Positions 1 to 54,341 of a stretch of 54,341 nt of DNA are shown piece by piece. The position numbers and the translations under genes were made by a program. Each line of letters starts with the position of its first letter. Within the stretch, counting starts at the first letter, position 1. Source of the stretch: Actinomycetes bacterium (lineage in GTDB: Bacteria > Actinomycetota > Acidimicrobiia > Acidimicrobiales > RAAP-2); assembly GCA_021828055.1 (NCBI GenBank), contig JAKATH010000008.1, positions 1 through 54,341 on the forward strand, in the 5' to 3' direction. The notes under the pieces were generated by a model. The model was not told where the DNA came from, did not search any database, and worked only from the letters and a program-made list of their open reading frames with translations.

Positions 1-2831
1 GGGGCTGTGCGACGGGTCCCAACACCTCTGGCTGCGCGACCACCGCGGGGACGAGCTCGGCCGCGATCTCCACGTCCCCTTGGCTCGCCGTGCCGCCGCC
101 CCTCTACGTCTCACCGAGTGGGACATCTGCTCACGCCGACACGTCGTGCTCGACGGCTGCGTACACGAGCATCCAATCCGCGGTGAACGCGGCGGTCCCG
201 AGCGCGACGGTCTACGTCTGTGCGGGTACATACACGGTCCACGACGTCGTCGTGTCGAAGCCGTTGATCCTGCGGACGACAGGCAAGGCGACGCTCACTG
301 GCACAGGCCCGATCTTCAACCTCACAGACGGGTCCGCGGGTGTGACGACAGTTACGATCACCGGCTTTACCTTCTCGAACGTGACCGGCACTGGGTACAA
401 CGGGGTCATCACCGTCGGCGGTCACGGCGCCGGCAACGTCACGGTCGAGCACAACGTCTTCAGCCACACGACGGACGAAGCCATCGGGTACCACGGGAAC
501 CACGGGCTGAGTGGGACACTCGGGAAGCACTGGACCATCGACACAAACACGATCTCGGACGTGACCGGTAATACAACCGCACGAGACGGCATGTTCCTCG
601 GCAACGTGAGCACAAGCATCGTGCGGGGCAATTCCATCACAACCACCGCATGGGCGGGGATCGTCCTGACCGCAGGCACAACACCACAACCTGGTTACGA
701 GCACAACAACGACATCGTCGACAATGCGGTGAAGCACGTGCCCGAGGAGGGGATCCAAGTCGCATTCGGCCAGAACGACGTGGTGTCGGGCAACTACGTC
801 GATGACGCAGGAATGGGCAGTACGACGGGGGTTGCAGCAATGGCTGGCCAGGTGAGTGGCCGTAACTGCGCCGTCTGCCTCTTCGACACTCAGCAGAAAG
901 ACATCTCGATCACAGGCAATACCCTGACCAACAGCTACGAAGGCGTCGGTGTAGGCCAGGTCAGCGTCAACTCCGCGATCGGCCCACTCGGAACAGGGAT
1001 CGCGGTGACCGGCAACAACGTCACAGGCGACACCCAGTTCGGTGTGACCAACGACGCCACCAGCGGAGTTCTGGACGCGACCGGCAACTGGTGGGGAAGC
1101 GCGAGCGGGCCGTACAACCCCAGCACCAACCCGAGCGGAACCGGTTCGCCGGTGTCGACACACGTCAGCTACAGGCCGTGGTGCATCCGCTTCGCCTGCA
1201 GCTCGCCGCCGCCCCCCCCGACGACACCGCCTGCGCCACCCAAGACATCGACGGACCCTGCGACGGGAAGCTCGTCCACCCAGACAGGCACGACGGGCGA
1301 CGTCACGAGCAGTGACTCGGCGACGAAGACGACGGTGTCGGTGGACGCGACCGGGATCGGCGGGATCACCGTCGCGCAGTACACGGCGAACCCGGTGACA
1401 AAGGAGCCGTTCACCACTTCGACCAGCACGGGCTATTTCGACATCGAAGTTTCCGCCGGCAACAGCTTTACCTCGGTCTCGGTCAAGGTGTGCAGCCCGA
1501 ACGCGGGCGCCGGTGTCGACTGGTACACGGGGAGCGCCTGGGAACCGGTCGTCGGTGATCCAGGACCGACCGCCACCTCGGGCACACCGCCATGCGTCAG
1601 CTTCACCCTGACGGCGTCGAGCACGCCTTCGATCAGCCAGCTGACAGGCACGGTGTTCGCAACCGCGTCCGTGGCGCCGCGAGTCACAACCGTCTACGGC
1701 CAGACAGCCGACGCCACCGCGGCGGCTGAGTTCACGCGGGCGTTCCCCTCGACAAAGGGGGCGTGCCCAAGCTCCCGTGCAGCGGTCATCGCCACGACAA
1801 AGGAGTTCCAGGACGCGCTCAGTAGCCAGTCCCTGGCGGCGCACCTGACAACCGGGACCCTGCTCACCCCGACGGAGAGCCTGGCCCAGGTCACCGCGAC
1901 CACCCTGAAGGACGAGGGGATCACCACCGTCTATCTCGTGGGCGGCCCGCTCGCGATCACGACAACGGTGGCGTCCGCGATCGGGAACCTCACAGCCTAC
2001 GGCTGCGGCGGGTCCACGGCCTCGGGCAAGATCGCCGTCCACCGCCTCGCAGGTACGACGCAGTACGCGACGGCGGAGGCCGTCGCCGAGTTCGTCGGGA
2101 CGGCAAGCAGCCTGGCCTTCCCCGGCGCCTACGCCGGCACGAACGCCACAGGCGGCACGGGCAAGTACAACGACACCGCAGGGAAGGGCTCGTCGGCGCC
2201 GTCCGGCGCGGTGCCGACGGCCATCTTGGCCTCCGGCGTCGAGTTCCAAGACGCGCAGTCGGCGAGCGTGATCGCCTACCGGACAAAGCTCCCGCTGCTC
2301 CTCACCCCTGCGACGACGCTGTCCACAACAGCGGTCGCAGCCATCGAGAAGCTCGGAGTGAAGCAGGTGATCCTGATGGGCGGACCCCTCGCGGTCACCA
2401 ACACAGTCGAGTCGGCCCTCGTGGCCAAGACCGGCGTCTCGGTGCTCCGAGTCGCCGGGAAGGACTACACCGACACGGCCCGTGAGCTCGTCCGCTTCGA
2501 GGCGGCAAGCTCGACAGCCGGCCTCGGGTGGACAGTCGGCCACCGGGTCATGGTCGCCAGGGGGAACGGCTTCACCGACGGGCTCTGTGGCGCGGTGCTG
2601 GAGAACGCCCATAACACCCAGACAGGGGCGCCGGGAACCACGCGTCCGTTGCTGCTCACCGAGAACCCGACGACAGTGGGCACCTACCTCACCACATTCC
2701 TGAAGGTGACAGGGCACACGGGCATTGACGGGAGGGCAGGAGCGACCGTCACGGCCTTCACCGTCCTCGGCGGCCCCCTCGCTGTGAGCACGGCGGAGAT
2801 CTCGGCGATGCAGGCAGACCTGACCGACTGA
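1..2831 (+). CDS. Secreted right-handed beta-helix protein with C-terminal cell-wall-binding repeats (5'-partial)
   Basis: The reading frame is open to the window's left edge (codons begin at base 3), so the true start and any signal peptide lie outside; the GTG at 90 is only the first visible start codon. About 350 residues of Asn/Gly/Thr-rich repeats (ITGNTLTNSYEGVGVG, IAVTGNNVTGDTQFGVT) look like a parallel beta-helix of the NosD/pectate-lyase fold. A Pro/Thr/Ser linker near 1205-1310 follows. From about 1683 to the stop there are three copies of a CW_binding_2-like module, marked by FQDALS/FQDAQS and VYLVGGPLAI / VILMGGPLAV / FTVLGGPLAV. Such repeats anchor surface proteins to the wall in Gram-positive bacteria. 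It probably binds or processes a polysaccharide or acts as an adhesin. No catalytic residues could be identified, so enzymatic activity is not claimed. Confidence 0.85.
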   Translation, partial: GCATGPNTSGCATTAGTSSAAISTSPWLAVPPPLYVSPSGTSAHADTSCSTAAYTSIQSAVNAAVPSATVYVCAGTYTVHDVVVSKPLILRTTGKATLTGTGPIFNLTDGSAGVTTVTITGFTFSNVTGTGYNGVITVGGHGAGNVTVEHNVFSHTTDEAIGYHGNHGLSGTLGKHWTIDTNTISDVTGNTTARDGMFLGNVSTSIVRGNSITTTAWAGIVLTAGTTPQPGYEHNNDIVDNAVKHVPEEGIQVAFGQNDVVSGNYVDDAGMGSTTGVAAMAGQVSGRNCAVCLFDTQQKDISITGNTLTNSYEGVGVGQVSVNSAIGPLGTGIAVTGNNVTGDTQFGVTNDATSGVLDATGNWWGSASGPYNPSTNPSGTGSPVSTHVSYRPWCIRFACSSPPPPPTTPPAPPKTSTDPATGSSSTQTGTTGDVTSSDSATKTTVSVDATGIGGITVAQYTANPVTKEPFTTSTSTGYFDIEVSAGNSFTSVSVKVCSPNAGAGVDWYTGSAWEPVVGDPGPTATSGTPPCVSFTLTASSTPSISQLTGTVFATASVAPRVTTVYGQTADATAAAEFTRAFPSTKGACPSSRAAVIATTKEFQDALSSQSLAAHLTTGTLLTPTESLAQVTATTLKDEGITTVYLVGGPLAITTTVASAIGNLTAYGCGGSTASGKIAVHRLAGTTQYATAEAVAEFVGTASSLAFPGAYAGTNATGGTGKYNDTAGKGSSAPSGAVPTAILASGVEFQDAQSASVIAYRTKLPLLLTPATTLSTTAVAAIEKLGVKQVILMGGPLAVTNTVESALVAKTGVSVLRVAGKDYTDTARELVRFEAASSTAGLGWTVGHRVMVARGNGFTDGLCGAVLENAHNTQTGAPGTTRPLLLTENPTTVGTYLTTFLKVTGHTGIDGRAGATVTAFTVLGGPLAVSTAEISAMQADLTD

Positions 2832-3067
2832 GACACGCGTCGGCCGGACGCTCGCCTCAAGAACGTGTGGCGGCCGGGGGGGCAGCGATGCCTCTCCGGC
2901 CGCCGCCCTCGCCGGTGTGGTTCCGGTGCGCTCTCCGCCCCTCCCGCGCCTTCCTGGGGCTTGGTCCCGTCGTGGTCGCCCTGGCGCCGTCCGGTCAGCG
3001 GGCCCGAGGGCGCGGAACCACCGGGCGAAGCGATGTGCTCCGCCGCCCACGGAGCGATGCTGTGCGT

Positions 3068-3357
3068 ATGACCATCACCTGTCCCCGCTGCGGGCTCGAC
3101 TTCGAGAGCCGGGTCACTTGTCCAGCACCGCCCCACGTCTGATCGCGAAGAGCCCGTTTCCCACGTCTCCCATCCCGACGAGCCCGACGACACCGGGCGG
3201 AACGTCCTGCTCGTCCTGGCGGCCTTCGTCGCCGCCGGCTACCTGGCGTAGCGCCATCTCAGCGAAGATTCCCCCCCCGGCCATCGGGTCAGCAGCGGCC
3301 GACCAGGACCTGTGCGCGATCGGCGCCACGAAGGCCGACCTGCCCACCTGTCGCTGA
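3068..3357 (+). pseudogene. Broken small zinc-ribbon/membrane protein gene
   Basis: Three protein-like pieces follow each other in three frames. An ATG at 3068 starts MTITCPRCGLDFESRVTC, a CPxC zinc-ribbon knuckle, in a frame that stops at 3142. The next frame carries an acidic stretch and a hydrophobic segment, GRNVLLVLAAFVAAGYLA, ending at a TAG at 3249-3251. The third frame ends DQDLCAIGATKADLPTCR at 3357. A C8 run at about 3270-3278 is a natural slippage or sequencing-error site between the second and third pieces. I read it as a zinc-ribbon plus single-membrane-segment protein with two frameshifts, either a decayed gene or assembly errors. It could also be chance coding potential; no ribosome-binding site is clear. 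Confidence 0.3.
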
Positions 3358-3363
3358 CAGATT

Positions 3364-3439
3364 TGGTGGGCGCTGCCGGGATCGAACCGACGACCTGCTC
3401 GTTGTAAGCGAGCTGCTCTGCCAACTGAGCTAAACGCCC
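3364..3439 (-). tRNA. tRNA-Val (anticodon UAC)
   Basis: The minus strand folds as a complete cloverleaf: acceptor arm GGGCGTT/AGCGCCC, D-loop AGTTGGCA, a five-pair anticodon stem GCTCG/CGAGC around loop CTTACAA (anticodon TAC, valine) and T-loop TTCGATC. The CCA end is encoded (positions 3366-3364). Length 76 nt with CCA. All stem pairs form, apart from a G-T pair in the acceptor arm. Confidence 0.95.
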
Positions 3440-3540
3440 GATGTTCCGCCAGGCATGCGACATCGGTGCAACCCGGCCCACGCGCCAGGGAGCGCCCAAT
3501 TGTGGGTCTGCGCCTGCTCGGCGCGCAATACCTCGGCCCG

Positions 3541-4296
3541 TCACAGCTCGGCTGCAGACAGCTGAGCGAGCAACGAGGCCGTCGCCGCGGCGATCGGCCT
3601 GCGCGGCGAGCGGTCTCGGACCACGAGGTCGAGCCCGTCCCGTTCGGCGACGACTGCACCCGCCTCGGTGCACACGAGCACCGCTGCGACGTAGTCCCAG
3701 ACCGACAGCGCAGACCGTCCCGCGATGCGGTAGGCGTCGAGCGCGCCTTCGGCCACTGCGCACATGTCCAGCGAGGCGGCCCCGAGCGCTCGGAACTGCG
3801 CCCAACCGGGGTACGCACGCGGGAAGCCAGAGATGCCCACGACTGCATCGGACAGCTCGGTGGTCGTCGCAGGGCGGACGGGGACTGCGTCCCGGAACGC
3901 CCCTTCGCCGCGCACCGCGTGATATCGGGCTCCCGACACCTGGTGGACGACCAGGCCGACGAGCGCGCCTGCCTCGTCGAGCACGCACAGGCTCGTGGCG
4001 TACCACGGGATCCCGAGCGCGGCGTTCGTCGACCCGTCGACCGGGTCCACGACCACGAGGAGCCCCGACTCGGGTCCGGAGCGGCCCGACTCCTCCGACA
4101 GGACCCCCAGACCCTCGCCGTGGAGCACCGCGCACAGCGCGTCGTCGGCCACGACGTCGAAGGCGTACTGCCCTGGCCGCGTGCCAGGTCGACGACGGTC
4201 GACGGGGTCGATCCCGTCCAGCGCGGCCCGTACGGCCCGAGCCCCTTCCAAGAGCACCGGGAGGAGCTCGTCGGGTTCTCCGGGTCCTCTGCCCAC
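3541..4296 (-). CDS. Inositol monophosphatase family phosphatase
   Basis: A 251-residue protein with the family's metal-binding signature DPVDGSTN followed by GIPWYATSLCVLD. The second signature is near the C-terminus: SALSVWDYVAAVLVCTEAGAVV, the WD...EAGG motif with Ala in place of the first Gly. EESG upstream supplies the first acidic ligand. The family hydrolyses phosphate monoesters such as inositol-1-phosphate, histidinol phosphate or PAP with Mg2+; the substrate cannot be fixed here. I chose the GTG at 4296 rather than the upstream ATG at 4362 because a -10 box (TAGTCT) sits 8 nt before it. An ATG start would place the promoter inside the gene. The length then fits the family's usual 250-270 residues. 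Confidence 0.87.
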   Translation of the reverse strand: MGRGPGEPDELLPVLLEGARAVRAALDGIDPVDRRRPGTRPGQYAFDVVADDALCAVLHGEGLGVLSEESGRSGPESGLLVVVDPVDGSTNAALGIPWYATSLCVLDEAGALVGLVVHQVSGARYHAVRGEGAFRDAVPVRPATTTELSDAVVGISGFPRAYPGWAQFRALGAASLDMCAVAEGALDAYRIAGRSALSVWDYVAAVLVCTEAGAVVAERDGLDLVVRDRSPRRPIAAATASLLAQLSAAEL

Positions 4297-4304
4297 GGCC
4301 CGGC

Positions 4305-4310
4305 AGACTA
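4305..4310 (-). promoter_or_regulatory. -10 box for leaderless phosphatase transcript
   Basis: TAGTCT on the minus strand, 8 nt before the GTG at 4296, which leaves no room for a Shine-Dalgarno leader. Confidence 0.5.
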
Positions 4311-4334
4311 CCGGTGGGGTCGCGCACCGCTCGC

Positions 4335-4380
4335 GGCACGACGGAGACGGCCCTGCTGGCACGACGGAGACGGCCCTGCT
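4335..4380 (+). repeat. Tandem duplication, 23 bp x 2
   Basis: Two perfect 23-bp copies (each GGCACGACGGAGACGG then CCCTGCT) lie between the divergent promoters of the phosphatase and the next gene. It may affect promoter spacing; no protein is encoded here once the phosphatase start is set at 4296. Confidence 0.9.
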
Positions 4381-4420
4381 CGGCGCCTCACCGGCGCATC
4401 ACCGCCCTCCGTCCACCCCG

Positions 4421-4426
4421 TAATCT
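4421..4426 (+). promoter_or_regulatory. -10 box for the 4437 gene
   Basis: TAATCT 10 nt before the GTG at 4437; no purine-rich Shine-Dalgarno sequence lies between, so the transcript is probably leaderless. Confidence 0.45.
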
Positions 4427-4436
4427 CGTACTCACT

Positions 4437-4994
4437 GTGGCTGCTATCGATGTCGCCGGCTACGTCGCCGACCTGAAGGACCACTCCGTCGACCACGGGT
4501 TCCACGTCCACGACGAGCGCCATTTCGTCGAGACGTACTCCCTGCGGCAGGTCTGGGAGGTCGACCTCCACCCCGAGGAGGGTTGCGGAGGGCCGCTGGA
4601 CCTGCACCTCGCGCTCGAGGTCGACCCGCGGGTGCTGCTCTCCTTCGAGGACGTGGTCATGGAGCTCTCGGACGACGAAGAGCCGCCCGACGACTTCCAC
4701 TTCCCATTGACGTTCACGTGGGCCCTCCCCCCGCTGCCGCACGGACCCGACCTCCTCCGGCTCGCCATCGACCTGGCAGGCATCGGCGGCATCGAGCTGC
4801 CCCTCGAAGTGTCGGCGATCGACTCGTTCGCGTCGGCGACCGACGGGCCCGAGCGCCGGCTCAACATCGTCGCCAGGCACCCGGTCTCCCTCGCCAGGGT
4901 GCTCGGCGGCGAAGAGCTGCTCTGCGACGTCTTCGATCGGTGCCTCGCGGTCAGCCGCTTCCTCCTCGAAGCTGCCGAGACCTGGCTGGGGTGA
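4437..4994 (+). CDS. Conserved-looking hypothetical protein, acidic, 185 aa
   Basis: I do not recognise the family. The protein is acidic and soluble with no membrane segment. It contains GFHVHDERHFVETYSLRQVWEVDLHPEEG and a run of alternating hydrophobic/acidic strands (LHLALEVDPRVLLSFEDVVMEL), which suggests a beta-rich fold. The GTG start was chosen because the open frame upstream (from 3441) is Arg/Pro-rich and runs antisense through the phosphatase gene. A TAATCT box also lies just before this GTG. The stop overlaps the GTG start of the lipoprotein gene by 4 nt (GTGA), so the two are translationally coupled. Confidence 0.75.
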   Translation: MAAIDVAGYVADLKDHSVDHGFHVHDERHFVETYSLRQVWEVDLHPEEGCGGPLDLHLALEVDPRVLLSFEDVVMELSDDEEPPDDFHFPLTFTWALPPLPHGPDLLRLAIDLAGIGGIELPLEVSAIDSFASATDGPERRLNIVARHPVSLARVLGGEELLCDVFDRCLAVSRFLLEAAETWLG

Positions 4995-5458
4995 CGAAGC
5001 CCGTGGACGCGCCGGCGACCCGCACCCGCCAGCTGCGTGCCGCGCGCATCCCAGTCCTCGCAGTCGCGTTGACCGCCGGTCCGGCGCTGCTCCTGGGCGG
5101 GTGCTCGAACGGCGGCGCCGCGCTCGCTCAGGCCGCCTGTGTCCATATCTACGCCTCGATCCACCTCTACACGGAAGCCGAGCATGCGACCTCCACGGCA
5201 GCCGTGCGTGCCAAGGTCGGCAGAGCAACGAGCGAGCTCGACCAGGCGCTGCAGCTGGCGGCCCAGGCGAACTCCGCCAACCCGGCGTTCAACCCCCTGA
5301 TGACGACGCTCCAGGAGGCCGGACGAACGTCTGAGTCGAACCTGATCGCAGCGTTGCGCGCGCAGTGCGAGGCCGCGCACAACCCGACATCGCAGTCCCC
5401 GGTCCCTGGTCCCACGACAGCGGGCACAGCGCCTGCAGGCGCGGGCTCCTCGGGCTGA
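4991..5458 (+). CDS. Small lipoprotein
   Basis: A 155-residue protein beginning with a basic n-region (TRQLRAAR), a hydrophobic stretch and the lipobox LLLGGC, the signal for lipid attachment by Lgt and cleavage by LspA. The mature part is helical and Ala/Gln-rich (AVRAKVGRATSELDQALQLAAQANSAN) and ends in a Pro/Thr/Ala/Gly tail. No catalytic motif is visible. Its GTG overlaps the preceding stop, so it is probably made together with the 185-aa protein. Function unknown; an extracytoplasmic membrane-surface protein. Confidence 0.8.
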   Translation: MTKPVDAPATRTRQLRAARIPVLAVALTAGPALLLGGCSNGGAALAQAACVHIYASIHLYTEAEHATSTAAVRAKVGRATSELDQALQLAAQANSANPAFNPLMTTLQEAGRTSESNLIAALRAQCEAAHNPTSQSPVPGPTTAGTAPAGAGSSG

Positions 5459-5480
5459 TCGGAAGGCGCCCCCCGGCCAG

Positions 5481-5585
5481 CGATCGCACGCCGGCCACCT
5501 CACAACGGCCGCCGGCCACCTCCGATCGCACGCCGGCCACCTCCGATCGCACGCCGGCCACCTCCGATCGCACGCCGGCCACCTC
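5481..5585 (+). repeat. Tandem array, 21 bp x 5
   Basis: Five contiguous 21-bp units (CGATCGCACGCC then GGCCACCTC); units 1 and 3-5 are identical, unit 2 begins ACAACGGCCGCC. The array starts 22 bp after the lipoprotein stop, and no gene crosses it. There are no spacers, so it is not a CRISPR array. Confidence 0.95.
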
Positions 5586-5687
5586 AGAACGGCCGACGGG
5601 GGCTGCAGCGCCGACGGACGGCCGTCGGTCGCAGCCATCCGAACGGCAGCGACAGAGCAACGACACGAGAGACGAAGTGTGCGTCGA

Positions 5688-5693
5688 TATGGT
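5688..5693 (+). promoter_or_regulatory. -10 box upstream of the CHAP gene
   Basis: TATGGT lies 35 nt before the ATG at 5729. Unlike most genes here it leaves room for a leader, which carries GGAGGTGAGGAG at 5707-5717. Confidence 0.4.
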
Positions 5694-5728
5694 GGCCGCG
5701 ACGCAGGAGGTGAGGAGATGGGCACGCA

Positions 5729-6634
5729 ATGCCGTCGGGGACGCGCCGCCCCGCGTCCAGCCGAGGAAGCAAGGGAGCACCTCTGGAAGAGCCGCGCACC
5801 GAGAGCCGGAAGGTGAAGGACACCGCTCCGGGCACGAGACTGGCGGTGCGGGCTTCGAAACCCCTCGATCGCGCGCGTCGAGGTGCCGCGGCGCCCGCGA
5901 CCCCCTCGACGCGTCGCGGCCGGGGCTCGGCGGGTCGTCGCTCGGCGCGTCGTCGCGCCGCCGTGCTGCTGCGCCGCCGCAGGCGGCGCGCCGTGGCACT
6001 GTCGGTCGTCACGGCCGTCATAGTCCTGGGGCTCGTCGCGGTCGGGCTCTCGGAGTCGAACGGGTCCGCCCTCCCTCCCCTCCCGTCGACACCGTTCCGA
6101 GCGCGCATCGTGACGATCGCCGAGTCCCAGCTCGGGTACCGGACCGACCCAGCTCATTCCTACTGCAACAAGTACACCGCTTTCTGGCACGTGGGCACAG
6201 CCACAGGGTGCGGCCGCGGCCTGCGCAGCGAGGAGTGGTGCTCCGACTTCGCGGCGTGGGTGTGGCGGCAGGCCGGTGCACGGTTCGCCTATGGGTACGG
6301 CCAGGCGGACGTCAACGCCGCGTCGGCGAGCTTCTACCTCTGGGCCGCCGCGCACGGCACGTGGCATCCAGCGGGGAGCGGCTACGTGCCCCGGCCGGGC
6401 GACGTGGCCGTCTACGGCCTCGATCCCACAGGGGGCGCGGCGGCACACGTCGCGATCGTGACCTACGACGCGCCGGGGTCCCGCGGGCCCGACGTCGTCA
6501 ACGGCGACGGGGACCGCACGGGGTTCAGCGTCGTCGAGACCGGCACCGACCAGTACACGGCGGACATCCCGGGAACGCACGCTCCCCTCTCGGGCTACGC
6601 GTCACCGATCCCTCCCGCCGCTCCTGCCGCGTAG
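5729..6634 (+). CDS. Membrane-anchored CHAP-domain protein (putative peptidoglycan hydrolase)
   Basis: A 301-residue protein in three parts: an Arg/Ser-rich cytoplasmic N-terminus (residues 1-87), one transmembrane segment (about 88-108, ALSVVTAVIVLGLVAVGLS) and an exported CHAP domain. The CHAP domain shows the catalytic Cys in SEEWCSDFAAWVWRQAG, the spacing motif PRPGDVAVY, the catalytic His in AAHVAIVTY and VVNGDG. CHAP domains are NlpC/P60-fold amidases or endopeptidases that cut peptidoglycan stem peptides or cross-bridges. The topology predicts action at the outer face of the membrane. The ATG at 5718 is closer to the Shine-Dalgarno sequence but opens only a 33-codon frame, so 5729 was preferred. 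The highly basic N-terminus is unusual and could bind DNA or phospholipid. Confidence 0.85.
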   Translation: MPSGTRRPASSRGSKGAPLEEPRTESRKVKDTAPGTRLAVRASKPLDRARRGAAAPATPSTRRGRGSAGRRSARRRAAVLLRRRRRRAVALSVVTAVIVLGLVAVGLSESNGSALPPLPSTPFRARIVTIAESQLGYRTDPAHSYCNKYTAFWHVGTATGCGRGLRSEEWCSDFAAWVWRQAGARFAYGYGQADVNAASASFYLWAAAHGTWHPAGSGYVPRPGDVAVYGLDPTGGAAAHVAIVTYDAPGSRGPDVVNGDGDRTGFSVVETGTDQYTADIPGTHAPLSGYASPIPPAAPAA

Positions 6635-6639
6635 GGCGA

Positions 6640-6972
6640 TCAGGAGGCAGAGGGCCAGATCACCGTAGCGGGCGCGGCCAAGACCGAGCCGTGCGGCCGG
6701 TCTTCGCAGACCTCCCTGAAGCGCCGTTCCCAGTCGTCGTCGACCTGTCCCGCGGCGTGGAAGAGCACGGCATCCGCCCGCAGATGCGCCGTGCCGTCCT
6801 GCTCGAGGGTGCCGACGTTGGTCGCGGCGAGGACGTCGGCGAGCCGGTGCACTGTCGTCTCGGACGCGGCAGAGGCATGGGCCGGCGCTGCGACGACCAC
6901 CGAGACCTCGCGCACGTCGCCCGCTTCGGCGAGGACGACCGTCACCTTCTCGAGGTCGACCACGAACCGCAT
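6640..6972 (-). CDS. Hypothetical protein, 110 aa
   Basis: Starts MRFVVDLEKVTVVLAEAGDV and continues with Val/Ala-rich strands; the C-terminal half (DDDWERRFREVCED) is charged and helical. There is no signal peptide, membrane segment or motif I can name. Its ATG lies 4 nt after the stop of the 130-aa gene on the same strand, so the two form a small operon; longer versions of the frame were rejected because they would overlap that gene. It runs tail to tail with the CHAP gene (6 bp apart). A small conserved actinobacterial protein is likely, function unknown. Confidence 0.65.
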   Translation of the reverse strand: MRFVVDLEKVTVVLAEAGDVREVSVVVAAPAHASAASETTVHRLADVLAATNVGTLEQDGTAHLRADAVLFHAAGQVDDDWERRFREVCEDRPHGSVLAAPATVIWPSAS

Positions 6973-6976
6973 GCTG

Positions 6977-7369
6977 TCAAGGTGTGACCGCGGCGCCGGG
7001 GGCGAGCACTCCCCGCTCTCGAAGCCGCCCGACGAGCCATGCCACGCTGTCGGGTCCCTCGACGGCCTCCTGCCACCCCTCAAGCAGCCGCTCGACCTCC
7101 TCGCGGCTCGGCACGGTCCCGACGACCTCGACGGTCATGCCCTCGAGCTCCTTCTCGTCGGTGCTGTGGGAGCCCCTTGCGTGGATCCCGCCGAACGGTG
7201 TCGCCCATCCGGACGGCGCCGGCTCGCGCATCACGTAGAGCTCCCCCGTGTCCTCGACCCAACTGAGCTCGTAGCGAACGCCGTGCGCGTCCCGCCAATC
7301 CTGACCGAACTCCACCTCGACGGAGCTCCGCCGCCGCGCGTCCTCGTCGTAGAACTCCTCGATGTCCAT
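6977..7369 (-). CDS. Hypothetical protein, 130 aa
   Basis: Begins MDIEEFYDEDARRRSSVEVEFGQDWRD and has strand-rich central sequence (VRYELSWVEDTGELYVMREP, ELEGMTVEVVGTVPSREEVERLLEGW). It is acidic and cytoplasmic by appearance. I do not recognise a named domain. The ATG at 7369 was selected from a much longer open frame because a TACAGT box stands 8 nt upstream. First gene of a two-gene operon with the 110-aa protein. Confidence 0.7.
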   Translation of the reverse strand: MDIEEFYDEDARRRSSVEVEFGQDWRDAHGVRYELSWVEDTGELYVMREPAPSGWATPFGGIHARGSHSTDEKELEGMTVEVVGTVPSREEVERLLEGWQEAVEGPDSVAWLVGRLRERGVLAPGAAVTP

Positions 7370-7377
7370 CCGGGCGC

Positions 7378-7383
7378 ACTGTA
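7378..7383 (-). promoter_or_regulatory. -10 box for leaderless two-gene operon
   Basis: TACAGT on the minus strand, 8 nt from the ATG at 7369. Confidence 0.5.
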
Positions 7384-7406
7384 GCCGCCCACCCCCCGGG
7401 CCCGAG

Positions 7407-7441
7407 GCCCGCGGCCCCAGAGCCGCTCCGAGGCCGCGGGC
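7407..7441. repeat. Inverted repeat between divergent genes
   Basis: A perfect 10-bp stem (GCCCGCGGCC at 7407-7416, GGCCGCGGGC at 7432-7441) around a 15-nt loop, in the 178-bp gap between the minus-strand operon (7369) and the regulator at 7548. It could be an operator or an RNA hairpin in the regulator's leader. Confidence 0.5.
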
Positions 7442-7547
7442 GGGCGGGAGGCAGCTCGTTCCTCGGTGTGCCCTGGTCACGAGCATTTTCCCTCGGGGGA
7501 GCGTGGGTGGGAGCGGCGGGGGGAGCGCCGACGCGCACCGTCGCCGC

Positions 7548-8306
7548 ATGACGACCGACGCACTCCGACCGCTCGACCGGCTCGTATGGGACTGGGAGTC
7601 CCGACGTCGCTCGCAGGCGTCTCGAGACGCGTTGCGAGCGCTCGCACATGCCGAGCCCGAGGTGGCACGGGTCGGCGCGGCGGACCTCGGCGACCTCGTC
7701 GAGGCGCTCATCGGCTCGAGCCGGACCCCACGTCCGGCGGGGCGGGGGCGGCCCGAGCGCGACCTCGCCGGTGCGCTGTTCAGGGCCGCGTTGCGCTCGG
7801 GGCACGTCCACCCGCTGGTGTCCCGCGCGCTCGTCCAAGCGCTCGTGCCGGGGCTCGTCGGCGTCGCGCGCCGCCTCACATGGGGAAGAGGGGGCGAGTG
7901 GGAGAGCCAGGGCGCCTTCTTCGTCGACGCGATCACCACCGCGTGGGAGGTCGTCGAGGAATGGAGCGGGCAGGACCGGACGTACGCGGTGCTCGACGTG
8001 CTCTCGGCCATCCGCTGCCGGCTCCGCCGGCGCATCCGTCGGCATCACGACCTGCGTCTCTCCGAGCGCCTTGCCTCCGACGACGAGCGACTGCCGGAGT
8101 GGGCGACTCCCAGCGGGAGCGACGTCGAAGAGCTGGCGCGTGCCATCGACAGGGAGCGACGCGAGCTCGACGCGGGTGACGCCGCCGTGCTCTACGCCCA
8201 CCGGGTCCTCGGCTACTCGCTCTCCGAGATCTCTGCGCGCTCGGGCCACTCGCGGCGATTCCTGGCAGCGGGTCGGGACCGGGCGGCTCGCGCGCTCATC
8301 GCTTGA
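7548..8306 (+). CDS. Sigma-factor-like / HTH regulatory protein
   Basis: A 252-residue protein starting MTTDALRPLDRLVWDWESRR. The middle (RALVQALVPGLVGVARRLTW to VLDVLSAIRCRLRRRIRRHHDLRL) is all-helical and resembles a degenerate sigma region 2. The C-terminus (ELDAGDAAVLYAHRVLGYSLSEISARSGHSRRFLAAGRDRAARALIA) reads as a helix-turn-helix of the sigma region 4 type. The ATG at 7548 was chosen because codons upstream to 7362 encode a Pro/Gly/Arg-rich stretch antisense to the neighbouring promoter. The gene precedes the membrane protein and LysM-BTAD genes in the same orientation, so a regulatory role over them is plausible. Sigma activity is inference; it may be a structural HTH protein. Confidence 0.65.
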   Translation: MTTDALRPLDRLVWDWESRRRSQASRDALRALAHAEPEVARVGAADLGDLVEALIGSSRTPRPAGRGRPERDLAGALFRAALRSGHVHPLVSRALVQALVPGLVGVARRLTWGRGGEWESQGAFFVDAITTAWEVVEEWSGQDRTYAVLDVLSAIRCRLRRRIRRHHDLRLSERLASDDERLPEWATPSGSDVEELARAIDRERRELDAGDAAVLYAHRVLGYSLSEISARSGHSRRFLAAGRDRAARALIA

Positions 8307-8357
8307 GAATCGGCGTGGAGCGCCATGGCGAGATCGGGTCGACGCTCGCAGGGACCC

Positions 8358-8385
8358 TGCAGCGAACGCTGCAGCCCGCTACGTT
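8358..8385 (+). promoter_or_regulatory. Palindromic operator candidate plus -10 box
   Basis: A 16-bp palindrome (TGCAGCGAACGCTGCA, 8358-8373) lies 6 bp before a TACGTT box (8380-8385) upstream of the Ser/Thr/Pro-rich membrane protein gene. In that position a bound protein would block or recruit RNA polymerase. A GTG exactly 7 nt after the box (8393) opens only a 36-codon frame. Confidence 0.45.
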
Positions 8386-8430
8386 GTCGGGGCGTGGAAG
8401 GTGCGTGCCCGGCGGGCACGGACTTGGGGA

Positions 8431-9642
8431 ATGGGAAGACGGCGCGCGGCAGGGCCCGGTTGCCCGGCGACCGGCGCCGTCCTCGGCATGCACGCGGTGG
8501 CTGATCTTGCGCGCCGGTCCCGTGCCTGGGGCGTCCTCGCGGTGTCGCTCGCGCTCATGGCGCTCGTGACGGCGCTCTCCACCAGGACCGACCACCCCGG
8601 CGATGCGCAGGGGGCGGCGGCTCTCGAGCCCTCCAGGCCCGGGCAGGCTGCGCCCGCCGGGCGGCAGCGTCCGCCTGCGAAGCCGGCGACGACGCACGTG
8701 TCCGGTGCAGCCTCGGGAGCCCTCGGGCCCAGGGGCGACTCGGTCGGACGACGCGCCGCCGCTCAGGGGCCCGGCGGGGCCGCGACGTCGAAGGGGCCCG
8801 GGGGGGCCGCAACGTCGAAGGGAGCCGGCTCGGCCGCGGTCAAGAAGACGGGTCCGACCGAGAGCGGGCAGAGCAGCGCATCCGACGTGGGCGCCTCCCT
8901 CGGGGGTCTCGCGTCGGCCGTCTTCTCTCCATCCCCCTTGTCCACCACCTCCACCACCAGCGGTCCCCAAAGCGGTCCCAGCGGTCCCCCAACGAGAACC
9001 GCCGCTACAGGCGCTGCAGCCCTTCAGGGGACGGCGAACGCACGGACAGCTCCCACCACCTCCCGCACGACCACGACGTCGTCGGCGCCCCGCACCTCGA
9101 CCCGCACGGCCACGACGTCATCGGCGCCCCGCACCTCGACCCGCACGGCCACGACGGCGCCGGCGCCCCGCACCTCGACCCACACGGCCACGACGTCGTC
9201 GGCGCCCCGCACCTCGACCCACACGACCACGACGTCGTCGGCGCCCCGCACCTCGACCCACCACCAGACGCCCCCGACGACATCGTCGGGGGCGAGGGGT
9301 GCCGGCGGCAGCAGCGCCAGCACGCAGGGTGCCACGGCAACGCCGACAAGCCCCGAACACGGTCGGATCGAAGCGCCCTCTACGTCGGTCTCGTATGCCG
9401 CAGCGGGGGGAGGGACGGTCTCGGCCATGGCCACCTGGACCGGCTCCGCGACGCTCGAGCTCGAGATCGCCTGCCCAGGTGGTGTCGCCGTCGCGCGCAG
9501 GGGTTCGTCGGGGCTGTCCCTCGAGGTCGACGACAGCAACGACTCTGCGACCTGCATGGTCACGCTCAGCCTTCCACCGGGCGTGCACGCCGACGTGTCG
9601 TTCACGCTCGTCGTCGGGCCCGCCGCGTTGGCGCAAGGATGA
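8431..9642 (+). CDS. Membrane-anchored Ser/Thr/Pro-rich repeat protein
   Basis: About 403 residues. A single transmembrane segment near the N-terminus (AWGVLAVSLALMALVTALS) is followed by a roughly 280-residue low-complexity region rich in Ala, Thr, Ser and Pro. That region includes five 13-residue repeats (TTSSAPRTSTRTA type). The last 90 residues form a compact beta-rich domain with two Cys (LELEIACPGG and SATCMVTLSLPPG), probably disulfide bonded outside the cell. The Thr/Ser stretch is a typical stalk and possible O-mannosylation target. The start is uncertain: ATG 8431, ATG 8488 and GTG 8401 are all in frame. The stop overlaps the ATG of the LysM-BTAD gene (ATGA), so the two are coupled. 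No enzymatic motif. Confidence 0.7.
   Translation: MGRRRAAGPGCPATGAVLGMHAVADLARRSRAWGVLAVSLALMALVTALSTRTDHPGDAQGAAALEPSRPGQAAPAGRQRPPAKPATTHVSGAASGALGPRGDSVGRRAAAQGPGGAATSKGPGGAATSKGAGSAAVKKTGPTESGQSSASDVGASLGGLASAVFSPSPLSTTSTTSGPQSGPSGPPTRTAATGAAALQGTANARTAPTTSRTTTTSSAPRTSTRTATTSSAPRTSTRTATTAPAPRTSTHTATTSSAPRTSTHTTTTSSAPRTSTHHQTPPTTSSGARGAGGSSASTQGATATPTSPEHGRIEAPSTSVSYAAAGGGTVSAMATWTGSATLELEIACPGGVAVARRGSSGLSLEVDDSNDSATCMVTLSLPPGVHADVSFTLVVGPAALAQG
9073..9267 (+). repeat. In-frame tandem array, 39 bp x 5
   Basis: Five consecutive 39-bp units (boundaries 9073, 9112, 9151, 9190, 9229) encoding 13-residue Thr/Ser/Pro/Arg repeats; copies differ by a few substitutions. Confidence 0.9.
9269..9294. 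repeat. 26-bp near-perfect palindrome within coding sequence
   Basis: Two 12-bp arms (CGCCCCCGACGA and TCGTCGGGGGCG) separated by only CA, immediately after the 39-bp array. On RNA it would be a very stable hairpin. Confidence 0.8.
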
Positions 9643-12617
9643 GGAGCGCTCGCGTGCGTCGCTCCGCGAGGGAGGCCGTCGTCGGGGCCGCCGCCGCGTT
9701 GCTCGTCTTCGGTGCGGTACCGGGGGTGCTCGTCGGGCTCGTGGGCCTGCCGGTCCCCCACCGATGGACGGCCCACGCCGTCGTGTCGTGGCATGGCCTC
9801 TTCGACCTGCTGGCCGTTGCGAGCTGGTGCGCGTGGGCAGGATGCGCGTGGCCCATCCTGAGATCGGTGGCCTCCCGAGTGCGGTCAGGCGACGTCGCGC
9901 CGACCGCCCGGTTCTCTGACCGGATCGCGGTCCGGATCACGCTCGGCGTGCTCGTGCTGGCGTCCTGTTTCGGGCTGGGCGCGTCGGTTGCCGGCGCGTC
10001 GGTTGCCGGCGCGTCGGTTGCCGGCGCGTCGGTTGCCGGCGCGTCGGTTGGGGGCGCGTCTGCGGCGGCGCGGGCGACCGCGGCGGCACCTCCGACCTCG
10101 CCACCGGCACCATCCTCACGTGGTGCGGCGACGCCCGGGACCGAGCAGGTGGAAGCGGTCGGCATACGGGGCTCCACGAAGACGGCCTCTTGGGTCATGA
10201 GGCCGGGCGACACGCTCGCGAGCCTCGCGGCGACCCACTACGGCGCCGTGTCCGACTGGCCCGCGATCGCCGCAGCCAACCTTGGCCGGCTCATGGACGA
10301 CGGAACGCGCTTCGTCGACCCGGCCGTCATCGCTCCGGGGTGGACCCTCGTGCTGCCGGCGCTCGACGCGGACACCCGCTCCGACACGGGGCTGGAGCGA
10401 GCAGCCGGCGCCGGGCCCGCCCCCGGCACCCCTGTCGACGGCTCTGCCACCGCCGCCCTGCTTCCCTCGGGCGGCTCCGTGCTGCCCCTCGCCGAGCTCG
10501 CGGCGTCGGGCATCAGCGCCCTCGTCGCTGGGCTGCTCGCCCGCCGCGCTCGTCAGCTGCGCCGCCTGCGCGCCTTCCTCCGAGAGGAGGGGGAGGAGAG
10601 CGCCCTTCCGGATGCGCGGGAGGCCGATCTCGGCGCCCTCCTCGCGCCGTTCGAACAGGTCCCGCTCGTCGACATGGTGGAGGTGGCCGCACGCGATCTC
10701 GGAGACGTGCTCGCGACACTCGCCCCCACTCCCGGCGCGGTCCTGTGGCTGCGCGCCGGGCGCGACGGCGTCGAGGTCCGCTTCTCGACACCGGTGCCCG
10801 AGCGCGTGCGTGGCTGGCGCCGTACCGGGCATGCGACGTGGCTGCTCCCCGCCACGGTCGACCTCGCGGAGCGAGCGCATGCGTCGCCACGAGCCGAGCC
10901 CTGGTGCGCGCTGCTCCTCCCCATCGGTGACGACGACCGCGGCACGTGGCTGCTCCCGGTCGGCGCCGGATCGAGGGTCGCCGTGGTCGGGCCGCGGGCG
11001 GCAGACCTCGTCCGCACGATGCGCGCAGCGGTGACGACGTGGAGCTGGCACGAAGAGGTCGTCGTGACCGAGGACGTCGACGAGGTGACCGATGCGCTGG
11101 GCCGCGCGGCGCGCTCCTCGACCGGTGTGCGGGCGGTCGGGCCCCAGGTGCTCTTCGTCGGCGACCCGAAGGCGCTCTCGGCGAGGGCGCGAGGAGCGTG
11201 CGCGGTGCTCAGCGCCGGAGTGACCGACGCGGAGACGGTCGTCTTCGTCGACGACCGGGCCGCGAGCGCCCACCCGCTCGGGCTGACCGTCCGCCCCCCG
11301 TTGCTCGACGCCTCCTTGAAGGGTGCCGTCGACGCGCTGACCGGCCCGAGCAACGGAGACCTGGCAGCGGATCGGCGAGACGGGCAGCACGGACGGGGGG
11401 AGCCGCCATCGGGCGGCCCGGCACCTGCGAGCCCTGCGCGCTCGCTCGTCCACCGCGGGACCGCACTCGCCACCGTCCGTGTCGCCGACGACGGGCCCGG
11501 CACCGGCACGACGACGCACCTCAGCCCCACCTCGTCTTCCGGCACGGCGCGTGGCGGCGCGTCCACAGCTGCAAGCCGTGGAAGCGCATCGGAGGTGCAG
11601 TCTCGGGGCAGGGCGGAGGTCCAGTCTCGGGGCAGGGCAGAGGTCCAGTCTCGGGGCAGGGCGGAGGTCCAGTCTCGGGGCAGGGCGGAGGTGCGGCTGC
11701 TCGCGACCGTGCCCGGCATCGTCGGCCTTCAGGGGGAGCTGCCGGCGAAGCGAGCCCGGCGGGCGCTGGAGCTGATCGCCTACCTGGCCGTGCAGACGCC
11801 CGACCCGGTCACCGGCGACCGGCTGCGGACGCGGGTCCTCGGGTCAGCCGACGCCGACGCTGCGGCCAAGACCCTCTTCAACACGGTGGGTGCCGCACGA
11901 CGGGCCCTCGGCGTCGCGCCGGACGGCGAGCCCCTCCTCCCTCCGGCGTCCCGTTCGGGCCACTACCGCCTGTCCCCGCTCGTGACCGTCGACGCGTTGC
12001 GTGCGTGCGCGTTGGTCCACGAGGGGCTGGCATGCCGTGATGCGACCGGGTCGGTGGCCCGGCTCCGGGAGGCGCTCGAGCTCGTGAAGGGCGAGCCGCT
12101 CGGTGGCGTCCTCACCGGCTACGCGTGGTGGCGGGCGGAGGGCCACGAGCGGCGGGTGGCCGACGCGGTGGTCGACGGCGCCTGCGCGCTCGTCGGCGCG
12201 GCCCTCGACTCGGGCGACGTCGACCTCGCCCGGTGGGCCCTCGTGCAGGCGAGGAAGGTGGAGCCCTACAGCGAGTCGCTCGCGCGCGCGGCGATGCGCG
12301 TCGCCGCGGCAGGTGGGGACGTGCGCCGCCTCCACGCGGAGTGGCTGGAGTGCCAGCGCAAGATGGACGAGCTCGACCCGGGCGGAGTGCCCTCGGAGCG
12401 CACCGAGCGGCTCTATGCGACGCTCCGAACGCAGCTCGCAGGCTCCAGCAACGGCACCAGCACCAGCACCAGCTCCGGCACCAGCTCCGGCACCAGCTCC
12501 GGCACCGGCACCGGCTCCGGCTCCGGCACCGGCAAGGAGAGCCCCGGTCAGGCGAGCTTCGCCGCGATCGAGGCTGCGCCCTTGAGGAGCGTGCCGTCGG
12601 CGCCTTCGACCGTGTAG
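9639..12617 (+). CDS. Membrane LysM-BTAD (SARP-like) protein, 992 aa
   Basis: Order of parts: membrane segments in the first 110 residues (VVGAAAALLVFGAVPGVLVGL; ITLGVLVLASCFGLG); five ASVAG repeats (residues 115-139); a LysM domain at about 181-240 (VMRPGDTLASLAATHYG ... WTLVLP); another hydrophobic segment near 285-305; a roughly 270-residue alpha/beta region of unknown type (to about 565); four EVQSRGRA repeats; and a C-terminal bacterial transcriptional activator domain (about 685-930, ALELIAYLAVQTPDPVTGDRLR to LDPGGVPSERTERLYATLRTQL), as in SARP regulators and secretion-linked proteins. A Gly/Ser/Thr tail closes it. LysM binds N-acetylglucosamine glycans. The combination suggests wall sensing coupled to a protein-interaction or regulatory module, but no N-terminal OmpR-type DNA-binding helix is evident. 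Its last 70 bp overlap the convergent ddl gene. Confidence 0.82.
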   Translation: MRSARVRRSAREAVVGAAAALLVFGAVPGVLVGLVGLPVPHRWTAHAVVSWHGLFDLLAVASWCAWAGCAWPILRSVASRVRSGDVAPTARFSDRIAVRITLGVLVLASCFGLGASVAGASVAGASVAGASVAGASVGGASAAARATAAAPPTSPPAPSSRGAATPGTEQVEAVGIRGSTKTASWVMRPGDTLASLAATHYGAVSDWPAIAAANLGRLMDDGTRFVDPAVIAPGWTLVLPALDADTRSDTGLERAAGAGPAPGTPVDGSATAALLPSGGSVLPLAELAASGISALVAGLLARRARQLRRLRAFLREEGEESALPDAREADLGALLAPFEQVPLVDMVEVAARDLGDVLATLAPTPGAVLWLRAGRDGVEVRFSTPVPERVRGWRRTGHATWLLPATVDLAERAHASPRAEPWCALLLPIGDDDRGTWLLPVGAGSRVAVVGPRAADLVRTMRAAVTTWSWHEEVVVTEDVDEVTDALGRAARSSTGVRAVGPQVLFVGDPKALSARARGACAVLSAGVTDAETVVFVDDRAASAHPLGLTVRPPLLDASLKGAVDALTGPSNGDLAADRRDGQHGRGEPPSGGPAPASPARSLVHRGTALATVRVADDGPGTGTTTHLSPTSSSGTARGGASTAASRGSASEVQSRGRAEVQSRGRAEVQSRGRAEVQSRGRAEVRLLATVPGIVGLQGELPAKRARRALELIAYLAVQTPDPVTGDRLRTRVLGSADADAAAKTLFNTVGAARRALGVAPDGEPLLPPASRSGHYRLSPLVTVDALRACALVHEGLACRDATGSVARLREALELVKGEPLGGVLTGYAWWRAEGHERRVADAVVDGACALVGAALDSGDVDLARWALVQARKVEPYSESLARAAMRVAAAGGDVRRLHAEWLECQRKMDELDPGGVPSERTERLYATLRTQLAGSSNGTSTSTSSGTSSGTSSGTGTGSGSGTGKESPGQASFAAIEAAPLRSVPSAPSTV
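9981..10055 (+). repeat. In-frame tandem array, 15 bp x 5
   Basis: Units of GCGTCGGTTGCCGGC encode ASVAG five times; the first four are identical and the last differs by two bases. Confidence 0.95.
11592..11687 (+). repeat. In-frame tandem array, 24 bp x 4
   Basis: Units start at 11592, 11616, 11640 and 11664 and encode EVQSRGRA four times; copies differ at one or two positions. The array lies in the linker just before the BTAD domain. Confidence 0.95.
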
Positions 12618-13669
12618 TGGTGCGAGGGGCGGGCGCCGGCCTCCGCGACCATGTCGGAGAGCAGGGTCCGGAACGGCACAGGGGGGTCGATCCACAGGTA
12701 CCTGGCGAGTGATCCCGGGATGGTGTTGACCTCGTTGACGTAGAGCTCCTGGCCGTTGGAGAGGAAGTCCACCCGGGTGACGCCGCGCACCGAGCAGAGC
12801 CGGGCCACCGACGTCGCCACGTCGCGCAGCGTCTTTTCGAGGCCGCCGCCGATGGCCGCGGGAAGCTCGCGCGGCGCGCTCGCCATGCCCTCGCCGCCGG
12901 TGTACTTGTCCGCGTACCCGAGGATGTCGGGCTCGCCCGCCGCCCCTCCGGCGCGCGGGGTGCGCAGGGGCCGCTCGATGGCCGAGAGCGCGAGCTCCGG
13001 CCACGAGCGCACCGCGATCTGGAGGTCGTACAGGTCGGCGCGATAGGGCTCGATGACCGCGCCCTTCCTCAGGTGACGGTTGGCGTCGAGCAGTGCGAGC
13101 GCCGTCTGGAGGTCGGCGACGTTCGCGGCGATCCCGATGGAGGACCCGCCGAACCGCGGCTTCACGATGTAGGGAGGTCCGAAGCCTGCGTCTTTCGTCG
13201 ACCCGTCCAAGAGGGCACGCGGCAGCGTGGGAAGGCCGGCTGCGGCCATCACGTCGCCGAACGCGAGCTTGTCCATGCCCAGGGCCGCGCCGGCAACCGT
13301 CGGGCCGGTGTACCGGACTCCTGCGAGGTCGAGGGCGGCCTGCAGCGTGCCGTCCTCACCGGGTCCCCCGTGGCAGCACACCACTGCCACGTCCACGCCG
13401 ATGGGCCGCGCCCTCCCCAGCCGCCCCGCCTCCGAGGCGAACCCGGACTCAAGGAGGAGCTGGACGCGGGTCGCGCCTCGCGGCACCCCCTCCGAGAAGG
13501 CGCTCGCCTCCAGGCCGGGGTCGACTTCGTACCACTCGCCCGTCTTGGTCCAGTACAGGCAGCGTGCGCCGAGCGCGCGCGCAGCCTGGAGACCGGTGAG
13601 GACGCTGACGTCGTGCTCGGGGGACGGGCCGCCGAAGACGACGGCACGATCGGAGGTGGCATCGGCCAC
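12548..13669 (-). CDS. ddl: D-alanine--D-alanine ligase
   Basis: A 373-residue ATP-grasp ligase that joins two D-Ala for the peptidoglycan stem. Visible signatures are the N-terminal AVVFGGPSPEHDVSVLTG (family GGxSxEhxVS), CCHGGPGEDGTLQAALDLAGVRYTG, the ATP-grasp lysine region PPYIVKPRFGGSSIGI and the metal-binding C-terminus VTRVDFLSNGQELYVNEVNTIPGS. The GTG start is preceded by an AGGGAG Shine-Dalgarno sequence. It follows murF on the same strand after 90 bp, so two successive steps of wall-precursor synthesis are co-located. The 3' end overlaps the LysM-BTAD gene tail to tail by 70 bp. It is somewhat divergent from DdlA/B, so a related D-Ala-D-Xaa ligase cannot be excluded. Confidence 0.88.
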   Translation of the reverse strand: MADATSDRAVVFGGPSPEHDVSVLTGLQAARALGARCLYWTKTGEWYEVDPGLEASAFSEGVPRGATRVQLLLESGFASEAGRLGRARPIGVDVAVVCCHGGPGEDGTLQAALDLAGVRYTGPTVAGAALGMDKLAFGDVMAAAGLPTLPRALLDGSTKDAGFGPPYIVKPRFGGSSIGIAANVADLQTALALLDANRHLRKGAVIEPYRADLYDLQIAVRSWPELALSAIERPLRTPRAGGAAGEPDILGYADKYTGGEGMASAPRELPAAIGGGLEKTLRDVATSVARLCSVRGVTRVDFLSNGQELYVNEVNTIPGSLARYLWIDPPVPFRTLLSDMVAEAGARPSHHYTVEGADGTLLKGAASIAAKLA

Positions 13670-13759
13670 GGTGCGCTCCCTGGGGGTGCGAGGTGCCGGA
13701 GACGCCCCGGCGACGGCGGCCGGTCGGCGACCGGTCGGTGACTCAGGGTACTAAGGGTA

Positions 13760-15316
13760 CTAGGGGTAGTGGTCCGGCAGGTCGTTCTCGTAGAGGACGG
13801 CGTCGCCTGGCCCGAGGTTGGCCCGCACCCAGGCCACAGCCTGCTCGCGCGTGCGGACCGCGACTCCCGGCCCGAGACTGTCTGCGCCGCGGAGCAGCGC
13901 GCGCCGGTTGGTGAGCCCTACGATCACCACGCTCGACGCGACCGCGCACGCGGCGCGGCCGAACGCTTCGTTCTCGCCGGCCTGGCGCCGTCCCAGCTCG
14001 ACCATCCCCGGGGTCACCACGACCCTCTTCCCCGTCGCCGGACTCGCAGCGAGGAGCTCGAGCGCGGCGCGCGCCCCGGCCGGGTTCGAGTTGAAGGTGT
14101 CGTCGATGACGTGGACGCCGGACGCCGACGTGTCAGCGGTGAGGCGGTTGGCCACGGTCGGGATGGTCGGGATCCGCTCGACCACCGTCTCTGCGGGGAC
14201 GCCCAGCTGGAGCGCGACGGCCACCGCACAGGCGACGTTGGTTGGCTGGATCCCCGGGCGAAGCGGTACCGGTGCGCCCACGGCCGTACCGCCGACGATC
14301 ACCGTGGCCCCTCCGTCCCCCATGTGGAGCCTGACGTCGGCGCTCGGGTCCTCGACCGCCGCCCGCACCACCCGAGGGTGCTCGGCACCGGCGTCGAGCC
14401 GCGATCCCAGCGCGGCGAGACGGCGATCGTCGGCGTTCACGACGACCGTTCGGGCCCCCTCGGTGATCTCGGACTTGGCGGCGAGGATCGCGTCCTCGGT
14501 GCCGAAGCGCTCGAGGTGCACGGGCCCGACCGCGGTCATGACGGCGATCTCAGGAGGGCACCAGCGGCACAGGTCGCGGATCTCTCCCGGCCCGTACGTG
14601 CCCATCTCCGCGACGAAGACGTCGGTGCCTTCGGCGAGCTGCTCGTTCACCGCGCGCGCGAGACCACCGCGGTTGTTGTACGACGCAGGAGTGCTCACCA
14701 CCGTCTTCGTGCCGGCGACGAGGTGTGCGATGTGGTTCTTCGTCGACGTCTTGCCGTACGAACCGGTGATCGCGACGATCGTCGGTCCGACCCGGCGGAG
14801 CCGCTCGGCCGCCATGGCCACGAACCGCTCGGACAGCCGGCGTTCGATCGGCGCCGTCGTGAGCAACGCAGCGTCGACGAGGGCCGGTGCCGCCACGAGG
14901 GCCGCGGCGGCGAACGGCGCCGGGGCGCCGACACCCGCTCCGATGCCGAGCAGCGCAGCCTCGAATGCCAGCCAGACCGCCGCGAGCGTCTCGAGGCGTC
15001 GGGTGAAGACGAGCGGTGAGGTGCGTCCCCGGATCGACAGGTGCAGAGGGGCGAAGACCGCGACGGCGGCCGTCGCGAGGGCGACCAGCGGCCAGAGCCC
15101 GGCCAGCACGACGCCTGCGAGCCCGACCACCCCGAGCAAGACGTTCACCGGTTCGCTCGTCCACCACCGGAGGGCGAATCGACTGGCCGAGTCGGGGATG
15201 TAGTGCTCTCGTTGCGCGACGCGGAGCCACCGCGCTCCCGCGGGCACGATCGCGAGGGTGCACGCGCCAAACGCACCCCACGCCGCCGGGCTCGTGCCAG
15301 CCAGTGCCGCCACCAT
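13760..15316 (-). CDS. murF: MurF-type Mur ligase with N-terminal membrane domain
   Basis: A 518-residue protein. The first 130 or so residues are hydrophobic with several predicted transmembrane helices (FGACTLAIVPAGARWL, VNVLLGVVGLAGVVLAGLWPLVAL, FAAAALVAAPALVDAALL). The rest is a Mur ligase with P-loop GSYGKTSTKNHIA, the catalytic region VFVAEMGTYGPGEI, the central-domain motif IDDTFNSNPAGARAALELL and a C-terminal ligase domain. MurF adds D-Ala-D-Ala to UDP-MurNAc-tripeptide, the product of the neighbouring Ddl. The membrane domain is not part of classical MurF (about 450 aa) and would tether synthesis to the membrane. Start ATG 15316 overlaps the preceding hydrolase stop by one base. A related Mur-ligase paralogue remains possible. 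Confidence 0.85.
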   Translation of the reverse strand: MVAALAGTSPAAWGAFGACTLAIVPAGARWLRVAQREHYIPDSASRFALRWWTSEPVNVLLGVVGLAGVVLAGLWPLVALATAAVAVFAPLHLSIRGRTSPLVFTRRLETLAAVWLAFEAALLGIGAGVGAPAPFAAAALVAAPALVDAALLTTAPIERRLSERFVAMAAERLRRVGPTIVAITGSYGKTSTKNHIAHLVAGTKTVVSTPASYNNRGGLARAVNEQLAEGTDVFVAEMGTYGPGEIRDLCRWCPPEIAVMTAVGPVHLERFGTEDAILAAKSEITEGARTVVVNADDRRLAALGSRLDAGAEHPRVVRAAVEDPSADVRLHMGDGGATVIVGGTAVGAPVPLRPGIQPTNVACAVAVALQLGVPAETVVERIPTIPTVANRLTADTSASGVHVIDDTFNSNPAGARAALELLAASPATGKRVVVTPGMVELGRRQAGENEAFGRAACAVASSVVIVGLTNRRALLRGADSLGPGVAVRTREQAVAWVRANLGPGDAVLYENDLPDHYP

Positions 15317-16077
15317 CAGACGAGGTACCGCTCGACGGCTGCCCGCAGCTCGCCGGGAGCGGCGAGGGGGACGAGATGACCGGCGTGCGGCAGCACGACG
15401 AGGTCCACGGCGCGCTCCGCGTCGGCGTCGTGCAGACGAGCGAGGCCGGCCTGCGCGACGCGAAGCGGCACTGTCAGGTCGTCCTCGCCCCACACGAGCG
15501 TCACGGGGCAGGAGATGGCGTCGAGCTGCGCTTCGTAGCTCTCCGCCACGATCCGGCCGTGCACCTGGCGCATCACCCCGCTCGCCGCCGCATAGTCCGC
15601 CGAGCCGTAGCGCCGCCGCGCGCGCTCCATGCGCTCATCGGAGAGGACACCCGCCCGGTGCAGCGTGCGCAGCGCGCGGTACCCGAGCCGGGGCCGCCGC
15701 GCCGGCCCGGGGCGCAGGAGCGGCACGCCGGTGAGCACGAGCGCGTGGACCGCGTCGGGGCGGTCGGCTGCCAGGTGGACCGCGACCCGGCCCCCGAAGG
15801 AGTGTGCGAGGACGACCACGGGGCTTGCCATCTCCTCGAGCACCGCGCCGACGCAGTCCGCGTAGTCGGCCGAGCCCCACGGCTGGGCGGGGGGCGGGGC
15901 AGTCCCGAACCCGGGAAGGTCGACCGCGATCGCCGCGAGCTCCGCGGCGCCCGCGGGGCGAAGCACGGCGTCGAAGTCACGATGGGTCCGGCCCCAGCCG
16001 TGCAGCGCCAAGACCCTCGGCTCCCCGTCCCCCGTCCGGGTGCCGAAGAGCCTCCCGCCGGCGAAGGTGCGCAGCAC
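15316..16077 (-). CDS. Alpha/beta hydrolase
   Basis: A 253-residue alpha/beta-hydrolase-fold protein. It has the oxyanion motif LALHGWGRTHRDFD, nucleophile elbow AHSFGGRVA (Ser), acid WGEDDLTVP (Asp) and catalytic His in LPHAGHLVPL. There is no signal peptide, so it is cytoplasmic; substrate unknown. It is the first gene of the hydrolase-murF-ddl operon, and its TGA shares one base with the murF ATG. The GTG start has GAGAGGAG upstream. Linkage to wall synthesis suggests a precursor-related or lipid-related esterase, but this is inference. Confidence 0.85.
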   Translation of the reverse strand: MLRTFAGGRLFGTRTGDGEPRVLALHGWGRTHRDFDAVLRPAGAAELAAIAVDLPGFGTAPPPAQPWGSADYADCVGAVLEEMASPVVVLAHSFGGRVAVHLAADRPDAVHALVLTGVPLLRPGPARRPRLGYRALRTLHRAGVLSDERMERARRRYGSADYAAASGVMRQVHGRIVAESYEAQLDAISCPVTLVWGEDDLTVPLRVAQAGLARLHDADAERAVDLVVLPHAGHLVPLAAPGELRAAVERYLV

Positions 16078-16282
16078 CTCACCGCTCCTCTCCGGCGCCG
16101 TCGCTCCGGCGCCCGTCGGTGCCCATGTGCTGCCGCATTCTCCCCTCTGGCGTCGTCCCGCGAGCGGTCCGGCCTGGTCACGGCGTCGCGTCGCCTCCGC
16201 AGCGACCGGGGTCGGCGGGAGCGACGCGCCTGCTGGCGGGCCACCCTACCGACTCGAGGCCCCTGCCCGGCCACGACGGCTG

Positions 16283-16425
16283 CTGCGCGCCGCCTCGCCA
16301 GCCGCCGGAGGACTGGGTCTGCGCGCCGCCTCGCCAGCCCCCGGAGGACTGGGCCTGCGCGCCGCCTCGCCAGCCGCCGGAGGACTGGGTCTGCGCGACA
16401 CCTCGCCAGCGCGGCAGGACTGGGT
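16283..16425 (+). repeat. Intergenic tandem array, 36 bp x 4
   Basis: Units begin at 16283, 16319, 16355 and 16391 (each starts CTGCGCG); the last has diverged and lost a base. It fills most of the 380-bp gap between the hydrolase operon and the helicase gene and ends 18 bp before the helicase -10 box. No gene seen in this gap. Confidence 0.92.
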
Positions 16426-16443
16426 CTGCGCGCAGGGCCTCGG

Positions 16444-16449
16444 TAGCGT
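16444..16449 (+). promoter_or_regulatory. -10 box for leaderless helicase operon
   Basis: TAGCGT, 8 nt before the GTG at 16458. Confidence 0.5.
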
Positions 16450-16457
16450 GGACACGA

Positions 16458-18236
16458 GTGCCTGCCCCCACCGACGTCGCGCGTTCCCCCGACATCATCG
16501 GGCTCGTCGCCGGCCTCGAGCCGGCCCAGCGCGAGGCGGTGCTGGCCGACGACCCCGTGGTCTGCGTCCTTGCCGGCGCGGGGACCGGGAAGACGAGAGT
16601 CCTCACGTTGCGGGTCGCGCGCCGCGTCCGGGACAAGAGCGCGCATCCGACCCACGTCCTGGTGTGCACCTTCAGCCGCAAGGCGGCCGACGAGCTGCGC
16701 GACCGCCTCTTCACGCTCGACGTCGGGCGTGAGGTGCAGGCCGGGACGTTCCACCGCACGGCCCTCCGCCTCATCACGCACTACCGCCGCGATCGTGGGC
16801 AGCCACCACCCGCGATCCTCGCGGATCGTCGGCCGCTGCTCGCCGACCTTCTCGATGGCGGGCGAAGGTCGTCGCGCGAGTGGACCGGAGCCGGCGCCGG
16901 CCCCGTACGCCCCACCGCGCGCCGGCGAAGCGACGTCGTCCGCCTCGACGCGGAGATCAGCTGGGCCAAGGCGCGCCTGATCGGGCCGCCCGACTTCGAA
17001 GAGGCCGCGCGGCGTGCCGGGCGTCGACCGTTCATGCCGGCAGCGCGGGTGGCAGAGCTCTACGACCGCTACGAGGTGGCACGGGGCCAGCGCGGCGCGC
17101 TCGACCTCGACGATCTCCTCTGGCACTGCGGAGACCTTCTCGCCGAGGACGCCGCGTTCGCGCGTGCGATGCGTTGGTGGCACCGCCACCTCTTCGTCGA
17201 CGAGATGCAGGACATGAACGACGCCCAGTATCGGCTCCTGTGCCTGCTCGTCGGCGAGGAGCCGGACCTCTTCGTGGTCGGCGACCCGAACCAGTCCGTC
17301 TACGGCTGGAACGGCGCCGACCCGGATCTGCTGCAGCGGGTGACCGAGGAGCACGCCGGCACCCGCGTCGTGCACCTGGAGACCAACCACCGCAGCGCGG
17401 CTCCCGTCGTCCGCGTCGCCGCCGCGGCCCTCGGGAAGGACGGGCCTCCGCCGAGCGCGAGAGCAGAAGGTCCGCTGCCGACGGTCGTCTGCCTGGGAGA
17501 CGACGAGGCAGAGGCCCGCTGGGTGGCGCGCCGGACCTGGCTCGCCCATCGCCCCGGTCGCCGCTGGTCGTCGATCGCAGTCCTCGCGCGGACGAACGCT
17601 CAGCTTGTCCGGATCGCAGCGGCACTCGACGCCGAGCACGTGCCGCACAGGTTCTCCGGCGCCGAGGTCGGGCCGGCGAGCGACGTCCGCGACCTGCACG
17701 ACGGACCGGAGGGCGCCGTGCGGGAAGGCGAGCCCGCCGGCTCCGGCTCCGCCGGCTCCGGCTCCTCCGGCTCCTCCGGCTCCTCCGGCTCCGGCTCCGG
17801 CTCCGGAGACGACGGCACGCCGGTCGCGAGCCCGGGCGACGACGACGACGCCGTCGTGCTCAGCACCCTGCACCGGGCAAAAGGGCTGCAGTGGCGGACC
17901 GTCTTCGTGGTCGGCGTCTCCGACGGCCTCATCCCGCTCGTCACGGCTCGCTCGCACGCTGCCAAGGCGGAGGAGCGCCGGCTGTTCTACGTCGCGCTCA
18001 CCAGGGCCGAAGAGGAGCTCTCCTGCAGCTGGGCGCTCCGGCCGGGCGGGGACGCCGTGCTCAGCGAGTCGGCAGAGCGGCGACCCTCACCCTGGCTCTC
18101 CTCCGTCGAGCAGGTCCTCGCGCAGCTCCGCGAGGACGCGGCCGAGGCGGGCCCGTCGCGTGCCGCCGAGCGCCTCGCCGAGATCCGCAGCATGCTTCCT
18201 CGCCCGCCTGCCGCCGGCGACGCAACGGTGCGATGA
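16458..18236 (+). CDS. UvrD/Rep-family superfamily 1 helicase with 2B region replaced by Gly/Ser linker
   Basis: A 592-residue 3'-5' SF1A helicase. Motifs in order: Q-motif LEPAQREAVL, Walker A GAGTGKT (40-46), Ia CTFSRKAADELRDR, II FVDEMQDMND (about 248-257; DEMQ instead of the usual DEFQ), III VVGDPNQSVYGWNGA, IV LETNHRS (about 308-313), V STLHRAKGLQWRTVF (about 470-484) and VI RRLFYVALTRAEEEL. Only 160 residues separate motifs IV and V, against roughly 275 in E. coli UvrD. The missing part is the regulatory 2B subdomain, whose place is taken by about 28 residues of almost pure Gly/Ser (residues 424-452). The motor core looks intact. Its stop overlaps the GlcD-type gene (ATGA). Likely DNA repair; the partner nuclease is not evident. 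Confidence 0.85.
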   Translation: MPAPTDVARSPDIIGLVAGLEPAQREAVLADDPVVCVLAGAGTGKTRVLTLRVARRVRDKSAHPTHVLVCTFSRKAADELRDRLFTLDVGREVQAGTFHRTALRLITHYRRDRGQPPPAILADRRPLLADLLDGGRRSSREWTGAGAGPVRPTARRRSDVVRLDAEISWAKARLIGPPDFEEAARRAGRRPFMPAARVAELYDRYEVARGQRGALDLDDLLWHCGDLLAEDAAFARAMRWWHRHLFVDEMQDMNDAQYRLLCLLVGEEPDLFVVGDPNQSVYGWNGADPDLLQRVTEEHAGTRVVHLETNHRSAAPVVRVAAAALGKDGPPPSARAEGPLPTVVCLGDDEAEARWVARRTWLAHRPGRRWSSIAVLARTNAQLVRIAAALDAEHVPHRFSGAEVGPASDVRDLHDGPEGAVREGEPAGSGSAGSGSSGSSGSSGSGSGSGDDGTPVASPGDDDDAVVLSTLHRAKGLQWRTVFVVGVSDGLIPLVTARSHAAKAEERRLFYVALTRAEEELSCSWALRPGGDAVLSESAERRPSPWLSSVEQVLAQLREDAAEAGPSRAAERLAEIRSMLPRPPAAGDATVR

Positions 18237-19663
18237 ACGAGCTCGAGCTTGTCGACGCGTTGCGCGCGATCGTCGGCGCTGCGCACGTCGACGCGGGAGC
18301 CGACGTCCGCGCGGAGGACACGCACGACGAGTCGTTGACCGGCGAGCCCGTCACGCCGGTTGCCGTGGTGAGGCCCTCGACCACCGGTGAGGTGAGCAGG
18401 CTCCTCTCGCTCGCCGATTCGGCGCTCCTGCCCGTGGTGGCGCGGGGCAGCGGCACGGGGCTCTCGGGCGGGGCCCGGCCGGTGGCCGGCGGCATCGTCG
18501 TCTGCTTCGACCGCATGGACAGGATCCTCGAGATCGACGAGCAGAACCACGTCACTGCCGTCCAGCCCGGCGTCACGTTGCGCGAGCTGGACGACGCGCT
18601 CCGTCCCTTCGGCCTCGTCTATCCCGTCTACCCCGGCGAGATGGGCTCGTCGATCGGCGGCAACGTCGCGACGAACGCCGGCGGGATGCGCGCTGTCCGC
18701 TACGGCGTGACGCGGCACCACGTCCTCGGCCTGGAAGTGGTCCTCGCAGGCGGTCAGGTCCTGCGGACCGGCGGCAAGTTCGTCAAGTCGTCGTCGGGCT
18801 ACGACCTGACCCAGCTGGTGCTCGGCAGCGAGGGGACGCTCGCGCTCGTCACCGAGGTGACCGTGAAGCTGGCACCGCGTCTCGTGCACAACGCCACGCT
18901 GCTCGCGCCCTTCCCGACCATGGAGCTCATCGGGTCGGCCGTCGCGCCGATCCTCTCGGGCGGTGTCACCCCGCTCATCCTCGAGTACCTCGACGCCCTG
19001 GCGATGGGCGGGATCGTGAGAGAAGCCGGGCTCGAGCTCGGCGTTCCCGACGAGGTGCGCGAGTCGGCTGCCGCGTACCTCGTCGTCGTCCTCGAGAGCT
19101 CCCGTGCCGAACGGCTCGAGCAGGACACGGAGGCGACGGCACGCCTCCTCGGGCGCCTCGGCGCGCTCGAGGTCTACGTCCTTCCGCCCACGGCTGGCGC
19201 GGACCTGATCGTGGCACGCGAACGTGCCTTCTTCGCCGCCAAGGCCATGGGTGTGGACGACATCGTCGACACCGTCGTGCCGCGGGCCGAGATCCCGGCC
19301 TTCCTCGAGCAGGCGGCGCGGCTCGCGGCCGAGCACCAGGCGATCGTCTCGGGCTGCGGCCATGTGGGTGACGGCAACGTCCACCTGTCGATCTTCCAGC
19401 CGGACGCAGCTCGACGCCACGAGCTCCTCGAGGCCATCTTCCGCGCGGCACGCGACCACGGAGGTGCGATCTCCGGCGAGCACGGGATCGGCACGGAGAA
19501 GCAGCCCTACTGGCTCGAGCTCGAAGACCCGGTGAACATCGGGCTCATGCGACGCATCAAGGCCGCCTTCGACCCCAACGGCATCCTCGGCCCCGACCGC
19601 CTGCTCGACGGTCAGGTCTCTGCCGGCAGCACGCCGAGATCGCGAAGCCGTGCGGCGGAGTAG
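18233..19663 (+). CDS. FAD-linked oxidase/dehydrogenase, GlcD type
   Basis: A 476-residue flavoprotein of the FAD_binding_4 / FAD-oxidase_C type (glycolate oxidase GlcD, D-lactate dehydrogenase). The PCMH FAD-binding half shows VVARGSGTGLSGGARP and YPGEMGSSIGGNVATNAGGM. The C-terminal half shows CGHVGDGNVHLSIFQPD and GAISGEHGIGTEKQPYW, the substrate and flavin face of the family. It oxidises a 2-hydroxy acid, passing electrons to an unknown acceptor; no GlcE/GlcF partner is nearby. ATG 18233 overlaps the helicase stop. The last ten residues (TPRSRSRAAE) and the stop codon come from the first unit of a 37-bp tandem repeat, so the natural C-terminus has been extended or replaced. Confidence 0.87.
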   Translation: MNELELVDALRAIVGAAHVDAGADVRAEDTHDESLTGEPVTPVAVVRPSTTGEVSRLLSLADSALLPVVARGSGTGLSGGARPVAGGIVVCFDRMDRILEIDEQNHVTAVQPGVTLRELDDALRPFGLVYPVYPGEMGSSIGGNVATNAGGMRAVRYGVTRHHVLGLEVVLAGGQVLRTGGKFVKSSSGYDLTQLVLGSEGTLALVTEVTVKLAPRLVHNATLLAPFPTMELIGSAVAPILSGGVTPLILEYLDALAMGGIVREAGLELGVPDEVRESAAAYLVVVLESSRAERLEQDTEATARLLGRLGALEVYVLPPTAGADLIVARERAFFAAKAMGVDDIVDTVVPRAEIPAFLEQAARLAAEHQAIVSGCGHVGDGNVHLSIFQPDAARRHELLEAIFRAARDHGGAISGEHGIGTEKQPYWLELEDPVNIGLMRRIKAAFDPNGILGPDRLLDGQVSAGSTPRSRSRAAE

Positions 19664-19739
19664 GAGCACGCCGAGATCGCGCCGCCGTGCGGCGGAGTAG
19701 GAGCACGCCGAGATCGCGACGCCGTGCGGCGGAGTAGGA
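19629..19739 (+). repeat. Tandem array, 37 bp x 3, spanning a stop codon
   Basis: Units start at 19629, 19666 and 19703, each beginning GCACGCCGAGATCGCG; the differences are at the two bases after this. The stop codon of the flavoenzyme gene (19661-19663) lies in unit 1 and is copied in units 2 and 3. Confidence 0.95.
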
Positions 19740-19807
19740 AGAAGAGGAAGAGGAAGAGGAAGAGGAAGAGGAAGAAGAGGAGGAGGAGGAGGAGGAGGAG
19801 GAAGAGG
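19736..19807 (+). repeat. 72-nt all-purine tract acting as extended Shine-Dalgarno region
   Basis: From 19736 to 19807 the plus strand has only A and G, built of AGGAAG hexamers and then GGA triplets, and runs straight into the GTG start of the ThDP-enzyme gene. It contains many AGGAGG cores. Such tracts can form triplex (H-) DNA and are prone to slippage. Confidence 0.9.
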
Positions 19808-21396
19808 TGAACGGCGCCGAAGCGTTGCTGCGGACCCTGGTGGGGTCGGACGTCGACGTCTGCTTCGCCAATCCCGGCACCTCCGAGATGCATTTCGTCG
19901 CCGCCCTCGACCGCGTGCCCGAGATGCGCGGCGTGCTCACCCTGTTCGAAGGGATCGCGACCGGGGCGGCCGACGGCTACGCACGCATGACCGGGAAGCC
20001 CGCGACGACGCTGCTCCACCTCGGCCCCGGGCTCGCCAACGGCTGGGCCAACCTCCACAATGCGCGCCGCGCGAGCACCCCCCTCGTGAACATCGTCGGC
20101 GACCACGCCACGTACCACCGTCGCTTCGACTCCCCCCTGCAGGCCGACCTCTGGGGTCTCGCGCGCACGATCTCGGCGTGGCAGCGCTCGACCGCGCGCG
20201 TGGACGACGTCGGCGCCGACGCGGCCGACGCGGTCCTCGCGAGCTACGGCCCGCCCGGTCGCATCGCCACGCTCATCGTGCCGGCGGACGTCTCCTGGAG
20301 CGAGGGCGGCGCACCCGCGTCCCGCCGTCCCGTCCCGCCTCTGCCGCTGGTCCCGCCCGAGACGATCGAGGAGATCGCGAAGGTGCTGCGTGGCAGCGAG
20401 CGCGCCGTGCTCCTCATCGGGGGAGCTGCCATGCGCGAGCGGGGACTCGGCGCGGCAGCCCGCATCGCCCGCTCCACGCAGGCGAAGGTCCTGTGCGAGA
20501 CCTTCCCGGCCGTGCACGCCCGGGGCGGTGGGCTCCTCGAGGTGGAGAAGCTCGCCTACTTCGGCGAGATGGCGATGGCGCAGCTCGATGGCGCCCAGCA
20601 CCTCGTGCTCGCCGGCGCGAGGGCACCGGCATCGTTCTTCGCGTATCCCGGGAAGCCGAGCGATCTCGTCCCCCAGGGCGTGACCGTCCACGAGCTCGCC
20701 GCGCCAGGGGTCCACGTGCCCGCAGCACTCGACGCGCTGGCCGACGCGCTGGGGGCCCGCGCGCTGGGGGCCCGCGCGCTGGGGGCCGACGCGCTGGGGG
20801 CCCGCGCCCCCGCGCCGCAGGCGGCGCCCCGGCGCCCAGGCCGCCCGTCGGGGCGGCTCACGGCCGAGTCCATGGCCGCCGCCGTCGGGCACCTGCTGCC
20901 CGACGGCGCGATCGTCGTCGACGAGTCGATCACGAGCGGGCTGTCGGTGCCCGCGGCCACGGCCGGCGGCCCGCGCCACGACTGGCTCGCGCTCACCGGC
21001 GGCTCCATCGGTCAGGGGCTGCCGGTGGCCACCGGCGCTGCCGTGGCGTCGCCGGGACGGCGTGTGCTGAGCCTCGAGGCCGACGGTAGCGCGATGTACA
21101 CGCTGCAGGCGCTGTGGACCCAGGCGCGCGAGAGCCTCGACGTGACGACCCTCGTGCTCGCCAACGGGTCGTACGCGATCCTGCAGCTCGAGCTCGCGCG
21201 CGTCGGCGCGGCGGGGGACGGCGAGCGTGCCGCGGCCCTGCTCGACCTCCACCGTCCGACCCTCGACTTCGTCTCGCTCGCGCGCGGCATGGGCGTCCCC
21301 GCGGAGCGGGCGACCGACGCGGAGGGCCTCGCCGCGCTCCTCGAGCGCAGCTTCTCCGAGGACGGGCCGATGCTCGTCGAGGCCGTCCTGGGCTGA
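19807..21396 (+). CDS. Thiamine-diphosphate-dependent enzyme, acetolactate synthase/benzoylformate decarboxylase type
   Basis: A 529-residue member of the ThDP enzymes with Pyr and PP domains. N-terminal Pyr domain: VCFANPGTSEMHFVAAL with the catalytic Glu in VLTLFEGIATGAADGYARMTGKPA and LGPGLANGWANLHNARRA. A central domain follows. The C-terminal PP domain has the metal/ThDP motif LEADGSAMYTLQALW...VLANGSYAI (GDG is ADG here). The reaction is probably carboligation or decarboxylation of a 2-oxo acid; no small regulatory subunit is adjacent, so a biosynthetic IlvB is unlikely. Between the last two domains, four ALGAR/ALGAD repeats form a linker. Start GTG 19807 follows the purine tract. Co-oriented with the flavoenzyme gene, so a shared 2-hydroxy/2-oxo acid pathway is possible. 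Confidence 0.85.
   Translation: MNGAEALLRTLVGSDVDVCFANPGTSEMHFVAALDRVPEMRGVLTLFEGIATGAADGYARMTGKPATTLLHLGPGLANGWANLHNARRASTPLVNIVGDHATYHRRFDSPLQADLWGLARTISAWQRSTARVDDVGADAADAVLASYGPPGRIATLIVPADVSWSEGGAPASRRPVPPLPLVPPETIEEIAKVLRGSERAVLLIGGAAMRERGLGAAARIARSTQAKVLCETFPAVHARGGGLLEVEKLAYFGEMAMAQLDGAQHLVLAGARAPASFFAYPGKPSDLVPQGVTVHELAAPGVHVPAALDALADALGARALGARALGADALGARAPAPQAAPRRPGRPSGRLTAESMAAAVGHLLPDGAIVVDESITSGLSVPAATAGGPRHDWLALTGGSIGQGLPVATGAAVASPGRRVLSLEADGSAMYTLQALWTQARESLDVTTLVLANGSYAILQLELARVGAAGDGERAAALLDLHRPTLDFVSLARGMGVPAERATDAEGLAALLERSFSEDGPMLVEAVLG
20746..20805 (+). repeat. In-frame tandem array, 15 bp x 4
   Basis: Units of GCGCTGGGGGCCCGC encode ALGAR; the third reads ALGAD. Confidence 0.93.
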
Positions 21397-21445
21397 CGCC
21401 TCGTCCGGCGCGCCGGCTCGCGGCGGGCCGCTCCCCGAGCAGGGG

Positions 21446-22225
21446 TCAGCCCAGCTCCACCACGACGACGGTGTGGTCGGAAGGCTTGTTGCCCTTGGGG
21501 CTCTTCCTCCGCGCGTCGCGATCGATCTCGGCCGACATTGCTCGCGAGGCGAGCGGTGCGGAGAGGAGCACCAGGTCGATGCGCATCCCCATGCCCTTGT
21601 GGAAGTTGCCGGCGCGGTAGTCCCACCACGAGAAGATCCCGCCCTCGGGGTGGAGCCGGCGGAACGTGTCTTCGAGCCCCCAGTCGAGGATCTCTCCGAG
21701 AGCCCGGCGCTCGGGCTCGCTCACGTGCGTGGCACCCGCGAAGGCCGCGGGGTCCCAGACGTCGGCGTCGTCGGGGGCGACGTTGAAGTCGCCGCACACG
21801 GCAACCGCGTCGTCGGGGGCGTAATGCTCCGCCAGGTACGCGCGCAGGCGGGCAAGCCACTCGAGCTTGAAGCGGTAGTGCTCGCTGTCGAGGCTCCTGC
21901 CGTTCGGCACGTAGACGGAGTGGACGCGCATGCCTGCGCACGTGGCCGCCAGCATGCGGCATCCGTGCACGTCTTCTTTGGACCCGAGCCCGCACACCGG
22001 TGCCTCGAGCCCGACCCGGCTCGCGATCGCCACGCCGTTCCACCGGCCGTCGCCGTGGTGCGCAGAGTCGTAGCCGATCGCTGCGAAGGCAGCGAAGGGG
22101 AACGCGTCATCGGCGAGCTTGGTCTCCTGCATGCACAGGATGTCGGGACCGTTGGCCTCGGTCCATTCCAGGACCAGCGGGAGCCGAGCGCCCAGCGAGT
22201 TCACGTTCCAGGTGGCGAGCTTCAC
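21446..22225 (-). CDS. xthA: Exodeoxyribonuclease III / AP endonuclease
   Basis: A 259-residue endonuclease/exonuclease/phosphatase-fold protein. It begins MKLATWNVNSLGARLPLVLEW and has ILCMQETKLAD (Mg2+-binding Glu), VYVPNGRSLDSEHYRFKLEWLARL, AVCGDFNVAPDDADV (catalytic Asp/Asn), the YRAGNFHKGMGMRIDLVLLS region and a C-terminal KPSDHTVVVVEL (catalytic His). It cuts DNA at abasic sites in base-excision repair. The length is typical. The GTG start overlaps the fabZ-like stop (GTGA), so the pair is coupled; no functional link between them is known. Confidence 0.93.
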   Translation of the reverse strand: MKLATWNVNSLGARLPLVLEWTEANGPDILCMQETKLADDAFPFAAFAAIGYDSAHHGDGRWNGVAIASRVGLEAPVCGLGSKEDVHGCRMLAATCAGMRVHSVYVPNGRSLDSEHYRFKLEWLARLRAYLAEHYAPDDAVAVCGDFNVAPDDADVWDPAAFAGATHVSEPERRALGEILDWGLEDTFRRLHPEGGIFSWWDYRAGNFHKGMGMRIDLVLLSAPLASRAMSAEIDRDARRKSPKGNKPSDHTVVVVELG

Positions 22226-22656
22226 GACGTCACGCCGCCTTCCGCCGGCACCAGCACGAACAGCAGGTCCGCCTCGCAGGCGGGCTCGTCCCCCACGCGC
22301 GCCCGGCCGTGCCCGGACCCCGCGCGTGCGGACATCCGCCCGACGACGATCTCCAGCTCGAGCGTCTCTCCGGGCACGACCTGACGGCGGAAGCGGGCAC
22401 GGTCGACGCCGCCGAAGAGTGGCAGCCTGCCCGAGAAGCGCCGGTCGGCGAGCACGGCGACGCCGCCGAGCTGCGCGAGCGACTCGAGCATCAGGACCCC
22501 CGGCAGGGTCGGCCGGCCGGGAAAGTGGCCGCCGAAGAAGTCCTCCTCACCCGTGAGGTGCCAGCGGCCCGTCGCGGACCGCCCCGGGTCCACCGAGACG
22601 ATCTCGCTCACGAAGAGGAACGGGTCGCGATGGGGCAGGACGTCGGTCGGGCGCAT
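22222..22656 (-). CDS. fabZ: FabZ-type 3-hydroxyacyl-ACP dehydratase
   Basis: A 144-residue hot-dog-fold protein. Catalytic His lies in VLPHRDPFLFV and the catalytic Glu helix in FFGGHFPGRPTLPGVLMLESLAQLGGV, both diagnostic of FabZ. The rest (GGVDRARFRRQVVPGETLELEIVVGR) is the usual strand pattern. It would dehydrate 3-hydroxyacyl-ACP in fatty acid elongation. FabZ is not universal in actinobacteria using FAS-I; its presence fits a type II system. A TAGCGT box 7 nt before the ATG marks a leaderless start. No other fatty acid genes are adjacent. Confidence 0.9.
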   Translation of the reverse strand: MRPTDVLPHRDPFLFVSEIVSVDPGRSATGRWHLTGEEDFFGGHFPGRPTLPGVLMLESLAQLGGVAVLADRRFSGRLPLFGGVDRARFRRQVVPGETLELEIVVGRMSARAGSGHGRARVGDEPACEADLLFVLVPAEGGVTS

Positions 22657-22663
22657 CGTCGCG

Positions 22664-22669
22664 ACGCTA
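22664..22669 (-). promoter_or_regulatory. -10 box for leaderless fabZ-xthA transcript
   Basis: TAGCGT on the minus strand, 7 nt before ATG 22656; identical hexamer to the helicase promoter. Confidence 0.55.
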
Positions 22670-22698
22670 CCAACGACGGACTTCGCGGTCCGAAGCGC

Positions 22699-24435
22699 TC
22701 AGCGCTCGGGACCGGTCCGACCCGCGACGAGCTCGGGGAGCGCGAGCTCGGCGACGCGACGCGGCGGGTCAAGGGCCACGAGCACGAAGCGTCGCCGCTC
22801 CCCGCGCGTCAGCACCTGCCGGGCCTTGCTCGGGGGTGGATCTCCCATCGCAGCCAGCGGGATGTAGGCGTGCAGCACCCCGCCTCCCGGCAGGTCGACG
22901 TCGACCATGGCTCCGTGCGAGGTGAACGACACCACCTGGCCCTCGATCTCGCGCTCGAGGGGGTACGTCGCGACAAACGTGATGAACGCGAGCGGCTCGT
23001 TGACCGCCGGCGGCGGCGCTGCCGACCGGCGACGGCGATGGCGCCCGTCCTTCTCTTTGCGCTTCCCGCGCCCTTGGTCTCCGTGGCTGTCTCGGCCGTC
23101 CCCGGCGGGCTCTCGGGCAGGGGCGATCGCCTCGGCGAGCGCCTGGCCGATCGCCTCTCTGACCGCGGGGTTCGCCGCGGCCGCGCTGCGCACGGCGCCA
23201 GCTTGCGCCGCGCCGTTGGTGGTCGTCGCCGGAACGAGCGCGGCCTTCTTCGGGGCAGCTTTCTTGAGAGCCGCCTTGGTCGCCGCCTCCTTCTTCGCGG
23301 CGGTCTCCGCCTGCTTCCTGGCCGCGGCCTTCCTGGCTGCGGCCTTCTCGGGCGCTGCGTCCTTCTTTGCCGCCGCCTTCTTGGCCGCCGCCTTCTTGCC
23401 CGCCGCCTTCTTCGCGGCGGGCTCCGCCTGCTTCTCGGCCGCCTGCTTCCTGGCCGCCTGCTTCCTGGCCACGGCCTTCTCTGGCGCGGCCTTCTCTGGC
23501 GCGGCCTTCTCTGGCGCGGCCTTCTCCGGCGCGGCCTTCTCCGGCGCGGCCTTCTTGCCCGCGGCCTTCTCCGGCGCGGCCTTCTCGGGCGCTGCAGCCT
23601 TCTTGCCCGCGGCCTTCTCCGGCGCGGCCTTCTCCGGCGCTGCGGCCTTCTTGCCCGCGGCCTTCTCGGGCGCGGCCTTCTCCGGCGCTGCGGCCTTCTT
23701 GCCCGCCGCCTTCTTCGCGGCGGGCTCCGCCTGCTTCTTGGCTGCGGCCTTCCTGGCTGCGGCCTGCTTGGGCCCTTCTGCGACGAGCCTTGCGATCGCG
23801 GTCTTCTTCTTGGCGGCCGCAGCCGGAGGCGGCCCTTCCGGCCAGACGTCACCGACCTTCGGGGTCGAGCCGTCCGGGAGAAGCGGCGCTCTGCGGGCGG
23901 CGACCTTCTTCGCTGCCTTCGCGAGCTCTGCTGCCTTGACCGGCGGTGACAACGCGCGCACGTCGCCGCTCTTCGCCTTCCCCTGCGCCTGCCGGCTCTT
24001 CGGACCGCGCACGGGGATCCTCGGCGTGAAGATCCACCCGACGCCCGGCACGGGTTTGCCGCCGACGAGCCTGCCCTTTTCGAACAGCCATGGGTGCTCG
24101 ACGTGGAACTCCTGGAACGAGTCGTTCGAGAGCACGATCGCTCCGGTCCGTTCGGCGATCCGCAGCACGAACGCGTCACCGCGCCCGATCGCGCCGGCAG
24201 GCGGCGAGACGACCTCGCCGTGGAGCTCGGCGTCGATCAGCTGCTTGCGCTCGGACGGATCGACGCGGTGCTCGAAGGACGCGTCGACGACCACGACGAT
24301 CTCCGCGCCGGGGTTCTCGGCCGCGTAGCTTCGGACGGCTTCGTCGAGTTGGCGAAGGCTCGGGGTGGTGCGCCCCTCGGTGGCGAGGTTGGAGCCGTCC
24401 ACCACGACGACGTGCTTTGCGGGCGAGAGCGTCAC
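22699..24435 (-). CDS. NYN/PIN-like ribonuclease with Lys/Ala repeat region and C-terminal S1-like domain
   Basis: A 578-residue three-part protein. Residues 1-150 form a NYN/Zc3h12a-type PIN nuclease: the acidic residues lie in VVVVDGSNLA, IVVVVDASFEHR, AIGRGDAFVLRIAE and IVLSNDSFQEF. The middle (about 200-440) is built from Lys/Ala/Pro/Glu repeats (KKAAAPEKAAPEKAAG), a polycationic tail suited to binding RNA or DNA. The end (about 485-575, EREIEGQVVSFTSHGAMVDVDLPGGGVLHAYIPL) reads as an S1/OB RNA-binding domain. An RNA-degrading or RNA-quality-control role is likely. It begins with GTG 27 bp after the kgd stop, with no promoter seen, so it may be transcribed from the kgd promoter. Confidence 0.8.
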   Translation of the reverse strand: MTLSPAKHVVVVDGSNLATEGRTTPSLRQLDEAVRSYAAENPGAEIVVVVDASFEHRVDPSERKQLIDAELHGEVVSPPAGAIGRGDAFVLRIAERTGAIVLSNDSFQEFHVEHPWLFEKGRLVGGKPVPGVGWIFTPRIPVRGPKSRQAQGKAKSGDVRALSPPVKAAELAKAAKKVAARRAPLLPDGSTPKVGDVWPEGPPPAAAAKKKTAIARLVAEGPKQAAARKAAAKKQAEPAAKKAAGKKAAAPEKAAPEKAAGKKAAAPEKAAPEKAAGKKAAAPEKAAPEKAAGKKAAPEKAAPEKAAPEKAAPEKAAPEKAVARKQAARKQAAEKQAEPAAKKAAGKKAAAKKAAAKKDAAPEKAAARKAAARKQAETAAKKEAATKAALKKAAPKKAALVPATTTNGAAQAGAVRSAAAANPAVREAIGQALAEAIAPAREPAGDGRDSHGDQGRGKRKEKDGRHRRRRSAAPPPAVNEPLAFITFVATYPLEREIEGQVVSFTSHGAMVDVDLPGGGVLHAYIPLAAMGDPPPSKARQVLTRGERRRFVLVALDPPRRVAELALPELVAGRTGPER

Positions 24436-24462
24436 GTGCAGGCAGCCTCAGGTCTCCGGAGC

Positions 24463-27400
24463 TCAGCCGATCGCACGGTCGAGAAGGGAAGACTGTTCGA
24501 GCTGGTGCAGCGCGCCGCTCCCGGTCGCAGGGCTCGCGGACTCCGGGCGGCTCACGTGGAGCAGTGCGTAGCGGTCGCGCAGGATCCGATGGAGACGCGA
24601 GTGCACGAACGACCACGCCCCCATGTTCTCGGGCTCCTCCTGGAGCCAGACCACCTCGGTCGCTGTGGGGTACCGGTCGAGGACGTCGCCGATCGGCCGC
24701 TGCGGCCAGGGGTACAGCTGCTCGACGCGCACGACCGCCACCGCCGCCGGCGGGTGCGGCTCGATCGGCGCCACGGCCCGAGCAGGGCCGCCGCCCTCGA
24801 GACGCTCGTCGCGGCGCTGCATCGCCTCGTGGGCGACCTTGCCGCTGCAGAGCACGACGCGTCGCACCCCCGCAAGATCGCGCACCGAAGGGTCGTCCAG
24901 CACCTCTGCGAACGATCCGGACACGAGCTCGGAGAGCGGCGAACGTGACCGCGCGGCGCGCAACATCGACTTCGGGGTGATGACCACGAGCGGGGTTGCG
25001 GGCATCCGCATCGGCTGCGCCCTCAGGAGGTGGAAGTACTGGCCAGCGGTCGACGGCACCGCGATGCGGAGGTTGCCGCGCGCCGAGAGCGTCAGGAAAC
25101 GCTCGATCCGGGCCGAGGAGTGCTCGGGGCCCTGGCCCTCGTAGCCGTGAGGCAGGAGGAGGACGAGACCGGCATGCTGGCCCCACTTGTCCTCCGCTGC
25201 GACGAGGAAGTTGTCGATGATGATGCTCGCGCCGTTCACGAAGTCGCCGAACTGGGCCTCCCACGCCACGAGCGCGTCCGGCGCCTCGACCGAGTAGCCG
25301 TACTCGAACCCAACGGCGGCGTACTCGGAGAGGAGCGAGTCGCGCACCGTGAAGCGCCCTGGCCTCCCGCGCTCGGCGTCGGCGAGATCTCCCAGGTGCG
25401 CGAGCGGCACGTACTCGTGGCCGTTGTCGTGGTCGACGAGCACCGAGTGGCGCTGGCTGAACGTGCCGCGCCTCGTGTCCTGGCCGGTGAGACGGACGTC
25501 GACGCCTTCCGCGAGCAGCGAGCCGATCGCGAGCTGCTCGGCGAGCGGCCAGTCCACCTCGCCAGCCGCGACGAGCTCGGTGCGCTGGGCGAACTGGCGG
25601 ACGAGCTTCGGGTGCAGCGTGAAGCCTTCCGGCACCGTGGTCGTGCGGTGAGCCAGCTCGACGAGGAGCGGCTCTTCGACTCCGGTCTCGACGCGCGGCA
25701 CCTCGGGCCCGGGCTCGCCCTCGGGCTCCGAGCCTCCCTCGGCCACCCGCGACCTCGCCGGCGGGTGCGGCGGTGCGGCTCGGACCTCGTCGAGGACGGC
25801 CTGCAGCTGCGCGTTGAACGCGTCGAGCGCCCGCTCCGCCTCCTCGAGGGTGATGTCGCCGCGCCGCACGAGAGTCTCGGTGTAGAGCTTGCGAACCGAC
25901 CGTCTGGCGTCGATCCGCCGGTACATGAGGGGCTGGGTGTAGCTCGGATCGTCGCCCTCGTTGTGCCCGTGCCGCCGGTAGCACACGAGGTCGATGACGA
26001 CGTCCTTGCGGAAGGCCTGGCGGAATCCGAAGGCAAGGCGCGCCGCCCGGACGCAGGCTTCGGGGTCGTCGCCGTTCACGTGGAAGATCGGCGCCTGCAC
26101 CATCTTCGCGACGTCGGTCGGGTACACGGAGCTGCGCGCCGCGCCGGGCGCGGTGGTGAACCCGAGCTGGTTGTTCACGACGATGTGCACGGTGCCGCCG
26201 ACGCGGTACCCCGAGAGCGCGGAGAGGTTCAGCGTCTCGGCGACCACCCCCTGGCCGGCGAAGGCCGCGTCGCCGTGGACGAGCACCGCAAGGATCGGGA
26301 ACTGGGTCGGCTCCCTCGCGCCGGGAAGCGAGAGGGTGCCGTCCGTCGGAGGGAGGAAGTGGTCCTGCTTCGCCCGGGCCATCCCCTCGACCACCGGGTC
26401 GACCGCCTCGAGGTGCGAGGGGTTGGACGCCAAGGTGATCGCCAGGTCCAGACCGGACGGCCCGCTGAATTTCCCCGTGGCGCCCTTGTGGTACTTCACG
26501 TCGCCCGACCCTTGCACGGAGTCGGGGTCGAGGATGCCTTCGAACTCCTCGAAGATGTCGCGGTAGGACTTGCCGACGATGTTGGCGAGCACGTTCAGCC
26601 GGCCGCGGTGGGCCATGCCCATCACGGCTTCCACGACCCCGCCGCGCGCCGCGTCGTCGAAGAGCGAGTCGAGCACGACGATGAGGGACTCCGCACCCTC
26701 GAGCCCGAAGCGCTTCTGCCCGACGTACCGGCTGTGGAGGAACCGCTCGAACACCTCGGCGGCGTTCAACCGGTCGAGAATGCGCCGTTGCCCCTCGGGG
26801 GAGACCGCGTGGTCCACCCCTTCCACGTGCTCTTGGATCCAGCGCTTCTGCTCGGGGTCTTGGATGTGCATGTACTCGATGCCGAGAGTCCTGCAGTACG
26901 CGTCGCGCAGGATGTGGAGGATCTCTTCGAGGGTGGCCCGCTCGTGCCCGGCCAGCCCGTCCGCGACGAACCGGCGCGGGAGGTCCCAGATGGTCAGCCC
27001 GTACGTGAGCGGGTCGAGCTCCGGATGGATCCTTGGCGGCTCGGCGTCGAGCGGGTCGAGGTGGGCGATCAGGTGCCCGCGCACCCGGTACATGTTGATG
27101 AGGGTCTGGACGTGGACTTGCTTCAAGAGCCGCTCGTGCTCCCGGTCGTCGGACGCCGGCCGGTCGGCGTGCCAGCGGACCGCCTTGTAGGGCACGGCCA
27201 TCGACTCGAAGACCTCGTCGTAGAAGTCGTGGCCCCCCCTGAGGCACTCGGCGACGTACGCGAGGAACAGCCCCGACTCGGCCCCCTGGATGATCCGGTG
27301 GTCGTAGGTCGACGTGAGGGTGACGACGCGACCCGCGCCGAGCTCGGCGAGCAGCTGGGGGTCCGCCGCCTCGAACCCTGCCGGGTTCGAGATCGCGCCG

Positions 27401-28599
27401 ACCCCCACGATGACGCCCTGGCCGGGCATGAGGCGCGGCACCGACTGCGCCGTGCCCAGCGTCCCGGGGTTGGTCAGGCTCACGGTCACCCCGGCGAAGT
27501 CGTCGGGGCCCACCCTCCCGGAGTGGACCTTGCGGACCAGGTCCTCGTAGGCGAGGACGAACTCCCGGAAATCGAGGGTGTCGGCGTCCCTCACGCACGG
27601 GACCAAGAGGGTGCGCGACCCGTCTCGTCGCTCGACGTCCACGGCGAGGCCGAGCCCGATGTGGGAGTGGTGGACGACGCCGGGCGAGGTCCTCCCGCCG
27701 GCGCCCTCCTCCTCCACGTAGGACGAGTTCAGCGCCGGCACCGCCCCGAGCCCCTTGAGCACGGCGTAGCCGATCAGGTGGGTGAAGCTCACCTTCGCCC
27801 CGGTCGTGCGGGCGAGCTGGTTGTTCAGGATCTGGCGGTTGACCTCGAGCAGCTTGGCGGGCACGGTGCGCACGCTCGTCGCCGTGGGCACTGCGAGGCT
27901 CGCAGCCATGTTGGCGGCGATCCGGGCCGCCGCGCCCCGGAGCGGGACCGTGGGGTCGGGGGCTCGTGCCGCGTCCTGCCGTGCCAGGCCCTGCCCCGGC
28001 TCCAGCTCGCCACCTTCCACCCGGCGCTGGACGGAGGGGGCGCCGGCGGCTGCGGCCGGCGGCGTGCCCGGGGCCGGCGGCGTGCCCGGTGCCTGCGGCG
28101 GGGCGGCGCCCGGGGCCTGCGGCGCGCCCGGGGCCTGCGGCGGGGCGGCGCCAGGGGCCTGCGGCGGGGCGGCGCTCGGGGCCGGCGGCGCAAGAGGTGC
28201 CTGCGGCGGGGCGGTCCCGGCGGCCGGCGGGGGTCCGGTTCGAGCCCCCCAGGGCGCCGGCGCGCCGGCGTGGCCGTTCCCTACCGCCGACCCGGGCGGG
28301 CCGGGCTGGCCGGTTCGAGTCTCGTCGGGGGCCGGGGCGGGCTCGTCGGCGGCGCGCCGAGCGCGCGCCGCGACCTGTCTCGCGAGCGTGTCCATCGGGG
28401 CAGGCAGCGGAGCCGGGTGGTAGTCGGCGAAGAAGTCGCGCCAGCTCTCGCTGACCGAGCCGGGATCTGCCCGGTAGCGGTCGTACATGTCGTCGACCAG
28501 CCAGGCGTTGGGCCCGAACGCGCCCTCGGAGGGACGACGGGCGCGCGTCCCCGCCGCGGGCCGACGGTCATCTTCACCGGGTTCACCGGGCGAAGTCAC
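24463..28599 (-). CDS. kgd: Multifunctional 2-oxoglutarate decarboxylase/dehydrogenase (fused E2-E1)
   Basis: A 1,378-residue actinobacterial Kgd/OdhA-type protein. N-terminal helix FGPNAWLVDDMYDRYRADPGSVSESW; Pro/Ala linker (about 80-195); E2 acyltransferase domain (about 220-450) with the catalytic YDHRIIQGAESGLFL; then the E1 domain with MGMAHRGRLNVLANIVGKSYRDIF and the ThDP/Mg motif GDAAFAGQGVVAETLNLSAL ... VNNQLGFTT, ending HSRLHRILRDRYALLHVSRPES. There is no lipoyl domain, as in this family, so E2 lipoyl groups come from SucB. It decarboxylates 2-oxoglutarate in the TCA cycle. It is longer than the roughly 1,230-residue mycobacterial protein because of the enlarged PxA linker. The GTG at 28599 was chosen from the TAGGGT box 7 nt upstream. 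Confidence 0.95.
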   Translation of the reverse strand: MTSPGEPGEDDRRPAAGTRARRPSEGAFGPNAWLVDDMYDRYRADPGSVSESWRDFFADYHPAPLPAPMDTLARQVAARARRAADEPAPAPDETRTGQPGPPGSAVGNGHAGAPAPWGARTGPPPAAGTAPPQAPLAPPAPSAAPPQAPGAAPPQAPGAPQAPGAAPPQAPGTPPAPGTPPAAAAGAPSVQRRVEGGELEPGQGLARQDAARAPDPTVPLRGAAARIAANMAASLAVPTATSVRTVPAKLLEVNRQILNNQLARTTGAKVSFTHLIGYAVLKGLGAVPALNSSYVEEEGAGGRTSPGVVHHSHIGLGLAVDVERRDGSRTLLVPCVRDADTLDFREFVLAYEDLVRKVHSGRVGPDDFAGVTVSLTNPGTLGTAQSVPRLMPGQGVIVGVGAISNPAGFEAADPQLLAELGAGRVVTLTSTYDHRIIQGAESGLFLAYVAECLRGGHDFYDEVFESMAVPYKAVRWHADRPASDDREHERLLKQVHVQTLINMYRVRGHLIAHLDPLDAEPPRIHPELDPLTYGLTIWDLPRRFVADGLAGHERATLEEILHILRDAYCRTLGIEYMHIQDPEQKRWIQEHVEGVDHAVSPEGQRRILDRLNAAEVFERFLHSRYVGQKRFGLEGAESLIVVLDSLFDDAARGGVVEAVMGMAHRGRLNVLANIVGKSYRDIFEEFEGILDPDSVQGSGDVKYHKGATGKFSGPSGLDLAITLASNPSHLEAVDPVVEGMARAKQDHFLPPTDGTLSLPGAREPTQFPILAVLVHGDAAFAGQGVVAETLNLSALSGYRVGGTVHIVVNNQLGFTTAPGAARSSVYPTDVAKMVQAPIFHVNGDDPEACVRAARLAFGFRQAFRKDVVIDLVCYRRHGHNEGDDPSYTQPLMYRRIDARRSVRKLYTETLVRRGDITLEEAERALDAFNAQLQAVLDEVRAAPPHPPARSRVAEGGSEPEGEPGPEVPRVETGVEEPLLVELAHRTTTVPEGFTLHPKLVRQFAQRTELVAAGEVDWPLAEQLAIGSLLAEGVDVRLTGQDTRRGTFSQRHSVLVDHDNGHEYVPLAHLGDLADAERGRPGRFTVRDSLLSEYAAVGFEYGYSVEAPDALVAWEAQFGDFVNGASIIIDNFLVAAEDKWGQHAGLVLLLPHGYEGQGPEHSSARIERFLTLSARGNLRIAVPSTAGQYFHLLRAQPMRMPATPLVVITPKSMLRAARSRSPLSELVSGSFAEVLDDPSVRDLAGVRRVVLCSGKVAHEAMQRRDERLEGGGPARAVAPIEPHPPAAVAVVRVEQLYPWPQRPIGDVLDRYPTATEVVWLQEEPENMGAWSFVHSRLHRILRDRYALLHVSRPESASPATGSGALHQLEQSSLLDRAIG

Positions 28600-28606
28600 G
28601 CTCCAA

Positions 28607-28612
28607 ACCCTA
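28607..28612 (-). promoter_or_regulatory. -10 box for leaderless kgd
   Basis: TAGGGT on the minus strand, 7 nt before GTG 28599. Confidence 0.55.
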
Positions 28613-28703
28613 CCGGTGCGGATGTGCCGGCCGGCTTGACGGTACCGGCGCGGACGCGGCGGCCCGCCTCCGCTCCACTCGGGGGGAGGCCGACCACCTC
28701 CGG

Positions 28704-28709
28704 TATGGT
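28704..28709 (+). promoter_or_regulatory. -10 box for the divergent 55-aa gene
   Basis: TATGGT, 6 nt before GTG 28716; the divergent kgd promoter is about 95 bp away. Confidence 0.5.
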
Positions 28710-28715
28710 CCTTGG

Positions 28716-28883
28716 GTGGTCCCGACCCCCTCCCGTGTCGGCACGGAACCGCGCGCCGGCGGCCGCCCCGTCCTTCCCGGGCTGCCCGAGGAGCTCTTCG
28801 TCGCCGAGCGGTCCTTCCGGCGCGTCGTCCCGTTCGACGTGGCGGCGACGGGCGCACGCGCTCGCGCCCGAGACACGGATTGA
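28716..28883 (+). CDS. Small hypothetical protein, 55 aa
   Basis: The frame reads VPTPSRVGTEPRAGGRPV, then LPGLPEELFVAERSFRRVVP and FDVAATGARARARDTD. The segment LPGLPEELFVAERSFRRVV has the look of a structured amphipathic helix rather than random high-GC translation. Support comes from position: a TATGGT box 6 nt upstream, and a TGA overlapping the TTG start of the permease gene (TTGA). It may be a regulatory or accessory peptide for the permease. Family unknown. Confidence 0.55.
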   Translation: MVPTPSRVGTEPRAGGRPVLPGLPEELFVAERSFRRVVPFDVAATGARARARDTD

Positions 28884-30067
28884 GCGCAGGCCGCACGCCG
28901 CCAGGAGCCGCGCCGGCGGCCGGCCGCCCCCGCGACGCGCTCAGGACCGCGGGCTGGGTCGCCGTGGCCGTGGCGCTCCCGGCGATGGGTGCTGCCCTCG
29001 CGCTCGACGGGCGCGCCGTGGGCGGCGCGGCGTCCCAGGACTGGCCCCCCTTCGTGCTCGTCGCAGGGCTGCTCGTCGTCGGCCTCGTGGCCCGGGCCGA
29101 CGGGCTCTTCGACGCAGCCGGCACGGCCATGTCGGACGCCGCCCGCGGCGGGTGGTCGCTCTTCCTCGCCGCCGCCGCACTGGTGGCCGTCGTCACCGCG
29201 GTGCTGAACCTCGACACGGCGGTCGCGTTCCTGACGCCGGTCCTCGTGGTCGCTGCGCGGCGGCGGCGGACCGCGGAGACGCCGTTCCTCTATCTCGCGG
29301 TCTTCCTCGCCAACGGCGCGTCGCTGGCCCTGCCAGGGTCCAACCTCACGAACCTGATCGTCCTCGGGAGGGTGCACCAGTCCGGGAGCGCGTTCGCCGG
29401 GACCATGGCGCTGCCGTGGCTCGCCTCGGTCCTCGCGGTCTGCGCGGTGGTCGCAGCCCTGTGGCGCCGGTCGTTGCACCGCGCAGGGCCGCCGCTCGAC
29501 GAGCCGGTCGAGTGGCGCGCGGGCGCGGGTCTCGCCGGGATCTGCGTCGTCGTGGTCGCGATGCTCGTCCTTGCGCCGTCGTGGGAAGCGGTCGCCGCGC
29601 TCGGCGCCGGGGCGGCGTCGGCCGCCTGGGCCCTTCGTGCTCGGAGCGTCCACCTCGACGAGCTCCGCCGGACGGTGAACCTGCCGCTCCTCGGCGGGCT
29701 CTTCGCCGTCGCCGTCGACCTCGGCACGCTCGGGCGTGCCTGGTCCGGCCCTGCCCACCTGCTCGCCCACGCCTCCACCGTGTGGACGGCGGCCATCGGA
29801 GCCGGGGCGAGCGTCCTGGTCAACAACCTGCCGGCCGCGTCGCTGCTCGCTGCCCGCGTGCCCCCCCACGCGCACGCTCTCCTCGTCGGGCTGGATCTCG
29901 GCCCGAACCTCGCGGTCAGCGGCGCGCTGTCCGCCGCGCTGTGGCTGCAAGTGGCCCGCACCGTGGGGGCGCGGCCGAGCGCCTGGCGCTACACGGCGGC
30001 GGGCGCCCTCGTCGTCCCGGTGTCGATGGCGCTCGCGCTCCTCGCGCTCGGCGCTGCTGCTCGCTGA
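28880..30067 (+). CDS. ArsB/NhaD/SLC13-type ion permease
   Basis: A 395-residue integral membrane protein with about ten hydrophobic helices. The family signatures are two Asn-rich hairpins: LFLAAAALVAVVTAVLNLDTAVAFLTPVL with LPGSNLTNLIVLGRVH in the first half, and GAGASVLVNNLPAASLLAARVP in the second half. These match the IT superfamily (arsenite efflux ArsB, Na+/H+ antiporter NhaD, SLC13 anion transporters); the transported ion cannot be told from sequence, and no ArsR or ArsC gene is adjacent. The TTG start overlaps the upstream stop. The longer frame from 28712 was rejected because its first 56 codons overlap the small gene and are Arg/Pro-rich. Confidence 0.78.
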   Translation: MSAGRTPPGAAPAAGRPRDALRTAGWVAVAVALPAMGAALALDGRAVGGAASQDWPPFVLVAGLLVVGLVARADGLFDAAGTAMSDAARGGWSLFLAAAALVAVVTAVLNLDTAVAFLTPVLVVAARRRRTAETPFLYLAVFLANGASLALPGSNLTNLIVLGRVHQSGSAFAGTMALPWLASVLAVCAVVAALWRRSLHRAGPPLDEPVEWRAGAGLAGICVVVVAMLVLAPSWEAVAALGAGAASAAWALRARSVHLDELRRTVNLPLLGGLFAVAVDLGTLGRAWSGPAHLLAHASTVWTAAIGAGASVLVNNLPAASLLAARVPPHAHALLVGLDLGPNLAVSGALSAALWLQVARTVGARPSAWRYTAAGALVVPVSMALALLALGAAAR

Positions 30068-30151
30068 CCGGAGCGCCGTCGCCACGAGCGACACCACGAC
30101 CGCAGCTGCGGGCTACGCGCGGCGCATCTCGCCCCCGGCGCAAGGCGCCGC

Positions 30152-30168
30152 CGGCGCGTCAAGCGCCG
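30152..30168. terminator. Possible hairpin between convergent genes
   Basis: CGGCGC-GTCAA-GCGCCG, a 6-bp stem and 5-nt loop near the tail-to-tail ends of the permease and DMT transporter genes. There is no U-tract, so termination is only suggested. Confidence 0.25.
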
Positions 30169-31106
30169 CCGGAGTGGAGACCAGAGGCGGGCTCCGGGCT
30201 GCGGGATGTGAGCCGGTGCCGGAACCGTGGTCCGAGGCGGTCCGCGTCGGGGGACTCGCTGCCGCGGATCCCCGCGATGAGTGGCGAGTTGCTGAGGACC
30301 AGGCCCCCGCCGAAGAGGACGAGCAGCGAGAGCGCCTCCAACGGACCCCATGCCCCATTCGTGCGCAGGTTGTCGTCGAAGAGCGCGATGCCGATCAGGA
30401 TGCTCGCGAGCGGGTCGACCAGCACGAGCGCCGACTGGGACGCTGCGATCGGGCCGGCATGGTAGGCGTTCTGGGCGAGGAAGACCGCGAGCGCACCTGA
30501 TCCTGCGAGGGCGTACGTCTGCCAATGCCAGAAGATGGACGCCCAGTCGTGCGCAGCAAAGCCGGAGACCTCCTTGGTGCACGCAGCGGCGAACGCGTAC
30601 GCCACGGCGCCGGCGAACCCGAAGCTCGCGGCGCGCCACCAGCGCGGGCCGCGCAGCGCGAGCAGCGTCGCGCAGGCGACGGCGGCTCCGCACGCCACAC
30701 CCACCTCCGTCCAGTCGACAGCCGTCGGGAGCCCGTTGCCGCGCCCGGGGTCCGCGAAGATCAGGAATCCCGCGAGCCCGAGGGCTGCAGCCGTCGCGCC
30801 GACCCACTCTCTCCAGCCGAGCGAGTACTGAAACCAGACGCCGAGGATCACGACGAGGAAGAGCAGCTCGAGGATGAGGATCGGCTGCACCTCCGAGAGC
30901 CTGCCGAGGTGCAACGCGGTCGCCTGCATGACGAAGGACAGCAGCATCAGGCCGAACCCAGCGAGCCACACCCGGCTGCGGAGCGCGTGGACGATGAGGC
31001 GCAACCTCATCGTGTCGGACGCCGGCGCGTCCTCGACCCCCAATCGCTGGAGGATGCTCGTCAGCGCATTGGCCAGCGCCGCACCCATTGCGAGCAGGTA
31101 GACCAT
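30159..31106 (-). CDS. DMT-superfamily transporter (EamA-like)
   Basis: A 315-residue protein with about nine or ten transmembrane helices. It starts MVYLLAMGAALANALTSILQRLG, has two repeated halves, and contains LGRLSEVQPILILELLFLVVILGVWF and NAYHAGPIAASQSALVLVDPLASILIGIALFDD, the conserved end-of-repeat pattern of drug/metabolite transporters. A hydrophilic tail of about 35 residues follows the last helix. Substrate unknown. It is the last gene of the rpiB-rnhB strand run, 31 bp after rnhB, but it has its own -10 box, so it may be transcribed separately. Confidence 0.85.
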   Translation of the reverse strand: MVYLLAMGAALANALTSILQRLGVEDAPASDTMRLRLIVHALRSRVWLAGFGLMLLSFVMQATALHLGRLSEVQPILILELLFLVVILGVWFQYSLGWREWVGATAAALGLAGFLIFADPGRGNGLPTAVDWTEVGVACGAAVACATLLALRGPRWWRAASFGFAGAVAYAFAAACTKEVSGFAAHDWASIFWHWQTYALAGSGALAVFLAQNAYHAGPIAASQSALVLVDPLASILIGIALFDDNLRTNGAWGPLEALSLLVLFGGGLVLSNSPLIAGIRGSESPDADRLGPRFRHRLTSRSPEPASGLHSGGA

Positions 31107-31115
31107 CCTAAGGAC

Positions 31116-31121
31116 ATCCTA
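31116..31121 (-). promoter_or_regulatory. -10 box for the DMT transporter gene
   Basis: TAGGAT on the minus strand, 9 nt before ATG 31106; the sequence TTAGGATG is repeated 11 bp apart and the second copy includes the start codon. Confidence 0.45.
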
Positions 31122-31137
31122 AGAGAGGAACCGAGCC

Positions 31138-31956
31138 TCAGCGCCAGGGGAGATCCGACACGAAGGCCCAGCTCCGCCGGTGGATCGCCGAGAGGCCGTA
31201 CCCCGCCAGCGCGATCTTGTGGCGGGGCGACGGGTAGCCCTTGTTCCGCTCGAAGCCGTACGGCGGGAAGTGGACCGCCTCCTCCCGCATCATCCGGTCT
31301 CGTACCACCTTGGCGAGGACGGACGCCGCCGCCACCGCGGCGCAGCGGGCGTCGGCTCCGACGATCGTGAGCACCCGCGCGGGCACGGGGGCGTCCGGGA
31401 GCCTGAAGTCGTCGTCGGACGGTGCGCGCGCCTCCTCCCCCGCGACGTCCGCCCCGGCCGCTCGCTCGCCCCCAGGACCCGCCAGCGGAGACCGCGCCCC
31501 CCGCTCGTGCAGGAAGTCGTAGGGGCCGTCGATCACGAGGGCGTCGGGCACGAGGTCGAGGCCCGCGAGCGCCCGATGGGCCGCGAGCCGCCACGCCCGC
31601 GTCATCCCGAAGCGGTCGCACTCCCCGGCGGTCGCGTGCCCCACCGCTGCGTCGGCGCACCAGCGCGCGACGTCGTCGAACACCAGCTCGCGGCGGTGCT
31701 CGGGGAGCATCTTGGAGTCGCGGAGCCATCCGGGCACGGTGCGCGTACGCAGCGCGGCGTGCACGACCGCGACCCCCACGCTGAGCGGTCCGGCCCACGC
31801 GCCGCGGCCCACCTCGTCGACGCCGGCCACCCACCGGCACCCCTCGCGCCACAGCCGGCGCTCCACCTCGAGCGTCGGGTGGGCGGCAGCGGTCCGGGCG
31901 GCGGCGGCAGGGTGGGCGGCAGCGGTCCGGGCGGCGTCAAGTGCGACCGCGTTCAT
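31138..31956 (-). CDS. rnhB: Ribonuclease HII
   Basis: A 272-residue RNase HII, which removes ribonucleotides and RNA primers from RNA-DNA hybrids. Catalytic acidic residues lie in the DEVGRGAWAGPLSVG motif (Asp-Glu), ALVIDGPYDFL (Asp) and the AASVLAKVVRDRMM region. The C-terminal YGFERNKGYPSPRHKIAL is the conserved substrate-contact segment. The N-terminus carries an Ala-rich repeat (AARTAAAHPAAAARTAAAHP), created by a DNA duplication, and there is an inserted loop of about 35 residues (ERGARSPLAGPGGERAAG...) in the middle. ATG 31956 overlaps the rpiB stop (ATGA). Confidence 0.92.
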   Translation of the reverse strand: MNAVALDAARTAAAHPAAAARTAAAHPTLEVERRLWREGCRWVAGVDEVGRGAWAGPLSVGVAVVHAALRTRTVPGWLRDSKMLPEHRRELVFDDVARWCADAAVGHATAGECDRFGMTRAWRLAAHRALAGLDLVPDALVIDGPYDFLHERGARSPLAGPGGERAAGADVAGEEARAPSDDDFRLPDAPVPARVLTIVGADARCAAVAAASVLAKVVRDRMMREEAVHFPPYGFERNKGYPSPRHKIALAGYGLSAIHRRSWAFVSDLPWR

Positions 31957-32369
31957 CCCTGCGGCTCCAGCCGGGCGACCAGCGGCAGCTCCGACGCGTC
32001 GGCGTCGGTGCGCAGGAAGGCGTCCAGCATCTCGGCGGCGACGACCTCCGTCGTGAGCCGCAGCCCGAACGCGAGCACGTTCGCGTCGTTCCACCGGCGC
32101 GCGCCCGCGGCGGTCGGCGCGTCGGTGCAGAGGGCCGCGCGCGCGCCCGGGACCTTGTTGGCGGCGATCGACACGCCGGTTCCGGTCGTGCAGCAGACCA
32201 CCCCGCGGTCGGCTTCCCCCGACGCGACCGCCTCGCCGACGGCGCGGCCCGCGTCCGGCCAGTCCGAGCCTTCCGCCAGGACTTTCACCTCGTGCCCCTT
32301 GGACCTGAGGAGCTCCACCACCGCCGCCGTCAGGGGGGTCCGCTCGTCCGTGCCGAAGGCGATCCTCAC
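31953..32369 (-). CDS. rpiB: RpiB/LacA/LacB-type sugar-phosphate isomerase
   Basis: A 138-residue protein with the RpiB fold: it starts VRIAFGTDERTPLTAAVVELLRSKGHEV and has the active-site and phosphate motif GVVCCTTGTGVSIAANKVPGARAALC (Cys base and GTG loop), then DANVLAFGLRLTTEVVAAEML. It interconverts ribose-5-phosphate and ribulose-5-phosphate or a related pair. The usual N-terminal GxDHxG is replaced by GTDERT, so substrate preference may differ. The GTG start follows GAGGAG and overlaps the stop of a five-codon mini-ORF (32383-32366). Coupled to rnhB. Confidence 0.85.
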   Translation of the reverse strand: MRIAFGTDERTPLTAAVVELLRSKGHEVKVLAEGSDWPDAGRAVGEAVASGEADRGVVCCTTGTGVSIAANKVPGARAALCTDAPTAAGARRWNDANVLAFGLRLTTEVVAAEMLDAFLRTDADASELPLVARLEPQG

Positions 32370-32398
32370 GACGGGCTCCTCATGGTGGCCCCACCGTA
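32366..32398 (-). promoter_or_regulatory. -10 box and five-codon leader ORF before rpiB
   Basis: TACGGT (32398-32393) stands 9 nt before an ATG at 32383 that encodes MRSPS and stops at 32366; its TGA overlaps the rpiB GTG. The same bases contain GAGGAG, the Shine-Dalgarno sequence for rpiB. Confidence 0.35.
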
Positions 32399-32491
32399 CC
32401 GAACGGGGACCGTCGCGCGGGCCACGTGCACGACGGCCAGGACCGGTCCCAGTGGGCCGCCGTCCGTCGATTCGCCGGCTGGCGTGAGCCC

Positions 32492-32497
32492 TAACCT
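32492..32497 (+). promoter_or_regulatory. -10 box for leaderless mannosidase gene
   Basis: TAACCT, 7 nt before ATG 32505. Confidence 0.55.
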
Positions 32498-32504
32498 TGC
32501 CCGC

Positions 32505-35210
32505 ATGGCTCCCCGACGGGTCGCGATCGTGCCCCACACCCACTGGGACCGCGAGTGGTACGAGCCGTTCCAGTCGTTCCGCCTCAGGCTGGTCGAGGTG
32601 ATCGACGAGCTGCTCTCCCTCCTCGAGTCCGACCCCTCCTACGCCCGGTTCCTCTTCGACGGCCAGGTGGCGGCGCTCGACGACTACCTGGAGGTCCGCC
32701 CCCAGGCGGAGGAGCGGATCCGGCACCTCGCCGCGTCGGGCCGGCTCACGGTCGGGCCGTGGTACACGCTCATGGACGAGTTCCTCGTCTCGCCCGAGAC
32801 GATCGTGCGCGACCTGCAGCTGGGCGTCCGCAGGAGCGCAGCGTTCGGCGGGGCGATGGAGGTGGGCTACCTGCCCGACATGTTCGGGCACGTCGCCCAG
32901 ATGCCCCAGATCCTCCGTCTCGCCGGCTTCGAGCACGCGGTGGTCTGGCGCGGCGTCCCCTCCTCCATCACGTCCACCGGGTTCATCTGGGAAGCGCCGG
33001 ACGGGTCCTCGGTCCGCGCCGAGTACCTGCCCTTCGGCTACGCCAACGGGTCGCACCTGCCGGACGACGCCAAGGCGCTGGTCCGCAGGGTGCGCGACCA
33101 CCTCGAGCAGATCGGGCCCTTCCTCGTCTCCGACCTCCTGCTCATGAACGGCTCGGACCACCTGCCGCCCCAGCCCGGGCTCGGGCGAGTCGTCGCCGAG
33201 GCGAACGCCCTCCAAGACGACCTGCGCTTCGAGATCACGTCCCTCCCCGAGTACCTCGCGCAGGCCCCGGCCGGCGGGCTCGCGAGGTGGCGCGGCGAGC
33301 TCCGCTCGGGCGCGCGGGCCAACGTGCTCATGGGGGTGACCTCCAACCGCGTCGACGTGAAGCGCGCGGCGGCGGCCGCCGAGCGGGCCCTCGAGCGCCG
33401 CGCGGAGCCCTACGCCGCGCTGTTCCTCCCCTCCGAGTCGTGGCCGGAGGCGCAGCTCGACCTGGCGTGGAAGGAGGTCGTGCGGAACGCGGCGCACGAC
33501 TCGATCTGCGCGTGCTCGGTGGACGACGTCGTCGACGAGGTGCTGCAGCGCTTCGCGGCCGCCCGCGCGATCGCAGACGGCCTCGCAACCCGAGCGCTCG
33601 TCGCCCTCGGTGCGTCGGCCGCCGCACCCGGCCCGCTGATCGTGAACCCCTCGGCCCGGGAGCGGTGCGGGACCGTCGAGGTCGTCGTCTCCTGCGACGA
33701 AGCCGGCACGGTCGAGGGCGCGTCGGAGCGCGGCCCCGTCCAGGTCGTCTCGGCACGCGCGGGGCTGCCCGGCATGCTCACCCTCGACGCCCAGACCGTC
33801 CGCACGATCCTCGGCATGATCGACGGCACGAGGATCGACGCCGACGCGTGGGTCCAGGACGTCGTGATCGACGAGGACGCCACCGGGATCGACGTCACCG
33901 TCTCGATCGGCCCGGACGAGCGGCCCGAGCTGCCGATCGCTCGAGCTCGGGAGGACCTGATGGCGCGGCTCGGCGCCCGCCCCACGGCGCCGGTCCGGGT
34001 CCGTCTCGACCAGCCTCCGATCCACCGCGTCGTCGTGCGCGTCGGGCCGGTGCCCGGCTTCGGCTGGCGGTCGTACGCCCCGTCGCCTCTCGCTCATCCG
34101 GTCACCGTGGAGGAGCGGGAAGGTGCGGTCGCGATCGACAACGGCCTCCTCGCGGTGCGCGTCGACCTCTCCGACGGCACCTACTCGCTCGGCGACCTCG
34201 CGGGGTTCGGCCGCCTCGTCGACGGCGGAGACCTCGGCGACTCCTACAACTACTCGCCGCCGGCGAGCGACCTGGTGGTGGACGTGCCCGAGTCCGTGAC
34301 GGCGGAGGTCACCGAGCGCGGGCCGGTGAGGGCGCGGGTCGTGGTCTCCAGCCGCCACCGATGGCCCGATCACGCGGAGTCCTCCTCCCAACGCCGTGTG
34401 GGGACCCAGGTCGCAGACGTCACCACGACCCTCGAGCTGCGCGCCGACGACCCGGTGCTCTCGGTGACGACGTCCTTCGTCAATCCCTCACGGGACCACC
34501 GGGTGCGCGTCCACCTCCCGCTCCCCGAGCCCGCCTCCTGCTCGGAGGCGGAGTCCGCCTTCGGCACGGTCGAACGGGGCCTCGGCGCCGAGGGCCGCGC
34601 CGACGAGCGACCTCTGCCGACCTTCCCGGCCCGGCGGTTCGTCCGCGCCGGCGGCCTCACCGTCGTCCACGACGGCGTCACCGAGTACGAGCTCGCCGAC
34701 GTGACCGGCACCGGCGACGGCGCGAGGGCGCACACCCTCTGCCTCACGCTGCTGCGGTCGACGGGGATGCTCTCCCGCCTCGGCATGGCGTACCGCCCGT
34801 TCCCCGCCGGACCGCTCACCCCCGTCGACGGGCTCCAGCTCGTCGGGAGGACCGTGGAGCTCCGCTATGGCGTGGCGCTCGGCGACACCGACCCCTGGGC
34901 GCTCGCCGACGACGTGCTCCTCCCCCTCGAGGTGGTGGGGTCCTTCGGCGGCGGCTGGCGTGAGGAGGAGGGGAGCGCGCTTCAGGTGGAGGGGGCGGAG
35001 GTGAGCTCGGTGCGGCGCGAGGGCGGGCTGCTCGAGGTCCGCGTGTTCAACCCGTCGGACACCGCGACCACGGTGCGCGTCGGTGAGCGGTCCGGGTGGC
35101 TCGTGGACCTGCGCGGCTCTGCCGTCGCGCGCTTCGACGGCGACTTCGAGCTCCGCCCGCACGGCATCGCGACCGTGCGCCTTGCCGGTCGTGACGCCCG
35201 GCACCCGTAG
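32505..35210 (+). CDS. Glycoside hydrolase family 38 alpha-mannosidase
   Basis: A 901-residue GH38 enzyme. The N-terminal catalytic domain has the Zn-binding IVPHTHWDREWYEPFQSFR (His and Asp) and the nucleophile segment VGYLPDMFGHVAQMPQILRLAGFEHAVVWRG (Asp in PDMFGH, the second His ligand following). A middle helical domain has EVVRNAAHDSICACSVDDVVDEVL (the conserved HDSICGCS motif with Ala for Gly). A long beta-sandwich C-terminal half follows. It lacks a signal peptide and is therefore probably cytoplasmic, hydrolysing alpha-mannosides such as mannosyl glycans or mannosylglycerate. Start fixed by the TAACCT box; earlier starts in the same frame run antisense through rpiB. Transcribed divergently from rpiB. 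Confidence 0.93.
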   Translation: MAPRRVAIVPHTHWDREWYEPFQSFRLRLVEVIDELLSLLESDPSYARFLFDGQVAALDDYLEVRPQAEERIRHLAASGRLTVGPWYTLMDEFLVSPETIVRDLQLGVRRSAAFGGAMEVGYLPDMFGHVAQMPQILRLAGFEHAVVWRGVPSSITSTGFIWEAPDGSSVRAEYLPFGYANGSHLPDDAKALVRRVRDHLEQIGPFLVSDLLLMNGSDHLPPQPGLGRVVAEANALQDDLRFEITSLPEYLAQAPAGGLARWRGELRSGARANVLMGVTSNRVDVKRAAAAAERALERRAEPYAALFLPSESWPEAQLDLAWKEVVRNAAHDSICACSVDDVVDEVLQRFAAARAIADGLATRALVALGASAAAPGPLIVNPSARERCGTVEVVVSCDEAGTVEGASERGPVQVVSARAGLPGMLTLDAQTVRTILGMIDGTRIDADAWVQDVVIDEDATGIDVTVSIGPDERPELPIARAREDLMARLGARPTAPVRVRLDQPPIHRVVVRVGPVPGFGWRSYAPSPLAHPVTVEEREGAVAIDNGLLAVRVDLSDGTYSLGDLAGFGRLVDGGDLGDSYNYSPPASDLVVDVPESVTAEVTERGPVRARVVVSSRHRWPDHAESSSQRRVGTQVADVTTTLELRADDPVLSVTTSFVNPSRDHRVRVHLPLPEPASCSEAESAFGTVERGLGAEGRADERPLPTFPARRFVRAGGLTVVHDGVTEYELADVTGTGDGARAHTLCLTLLRSTGMLSRLGMAYRPFPAGPLTPVDGLQLVGRTVELRYGVALGDTDPWALADDVLLPLEVVGSFGGGWREEEGSALQVEGAEVSSVRREGGLLEVRVFNPSDTATTVRVGERSGWLVDLRGSAVARFDGDFELRPHGIATVRLAGRDARHP

Positions 35211-35240
35211 CGGGCCCTGCGCCGGCGCCGGCACGGCGGC

Positions 35241-36281
35241 TCAGTCCCCGACCTCCCGGAGGAGCGCGTCGTCCCACTCGGGCCGCGGCGGTCGCTCCAT
35301 GAGCGCCGAGAGCGCGTCCGCGGGCGAGGTCTCCCCCGCGACGAGCGCCGCGACCTGTGCGGCGATGGGCATCTCCACACGATGGGCCTCCGCGAGCCCG
35401 ACGAGGGGCCGCGCGGTCCGCACCCCCTCGGCCACCATGTGCATGCCGGCGAGGACCTCCTCGAGCTGCCGGCCGCTGCCGAGCGCCGCACCGAGCGAGC
35501 GGTTGCGGCTCTGCGGGCTCGTGCACGTCGCGACGAGGTCACCGACGCCGGCGAGCCCGCCGAAGGTGAGGGCGTGCCCCCCGAGCGCGAGCCCGAGCCG
35601 CACCTGCTCGGCCAGCCCGCGGGTCACGAGCACCGCCCGCGTGTTGTCACCGAAGCCGAGGCCGTCGCACACCCCGGCGGCGATGGCGATCACGTTCTTG
35701 CTCGCGCCGGCGATCTCGCACCCGACGACGTCGGTGCCCGTGTACACGCGGAAGGTGCCGCAGTGGAGGAGGTCTTGGACGCACCGGGCGACCGACTCGT
35801 CCTCGCAGGCGACGACGGTCGCCGCGGGATGCCCTGCCGCGACCTCGCGGGAGAGGTTCGGACCGGTCAGCACCGCGACAGGGTGACCGGGGAGCACCTC
35901 AGCGACGATCTCGGACATCCGGAGGTTCGTCCCGGCCTCGATCCCCTTCGCGAGGCTGACGACGGCGGCACCTGCGGGCAGCAGCGGCGCCATGGCCTCG
36001 AGGACGGCGCGGACCCCGTGCGAGGGAACGGCCACGAGCACGACCGCCGCGTCCGCCACCGCGTCCGCGAGCGACGCAGTGGCGCGCACGGACGGCGGGA
36101 GCGCGACCTCGGGCAGGTACCGAGGGTTGACATGGGTCGAGTCCAGCACCCGGGCGAGCTCCGAAGAGCGCGCCCACAGGGTCACCGGCCTCTTGGCGGA
36201 GAGAAGGAGCGCGATCGTGGTGCCCCACGAGCCGGCGCCCACCACCACCACGCCGCCGACCTCTTCGGAGGAGCCTGACAC
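35241..36281 (-). CDS. gpsA: Glycerol-3-phosphate dehydrogenase [NAD(P)+]
   Basis: A 346-residue enzyme that reduces dihydroxyacetone phosphate to sn-glycerol-3-phosphate for phospholipid synthesis. It shows the nucleotide-binding VVVVGAGSWGTTIALLLS, VLVAVPSHGVRAVLE, AVVSLAKGIEAGTNLRMSE, TGPNLSREVAAGHPAATVVA (family GPSfAxEvA), the catalytic Lys in GCEIAGASKNVIAIAAGVCDGLGFGDNTRAVLVTRGL and GLAGVGDLVATCTSPQSRNRSLG. Full length. The GTG start at 36281 is set by TAGGCT 8 nt upstream. Divergent from cofC with about 110 bp between start codons. Confidence 0.96.
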   Translation of the reverse strand: MSGSSEEVGGVVVVGAGSWGTTIALLLSAKRPVTLWARSSELARVLDSTHVNPRYLPEVALPPSVRATASLADAVADAAVVLVAVPSHGVRAVLEAMAPLLPAGAAVVSLAKGIEAGTNLRMSEIVAEVLPGHPVAVLTGPNLSREVAAGHPAATVVACEDESVARCVQDLLHCGTFRVYTGTDVVGCEIAGASKNVIAIAAGVCDGLGFGDNTRAVLVTRGLAEQVRLGLALGGHALTFGGLAGVGDLVATCTSPQSRNRSLGAALGSGRQLEEVLAGMHMVAEGVRTARPLVGLAEAHRVEMPIAAQVAALVAGETSPADALSALMERPPRPEWDDALLREVGD

Positions 36282-36289
36282 TCTCCTCG

Positions 36290-36295
36290 AGCCTA
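36290..36295 (-). promoter_or_regulatory. -10 box for leaderless gpsA
   Basis: TAGGCT on the minus strand, 8 nt before GTG 36281. Confidence 0.55.
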
Positions 36296-36378
36296 CGGAC
36301 GCCGCCGTCCCTCGTGCGAGCCTTGACCGTCACCGTCTCGCCCCGGCTCCCCGTGGGCGGGGCCTCGCCGCACGGGGG

Positions 36379-36384
36379 TAGGGT
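36379..36384 (+). promoter_or_regulatory. -10 box for leaderless cofC
   Basis: TAGGGT, 7 nt before GTG 36392; same hexamer and spacing as kgd. Confidence 0.55.
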
Positions 36385-36391
36385 GCAGAGC

Positions 36392-37063
36392 GTGAACGGC
36401 GACGACGACGTCGCCCGCTGCGCTCCCGGATGGTGGAGCGGTCCCACAGCCACCCATCGCCTCGGCGACCACGCGGTGCTCGTCCCGGTGAAGGCGTTCG
36501 CGCACGCCAAGCGGCGCCTCACGGCCGCGCTCTGCGACGACGACCGAAGAGCGCTCGTCCGCCGAATGGCCGAGCAGGTGTTGCGGGCAGCCGCGCCCTT
36601 CCCCGTCGCCGTCGTCTGCGACGACCCCGAGGTGGCCGCATGGGCTCGCGGCCACCACGCGCTGGTCCTCTGGGAACCGGGACGGGGATTGAACGGGGCG
36701 GTCCAGTCAGGTGTCGCGCAGCTTGCGGCAAGGGGCGTGCGCCGAGTGGTGGTCGCCCATGCAGACCTGCCGATGGCCCGCGACCTTCCCCGCCTCGCGG
36801 GCTTCGACGGGGTGACGCTCGTGCCAGACCGTCGTGACGACGGCACCAACGTCATCGAGCTCTCGACGGGCGCGGGGTTCCGCTTCTCGTACGGGCCGGG
36901 ATCGTTCGCACGGCACCTCGCGGAGTGCGAGCGGCTCGCGCTGGCGGTCCGCGTCGTGCGCGAGCCGCTCCTCTCCTACGACGTCGACTGGCCGAGCGAC
37001 CTGTCCGAGCCCGTGCTGGCCGAAGACGGCGACCAGCACGCCTATCGCTGGACACGCCGCTAA
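36392..37063 (+). CDS. cofC: 2-phospho-L-lactate / phosphoenolpyruvate guanylyltransferase
   Basis: A 223-residue nucleotidyltransferase of coenzyme F420 synthesis (CofC/FbiD). It activates phospholactate or, in mycobacteria, phosphoenolpyruvate with GTP. Signatures: AVLVPVKAFAHAKRRLTAAL (N-terminal GTP-binding lysines), VAVVCDDPEVAAWARGHHALVLWEPGRGLNGAVQSGV, RRVVVAHADLPMARDLPRLAGFDGVTLVPDRRDDGTNVIEL (metal-binding Asp and DGTN), then FRFSYGPGSFARHLAE and YDVDWPSDL. F420 is typical of Actinomycetota and archaea. Other fbi genes are not in the window. GTG 36392 follows the TAGGGT box; a 21-bp triple repeat begins directly after the TAA stop. Confidence 0.9.
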   Translation: MNGDDDVARCAPGWWSGPTATHRLGDHAVLVPVKAFAHAKRRLTAALCDDDRRALVRRMAEQVLRAAAPFPVAVVCDDPEVAAWARGHHALVLWEPGRGLNGAVQSGVAQLAARGVRRVVVAHADLPMARDLPRLAGFDGVTLVPDRRDDGTNVIELSTGAGFRFSYGPGSFARHLAECERLALAVRVVREPLLSYDVDWPSDLSEPVLAEDGDQHAYRWTRR

Positions 37064-37126
37064 TTCGGACTGGCAGGAGGCTGGTTCGGACTGGCAGGAG
37101 GCTGGTTCGGACTGGCAGGAGGCCGT
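37064..37126 (+). repeat. Tandem array, 21 bp x 3, abutting the cofC stop
   Basis: Units begin TTCGGACTGGCAGGAGGC at 37064, 37085 and 37106; the first base follows the TAA of cofC. No gene was found from here to the histone-like gene's end. Confidence 0.94.
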
Positions 37127-37235
37127 CGTGGGACGGCTCTGGACGCGGAACCGCCGGGTCCCGGGGAGGAGCCTCCCCAAGGGCCCGGCAGCTCCCGCAC
37201 GACAGGCGTTCCGGACCGCTCGCGCTGGTGCGCAG

Positions 37236-37283
37236 CGGCTCAGGTCGTCGCCGGCTCAGGTCGTCGCCGGCTCAGGTCGTCGC
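37236..37283 (+). repeat. Tandem array, 16 bp x 3, covering a stop codon
   Basis: Three identical CGGCTCAGGTCGTCGC units; the stop codon of the histone-like gene (37274-37272 on the minus strand) lies in the last unit. Confidence 0.93.
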
Positions 37284-37829
37284 CGGCGCAGCCGCCTTCT
37301 TCGCCGCGCGCGTCTTGGTCGCCCGCTTGGCCGTCGCCTTCTTCACGGCCCGCTTGGCGGGCGCCTTCTTCACGGCCCGCTTGGCGGGCGCCTTCTTGAC
37401 GGCGCGCTTGGCGGTCGTCCGCTTGACGGCCCGCTTGGCGGTCGTCCGCTTGACGGCCCGCTTGGCGGTCGCCTTCTTCACGGCCCGCTTGGCGGGCGCC
37501 TTCTTGACGGCGCGCTTGGCGGTCGCCTTCTTCACGGCCCGCTTGGCGGTCGTCCGCTTGACTGCCCGCTTGGCGGTCGCCTTCTTCACGGCCCGCTTGG
37601 CGGTTGCCTTCTTGACGGCGCGCTTGGCGGTCGCCCGCTTCACGGCCCGCTTGGCGGTCGCCCGCTTGGCGGTCGCCCGCGTCGCCGTCGACTTGCGCGC
37701 GACCGTCTTGCGCGCGGTCGTCTTGCGGGTACCCGCCGCCTTCTTGGCGGTCCGTTTCACGGCCTTTGACGCCGTGGTCCGTTTGGCCGCCCTCTTGGCC
37801 GGCGCTCTCTTGCTTGCGGCAATCGCCAC
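37272..37829 (-). CDS. Histone H1-like Lys/Ala-rich DNA-binding protein
   Basis: A 185-residue protein made almost entirely of Lys, Ala, Arg, Thr and Val. It has about a dozen repeats of the type AKRAVKKATAKRAVKRTT, resembling the C-terminal tails of bacterial histone H1 homologues and of HupB. It has no globular HU domain, so it is a tail-only nucleoid protein or RNA/DNA compactor. The GTG at 37829 is preceded by GGGAGGTG, one of the few clear Shine-Dalgarno sequences here. The upstream frame (MRRPILGSVG...) was rejected. Repeat number is likely to vary between strains. The gene lies next to the conjugation module, with 576 bp of less GC-rich DNA between. Confidence 0.75.
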   Translation of the reverse strand: MAIAASKRAPAKRAAKRTTASKAVKRTAKKAAGTRKTTARKTVARKSTATRATAKRATAKRAVKRATAKRAVKKATAKRAVKKATAKRAVKRTTAKRAVKKATAKRAVKKAPAKRAVKKATAKRAVKRTTAKRAVKRTTAKRAVKKAPAKRAVKKAPAKRAVKKATAKRATKTRAAKKAAAPATT

Positions 37830-38405
37830 AGGTGCACCTCCCTGATAGGTCAACGATGACTCGAGGTGGAGCCTGCGGGCGCCGACTGATCCGAGGATCG
37901 GCCTCCGCATCGCTGCACCGCTTGATTGGTTGTCAACGCGTGCGTCGCCCGTCGTCCTCCCTTGTTCATCGCCGTTCGACGCACCCTTCCGGACCCGGCT
38001 CGTCGGTGGAACGCGCTACGTCGGTGCGATGCGACCGTTCTGTGCGATGCATCACGTCCGCCTCGCACAAGACCATCCGCCGCGCGCTCCATCGTCCAAT
38101 CGTCCACCACGTGTCGGGTCGTACACATTCTCCGTGCCCTTTGGTATGCAGGTCAAGCATTCACGCGCTCTCGCGCGATCGCGGCACCTGCCCGCATCCC
38201 TCGGGCGCCGCGCGCGCGCAGCGTCGTCGTGGACGCACGGATCGAGTGGCCGGCGCGCGAACACGTTGCCGCTGTTGATGATCTTCACCTCCACGCAGTC
38301 GGCGCGCGCGCAGGTGCACTGATCGTCGGACGTTCGCGAGACGACCATGCGACCGTCGAAGGAATTTTCGGGAATTCGACCGGTTGAGCTCCGTTTCGCT
38401 CGAGC
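37830..38405. other. 576-bp low-GC gap upstream of the conjugation module
   Basis: Noticeably richer in A/T and in CATC/GCATC words than its surroundings. It contains GGAATT twice (38360-38376) with GAATT/AATTC arms, close to the TraG-like gene start. Apart from the doubtful 38052-38348 frame, I see no convincing gene. Confidence 0.4.
38052..38348 (-). CDS. Possible small DUF397-like protein
   Basis: The first 37 residues contain QCTCARADCVEVKI followed by INSGNVFARRPLDPC. The CVEV(x)n-V-x-RxxxDP pattern recalls the small actinobacterial DUF397 proteins that accompany XRE-family regulators. The remaining 60 residues are Arg-rich and do not look natural, so the real protein may end earlier through a frameshift, or the match may be chance. 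No Shine-Dalgarno sequence or -10 box was found, and no XRE partner is present. Confidence 0.25.
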   Translation of the reverse strand: MVVSRTSDDQCTCARADCVEVKIINSGNVFARRPLDPCVHDDAARARRPRDAGRCRDRARARECLTCIPKGTENVYDPTRGGRLDDGARGGWSCARRT

Positions 38406-39887
38406 ATGACTCCGGGGGCGCCGTATCTTCGCGACGCCGGAGGTCGTGCCGGCTCGTTCGCCCGGGTCCAGGACGCGGCACGCGCAGGCAGTGGTGGCGT
38501 GTACCTCGGTCTCGGCGATCGAGGCTGGGCATGGACGGGTCCGGAGCGTTCGGTGCTCGTGCTCGGACCGTCACGCTCGGGAAAGACGTCAGCTCTCGTC
38601 GTGCCGAACGTGCTCGCGGCGCCCGGTCCGGTGGTCGTCACGTCCACGAAGGCAGACGTCCTGCGGGCCACCGCCGGCGCGCGCACGACCTGTGGCTGGT
38701 GCCTCGCCTACGACCCCACGGGCTCGCTCGAGCTTCCTCCGGGGGTCCACCGCGTCGGCTGGTCGCCGGTGAGCGCCGCGCAGGAGTGGCACGGCGCGCT
38801 CGAGGTCGCCGACGCGATGGTGCACACGGCGCGGGGGAAGCCGGCCGGCGCGCACGGCACCGGCGCCGGTGCCGAGGGCCACTGGACCGAGCGTGCGGCG
38901 GCGCTGCTCGCAGCGCTGCTCCACGCTGCGGCGCTCGAGGAGCTCGCGATGCGGGACGTGCTCCACTGGGTCGACCGCCACCACGGCACCCCGGCCCTCG
39001 ACGTGCTCGCCGCGCAGGTGGGGGACGCCGCGGTGCCCACGGATCTCCTGGCGGGCATCCTGAGCACCGACGAGCGTGAGCAGTCGGGGATCTGGTCCAC
39101 CGCTTCGGGCGTCCTCGCAGCCTTCCGGTCCCCCGGCGCCCTCGCGTCCACGGAAGGGCCGCTGCTCGATCCCGACGGGTTCTGCGCCGGCCCGCACACC
39201 CTCTACGTCTGCGCGCCCGCGACGCGCCAGCAGCTCGTCGCGCCGCTGGTCGTCGCGATGCTGTCCCAGGTGCGCGACGCGGCGTACCGGCGCGCGGGCA
39301 GCCCGACCACCCGGAGTCCCGGCCGCGCGGACCGGCGCGTCCCCCCGGTCCTGTTCGCGCTCGACGAGGTGGCGAACATCGCGCCGCTGCCAAGCCTCCC
39401 TTCCATGGTGACCGAGGGCCCCGGCCAAGGTCTCCTCACGCTCGCGTGCCTGCAGGACCTCTCCCAGGCGCGGGCGCGCTGGGGGGCGGAGGCCGACGCC
39501 TTCGTGTCGATCTTCGGCACGACGGTCGTGCTCGGGGGGATCGCCGACATGCGGACGCTGGAAGCGCTCTCGGCACTGGGCGGGGACAGGGAGGTGCGCA
39601 GCCGCACCGTGAGCTTCTCGGAGGGTACGAGCGGCCGGCAGGTGGCCGCGACCGACGCGACGGTCCTGCGCCGCCGCCTCCCCATCGACCTCGTCGCGCG
39701 CGGGGTGGAGGGCTGGGCGCTGTGCGTCGACGCGCGCAACCGGCTCGGGTGGGTCCGGCTGACCCCCGCCCACCAAGCGTGGCCGTGGCGCGACTGCACC
39801 GCGGACCGTGCGCGCGCCGCGCACGCCCGCGATCTGCGCGAGCTGCCTCCACCGCCTGCCGGGCACGCCGGCCGGGGCGCACGCTGA
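38406..39887 (+). CDS. VirD4/TraG-like conjugative coupling ATPase
   Basis: A 493-residue type IV coupling protein. Walker A GPSRSGKT at 54-61 (VLVLGPSRSGKTSALVVPNVL), followed by PGPVVVTSTKADVLRAT, GHWTERAAALLAALLHAAAL, Walker B VLFALDEVANIAPLPSLP (about 316) and the downstream TLACLQDLSQARARWG and TTVVLGGIADMRTLEALSALGG segments of TraG/TraD ATPases. It would recruit the relaxase-DNA complex to a transfer channel. Unlike VirD4 it has no N-terminal membrane helices, so it is cytoplasmic or needs a membrane partner. It runs tail to tail with the relaxase gene (26 bp apart). No other type IV secretion genes are in the window. Confidence 0.88.
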   Translation: MTPGAPYLRDAGGRAGSFARVQDAARAGSGGVYLGLGDRGWAWTGPERSVLVLGPSRSGKTSALVVPNVLAAPGPVVVTSTKADVLRATAGARTTCGWCLAYDPTGSLELPPGVHRVGWSPVSAAQEWHGALEVADAMVHTARGKPAGAHGTGAGAEGHWTERAAALLAALLHAAALEELAMRDVLHWVDRHHGTPALDVLAAQVGDAAVPTDLLAGILSTDEREQSGIWSTASGVLAAFRSPGALASTEGPLLDPDGFCAGPHTLYVCAPATRQQLVAPLVVAMLSQVRDAAYRRAGSPTTRSPGRADRRVPPVLFALDEVANIAPLPSLPSMVTEGPGQGLLTLACLQDLSQARARWGAEADAFVSIFGTTVVLGGIADMRTLEALSALGGDREVRSRTVSFSEGTSGRQVAATDATVLRRRLPIDLVARGVEGWALCVDARNRLGWVRLTPAHQAWPWRDCTADRARAAHARDLRELPPPPAGHAGRGAR

Positions 39888-39907
39888 CCCCGGGGCGCAC
39901 GCTGACC
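39872..39907 (+). repeat. Tandem duplication, 18 bp x 2, covering a stop codon
   Basis: Two perfect copies of CCGGGGCGCACGCTGACC; the TGA of the coupling-protein gene (39885-39887) is in the first. Confidence 0.92.
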
Positions 39908-39913
39908 CCGGGC

Positions 39914-41443
39914 TCACGCTCCGTCGCGCTCCAGCCCGCGCGCGCCGTCCCTGCGCCGCTCCAGCTCGCGTCGGCGCCCGAGCGCGGCCATCGCCTCGTC
40001 GATCGCGCGAGCGGTGGAGAGGTGGTCGGAGAGACGGCTCGCCGGCATCGCTGCGAGCTCGGACCGCCCTCCTCCGCCGAGCGCCTGCCACCTGTCGTTC
40101 ACCTCCCAGCGGGTGCGGTAGCGGAGGATGGACGAGGCGGCGGAGAGCCACACGGAGAGCCGCTCCGGCGACGACGGGCGCGGCCCGAGCGCACGGAGGA
40201 CGTGGGGCCGGGGGATCAGCGCGGCGGGCGGGTGCAGCGTCTCTGCCACGCCGCCTCCGGCTCCCCAGTGGTGGAGCGCGTCGACGCAGCGCTCGATCGA
40301 CTCGGCAGGTGCCCCTGTCCCGATCGCCACGGCCCACGCACGGATCGCGTCCCGGCGTGCGACGCCACGATGCCCGGACTCGAGGATCGCCGCCGCGAAA
40401 CGGTGCTCGTCGACGTCCACGCGCGCGGCGCGTCGCGCCGGCACCTCTGCCCCGAGCGTCGCGGGCGAGCCCGCGTCGCGGGCGATCCGTGCCCAGCGCG
40501 CCCGCAGCTCGGCCGAAGACGGCGCCGGGACCTTCGGATCGCGCGTCACCGCCCAGGCGACAGCCCGCGCGCGCCGCGAGGCCGGCGCCCGGGTCCCTCG
40601 CGCCCGGTCCGGCCCGGCGTCCCCTCGCGCCCGGTCCGGCCCGGCGTCCCCTCCCGCCCCTCCCGCCGGAGCCTGCCGGCGGGCACGCCCCTCGAGCTCG
40701 GCCAGGATCTCCGCGCGCCGTTCCGACAGCGCGCCGGCGAGGACCGGGTCGACCGCCGAGACCTCCCAGCCCGACGGACGCCTCGGCGACCACTCGAGGC
40801 CCAGCCGCGCCGTCACGCCGTGGCGCAGGGCTGCGTCGTAGAGCGCCCCCGCCGCCCGCGCGTGCGCGTACAGACCCCGCCCGTCGATGGCCCGCCACCG
40901 CCCGTCGCCGCCGCGCGCCAGGTTCGCGACGACCACGTGGGAATGGAGGTGCGGGTCGAGCGCCCTGCTCACGCAGTGGGTGAAGGCGGCTGCGACGAGG
41001 CCGTCGACGGAGCTGGCCGAGCGACCGTCCGGACCCGCCTGCCGCACCACCGCCGCGTGCCCGGCGACGTAGCCCGCGGCGGCGTCGACCGCCTCCTCGT
41101 GGGCGTCGCGCACCGCGCCCGCCGCGTCCGGCGTCCCCAGCGCGAACAGCACGCTCGCCGACTTCGGGGCGGCGAACGTGAGGTCGTACGCGCGCACGGC
41201 CGGCTCTCGCGCCGAGAGCCGATGGCCCCCCGACGGGTGGCGCCCCGAGAGCACGGCTGCGAGCTGGGCATCCTCCACGCGCCCGCAGAGCGCGAGCCCG
41301 GCGGCGCCGGCGCCGAGCCAACGTGCCGGCAGCGGACCGGGCCGGTCCTCGCCGGTCTGGAATGCGGCGCCGGCGAGCTCGAGATCGCGGTCCGAGAGGT
41401 AGTACCGCCCCGTCGAGTCCGTGACACGCGCGACCCTGAGCAC
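39914..41443 (-). CDS. MobF-family (TrwC-type) relaxase without helicase domain
   Basis: A 509-residue relaxase. N-terminal catalytic tyrosines Y14-Y15 (STGRYYLSDRDLELAG), the TrwC-like LTFAAPKSASVLFAL (family DLTFSAPKSVS) and the metal-binding histidine triad DPHLHSHVVVANLARG (H165, H167, H169) with WRAIDGRGLYAHARAAGALYDAALRHGV. It nicks oriT and stays bound to the 5' end during conjugation. Typical MobF proteins are about 900-1,700 residues with a C-terminal TraI/TrwC helicase. Here the last 200 residues have no helicase motifs and carry a GDAGPDRAR repeat. The GTG start lies 6 bp after the 69-codon leader gene. Confidence 0.88.
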   Translation of the reverse strand: MLRVARVTDSTGRYYLSDRDLELAGAAFQTGEDRPGPLPARWLGAGAAGLALCGRVEDAQLAAVLSGRHPSGGHRLSAREPAVRAYDLTFAAPKSASVLFALGTPDAAGAVRDAHEEAVDAAAGYVAGHAAVVRQAGPDGRSASSVDGLVAAAFTHCVSRALDPHLHSHVVVANLARGGDGRWRAIDGRGLYAHARAAGALYDAALRHGVTARLGLEWSPRRPSGWEVSAVDPVLAGALSERRAEILAELEGRARRQAPAGGAGGDAGPDRARGDAGPDRARGTRAPASRRARAVAWAVTRDPKVPAPSSAELRARWARIARDAGSPATLGAEVPARRAARVDVDEHRFAAAILESGHRGVARRDAIRAWAVAIGTGAPAESIERCVDALHHWGAGGGVAETLHPPAALIPRPHVLRALGPRPSSPERLSVWLSAASSILRYRTRWEVNDRWQALGGGGRSELAAMPASRLSDHLSTARAIDEAMAALGRRRELERRRDGARGLERDGA

Positions 41444-41449
41444 CGCTGG

Positions 41450-41659
41450 TCACCCCGCCGCCGGCAGGGGCATGGCCCCCTCCCGCGCCGCCCCGGCCAT
41501 CTCCGGCTCCGCAATGACCCCATCCGGCACCGCCCCGGCCATCCCCGACTTCGCCCAGGTCATTCCGGGCACCGCCCCGGCCATCCCCCGCGCCGCCCAG
41601 GTCATCTCCGACTTCGCCCAGGTCATCCCGGCCATCTCCGGAGACCGCTCACGGGGCAT
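41450..41659 (-). CDS. Small repeat protein upstream of the relaxase, 69 aa
   Basis: MPRERSPEMAGMTWAKSEMT... is built from alternating MTWAKS and MAGAVP words, reflecting the DNA repeats. It has a good Shine-Dalgarno sequence (GAAGAGGTAGAGA) and ends 6 bp before the relaxase start, so it is probably translated. No known family. It may be only a translated leader over oriT-like repeats. Confidence 0.45.
   Translation of the reverse strand: MPRERSPEMAGMTWAKSEMTWAARGMAGAVPGMTWAKSGMAGAVPDGVIAEPEMAGAAREGAMPLPAAG
41485..41640. repeat. Interleaved direct repeats, oriT/iteron candidate
   Basis: GGCACCGCCCCGGCCATC occurs at 41526 and 41568 with a variant at 41485. ACTTCGCCCAGGTCAT occurs twice (near 41548 and 41610) with a related copy near 41590. 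The repeats lie directly upstream of the relaxase gene, the usual place for a MobF oriT and relaxase accessory binding sites. Confidence 0.5.
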
Positions 41660-41698
41660 TCTCTACCTCTTCATACGGTCCCATGCCCTTTCATCTTA
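41649..41698 (-). promoter_or_regulatory. -10 box and 11-codon leader ORF of the relaxase operon
   Basis: TAAGAT (41698-41693) stands 8 nt before an ATG (41684) encoding MGPYEEVENAP; its TGA lies inside the first codons of the 69-aa gene. The Shine-Dalgarno sequence of the 69-aa gene is within this mini-ORF, so its translation may control the operon. Confidence 0.4.
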
Positions 41699-43717
41699 CC
41701 GATACCGGGAGCGCAGCAGGCGCGTCGCGGCCTTCGGCCCGGCGTCGGCGAGCTCGGGCGGCGCCAGCACCCGTGCCCGCGGGCCCGCTTGGAGGAGGAT
41801 CCGCTCGAGCCAAGCACGGCCTCCCACCGCGAGCACGACCCGGACGGCGGCGCCCGGACCCTCCTCCCTCGCGAGCACGGGGACCGAGTCGGCGACCCAG
41901 CGCGCGTCGCCGCGGAGCTCGAGCGTCGCCTTCTCGGCCCCAGGCCCTGGGACGAACGCCCCGGCACCCGCGTGGCCGGCGAGACGGGCGGTGACCGGCC
42001 GGCCGATCGGTCGAGCCCGCCGGATCCGGTCGACGCGGAAGCGTCGCACCCCCTCGGCTCTGTGGCAGTAGGCGTCCAGGTACCAGTGGCCGTCGAGCGA
42101 GAGCACCTCGAGCGGCTCGACGACGCGCTCGGTCGTCTCGTCGGTCGACGCCGAGTGGTACACGATGGCGACCTGCTCGCCCGCGGCGGCGAACGCCTTC
42201 ACCTCGTCGAGGAGCGGGGGGGCGTCGATCCGGATCACGAGGCGCCGGCCGTCGCCGAGCAGGGCCTCGAGCTTGCCCAGCGCACGCGCGAGCGCCCCGT
42301 CGCGGTCCGCGCCCGGGACCGCCAGGATCGTGCGTGCCGAGGCCGCGAGCGCGAGGCCCTCGGCGGGGGTGAGCCGGCGCGGACGAGCGAGCTCCCTGGG
42401 CAGGGAGGCCCGCACGGCATCGTCGCTCACGACGATCTCGAGCAGCGTGTCGGGCGTGTACGGGGGGACGCCGCAGCAGGCCGCGAGCTCGAGCTCTTGG
42501 ACCACCTCGCCGGGGCTCATGTCGAAACGGCTCGACAGCTCCGCGATCGGCACCTCGCCCGCCTCCGCGAGCCAGGCCACGATCGCGAGCAGCCGGCGGA
42601 GCCGCGCGCTCGCCGCGCTGCCAGGCTGGCGCGACGGCGGGCGCCTCTGACCGGGAGCCGGGCCGGCGACGCGGCCGGTCGGCGCGGCGGCAGGCCCAGC
42701 CGGCGCCCGCTCGGGGACGCCAGCCTGCGACGCGGGGACGCCCGCCTGCGACGCAGGGACGCCCGCCTGCGACGCGGGGACGCCCGCCTGCGACGCGGGG
42801 ACGCCAGCCCCGATCTCCTCCAGCCACGACACGACCGCCGCCCGGGACTGCGGGGGCCCGACCACCTCTGCGTGGTCGAGCAGCCCGAGGACCCACGAGC
42901 GGAGGACGTCGAAGCTGCTCACGCCGAGACGCAGCAGGACCGACCCGGACGCCGTGCGCTCGACGACCGCACGCTCCCCCACCTCGGCCGCGACGCGCGG
43001 CCCCTCGACCGCATCGACGCGGACGAGCACCTGCTCTGCCTCCTCGTCGTCTCGCCAGGGGTCGAGCGCGGCGTCGTGCCCGGGGTAGCCCTCCGGCACC
43101 GTCCCGCTCCCCGGCAAGCCCGCCGCGACGCGGGAGTCGATGCGGTCGACGCGGTACGTGCGCGGTGCGGCGCGCTCGCGGTCCCATCCGGCGAGGTACC
43201 ACCGGCCCCCGCGGAACTCCAGCGTCGCGGGGGCCACGATTCGCGCCACGTCACGGTAGGAGAAGCGGACCTCGGCCTGCGAGCGAACGGCGTCGAAGAG
43301 CGGGACGAGCGCTTCGGGTGCGTCGACCTGCGCGACGGTGTGGGCTTGCGCGACGCCCCACGCGCCCAGCTTCGCCAGCGCGTCTCTCCCGCTCGGGTCC
43401 CCGAGCTGGACGCCGGCGACGGCGAGGTACAGCGCCGCCTGCTCGTCGGGCTCGAGCTCGAGATCGGGCAGGTAGAAGGCGTCGGGGTCGATGCGGTACC
43501 CGTACTGCTCGGGACCCTCCACCGGCTCGGTCACGACGGGGATCCCCTCGTCGCGCAGGATCCTCTTGTCGCGCTCGAACGCCTGTCGGCGGGCCGCGTG
43601 CGAGGCAGGGTACCCGGGCACCGCGGCCGCGATCTCCTCCAGCGTGCGCGGTCTTCGCGCGTCGAGCAGCACCAGCACGAGGTCCGTCAGCCGTTCGAGG
43701 CGGTCGAGGGTCGCCAT
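41696..43717 (-). CDS. pafBC: Fused PafBC-like double WYL-domain regulator
   Basis: A 673-residue protein of two homologous halves, each a winged HTH plus WYL domain. Half 1: RLERLTDLVLVLLDARRPRTLEEIAAAVPGYP ... with WYLAGWDRERAAPRTYRVDRIDS. Half 2: SARLRRLLAIVAWLAEAGEVPIAELSSRFDMSPGEVVQELELA ... with GHWYLDAYCHRAEGVRRFRVDRIRRA. This matches the PafB-PafC pair, the transcriptional activator of the mycobacterial DNA-damage response, known to be fused in some actinobacteria. The halves are joined by four GVPASQA repeats. Start ATG 43717 is leaderless (TACGCT 7 nt upstream). It is not next to proteasome or tat genes in this window. Its 3' end overlaps the relaxase operon promoter. Confidence 0.87.
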   Translation of the reverse strand: MATLDRLERLTDLVLVLLDARRPRTLEEIAAAVPGYPASHAARRQAFERDKRILRDEGIPVVTEPVEGPEQYGYRIDPDAFYLPDLELEPDEQAALYLAVAGVQLGDPSGRDALAKLGAWGVAQAHTVAQVDAPEALVPLFDAVRSQAEVRFSYRDVARIVAPATLEFRGGRWYLAGWDRERAAPRTYRVDRIDSRVAAGLPGSGTVPEGYPGHDAALDPWRDDEEAEQVLVRVDAVEGPRVAAEVGERAVVERTASGSVLLRLGVSSFDVLRSWVLGLLDHAEVVGPPQSRAAVVSWLEEIGAGVPASQAGVPASQAGVPASQAGVPASQAGVPERAPAGPAAAPTGRVAGPAPGQRRPPSRQPGSAASARLRRLLAIVAWLAEAGEVPIAELSSRFDMSPGEVVQELELAACCGVPPYTPDTLLEIVVSDDAVRASLPRELARPRRLTPAEGLALAASARTILAVPGADRDGALARALGKLEALLGDGRRLVIRIDAPPLLDEVKAFAAAGEQVAIVYHSASTDETTERVVEPLEVLSLDGHWYLDAYCHRAEGVRRFRVDRIRRARPIGRPVTARLAGHAGAGAFVPGPGAEKATLELRGDARWVADSVPVLAREEGPGAAVRVVLAVGGRAWLERILLQAGPRARVLAPPELADAGPKAATRLLRSRYR
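42713..42796 (-). repeat. In-frame tandem array, 21 bp x 4
   Basis: Units at 42713, 42734, 42755 and 42776 (GGGGACGCC plus CGCCTGCGACGC type) encode GVPASQA four times in the linker between the two WYL halves; a partial fifth follows. Confidence 0.94.
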
Positions 43718-43724
43718 CGCGTCA

Positions 43725-43730
43725 AGCGTA
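43725..43730 (-). promoter_or_regulatory. -10 box for leaderless pafBC
   Basis: TACGCT on the minus strand, 7 nt before ATG 43717. Confidence 0.5.
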
Positions 43731-43807
43731 CGACGCCGTGGCGGGGGTGCCCGTGGGCGGCGCGCGGCCCCTCGGCACGCGGCCCGAGCAAGCGGGGCCC
43801 CACGGCG

Positions 43808-43828
43808 CGCCCCGGCGCCTTCGGGGCG
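43808..43828 (-). terminator. Possible hairpin after pilC
   Basis: CGCCCCG-N7-CGGGGCG, a 7-bp GC stem starting 9 nt after the pilC stop; no U-tract follows. Confidence 0.3.
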
Positions 43829-43837
43829 GGGCCTGTC

Positions 43838-45058
43838 TCAGTGCACGTACTTGATGTAGGTGAGCATCGGCAGGTACAGGCTGATGATCACCGTGCCGAC
43901 GACGCCTCCCATCATCACGACGAGGAGCGGCTCGAGGATCGACGACAAGTTGTCGACGGTCTGGTCGACCTCGCCCTGGTAGTAGGAGGCGGCCTTGTCG
44001 AGCATGTCGTCGAGCGCGCCGGTCTGCTCACCGACCTCGACCATCTGGACCATGAGCTGGGGGAACACCGGGTTGGCTCGCATCGGGTCGGCGAACGGCC
44101 TCCCCGCGCGCACCGCCCGCTTGATCTCCTGGGTCGCCTTGGAGAAGACCGCGCTGCCAGACGCCCGAGCGACGATGTCGAGGGACTCGAGGACGGGCAC
44201 CCCCGACCTCGCGAGCGAGGCGAGCGTGAAGGAGAAGCGCGCGAGCGCAGTCTTGTGGACGAGCGGTCCGAAGATCGGTGGCCGGAGCTTCAGCGCGTCC
44301 CACTTCTCGCGGCCGCTCTCGGTCCCGATCCAGCGCCGCACCCCGACGATCCCGAAGACGACGACCGCAACGACGATCCCGGCGCGCCAGCTCGCCAGCG
44401 TGTTGGAGATCTCGATGACGATCCGGGTCGGCACCGGCAACGGGGCTCCCAGCGTCACGAAGAGGTTCTTGAAGACGGGGACGATCACCACCATCATCAC
44501 GACGAACAGGATCGAGATGACGCTCACCACGACCACGGGGTAGGTCATCGCGCCGCGGACCTTGCGGGAGATGGCCACCTGCTTCTCCAGTGCTGTCGCG
44601 ACCGACTTGAGCACGACGTCGATCGACCCGCCGACCTCCCCGGCGCGGACCATCGACACGTACAGCTCGTCGAAGACCTTCGGGTGCTTCGCCAGCGCCT
44701 CCGAGAGCGCGAGGCCGGTCTCCACGCCGTCGCGGACCTCGCGGATGACCCGGCTGAAGTGCTTGTTGGCGACCTGGGCCGAGAGCACCGTGAGCGAGCG
44801 GTTGATGGAGAGGCCGGACTCCACCATCGTGGCGAACTGCCGGGTGAACGCCGCGATCTCCTTGCCCTTGATCCGGTCGGTGATCCCGGGGATCTCGATC
44901 TCGCCCCGGAAGCCCGCGCGTGCGGGCGTGACCGAGACGGGCAGGTACCCCATCGAGCGGAGCCTTCCCACCACGAGGGCGAGGTTGTCGCCGTCGAGCG
45001 ACCCTTCGATCAGGTTGCCGCTACGGTCGCGCACCTTGTAGTCGAACGTGGTGGCCAT
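43838..45058 (-). CDS. pilC: Type IV pilus inner-membrane platform protein
   Basis: A 406-residue PilC/GspF protein. It begins MATTFDYKVRDRSGNLIEGSLDGDN and has two repeated cytoplasmic T2SSF domains: EIAAFTRQFATMVESGLSINRSLTVL ... VRAGEVGGSIDVVLKSVATAL, and FSFTLASLARSGVPVLESLDIVARASG ... VQMVEVGEQTGALDDMLDKAASYYQGEVD. Membrane segments are TYPVVVVSVISILFVVMMVVIVPVF and LLVVMMGGVVGTVIISLYLPML. It is the assembly platform turned by the PilB and PilT motors. It lies 3 bp after pilT in the pilB-pilT-pilC operon. Confidence 0.96.
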   Translation of the reverse strand: MATTFDYKVRDRSGNLIEGSLDGDNLALVVGRLRSMGYLPVSVTPARAGFRGEIEIPGITDRIKGKEIAAFTRQFATMVESGLSINRSLTVLSAQVANKHFSRVIREVRDGVETGLALSEALAKHPKVFDELYVSMVRAGEVGGSIDVVLKSVATALEKQVAISRKVRGAMTYPVVVVSVISILFVVMMVVIVPVFKNLFVTLGAPLPVPTRIVIEISNTLASWRAGIVVAVVVFGIVGVRRWIGTESGREKWDALKLRPPIFGPLVHKTALARFSFTLASLARSGVPVLESLDIVARASGSAVFSKATQEIKRAVRAGRPFADPMRANPVFPQLMVQMVEVGEQTGALDDMLDKAASYYQGEVDQTVDNLSSILEPLLVVMMGGVVGTVIISLYLPMLTYIKYVH

Positions 45059-45061
45059 GGT

Positions 45062-46201
45062 CTATCTCCCCACCAGGTGGCTGCGGAGGTCCTCCGCGCT
45101 GCGGCATCGGTCGATCGCGACCCCTTCGCTCACGGCACGCTCCCGCACGAGCTGCGCCAGGCTCTGGTCCATCGTCTGCATGCCGTGCTGCGAACCGGTC
45201 TGCATCAGCGAGTAGATCTGGTGGGTCTTCGCCCCGCGGATGAGGTTCTGGACCGCGGGCGTGCACATGAGGACCTCCGACGCAACTCGCCTTCCCTTCA
45301 TGTCCTCGGTCGGCACCAGCTGCTGGGTGACCACGCCGGCGAGCGAGGACGCGATCTGGATGCGGATCTGCTCCTGCTGGTTCGGCGGGAACAAGTCGAT
45401 CACCCGGTCGACCGTGGACGGGGCGTCCTGGGTGTGAAGGGTCGCGAACACGAGGTGGCCGGTCTCCGCCGCCGTGAGCGCGGTCGCGATGGTCTCGAGA
45501 TCGCGCATCTCGCCGACCAGGATCACGTCGGGGTCCTGGCGGAGCGCGCGCCGCAGCGCCTCGGCGAAGGACTTCGTGTCCAGACCCACCTCGCGCTGGG
45601 TGATGATCGAGCGTTTGTGCTCGTGGATGAACTCGATCGGGTCCTCGACCGTGACCACGTGCACCGGACGCGTCCGGTTGATGACGTCGATCAGCGCTGC
45701 GAGGGTCGTCGACTTGCCCGAGCCCGTGGGTCCCGTCACGAGCACGAGGCCGCGCCGCAGGCGTGCGAAGGTCCCGACCGCGCTCGGGAGCCCGAGGGTC
45801 TCGAGCTCGGGGACCTGGTTCGGGATCGGTCGGAGGGCCACGCGGACCGTGCCGCGCTGGAGGCACACGTTGACACGGAACCTCCCCACGCCGGCGATCT
45901 CGTGCGACGTGTCGAGCTCGTGGTCTGCTTCGAACTGCTCGCGCTGTGCCTGCGTCAGGATGCCGTAGACCAGGTTTCTCAGGGTCTCGTGGTCGATCCG
46001 CCCCACCTCCTCCATCGGCCGGAGCGCCCCGTGCAGGCGGATGGTGGGCGGCATGTGCGCGGTGAGGTGGAGGTCCGACGCGCCCACTGCCACGGCGTAG
46101 CGAAGGAGGTCGTCGACGTGCAGGGGCAGCGGCCCCTCGGAGATGGAGAGCAGGGGCAGCGGCGTCGTGCCGTTGAGCCCGTTGGTGGAGACGTCGGTCA
46201 T
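45062..46201 (-). CDS. pilT: Type IV pilus retraction ATPase
   Basis: A 379-residue PilT. LLRYAVAVGASDLHLTAHMPPTIRLHG is the family N-terminus; Walker A GPTGSGKSTTLAALI; the Asp box VHVVTVEDPIEFIHEHKRSIITQREVG; Walker B LRQDPDVILVGEMRDLETI; His box TGHLVFATLHTQDA; and the retraction-specific motif PAVQNLIRGAKTHQIYSLMQTG (family AIRNLIRE). It depolymerises pili for twitching or DNA uptake. The ATG overlaps the pilB stop by 4 nt (ATGA) and the gene leads into pilC. Confidence 0.96.
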   Translation of the reverse strand: MTDVSTNGLNGTTPLPLLSISEGPLPLHVDDLLRYAVAVGASDLHLTAHMPPTIRLHGALRPMEEVGRIDHETLRNLVYGILTQAQREQFEADHELDTSHEIAGVGRFRVNVCLQRGTVRVALRPIPNQVPELETLGLPSAVGTFARLRRGLVLVTGPTGSGKSTTLAALIDVINRTRPVHVVTVEDPIEFIHEHKRSIITQREVGLDTKSFAEALRRALRQDPDVILVGEMRDLETIATALTAAETGHLVFATLHTQDAPSTVDRVIDLFPPNQQEQIRIQIASSLAGVVTQQLVPTEDMKGRRVASEVLMCTPAVQNLIRGAKTHQIYSLMQTGSQHGMQTMDQSLAQLVRERAVSEGVAIDRCRSAEDLRSHLVGR

Positions 46202-48300
46202 GCCACCACCCTCAGGACTTCCTCCAGGGTCGTGTAGCCGGTGATGGCCTTGCGGAGGCCGTCCTGGCGCAGCGTCCGCATGCCCTGCTCGACCGCCTGG
46301 CGCTCCATGGCGAGGATCGACCGCTGCTCGATGATCATCCGCTGGACTTCTTCGGTCATCGACATCATCTCTCCGAGGATCATCCGTCCGTAGTAGCCGG
46401 TGTTGCTGCAGGTGCCGCAGCCGGCCGCACGGTAGAGGCGCGAGACGTCGAGGCCCTCGAGGTCCGTCTCCTTGTAGCCGGCCGCGTAGAAGTCGGCGAG
46501 CGACGCGTCGTACGCCACCTTGCACCGGCTGCAGAGCACCCTTGCGAGGCGCTGGGTGAGGACGCCGCTCACCGCGGAGGTCACCAAGAACGGCTCGATC
46601 CCCATCTCGGTGAGGCGGAGCGGCGTGCTGGCCGCGGTGTTCGTGTGCAGCGTCGAGAGCACGAGGTGCCCCGACAGCGCGGCCTCCATGGCGATGGTGG
46701 CGGTCTCGATGTCGCGGATCTCTCCCACGAGCACGATGTCGGGGTCGGCGCGCAGGATCGAACGCAGCGCGGTCGAGAAGTGCATCCCCACCTTCGAGTT
46801 GATCTGGACCTGGGTGATGCCGGCGATCTGGTACTCGACCGGGTCCTCCACCGTCACCACCGACTTCTCCTTCGACATCACCTCCTGGAGGGTGGCGTAG
46901 AGGGTGGTGGTCTTGCCCGCGCCGGTCGGCCCGGTGACGAGGATCACGCCGTAGGGCTGGTGGTACGCCTGCGCGTACCGCTCGAGCGTGTCGGGGAAGA
47001 ATCCGAGCTCGGAGAGGCGGCGGATGCTGGCGGTCTTGTCGAGGAGCCGCATGACGCACGCCTCGCCGTAGAGCGAGGGGATGACCGCGAGCCGAAGGTC
47101 GATCTGGCGGTCCCCCACCGTCACCGACACGCGCCCTTCCTGGGGGACGCGGTGCTCGGTGATGTCCATCTCGCCCAGCACCTTCAGCCTGCTGATGACT
47201 GCCGCGTGGATCGCCGGCGACGCCGAGCTCGCGTCCTGCATGACGCCGTCGATCCGGAAGCGGATCCGGAGCCTCCTCGGTGTCGGCTCGATGTGGATGT
47301 CCGACGCGCGCTCGTTGAGCGCCTGGAGGATGATCAGGTTCACGTAGCGGACGATCGGCGCGTCCTCGACGACCGATTGCAGTCGTTCGAGCTCCAAGCC
47401 GCCCGAGTCCGGCGCCGCGCGCCCCGCGGCGTGCTGGGCCGCGGCCTGTACGTCGCTGCCGGGCTCGTGGAGACGGCGCAGGTGCAGCTCGATCTGCGCC
47501 CGCGTCGCCACCACCGGCTTGAAGTTGCGCCCGAGGATGCTGCGGAGATCGTCGAGGGCGAAGACGTCCGTCGGGTCGGCCATCGCGACGACGGGCATGC
47601 CGCCGTCGAACCCGACAGGCAGGACCATGTGGCGTCGCGCGACCGCCGCCGGGACGAGCTCGGCGGCTTCGGGGTCCGGCGGTGTCGCCGTGATGTCGAG
47701 AAATGGCAGGCCCACCTCTCGGGCCATCACCTGGACGAGGTCCTCTTCGGTGACGAGGCGCTCGCTCAGGAGGAAGCTCGTGAGGGACTCCCCGTGCGAC
47801 TCGTGGGTCCGCAGCGCACGGGCCATCTCCTCGTGGGTGACCTTGCCGGTCGAGACGAGCGCGCGGGCGATGGGGGGCCAGCCGGGGTCGCCTGCCGACC
47901 CGCCGGCGGCGCCCAGAGGGGCGTCGCCGGGCAGGCCGGAGGCGTCGACCGCCTCACCGCCGGGGGAGCCTGAGCCGGGCAGCGGTGCGGGCGGCGACGA
48001 AGCGTGCGGGGCAGCCGGGACGGGCGCGGCCACGGCGAGGGGCGCCGGCGCGGGCGGGGTTTGGGCCGCCGGCGGGCCTGCACCCTCTTCGGCCGTCCCC
48101 CATCGTGCAGGCACTGAGCCGCCCTGCGGCGCGGTCACCGCCTGCCCCTCGTCGTCCTCGTCGTCCTCGGCGTCGGATGGCAGGAGGCTGAGCCGCGCCG
48201 TGCGCTCCCACTCACGCGGGTGCGAGGCGCGATGGCGCCCACGGTGGAGTGCGAGTTGCTGCGCGAGCTCCTGCTCCGACTGCTCGGTGTCCCCTGTCAT
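46198..48300 (-). CDS. pilB: Type IV pilus extension ATPase
   Basis: A 700-residue GspE/PilB ATPase. After a low-complexity Pro/Ala-rich stretch, a MshEN/GspE_N domain (LVSTGKVTHEEMARALRTHESHGE ... VARRHMVLPVGFDGGMPVVAMADPTDVF) is followed by the motor: SDIHIEPTPRRLRIRFRIDGVM, Walker A GPTGAGKTTTLY, VVTVEDPVEYQIAGITQVQIN, Walker B LRADPDIVLVGEIRDIETA and SGHLVLSTLHTNTA. The zinc tetracysteine CSRC ... CGTC lies further on. It polymerises pilins. The start lies at a GGGGATGACA duplication (ATGs at 48310 and 48300); only the second is in frame. First gene of pilB-pilT-pilC. Confidence 0.95.
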   Translation of the reverse strand: MTGDTEQSEQELAQQLALHRGRHRASHPREWERTARLSLLPSDAEDDEDDEGQAVTAPQGGSVPARWGTAEEGAGPPAAQTPPAPAPLAVAAPVPAAPHASSPPAPLPGSGSPGGEAVDASGLPGDAPLGAAGGSAGDPGWPPIARALVSTGKVTHEEMARALRTHESHGESLTSFLLSERLVTEEDLVQVMAREVGLPFLDITATPPDPEAAELVPAAVARRHMVLPVGFDGGMPVVAMADPTDVFALDDLRSILGRNFKPVVATRAQIELHLRRLHEPGSDVQAAAQHAAGRAAPDSGGLELERLQSVVEDAPIVRYVNLIILQALNERASDIHIEPTPRRLRIRFRIDGVMQDASSASPAIHAAVISRLKVLGEMDITEHRVPQEGRVSVTVGDRQIDLRLAVIPSLYGEACVMRLLDKTASIRRLSELGFFPDTLERYAQAYHQPYGVILVTGPTGAGKTTTLYATLQEVMSKEKSVVTVEDPVEYQIAGITQVQINSKVGMHFSTALRSILRADPDIVLVGEIRDIETATIAMEAALSGHLVLSTLHTNTAASTPLRLTEMGIEPFLVTSAVSGVLTQRLARVLCSRCKVAYDASLADFYAAGYKETDLEGLDVSRLYRAAGCGTCSNTGYYGRMILGEMMSMTEEVQRMIIEQRSILAMERQAVEQGMRTLRQDGLRKAITGYTTLEEVLRVVA

Positions 48301-48621
48301 CCCCTGTCATCCCCTGGCCCGGTCGGGCGACGCGGTCGAAGAGAGGCAAGAGAGCAGAGAGCCGCCATGGCTGCCCGCGCGTGCTGCACCGCTCCCCTGT
48401 GGTCCCATCCCACGGCCGCTCCGCGTACGAAGTGCCGGAGGCAGCTTACCCCCGATCCGCCCCGGAGGAAACCCCGGATCCGGCGGCGGCGGAGGCTCGC
48501 CCGAGGACCCCCCCCGATCCGCCCCGGGGGGTGCGCCCGGCGACGGCGGAGGCTCCCCCGGGGGTGCGCCCGGCCGCCGATGGCGAAGCGACGCACGCCC
48601 CGGCGCTACAGTCCGCTCGCG
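48301..48621. other. 321-bp gap between divergent pilB and pilD
   Basis: Very GC-rich, with duplicated blocks (CCCCCGATCCGCCCCGG near 48450 and 48510; CGACGGCGGAGGCTCCCCCG-like segments). The only functional signal I can support is the TACAGT box at 48607. No gene seen. Confidence 0.4.
48607..48612 (+). promoter_or_regulatory. -10 box for leaderless prepilin peptidase gene
   Basis: TACAGT, 9 nt before GTG 48622; the same hexamer precedes the 7369 gene. Confidence 0.5.
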
Positions 48622-49392
48622 GTGAGCCCGAGCGAGGTGGCGCAGCTTCTCACCGTCCTCATGAGCGGGATGGCAGGCCTCGTCGTCGGCTCGTTCCTGA
48701 ACGTCGCCGTCTACCGGCTCCCCCTCGAGATGTCGGTGGTCCAGCCGCCCTCGCACTGCCCGACGTGCGCGACCCGCCTGACCGTCGTCGACCTGGTCCC
48801 GGTGCTCTCCTGGCTCTGGCTGCGCGGCCGATGCCGCCACTGCGGGGCGCGCATCTCGTGGCGCTATCCGACGGTCGAGCTCGGGGCAGGGCTGCTCTGC
48901 GCCGCGACGGCCGAGGCGCTCGGGTCGCTCTGGCCGCTTCCCTCGGTCGCCGTGATCGTGGTCTGCGCGCTCGGAGCGGCGATCGTGGACGCCGAAGGCG
49001 CCGCGGTCCCGCTCGCGTTCTCGCTCGTGGGCGCGCTCGCAGCGGTGTCCCTCCTGCCCATCGCCGTCGCCCTCGGGCATGCGGACCGGCTCGCCTGGGC
49101 GGCGCTCGGGGCGGCGCTGGCAACGGCGCTCGGGGCTGCGCTCGGGACGCGCTCGGGCTCCGTCGCCGACCGCTCGGACGGTCGGCAGCGCCTGGCCAGG
49201 ATCGCCCTGCTCGCCTGCCTCGCCTGGACGGCGGGCTGGCTGTGGCCAGGCGGCGTCGCGTGCGTCGCCGGTTGGATCGTGCTCGCGACGGCGGCTGCCC
49301 GCCTCGGATACCGCCGTCGGGCGCCGTTCGTGGTCCTCGTCGGCGGCTCGGTCGTGGGTGTCCTTGCCGCCGCGCTGGTCAGCCGCCCATGA
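48622..49392 (+). CDS. pilD: Prepilin peptidase (PilD/TFPP family) lacking the GxGD motif
   Basis: A 256-residue membrane protein. The N-terminal cytoplasmic domain is typical: LVVGSFLNVAVYRLP and the zinc tetrad HCPTC (C46, C49) ... RCRHC (C71, C74), then ISWRYPTVELGAGLLCA. Several membrane helices follow. The first catalytic Asp is present (GAAIVDAEGAAVP, D123). The second, normally in a GxGDxK motif before the next helix, is not: the corresponding stretch reads SVADRSDGRQRLARIALLACLAW. Prepilin peptidases need both aspartates, so this may be inactive, or the second Asp may be displaced. It stands divergent from pilB and convergent with pilT2. Start GTG 48622 from its -10 box; the long upstream frame is rejected. 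Confidence 0.8.
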   Translation: MSPSEVAQLLTVLMSGMAGLVVGSFLNVAVYRLPLEMSVVQPPSHCPTCATRLTVVDLVPVLSWLWLRGRCRHCGARISWRYPTVELGAGLLCAATAEALGSLWPLPSVAVIVVCALGAAIVDAEGAAVPLAFSLVGALAAVSLLPIAVALGHADRLAWAALGAALATALGAALGTRSGSVADRSDGRQRLARIALLACLAWTAGWLWPGGVACVAGWIVLATAAARLGYRRRAPFVVLVGGSVVGVLAAALVSRP

Positions 49393-49471
49393 CGCGCCGG
49401 GCGCCCGTGGACCCCCGTCCTCAGCGGGAGCGGGTCGACCTCAGCCGCCCATGACGCGCGGGGCGCCCGTG
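49379..49471. repeat. 31-bp direct repeat, 62 bp apart, including a stop codon
   Basis: The segment beginning TCAGCCGCCCATGACGCG occurs at 49379-49409 and 49441-49471 with one mismatch. The first copy contains the stop of the prepilin peptidase gene; the second ends just beside the pilT2 stop. Confidence 0.9.
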
Positions 49472-49472
49472 C

Positions 49473-50570
49473 TCAGCCCCTGCCGGTCTGCACGAGCCCC
49501 CGGCGCTCGAGCGTGACCCGCAGGTCGTGCGGGTTCGTCGCCATCTCGAGCGCGTCGGCCAACGAGATCGCCCCGGACTCGAGGTGCGCGGCGAGGCTCT
49601 GGTCGAAGCTCTGCATCCCGTAGTAAGCGCCGTCGGCGACGATGTCGGCGATGTCACTCGTGTGCTCGGCGTCCTCGATGCACTGGCGGATCCGACCGTT
49701 CACGACCATCACCTCCACCGCGGGAAGGCGCCCGTTGCCGTCGGCCCGGCGCACCAGGCGCTGCGCGACGGTGCCGCGCAGGGAGCCCGCGAGCGAGGTG
49801 CGGATCTGCTGCTGGTGGTGCGGGGGGAAGAAGTCGACGACACGAGCGATCGTCTCGGTGGCGTCGATCGTGTGGAGGGTCGAGAGCACCAGGTGGCCGG
49901 TCTCAGAAGCGGTCAGCGCGGCCGAGGCCGTCTCCACGTCGCGCATCTCGCCGACCAGGATGACGTCGGGGTCCTGGCGGAGCACGACGCGCATCGCCGA
50001 CGGGAAGGAGTCCGTGTCGAAGCCCACCTCGCGCTGGCTGATGGAGGCGAGCACGTCGGAATGCAGGTACTCGATCGGGTCCTCGATCGTGATGATGTGG
50101 CAGGACCGGAAGCGGTTGATGTGGTCGATCATCGCGGCGAGGGTCGTCGTCTTGCCCGATCCGGTGGGCCCGGTCACGAGCACGAGGCCCCGGCGTTCCT
50201 CCGCGAGCTTGGCGACCGCAGGGGGCAGCCCGAGCTCTTCGGTCGAGCCCGGGCTGGCCCGGACCGCCCTGAAGGCGAGCGCCACCGAGCCCCGCTGGTA
50301 GTAGGCGTTCACCCGGTAGCGTCCGACCCCGGACACCGAGTACGCGAAGTCGGCCTCGCGGTGGCGCTCGAACTGCGCGGTGACCTCCGCCGGCATGATC
50401 GCCCGCGCGACCCCCAGCGTGTCGGTGGGGGTGGACCTGGGCTCGCTGGTCACCTGTCGCAGCTCGCCGTCGATCCGCACCCGCGGGACGACGCCGGCCT
50501 TCAGGTGGAGGTCCGAGCCGCCCCACTGGCCGAGCAAGCCCAGGAGGCGGTCGAGGTCGCGTCGGTCCAC
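49473..50570 (-). CDS. pilT2: Second PilT-family ATPase
   Basis: A 365-residue PilT paralogue. RDLDRLLGLLGQWGGSDLHLKAGVVPRVRIDG; Walker A GPTGSGKTTTLAAMI; Asp box CHIITIEDPIEYLHSDVLASISQREVG; Walker B LRQDPDVILVGEMRDVETA; His box TGHLVLSTLHTIDA. In place of AIRNLIRE it has NGRIRQCIEDAEHTSDIADIVADG, so it resembles PilU/PilT2-type accessory motors more than the canonical retraction motor. The GTG at 50570 was chosen because of TAGGCT 8 nt upstream; the longer frame to 50615 would put the promoter inside the gene. Confidence 0.92.
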   Translation of the reverse strand: MDRRDLDRLLGLLGQWGGSDLHLKAGVVPRVRIDGELRQVTSEPRSTPTDTLGVARAIMPAEVTAQFERHREADFAYSVSGVGRYRVNAYYQRGSVALAFRAVRASPGSTEELGLPPAVAKLAEERRGLVLVTGPTGSGKTTTLAAMIDHINRFRSCHIITIEDPIEYLHSDVLASISQREVGFDTDSFPSAMRVVLRQDPDVILVGEMRDVETASAALTASETGHLVLSTLHTIDATETIARVVDFFPPHHQQQIRTSLAGSLRGTVAQRLVRRADGNGRLPAVEVMVVNGRIRQCIEDAEHTSDIADIVADGAYYGMQSFDQSLAAHLESGAISLADALEMATNPHDLRVTLERRGLVQTGRG

Positions 50571-50578
50571 GCCACGAG

Positions 50579-50584
50579 AGCCTA
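50579..50584 (-). promoter_or_regulatory. -10 box for leaderless pilT2
   Basis: TAGGCT on the minus strand, 8 nt before GTG 50570; same hexamer and spacing as gpsA. Confidence 0.55.
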
Positions 50585-50593
50585 CCCAGACCG

Positions 50594-50682
50594 CGGTGCA
50601 GCGGCCGGGACGCACGCGCGATGGGCTCCGTCCCCGATGCGCAGCCTGCTCACGGTGCAGCGGCCGGGGCGCACGCGCGACG
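50594..50682. repeat. 30-bp direct repeat, 59 bp apart
   Basis: A segment starting CGGTGCAGCGGCCGGG occurs at 50594-50623 and 50653-50682 with two mismatches, filling the gap upstream of pilT2. Confidence 0.88.
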
Positions 50683-50695
50683 GCCCGCGTGGGGC

Positions 50696-51010
50696 TCAGC
50701 CGAGCGCTGCGCTCCGGAGCTCGTCCAACGAGAGCTCGGCGGTGGCCTCACCACCGCACTGCGGGCAGTGCTCCACGTGCCGCCACGATCGCAGCAGCCG
50801 CGTGCCCTCAGGGTTCAACAGGACGACGAAGGACTCCGACAGCGAGTCCAGCTCGAGCCCGTAGTACGGTCGCCACGCCGTCGAGGCCTGCCGGGCATCG
50901 AGCTCGAGGCCCTTCAGGATGCGACGAAAACGCATGCGCTCGGTGTCGAAGATCCACGTGCTGTGGCAGGACTCGAGTACGAGCGGCGCGTCAGTCGTTG
51001 GTCGGATCAC
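50696..51010 (-). CDS. Hypothetical protein, 104 aa
   Basis: Contains ESCHSTWIFDTERMRFRRILKGLELDARQASTAWRPYYGLELD, DSLSESFVVLLNPEGTRLLRSWRH and a CPQCGGEAT pair near the end (only two Cys, so at most half a zinc site). It is soluble, with mixed strand and helix. GTG start with GGAG just upstream. The family resembles small uncharacterised actinobacterial proteins; function unknown. It lies between pilT2 and the carboxyltransferase gene on the same strand but separated by repeats on both sides. Confidence 0.7.
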   Translation of the reverse strand: MIRPTTDAPLVLESCHSTWIFDTERMRFRRILKGLELDARQASTAWRPYYGLELDSLSESFVVLLNPEGTRLLRSWRHVEHCPQCGGEATAELSLDELRSAALG

Positions 51011-51094
51011 CGCTCCATCTTTCCCGAAGTCCCTATGGATTAGCTATGACGCCGATTGCAGTTCTATGACGATCAGGCAACAGTGCAGCGAGCG

Positions 51095-51214
51095 GCCGCG
51101 TCGATCCCAGGCGCACGCCCGCCGCGTCGATCCCAGGCGCACGCCCGCCGTCCCGAGCGTTGTCCCGAGCCCGTTGTCCCGAGCCCGTCGTCCCGAGAGC
51201 GTCGTCCTCAGAGC
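51095..51214. repeat. Two adjoining tandem arrays (26 bp x 2, then 14 bp x 4)
   Basis: Two perfect 26-bp copies (GCCGCGTCGATCCCAGG...) at 51095-51146. Then four 14-bp units of GTTGTCCCGAGCCC type at 51159-51214. The stop codon of the carboxyltransferase gene (51208-51210) lies in the last unit. Confidence 0.92.
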
Positions 51215-52563
51215 GGGCCCGCGTCGTGCTTCCGGCGGCGCAGGACCTCGCGCTTGGTCGAGAGCGCGCGGAGGCCTGCGGTGAGCGCGCGTCGGGTGTC
51301 GGCGGGATCGATGACCTCGTCGACGAAGCCCCGTTCCGCCGCGGGCCAGGGCGTGAGGTACCGCTCGCGGTACTCCTGTTCGCGCGTGCGGCGATCTTCC
51401 TCCGATGTCCTGCGGTGGAGGATCTGGACGGCGCCCGGCGCGCCCATGACCGCGATCTCCGCCTGGGGCCACGCGAGGCACAGGTCGTTGCCGAGCCCCC
51501 TCGAGTCCATCACGATGTAGGCGCCGCCGAACGCCTTGCGCAGGATGACGCACAGCCGGGGGACGGTCGCCTCCGCGTACGCGAACGCGAGCTCCGCGCC
51601 ATGACGGATCATCCCCCGCCATTCGAGGTCCTTGCCCGGGAGAAACCCAGGCGTGTCGACAAACGTGAGGATCGGCAGGTTGAACGCATCGCAGAGGCGG
51701 ACGAACCGCGCGCCCTTCTGCGACGCAGCGATGTCGAGCGTCCCGGCCAGCGCGCGCGGCTGGTTGGCCACGATGCCGACCGCCCGCCCGTCGAGCCTGC
51801 CGAACGCGGTCACGAGCTGCGGCGCCCACCGTCGCCAGAGCTCGCAGTGGACCCCGTCGTCCACCACGAGGCCCACGACGTCCCGGACGTCGTACGACGC
51901 GCGTTCGTGATCGGGAACCACGTTGCGAAGCTCGGGCGCGTGACGGTCGGCGGGATCGTCGGTCGGCACCCTCGGCGCGTCGGCGTCGGTGTGGTCGGGG
52001 AGGTACCCGAGCACCTCCGCAAGTCCTTCCATGGCGTCGTCGGCCTCCAGGGCGCACACGCCGCTCGTGGTGGCGTGCACCCCGGGGCCCCCGAGCGCCT
52101 CGGTGCTGACGCGGACACCGGTGAACGCCTCGACCATCGCAGGGCCCGAGACGAACGCCACTGCGGACGGGCCCATCACGACGATGTCGCTCAGCCCCAG
52201 CAGGAAGGCCGGTCCCGAGACGACCGGGCCGACCGCCGCGGCCAGGACGGGCACGATGCCCGAGCACGCCGCGACGGATGCGGCGGCGGTCCCCCACCCG
52301 TGGAGCGCGTCGAGCCCGACCGAGACGTCCACACCGCTCGACGCGAGCTCGATCAAGAGGGGGATGCGGGCGCCGCGCGCGAGCTCGGCGGCCCGCGCGA
52401 GCGACGCTCCGTCCTCCCGTGCGAGGGCTCCGCGGCGGCGGTCCGAGGTCGTGCGGGCATGGACGACGCGGCGGCCCCCGACCTCCTCGATGCCGACGCC
52501 GACGGTTCCGTCGATCCCCGCTCGCACGGGCACGCCGGCACGTCGCACGACGACCGAGCTCAC
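51208..52563 (-). CDS. Acyl-CoA carboxylase carboxyltransferase (AccD/PccB-like), divergent N-terminus
   Basis: A 451-residue crotonase-fold carboxyltransferase. The C-terminal half is typical: DDPADRHAPELRNVVPDHERASYDVRDVV, FGRLDGRAVGIVANQPRALAGTLDIAASQKGARFVRLCDAFNLPILTFVDTPGFLPG, HGAELAFAYAEATVPRLCVILRKAFGGAYIVM and WPQAEIAVMGAPGAVQIL. The N-terminal half keeps GPVVSGPAFLLGLSDIVVMGPSAVAFVSGP. It is about 70 residues shorter than PccB (about 520 aa) and lacks the usual ARERI...LLD start. It transfers carboxyl from biotin to an acyl-CoA; the biotin carboxylase partner is not in the window. Leaderless GTG. Confidence 0.88.
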   Translation of the reverse strand: MSSVVVRRAGVPVRAGIDGTVGVGIEEVGGRRVVHARTTSDRRRGALAREDGASLARAAELARGARIPLLIELASSGVDVSVGLDALHGWGTAAASVAACSGIVPVLAAAVGPVVSGPAFLLGLSDIVVMGPSAVAFVSGPAMVEAFTGVRVSTEALGGPGVHATTSGVCALEADDAMEGLAEVLGYLPDHTDADAPRVPTDDPADRHAPELRNVVPDHERASYDVRDVVGLVVDDGVHCELWRRWAPQLVTAFGRLDGRAVGIVANQPRALAGTLDIAASQKGARFVRLCDAFNLPILTFVDTPGFLPGKDLEWRGMIRHGAELAFAYAEATVPRLCVILRKAFGGAYIVMDSRGLGNDLCLAWPQAEIAVMGAPGAVQILHRRTSEEDRRTREQEYRERYLTPWPAAERGFVDEVIDPADTRRALTAGLRALSTKREVLRRRKHDAGPL

Positions 52564-52572
52564 CGCCTGCGG

Positions 52573-52578
52573 ATCCTA
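52573..52578 (-). promoter_or_regulatory. -10 box for leaderless carboxyltransferase gene
   Basis: TAGGAT on the minus strand, 9 nt before GTG 52563. Confidence 0.5.
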
Positions 52579-52681
52579 TCGGCGGGGTCCCGGGGCGCCG
52601 GGCGCGTGCCGAAGGCCCCGGCGCGCTGGCACAGGCCACGGAGAGCCGCTGGTTGCCGGAGACCGCGGCCGGCAATTTTCC

Positions 52682-52711
52682 TTGGACAAGCAATCATCGC
52701 AACCGTATGCT
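52682..52711 (+). promoter_or_regulatory. -35/-10 promoter for the secreted protein gene
   Basis: TTGGAC (52682-52687), 18-bp spacer, TATGCT (52706-52711). It leaves a leader of about 95 nt before ATG 52812 with AGGAGGG near its end, a classical leadered promoter unlike most here. Confidence 0.5.
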
Positions 52712-52811
52712 CGGCCCAGTGCGCAGGAGCGCACCGGCAGGGGGCGATCTGCAGGAGCGGTCGCGGGTCGGCGCTCTCGGACGACGTTCTCGGACAGTGG
52801 AGGAGGGCATC

Positions 52812-53519
52812 ATGCACGGATTCGCTCATCGGCTCGTCGCGGTCACGGCGAGCAGCGCGGTGTTGCTGGCGGTAGCCGTCGTCGGTCTGTCGGGTCTGGC
52901 CCAGGCCGCGGTCGGGGGCAGCGAAGCTTCTGGCTGGCACGTCTCCTATTTCCAGAACACCGCCCCGTACCCGTCGTTTGCCGAGGCTCCGAGCGCCGGG
53001 GCGGCGGGGATCGCGATGCTCGGCTTCACCGCCGAGGACAACACGTCGTTGCTGGTCACGGACCAGAAGGCGCAATTCCCCAGCCTGCTCGGCGACCTCA
53101 CAGGCGAGACGATCACCGCCACCTTCACGGTGAGCGGCGTGACGGGCGCATTCACGTACTACGACGAAGGCACACCGACCAATTCGTGTTCAACTCCCGC
53201 CAGCGCTCGCCTGTACTTCCAGACCTCGAACGCCACAGGCTTCGACGAGACCCACTACTGGTGGTCGAACCCGGCGGCCGCGGTGCTCGCCAACGGCACG
53301 TTCACGGTGACCGCACCAGTCGACGGGGCCACATGGTCGGACTTCTACGGCCACCTCGGCAGCACAGGCGCATACAGTGCCGGGTTCTCGGCGGCAGCCG
53401 GCAACGTCACCTCGATCGGACTGTCTTTCGGAGGGGGCTGCTTCTTCGAGAACGGCGTCGGCACCACGAACGGGTCCGGCACCCTCACGCTCGACTCGTT
53501 CACGGCCGCAGCCCGGTAG
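52812..53519 (+). CDS. Secreted protein of unknown function, 235 aa
   Basis: Sec signal peptide: MHGFAHRL then a hydrophobic core (AVTASSAVLLAVAVVGLSGLA) and cleavage after AQA. The mature protein is Gly/Thr/Ser/aromatic-rich with strand-like segments (ETITATFTVSGVTGAFTYYDEG, ETHYWWSNPAAAVLANGTFTVTAPVDGATWSDFYGH) and two Cys (SCSTP and GGCFFENG) that could pair. It resembles a carbohydrate-binding-like or surface beta-sandwich. The ATG is preceded by AGGAGGG, one of the strongest Shine-Dalgarno sequences in the window, suggesting high expression. No catalytic motif recognised. Confidence 0.82.
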   Translation: MHGFAHRLVAVTASSAVLLAVAVVGLSGLAQAAVGGSEASGWHVSYFQNTAPYPSFAEAPSAGAAGIAMLGFTAEDNTSLLVTDQKAQFPSLLGDLTGETITATFTVSGVTGAFTYYDEGTPTNSCSTPASARLYFQTSNATGFDETHYWWSNPAAAVLANGTFTVTAPVDGATWSDFYGHLGSTGAYSAGFSAAAGNVTSIGLSFGGGCFFENGVGTTNGSGTLTLDSFTAAAR

Positions 53520-53890
53520 CCGGTCCGCTCGTTCCCCGCGGGTCGTCGCCCTCCGGCACGACCGACGGCGGGGACAGGGCGCACGAAGGGGTTCCTTTGG
53601 GTCGCCCCGGGCCGCAGCGCACCCCCAGGCAGGGCTCCCGCGCACGACGCGGTCCGGGCAGGCGCACGCGTGCGGGACGGCACGGTGCCCCGGCTCGGCT
53701 TACCCCGGCTCGGCTGCCCCGCCCGCACGGCCCCCCGGCCCAACGTTGATCGATTGTTGAGCATCGTTGGATGGCCCAGTGACACCCCAATTGCACCATT
53801 CCGGGACGGAGAACGGCAGCGCGGACGGCGGCGAGCATGCATGCCCGACGCAAGCGCCGGTGGGAGGCGAGCCAGGACGATGAGGCAGAC
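53520..53890. other. 371-bp gap
   Basis: Contains a short duplication (CCCCGGCTCGGCT, twice near 53690-53712) and a less GC-rich stretch around 53743-53800 that may hold the promoter of the next gene, but no clear -10 box. No gene supported. Confidence 0.4.
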
Positions 53891-54341
53891 ATGCGCGACT
53901 CGCTGCTCGTGAGGGCCCAGCACGCCCGTGAGGTGGAGGGGGGCTCGGGCGCGCGCGCCCCCCGGCCGCTCCTCGGGCAGCTGCTCGTGAACAGCGGCGC
54001 GATCACCCACCTGCAGCTCGCCGACGCGCTCGCCCAGCAGACCTCGTCGGGCAGGCGCCTGGGCGCCATCCTCGTCGAGCAGGGCGCGCTCGCCGAGGCC
54101 GACCTCGCCCTGGCCCTGTCGACGCGCCTCGGCATCCCGCTGGTCGACCTCTCCCACGCGTCCCCCGCGGCCGACGCGGCCGACCTCCTGCCCGAGACCA
54201 TCGCCCGCAGCCACCTCGCCGTCCCGATCGCGACCGACGACGGGGGGGTGACCGTCGCCGTCGCCGACCCGACCCCCGAGGTCATCGCCGCGCTCCAGGC
54301 CGAGATGGGCCAGCGGGCCCGCATCGCGGTCGCGCCCCGCT
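53891..54341 (+). CDS. GspE/PilB-family ATPase, N-terminal part (3'-partial)
   Basis: The frame is open to the window's right edge. Residues about 20-80 form a GspE_N/MshEN domain, RPLLGQLLVNSGAITHLQLADALAQQ ... LGAILVEQGALAEADLALALSTRLGIPLVDLS. Then LLPETIARSHLAVPIATDDGGVTVAVADPTPEVIAALQAEMG matches the second half of that domain, the same arrangement as PilB at 46198-48300. The motor domain lies beyond the window. ATG 53891 has GAGG upstream; an in-frame ATG at 53837 is the alternative. It suggests a second extension-type ATPase or the start of a second pilus/secretion operon. Confidence 0.75.
   Translation, partial: MRDSLLVRAQHAREVEGGSGARAPRPLLGQLLVNSGAITHLQLADALAQQTSSGRRLGAILVEQGALAEADLALALSTRLGIPLVDLSHASPAADAADLLPETIARSHLAVPIATDDGGVTVAVADPTPEVIAALQAEMGQRARIAVAPR

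Follow-up and report, generated by a model that had tools for sequence, protein, structure and literature searches.

The best reading of the three adjacent genes described here is a regulatory membrane module, in which a membrane-anchored activator probably turns on its own sigma factor gene via a newly recognised repeat element, so that the trio would act as a switch. We assign a probability of roughly 0.55 to this reading, namely a membrane-anchored one-component SARP activator paired with a dedicated sigma factor in an operator-driven cascade. The wider proposal has somewhat less than even odds: a family-wide chromosomal cascade, not described before, in which a membrane-tethered SARP with kin in Tad operons directly drives the leaderless gene of its own divergent sigma factor and a conserved stalk protein serves as the outside sensor. 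The features concerned are listed below; all lie on the plus strand.

7497 to 7527, plus strand: three GGGAGCG heptamers with a 12-bp period (7497, 7509, 7521), predicted SARP-type operator (comparative)
7536 to 7541, plus strand: −10 element CACCGT, predicted leaderless start (most relatives have CAnnnT in the corresponding position)
7548 to 8306, plus strand: sigma-70-fold protein with regions 2 and 4, 252 aa (structure model, weak profile match, alignment)
8357 to 8390, plus strand: predicted promoter region of the stalk gene, with CTGCAGC words 12 bp apart and a TACGTT −10-like box (box conserved in the genus)
8488 to 9642, plus strand: stalk protein, 384 aa (a single helix at the N-terminus, a linker rich in Ser/Thr/Pro/Ala and a beta-type domain at the C-terminus)
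9639 to 12617, plus strand: LysM-SARP membrane protein, 992 aa (relatives, structure model, hydropathy)
10179 to 10364, plus strand: LysM domain, residues about 181–242, predicted outside (weak match, relatives)
11685 to 12449, plus strand: winged helix and BTAD (SARP domain), residues about 683–937, predicted cytoplasmic (Foldseek, relatives)

Layout and conservation of the three-gene module

The window, i.e. the whole stretch of 54,341 nucleotides analysed here, is one contig of a genome that is 84% complete. The three co-oriented genes lie where the initial annotation had placed them, and the stalk and LysM-BTAD genes share 4 bp (ATGA). The LysM-BTAD gene runs convergently into ddl (12548–13669, minus strand), beyond which lies a Mur ligase of the MurF type (13760–15493, minus strand); both neighbours named initially were therefore found, on the minus strand. 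Searched as single sequences, none of the three proteins matched a Pfam model, and NCBIfam returned almost nothing for single window proteins; the domain names used for the trio come from relatives, not from the single sequences.

Comparison across related genomes establishes the three genes as a conserved module. The LysM-BTAD protein was detected in 11 of 13 genomes of the genus, within a collinear block composed of a CHAP hydrolase gene, a small gene, the sigma, stalk and LysM-BTAD genes, ddl and murF. Across the family, the sigma-like protein occurs in 30 of 41 genomes (17/21 genera); the LysM-BTAD gene follows the sigma gene in 24/27 fetched stretches, and then come, mostly, ddl and murF. 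The neighbourhood search proposed in the initial annotation thus recovered the trio in about 16 genera of the family, with ddl-murF alongside in most cases, so that the first outcome it named as a refutation, an unconserved neighbourhood, did not occur. Two genomes (G055 and G065) keep the trio without ddl and murF, showing that this link is not obligatory. Among ten checked genomes without a sigma match, nine lack a module-type LysM-BTAD protein (weak Tad-type matches or none), and the tenth (G073) carries one near a contig start. Genus g43 is discordant (G072, G054).

Elsewhere in the window, the protein encoded at 90–2831 (plus strand) combines a beta-helix region with three CWB2 cell-wall-binding repeats. 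About 30 kb from the trio lies a locus of the type IV pilus type (43838–50615, minus strand), which encodes a T2SSF protein as well as three T2SSE ATPases, of which one has MshEN. A protein of about 190 aa (about 4400–4994, plus strand, inside the 3441–4994 frame) is unusually strongly conserved, with 96–98% identity in five genus genomes (L025, L030, L031, L033, L034), where neighbouring proteins mostly show 50–80%; no Pfam match was found for it.

Domain architecture of the three proteins

The product of the first gene is well supported as a sigma-70 fold by its AlphaFold model (mean pLDDT 78), for which sigma factors account for nearly all top Foldseek matches in the PDB (best E 8e-3, probability 0.99). 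Seven genus members align with it over their full length at 51–92% identity. The match to TIGR02937 (sigma70-ECF) reaches 16.4 bits (E 0.005), below the cut-off of 42.9, and no sigma factor was matched when PDB sequences were searched by profile. Since the sequence falls below the curated family cut-off, the protein is named sigma-like here and not filed as a sigma factor; the initial label therefore holds for the modelled fold, whereas the profile match is weak. Like ECF-type sigma-70 factors, the protein combines sigma 2 and sigma 4 in a two-domain fold with a weak profile match, but it carries about 85 extra, helical N-terminal residues and its sequence lies far below the family cut-offs. 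In three further loci (L050, L051, L053), distant homologues lie, by eye, close to a gene resembling TraG/VirD4 (G027) or to integrase genes (G041, G042), and these neighbourhoods suggest a mobile-element branch of the sigma-like family.

The architecture of the stalk protein is the same in about 20 of 23 family loci. The exported stalk with a disulfide beta domain that had been annotated agrees with the N-terminal helix, the beta-type end domain and its two Cys, which are invariant in relatives. A homology of the stalk to TadG was considered and rejected, as BLAST against Tad loci gave no match and the two share only the position before the LysM-BTAD gene.

In the 992-aa protein, helices 1–3 are followed by the LysM-like domain, helix 4, a highly basic stretch, a middle cytoplasmic domain (residues about 325–560) for which no identity was found, and finally the winged helix and BTAD. 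Hydropathy and the positive-inside rule predict four helices, with both ends and the BTAD inside and the LysM outside; the second refuting outcome named in the initial annotation, a BTAD outside the cytoplasm, is therefore contrary to the predicted topology. The LysM match is weak in the window protein itself, and Pfam finds LysM in 5/11, BTAD in 2/11 and Trans_reg_C in 3/11 genus relatives. As the Pfam BTAD model, run against the own genome, did not detect the window protein, the BTAD assignment draws on relatives and fold. The structure model is poor overall (mean pLDDT 57), but LysM and the C-terminal BTAD helices are modelled well; its best PDB matches in Foldseek are EmbR and AfsR (E 7e-6 to 4.5e-5, probability 1.0), and these span the whole SARP domain, i.e. 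winged helix and BTAD together. A complete, cytoplasmic SARP activator domain of the EmbR/AfsR type at the C-terminus is thus well supported by prediction, and the earlier description of a multi-membrane protein joining LysM to BTAD agrees with the relatives' domains, the fold and the four helices.

The two ends of this protein differ in their constancy. LysM is present in 15/23 family loci having BTAD, absent in relatives of several genera (G062, G075, G057, G086, G067, G080, G087, G059) and present only in truncated form in one member of the genus (G003). The winged-helix/BTAD part is retained in every module, including those without LysM, and the winged helix is among the most conserved parts of the protein. 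As LysM is lost in several genera while the SARP part is always kept, the wall-sensing role via LysM proposed initially is weakened. The stalk is kept more consistently than LysM and may be an equal candidate for the outside sensor. In-frame tandem repeats, with copy numbers varying among species, occur in both genes: at 9040–9265 in the stalk linker, at 9980–10050 after helix 3 and at 11595–11690 before the SARP domain.

Known SARPs are soluble proteins that activate antibiotic genes. The 992-aa protein shares its winged helix and BTAD, as a whole-domain fold, with AfsR of Streptomyces coelicolor and EmbR of Mycobacterium tuberculosis, but differs in being membrane-anchored with an outside part, in the C-terminal position of the SARP domain and in its candidate target, the sigma-like gene. 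ToxR/CadC-type membrane one-component regulators tie a cytoplasmic OmpR-type winged helix through the membrane to an outside part. The same link is predicted here; unlike them, the protein has four helices, a LysM, an added BTAD and its DNA-binding domain on the C-terminal side. In the literature, we found neither a studied precedent for a membrane-tethered SARP nor a paper on the function of a LysM-BTAD protein.

A candidate SARP-type operator upstream of the sigma-like gene

The array of GGGAGCG heptamers sits just outside the coordinates of the initial annotation, which missed it. Its last copy is separated by 8 bp from the CACCGT box, which in turn stands 6 bp before the ATG of the sigma gene; scanning for consensus promoters gave no match. 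The repeat pattern occurs only once within the window, where 20 of 100 shuffles reach two matches; as two matches are not significant in a window of such composition, the evidence for the array is comparative. Allowing one mismatch, a pattern search of the 13 genus genomes gave 13 matches, 12 of which, in nine genomes, lie directly 5' of the sigma gene. Upstream of the sigma genes, a lag-12 periodicity was observed (combined z 9.4), and no other lag stands out. Across the family, GGGA-N8-GGGA precedes 20/25 sigma genes, compared with 0.3% of the other 160-bp stretches in these loci, and CAnnnT usually follows exactly 8 bp further on. The genomes are related, and the 20 cases should not be counted as independent; they do, however, come from many genera whose intergenic DNA has otherwise diverged. 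Two solo sigma paralogues without a LysM-BTAD neighbour (G072 and G055b) both lack GGGA-N8-GGGA, and the operator-like array persists in relatives without LysM.

At SARP promoters, direct repeats of 11 or 22 bp place their last copy 8 bp from the −10 element; the −10 box of afsS is CACTGT, and the afs box repeats start at −40 and −29 (PMC10936776). Assuming that transcription starts at the ATG, the repeats of the sigma gene lie at about −39 and −27, resembling the afs box. The array matches the SARP rule in its direct repeats, in the 8-bp spacing and in the weak CAnnnT type of the −10 box, here at a sigma gene, but its period is 12 bp, not 11. A precedent for three heptamers is PimR, whose single target is the regulator gene pimM (PMC5930380). 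Altogether, there is strong comparative evidence for a regulatory site at the sigma gene, predicted to be a SARP-type operator, and we infer that the 992-aa protein binds it.

The initial annotation had placed a control site at 8358–8373, upstream of the stalk gene; the conserved operator-like array lies upstream of the sigma gene instead. A perfect palindrome (CTGCAGCGAACGCTGCAG, 8357–8374; chance expectation 0.08, with up to 2 mismatches) is indeed present there together with a −10-like box. However, the site is not palindromic in relatives, and the palindrome was rejected as an operator after the genus comparison. What is kept at the stalk promoter is the TAnnnT −10-like box and, in most relatives, two TGCAG-like words 12 bp apart, at a spacing from the box that differs among species. 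These words form a second, different 12-bp repeat within the same module.

Proposed cascade, Tad relatives and competing explanations

In the proposed mechanism, the 992-aa protein would be held in the membrane by its four helices, with an outside loop carrying LysM in most relatives, and would sense a cell-surface condition directly or through the co-encoded stalk protein. Its SARP domain would bind the 12-bp-spaced GGGAG repeats and bring RNA polymerase to the weak CACCGT box, so that the sigma-like protein would be made from a leaderless mRNA. As an active sigma factor, this protein would in turn guide RNA polymerase to its own targets. In favour of the cascade count the fold match to EmbR and AfsR, the sigma fold, the predicted cytoplasmic SARP domain, the family-wide trio, the joint lack of sigma gene and module-type LysM-BTAD in nine of ten checked genomes, the operator at 20/25 sigma genes but at neither solo paralogue, its likeness to the afs box, its persistence where LysM is lost and the PimR precedent of a single regulator gene as target. 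Several points speak against this cascade: the 12-bp period departs from the classical 11 or 22 bp, a different SARP encoded in the genome might occupy the operator (contigs C92 and C123 carry BTAD matches), no curated family comes close to the sigma-like protein (16.4 vs 42.9 bits), genomes of genus g43 are discordant and no studied membrane-tethered SARP was found as a precedent.

The competing explanation that survives best, though we consider it improbable, is that the LysM-BTAD protein mainly scaffolds or helps to assemble a surface structure, as its Tad-operon relatives may do, with BTAD, TPR-like in structure, serving to bind proteins and the operator serving another regulator. It draws on the company kept by relatives. 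In other families of the order, relatives of the 992-aa protein close Tad (Flp pilus) operons (SAF, TadZ, TadA, TadB, TadC, TadE/G, LysM-BTAD); annotated plasmids of Microbacterium, Embleya and Streptomyces show this order too, and a protein with LysM and BTAD of a propionibacterium plasmid is listed among Tad genes (PMC3666418). Distant sigma-like relatives also adjoin Tad operons in two families (G014, G015). These Tad-operon proteins share with the 992-aa protein the order of helices, LysM, helix, winged helix and BTAD, and are homologous to it by BLAST and profile. The window locus differs in its chromosomal position beside ddl-murF and in the unrelated stalk in the place of TadG, and no Tad genes were found there. 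TadA was found in 4/13 genus genomes, and no Tad ATPase in the other nine or in the own genome (84% complete). By sequence comparison, the module is a Tad-free chromosomal relative of the Tad-operon LysM-BTAD genes. Against a scaffold stand this lack of a Tad ATPase, the SARP-type operator tied to the module and the winged helix kept together with BTAD. Several Tad loci with at least six TadA copies were observed in one genome (G004; L035, L036, L037, L039), where relaxase-like and coupling-ATPase-like genes lie, by eye, near some of them; these loci are possibly conjugative elements carrying Tad pili.

Less probable still is the version of the initial annotation, in which LysM binds peptidoglycan and BTAD holds or releases the sigma-like protein in an anti-sigma-like manner, tuning wall synthesis via ddl and murF. 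The adjoining ddl and murF in most genera and the frequency of LysM in the family loci agree with it, and an interaction between the sigma-like protein and BTAD is possible, as SARP domains contact sigma region 4 in the AfsR complex, where the SARP is a dimer (PMC10936776). However, LysM is repeatedly lost, the trio persists in two genomes without ddl/murF, these genes lie on the opposite strand and the operator is found almost only at the sigma gene. Finally, the GGGAG array could be coding, adding a Gly-Ser-rich stretch to the N-terminus of the sigma-like protein, or could be an element of translation, since 12 bp equal four codons and several species have an open frame upstream; we consider this very unlikely, because G001 has no close in-frame upstream start, G010 has a close upstream stop, glycine is nearly always GGG and serine AGY in the core, and the −10 box with its 8-bp spacing is conserved too.

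The membrane-anchored SARP cascade consequently remains our preferred reading. LysM-BTAD proteins of Tad operons are widespread, and we found no function for them in the literature; with its defined candidate operator, the Tad-free module could show directly whether these proteins are transcription factors at all. If the reading is true, a membrane SARP targeting a sigma gene would represent a new actinobacterial route from a surface signal to transcription.
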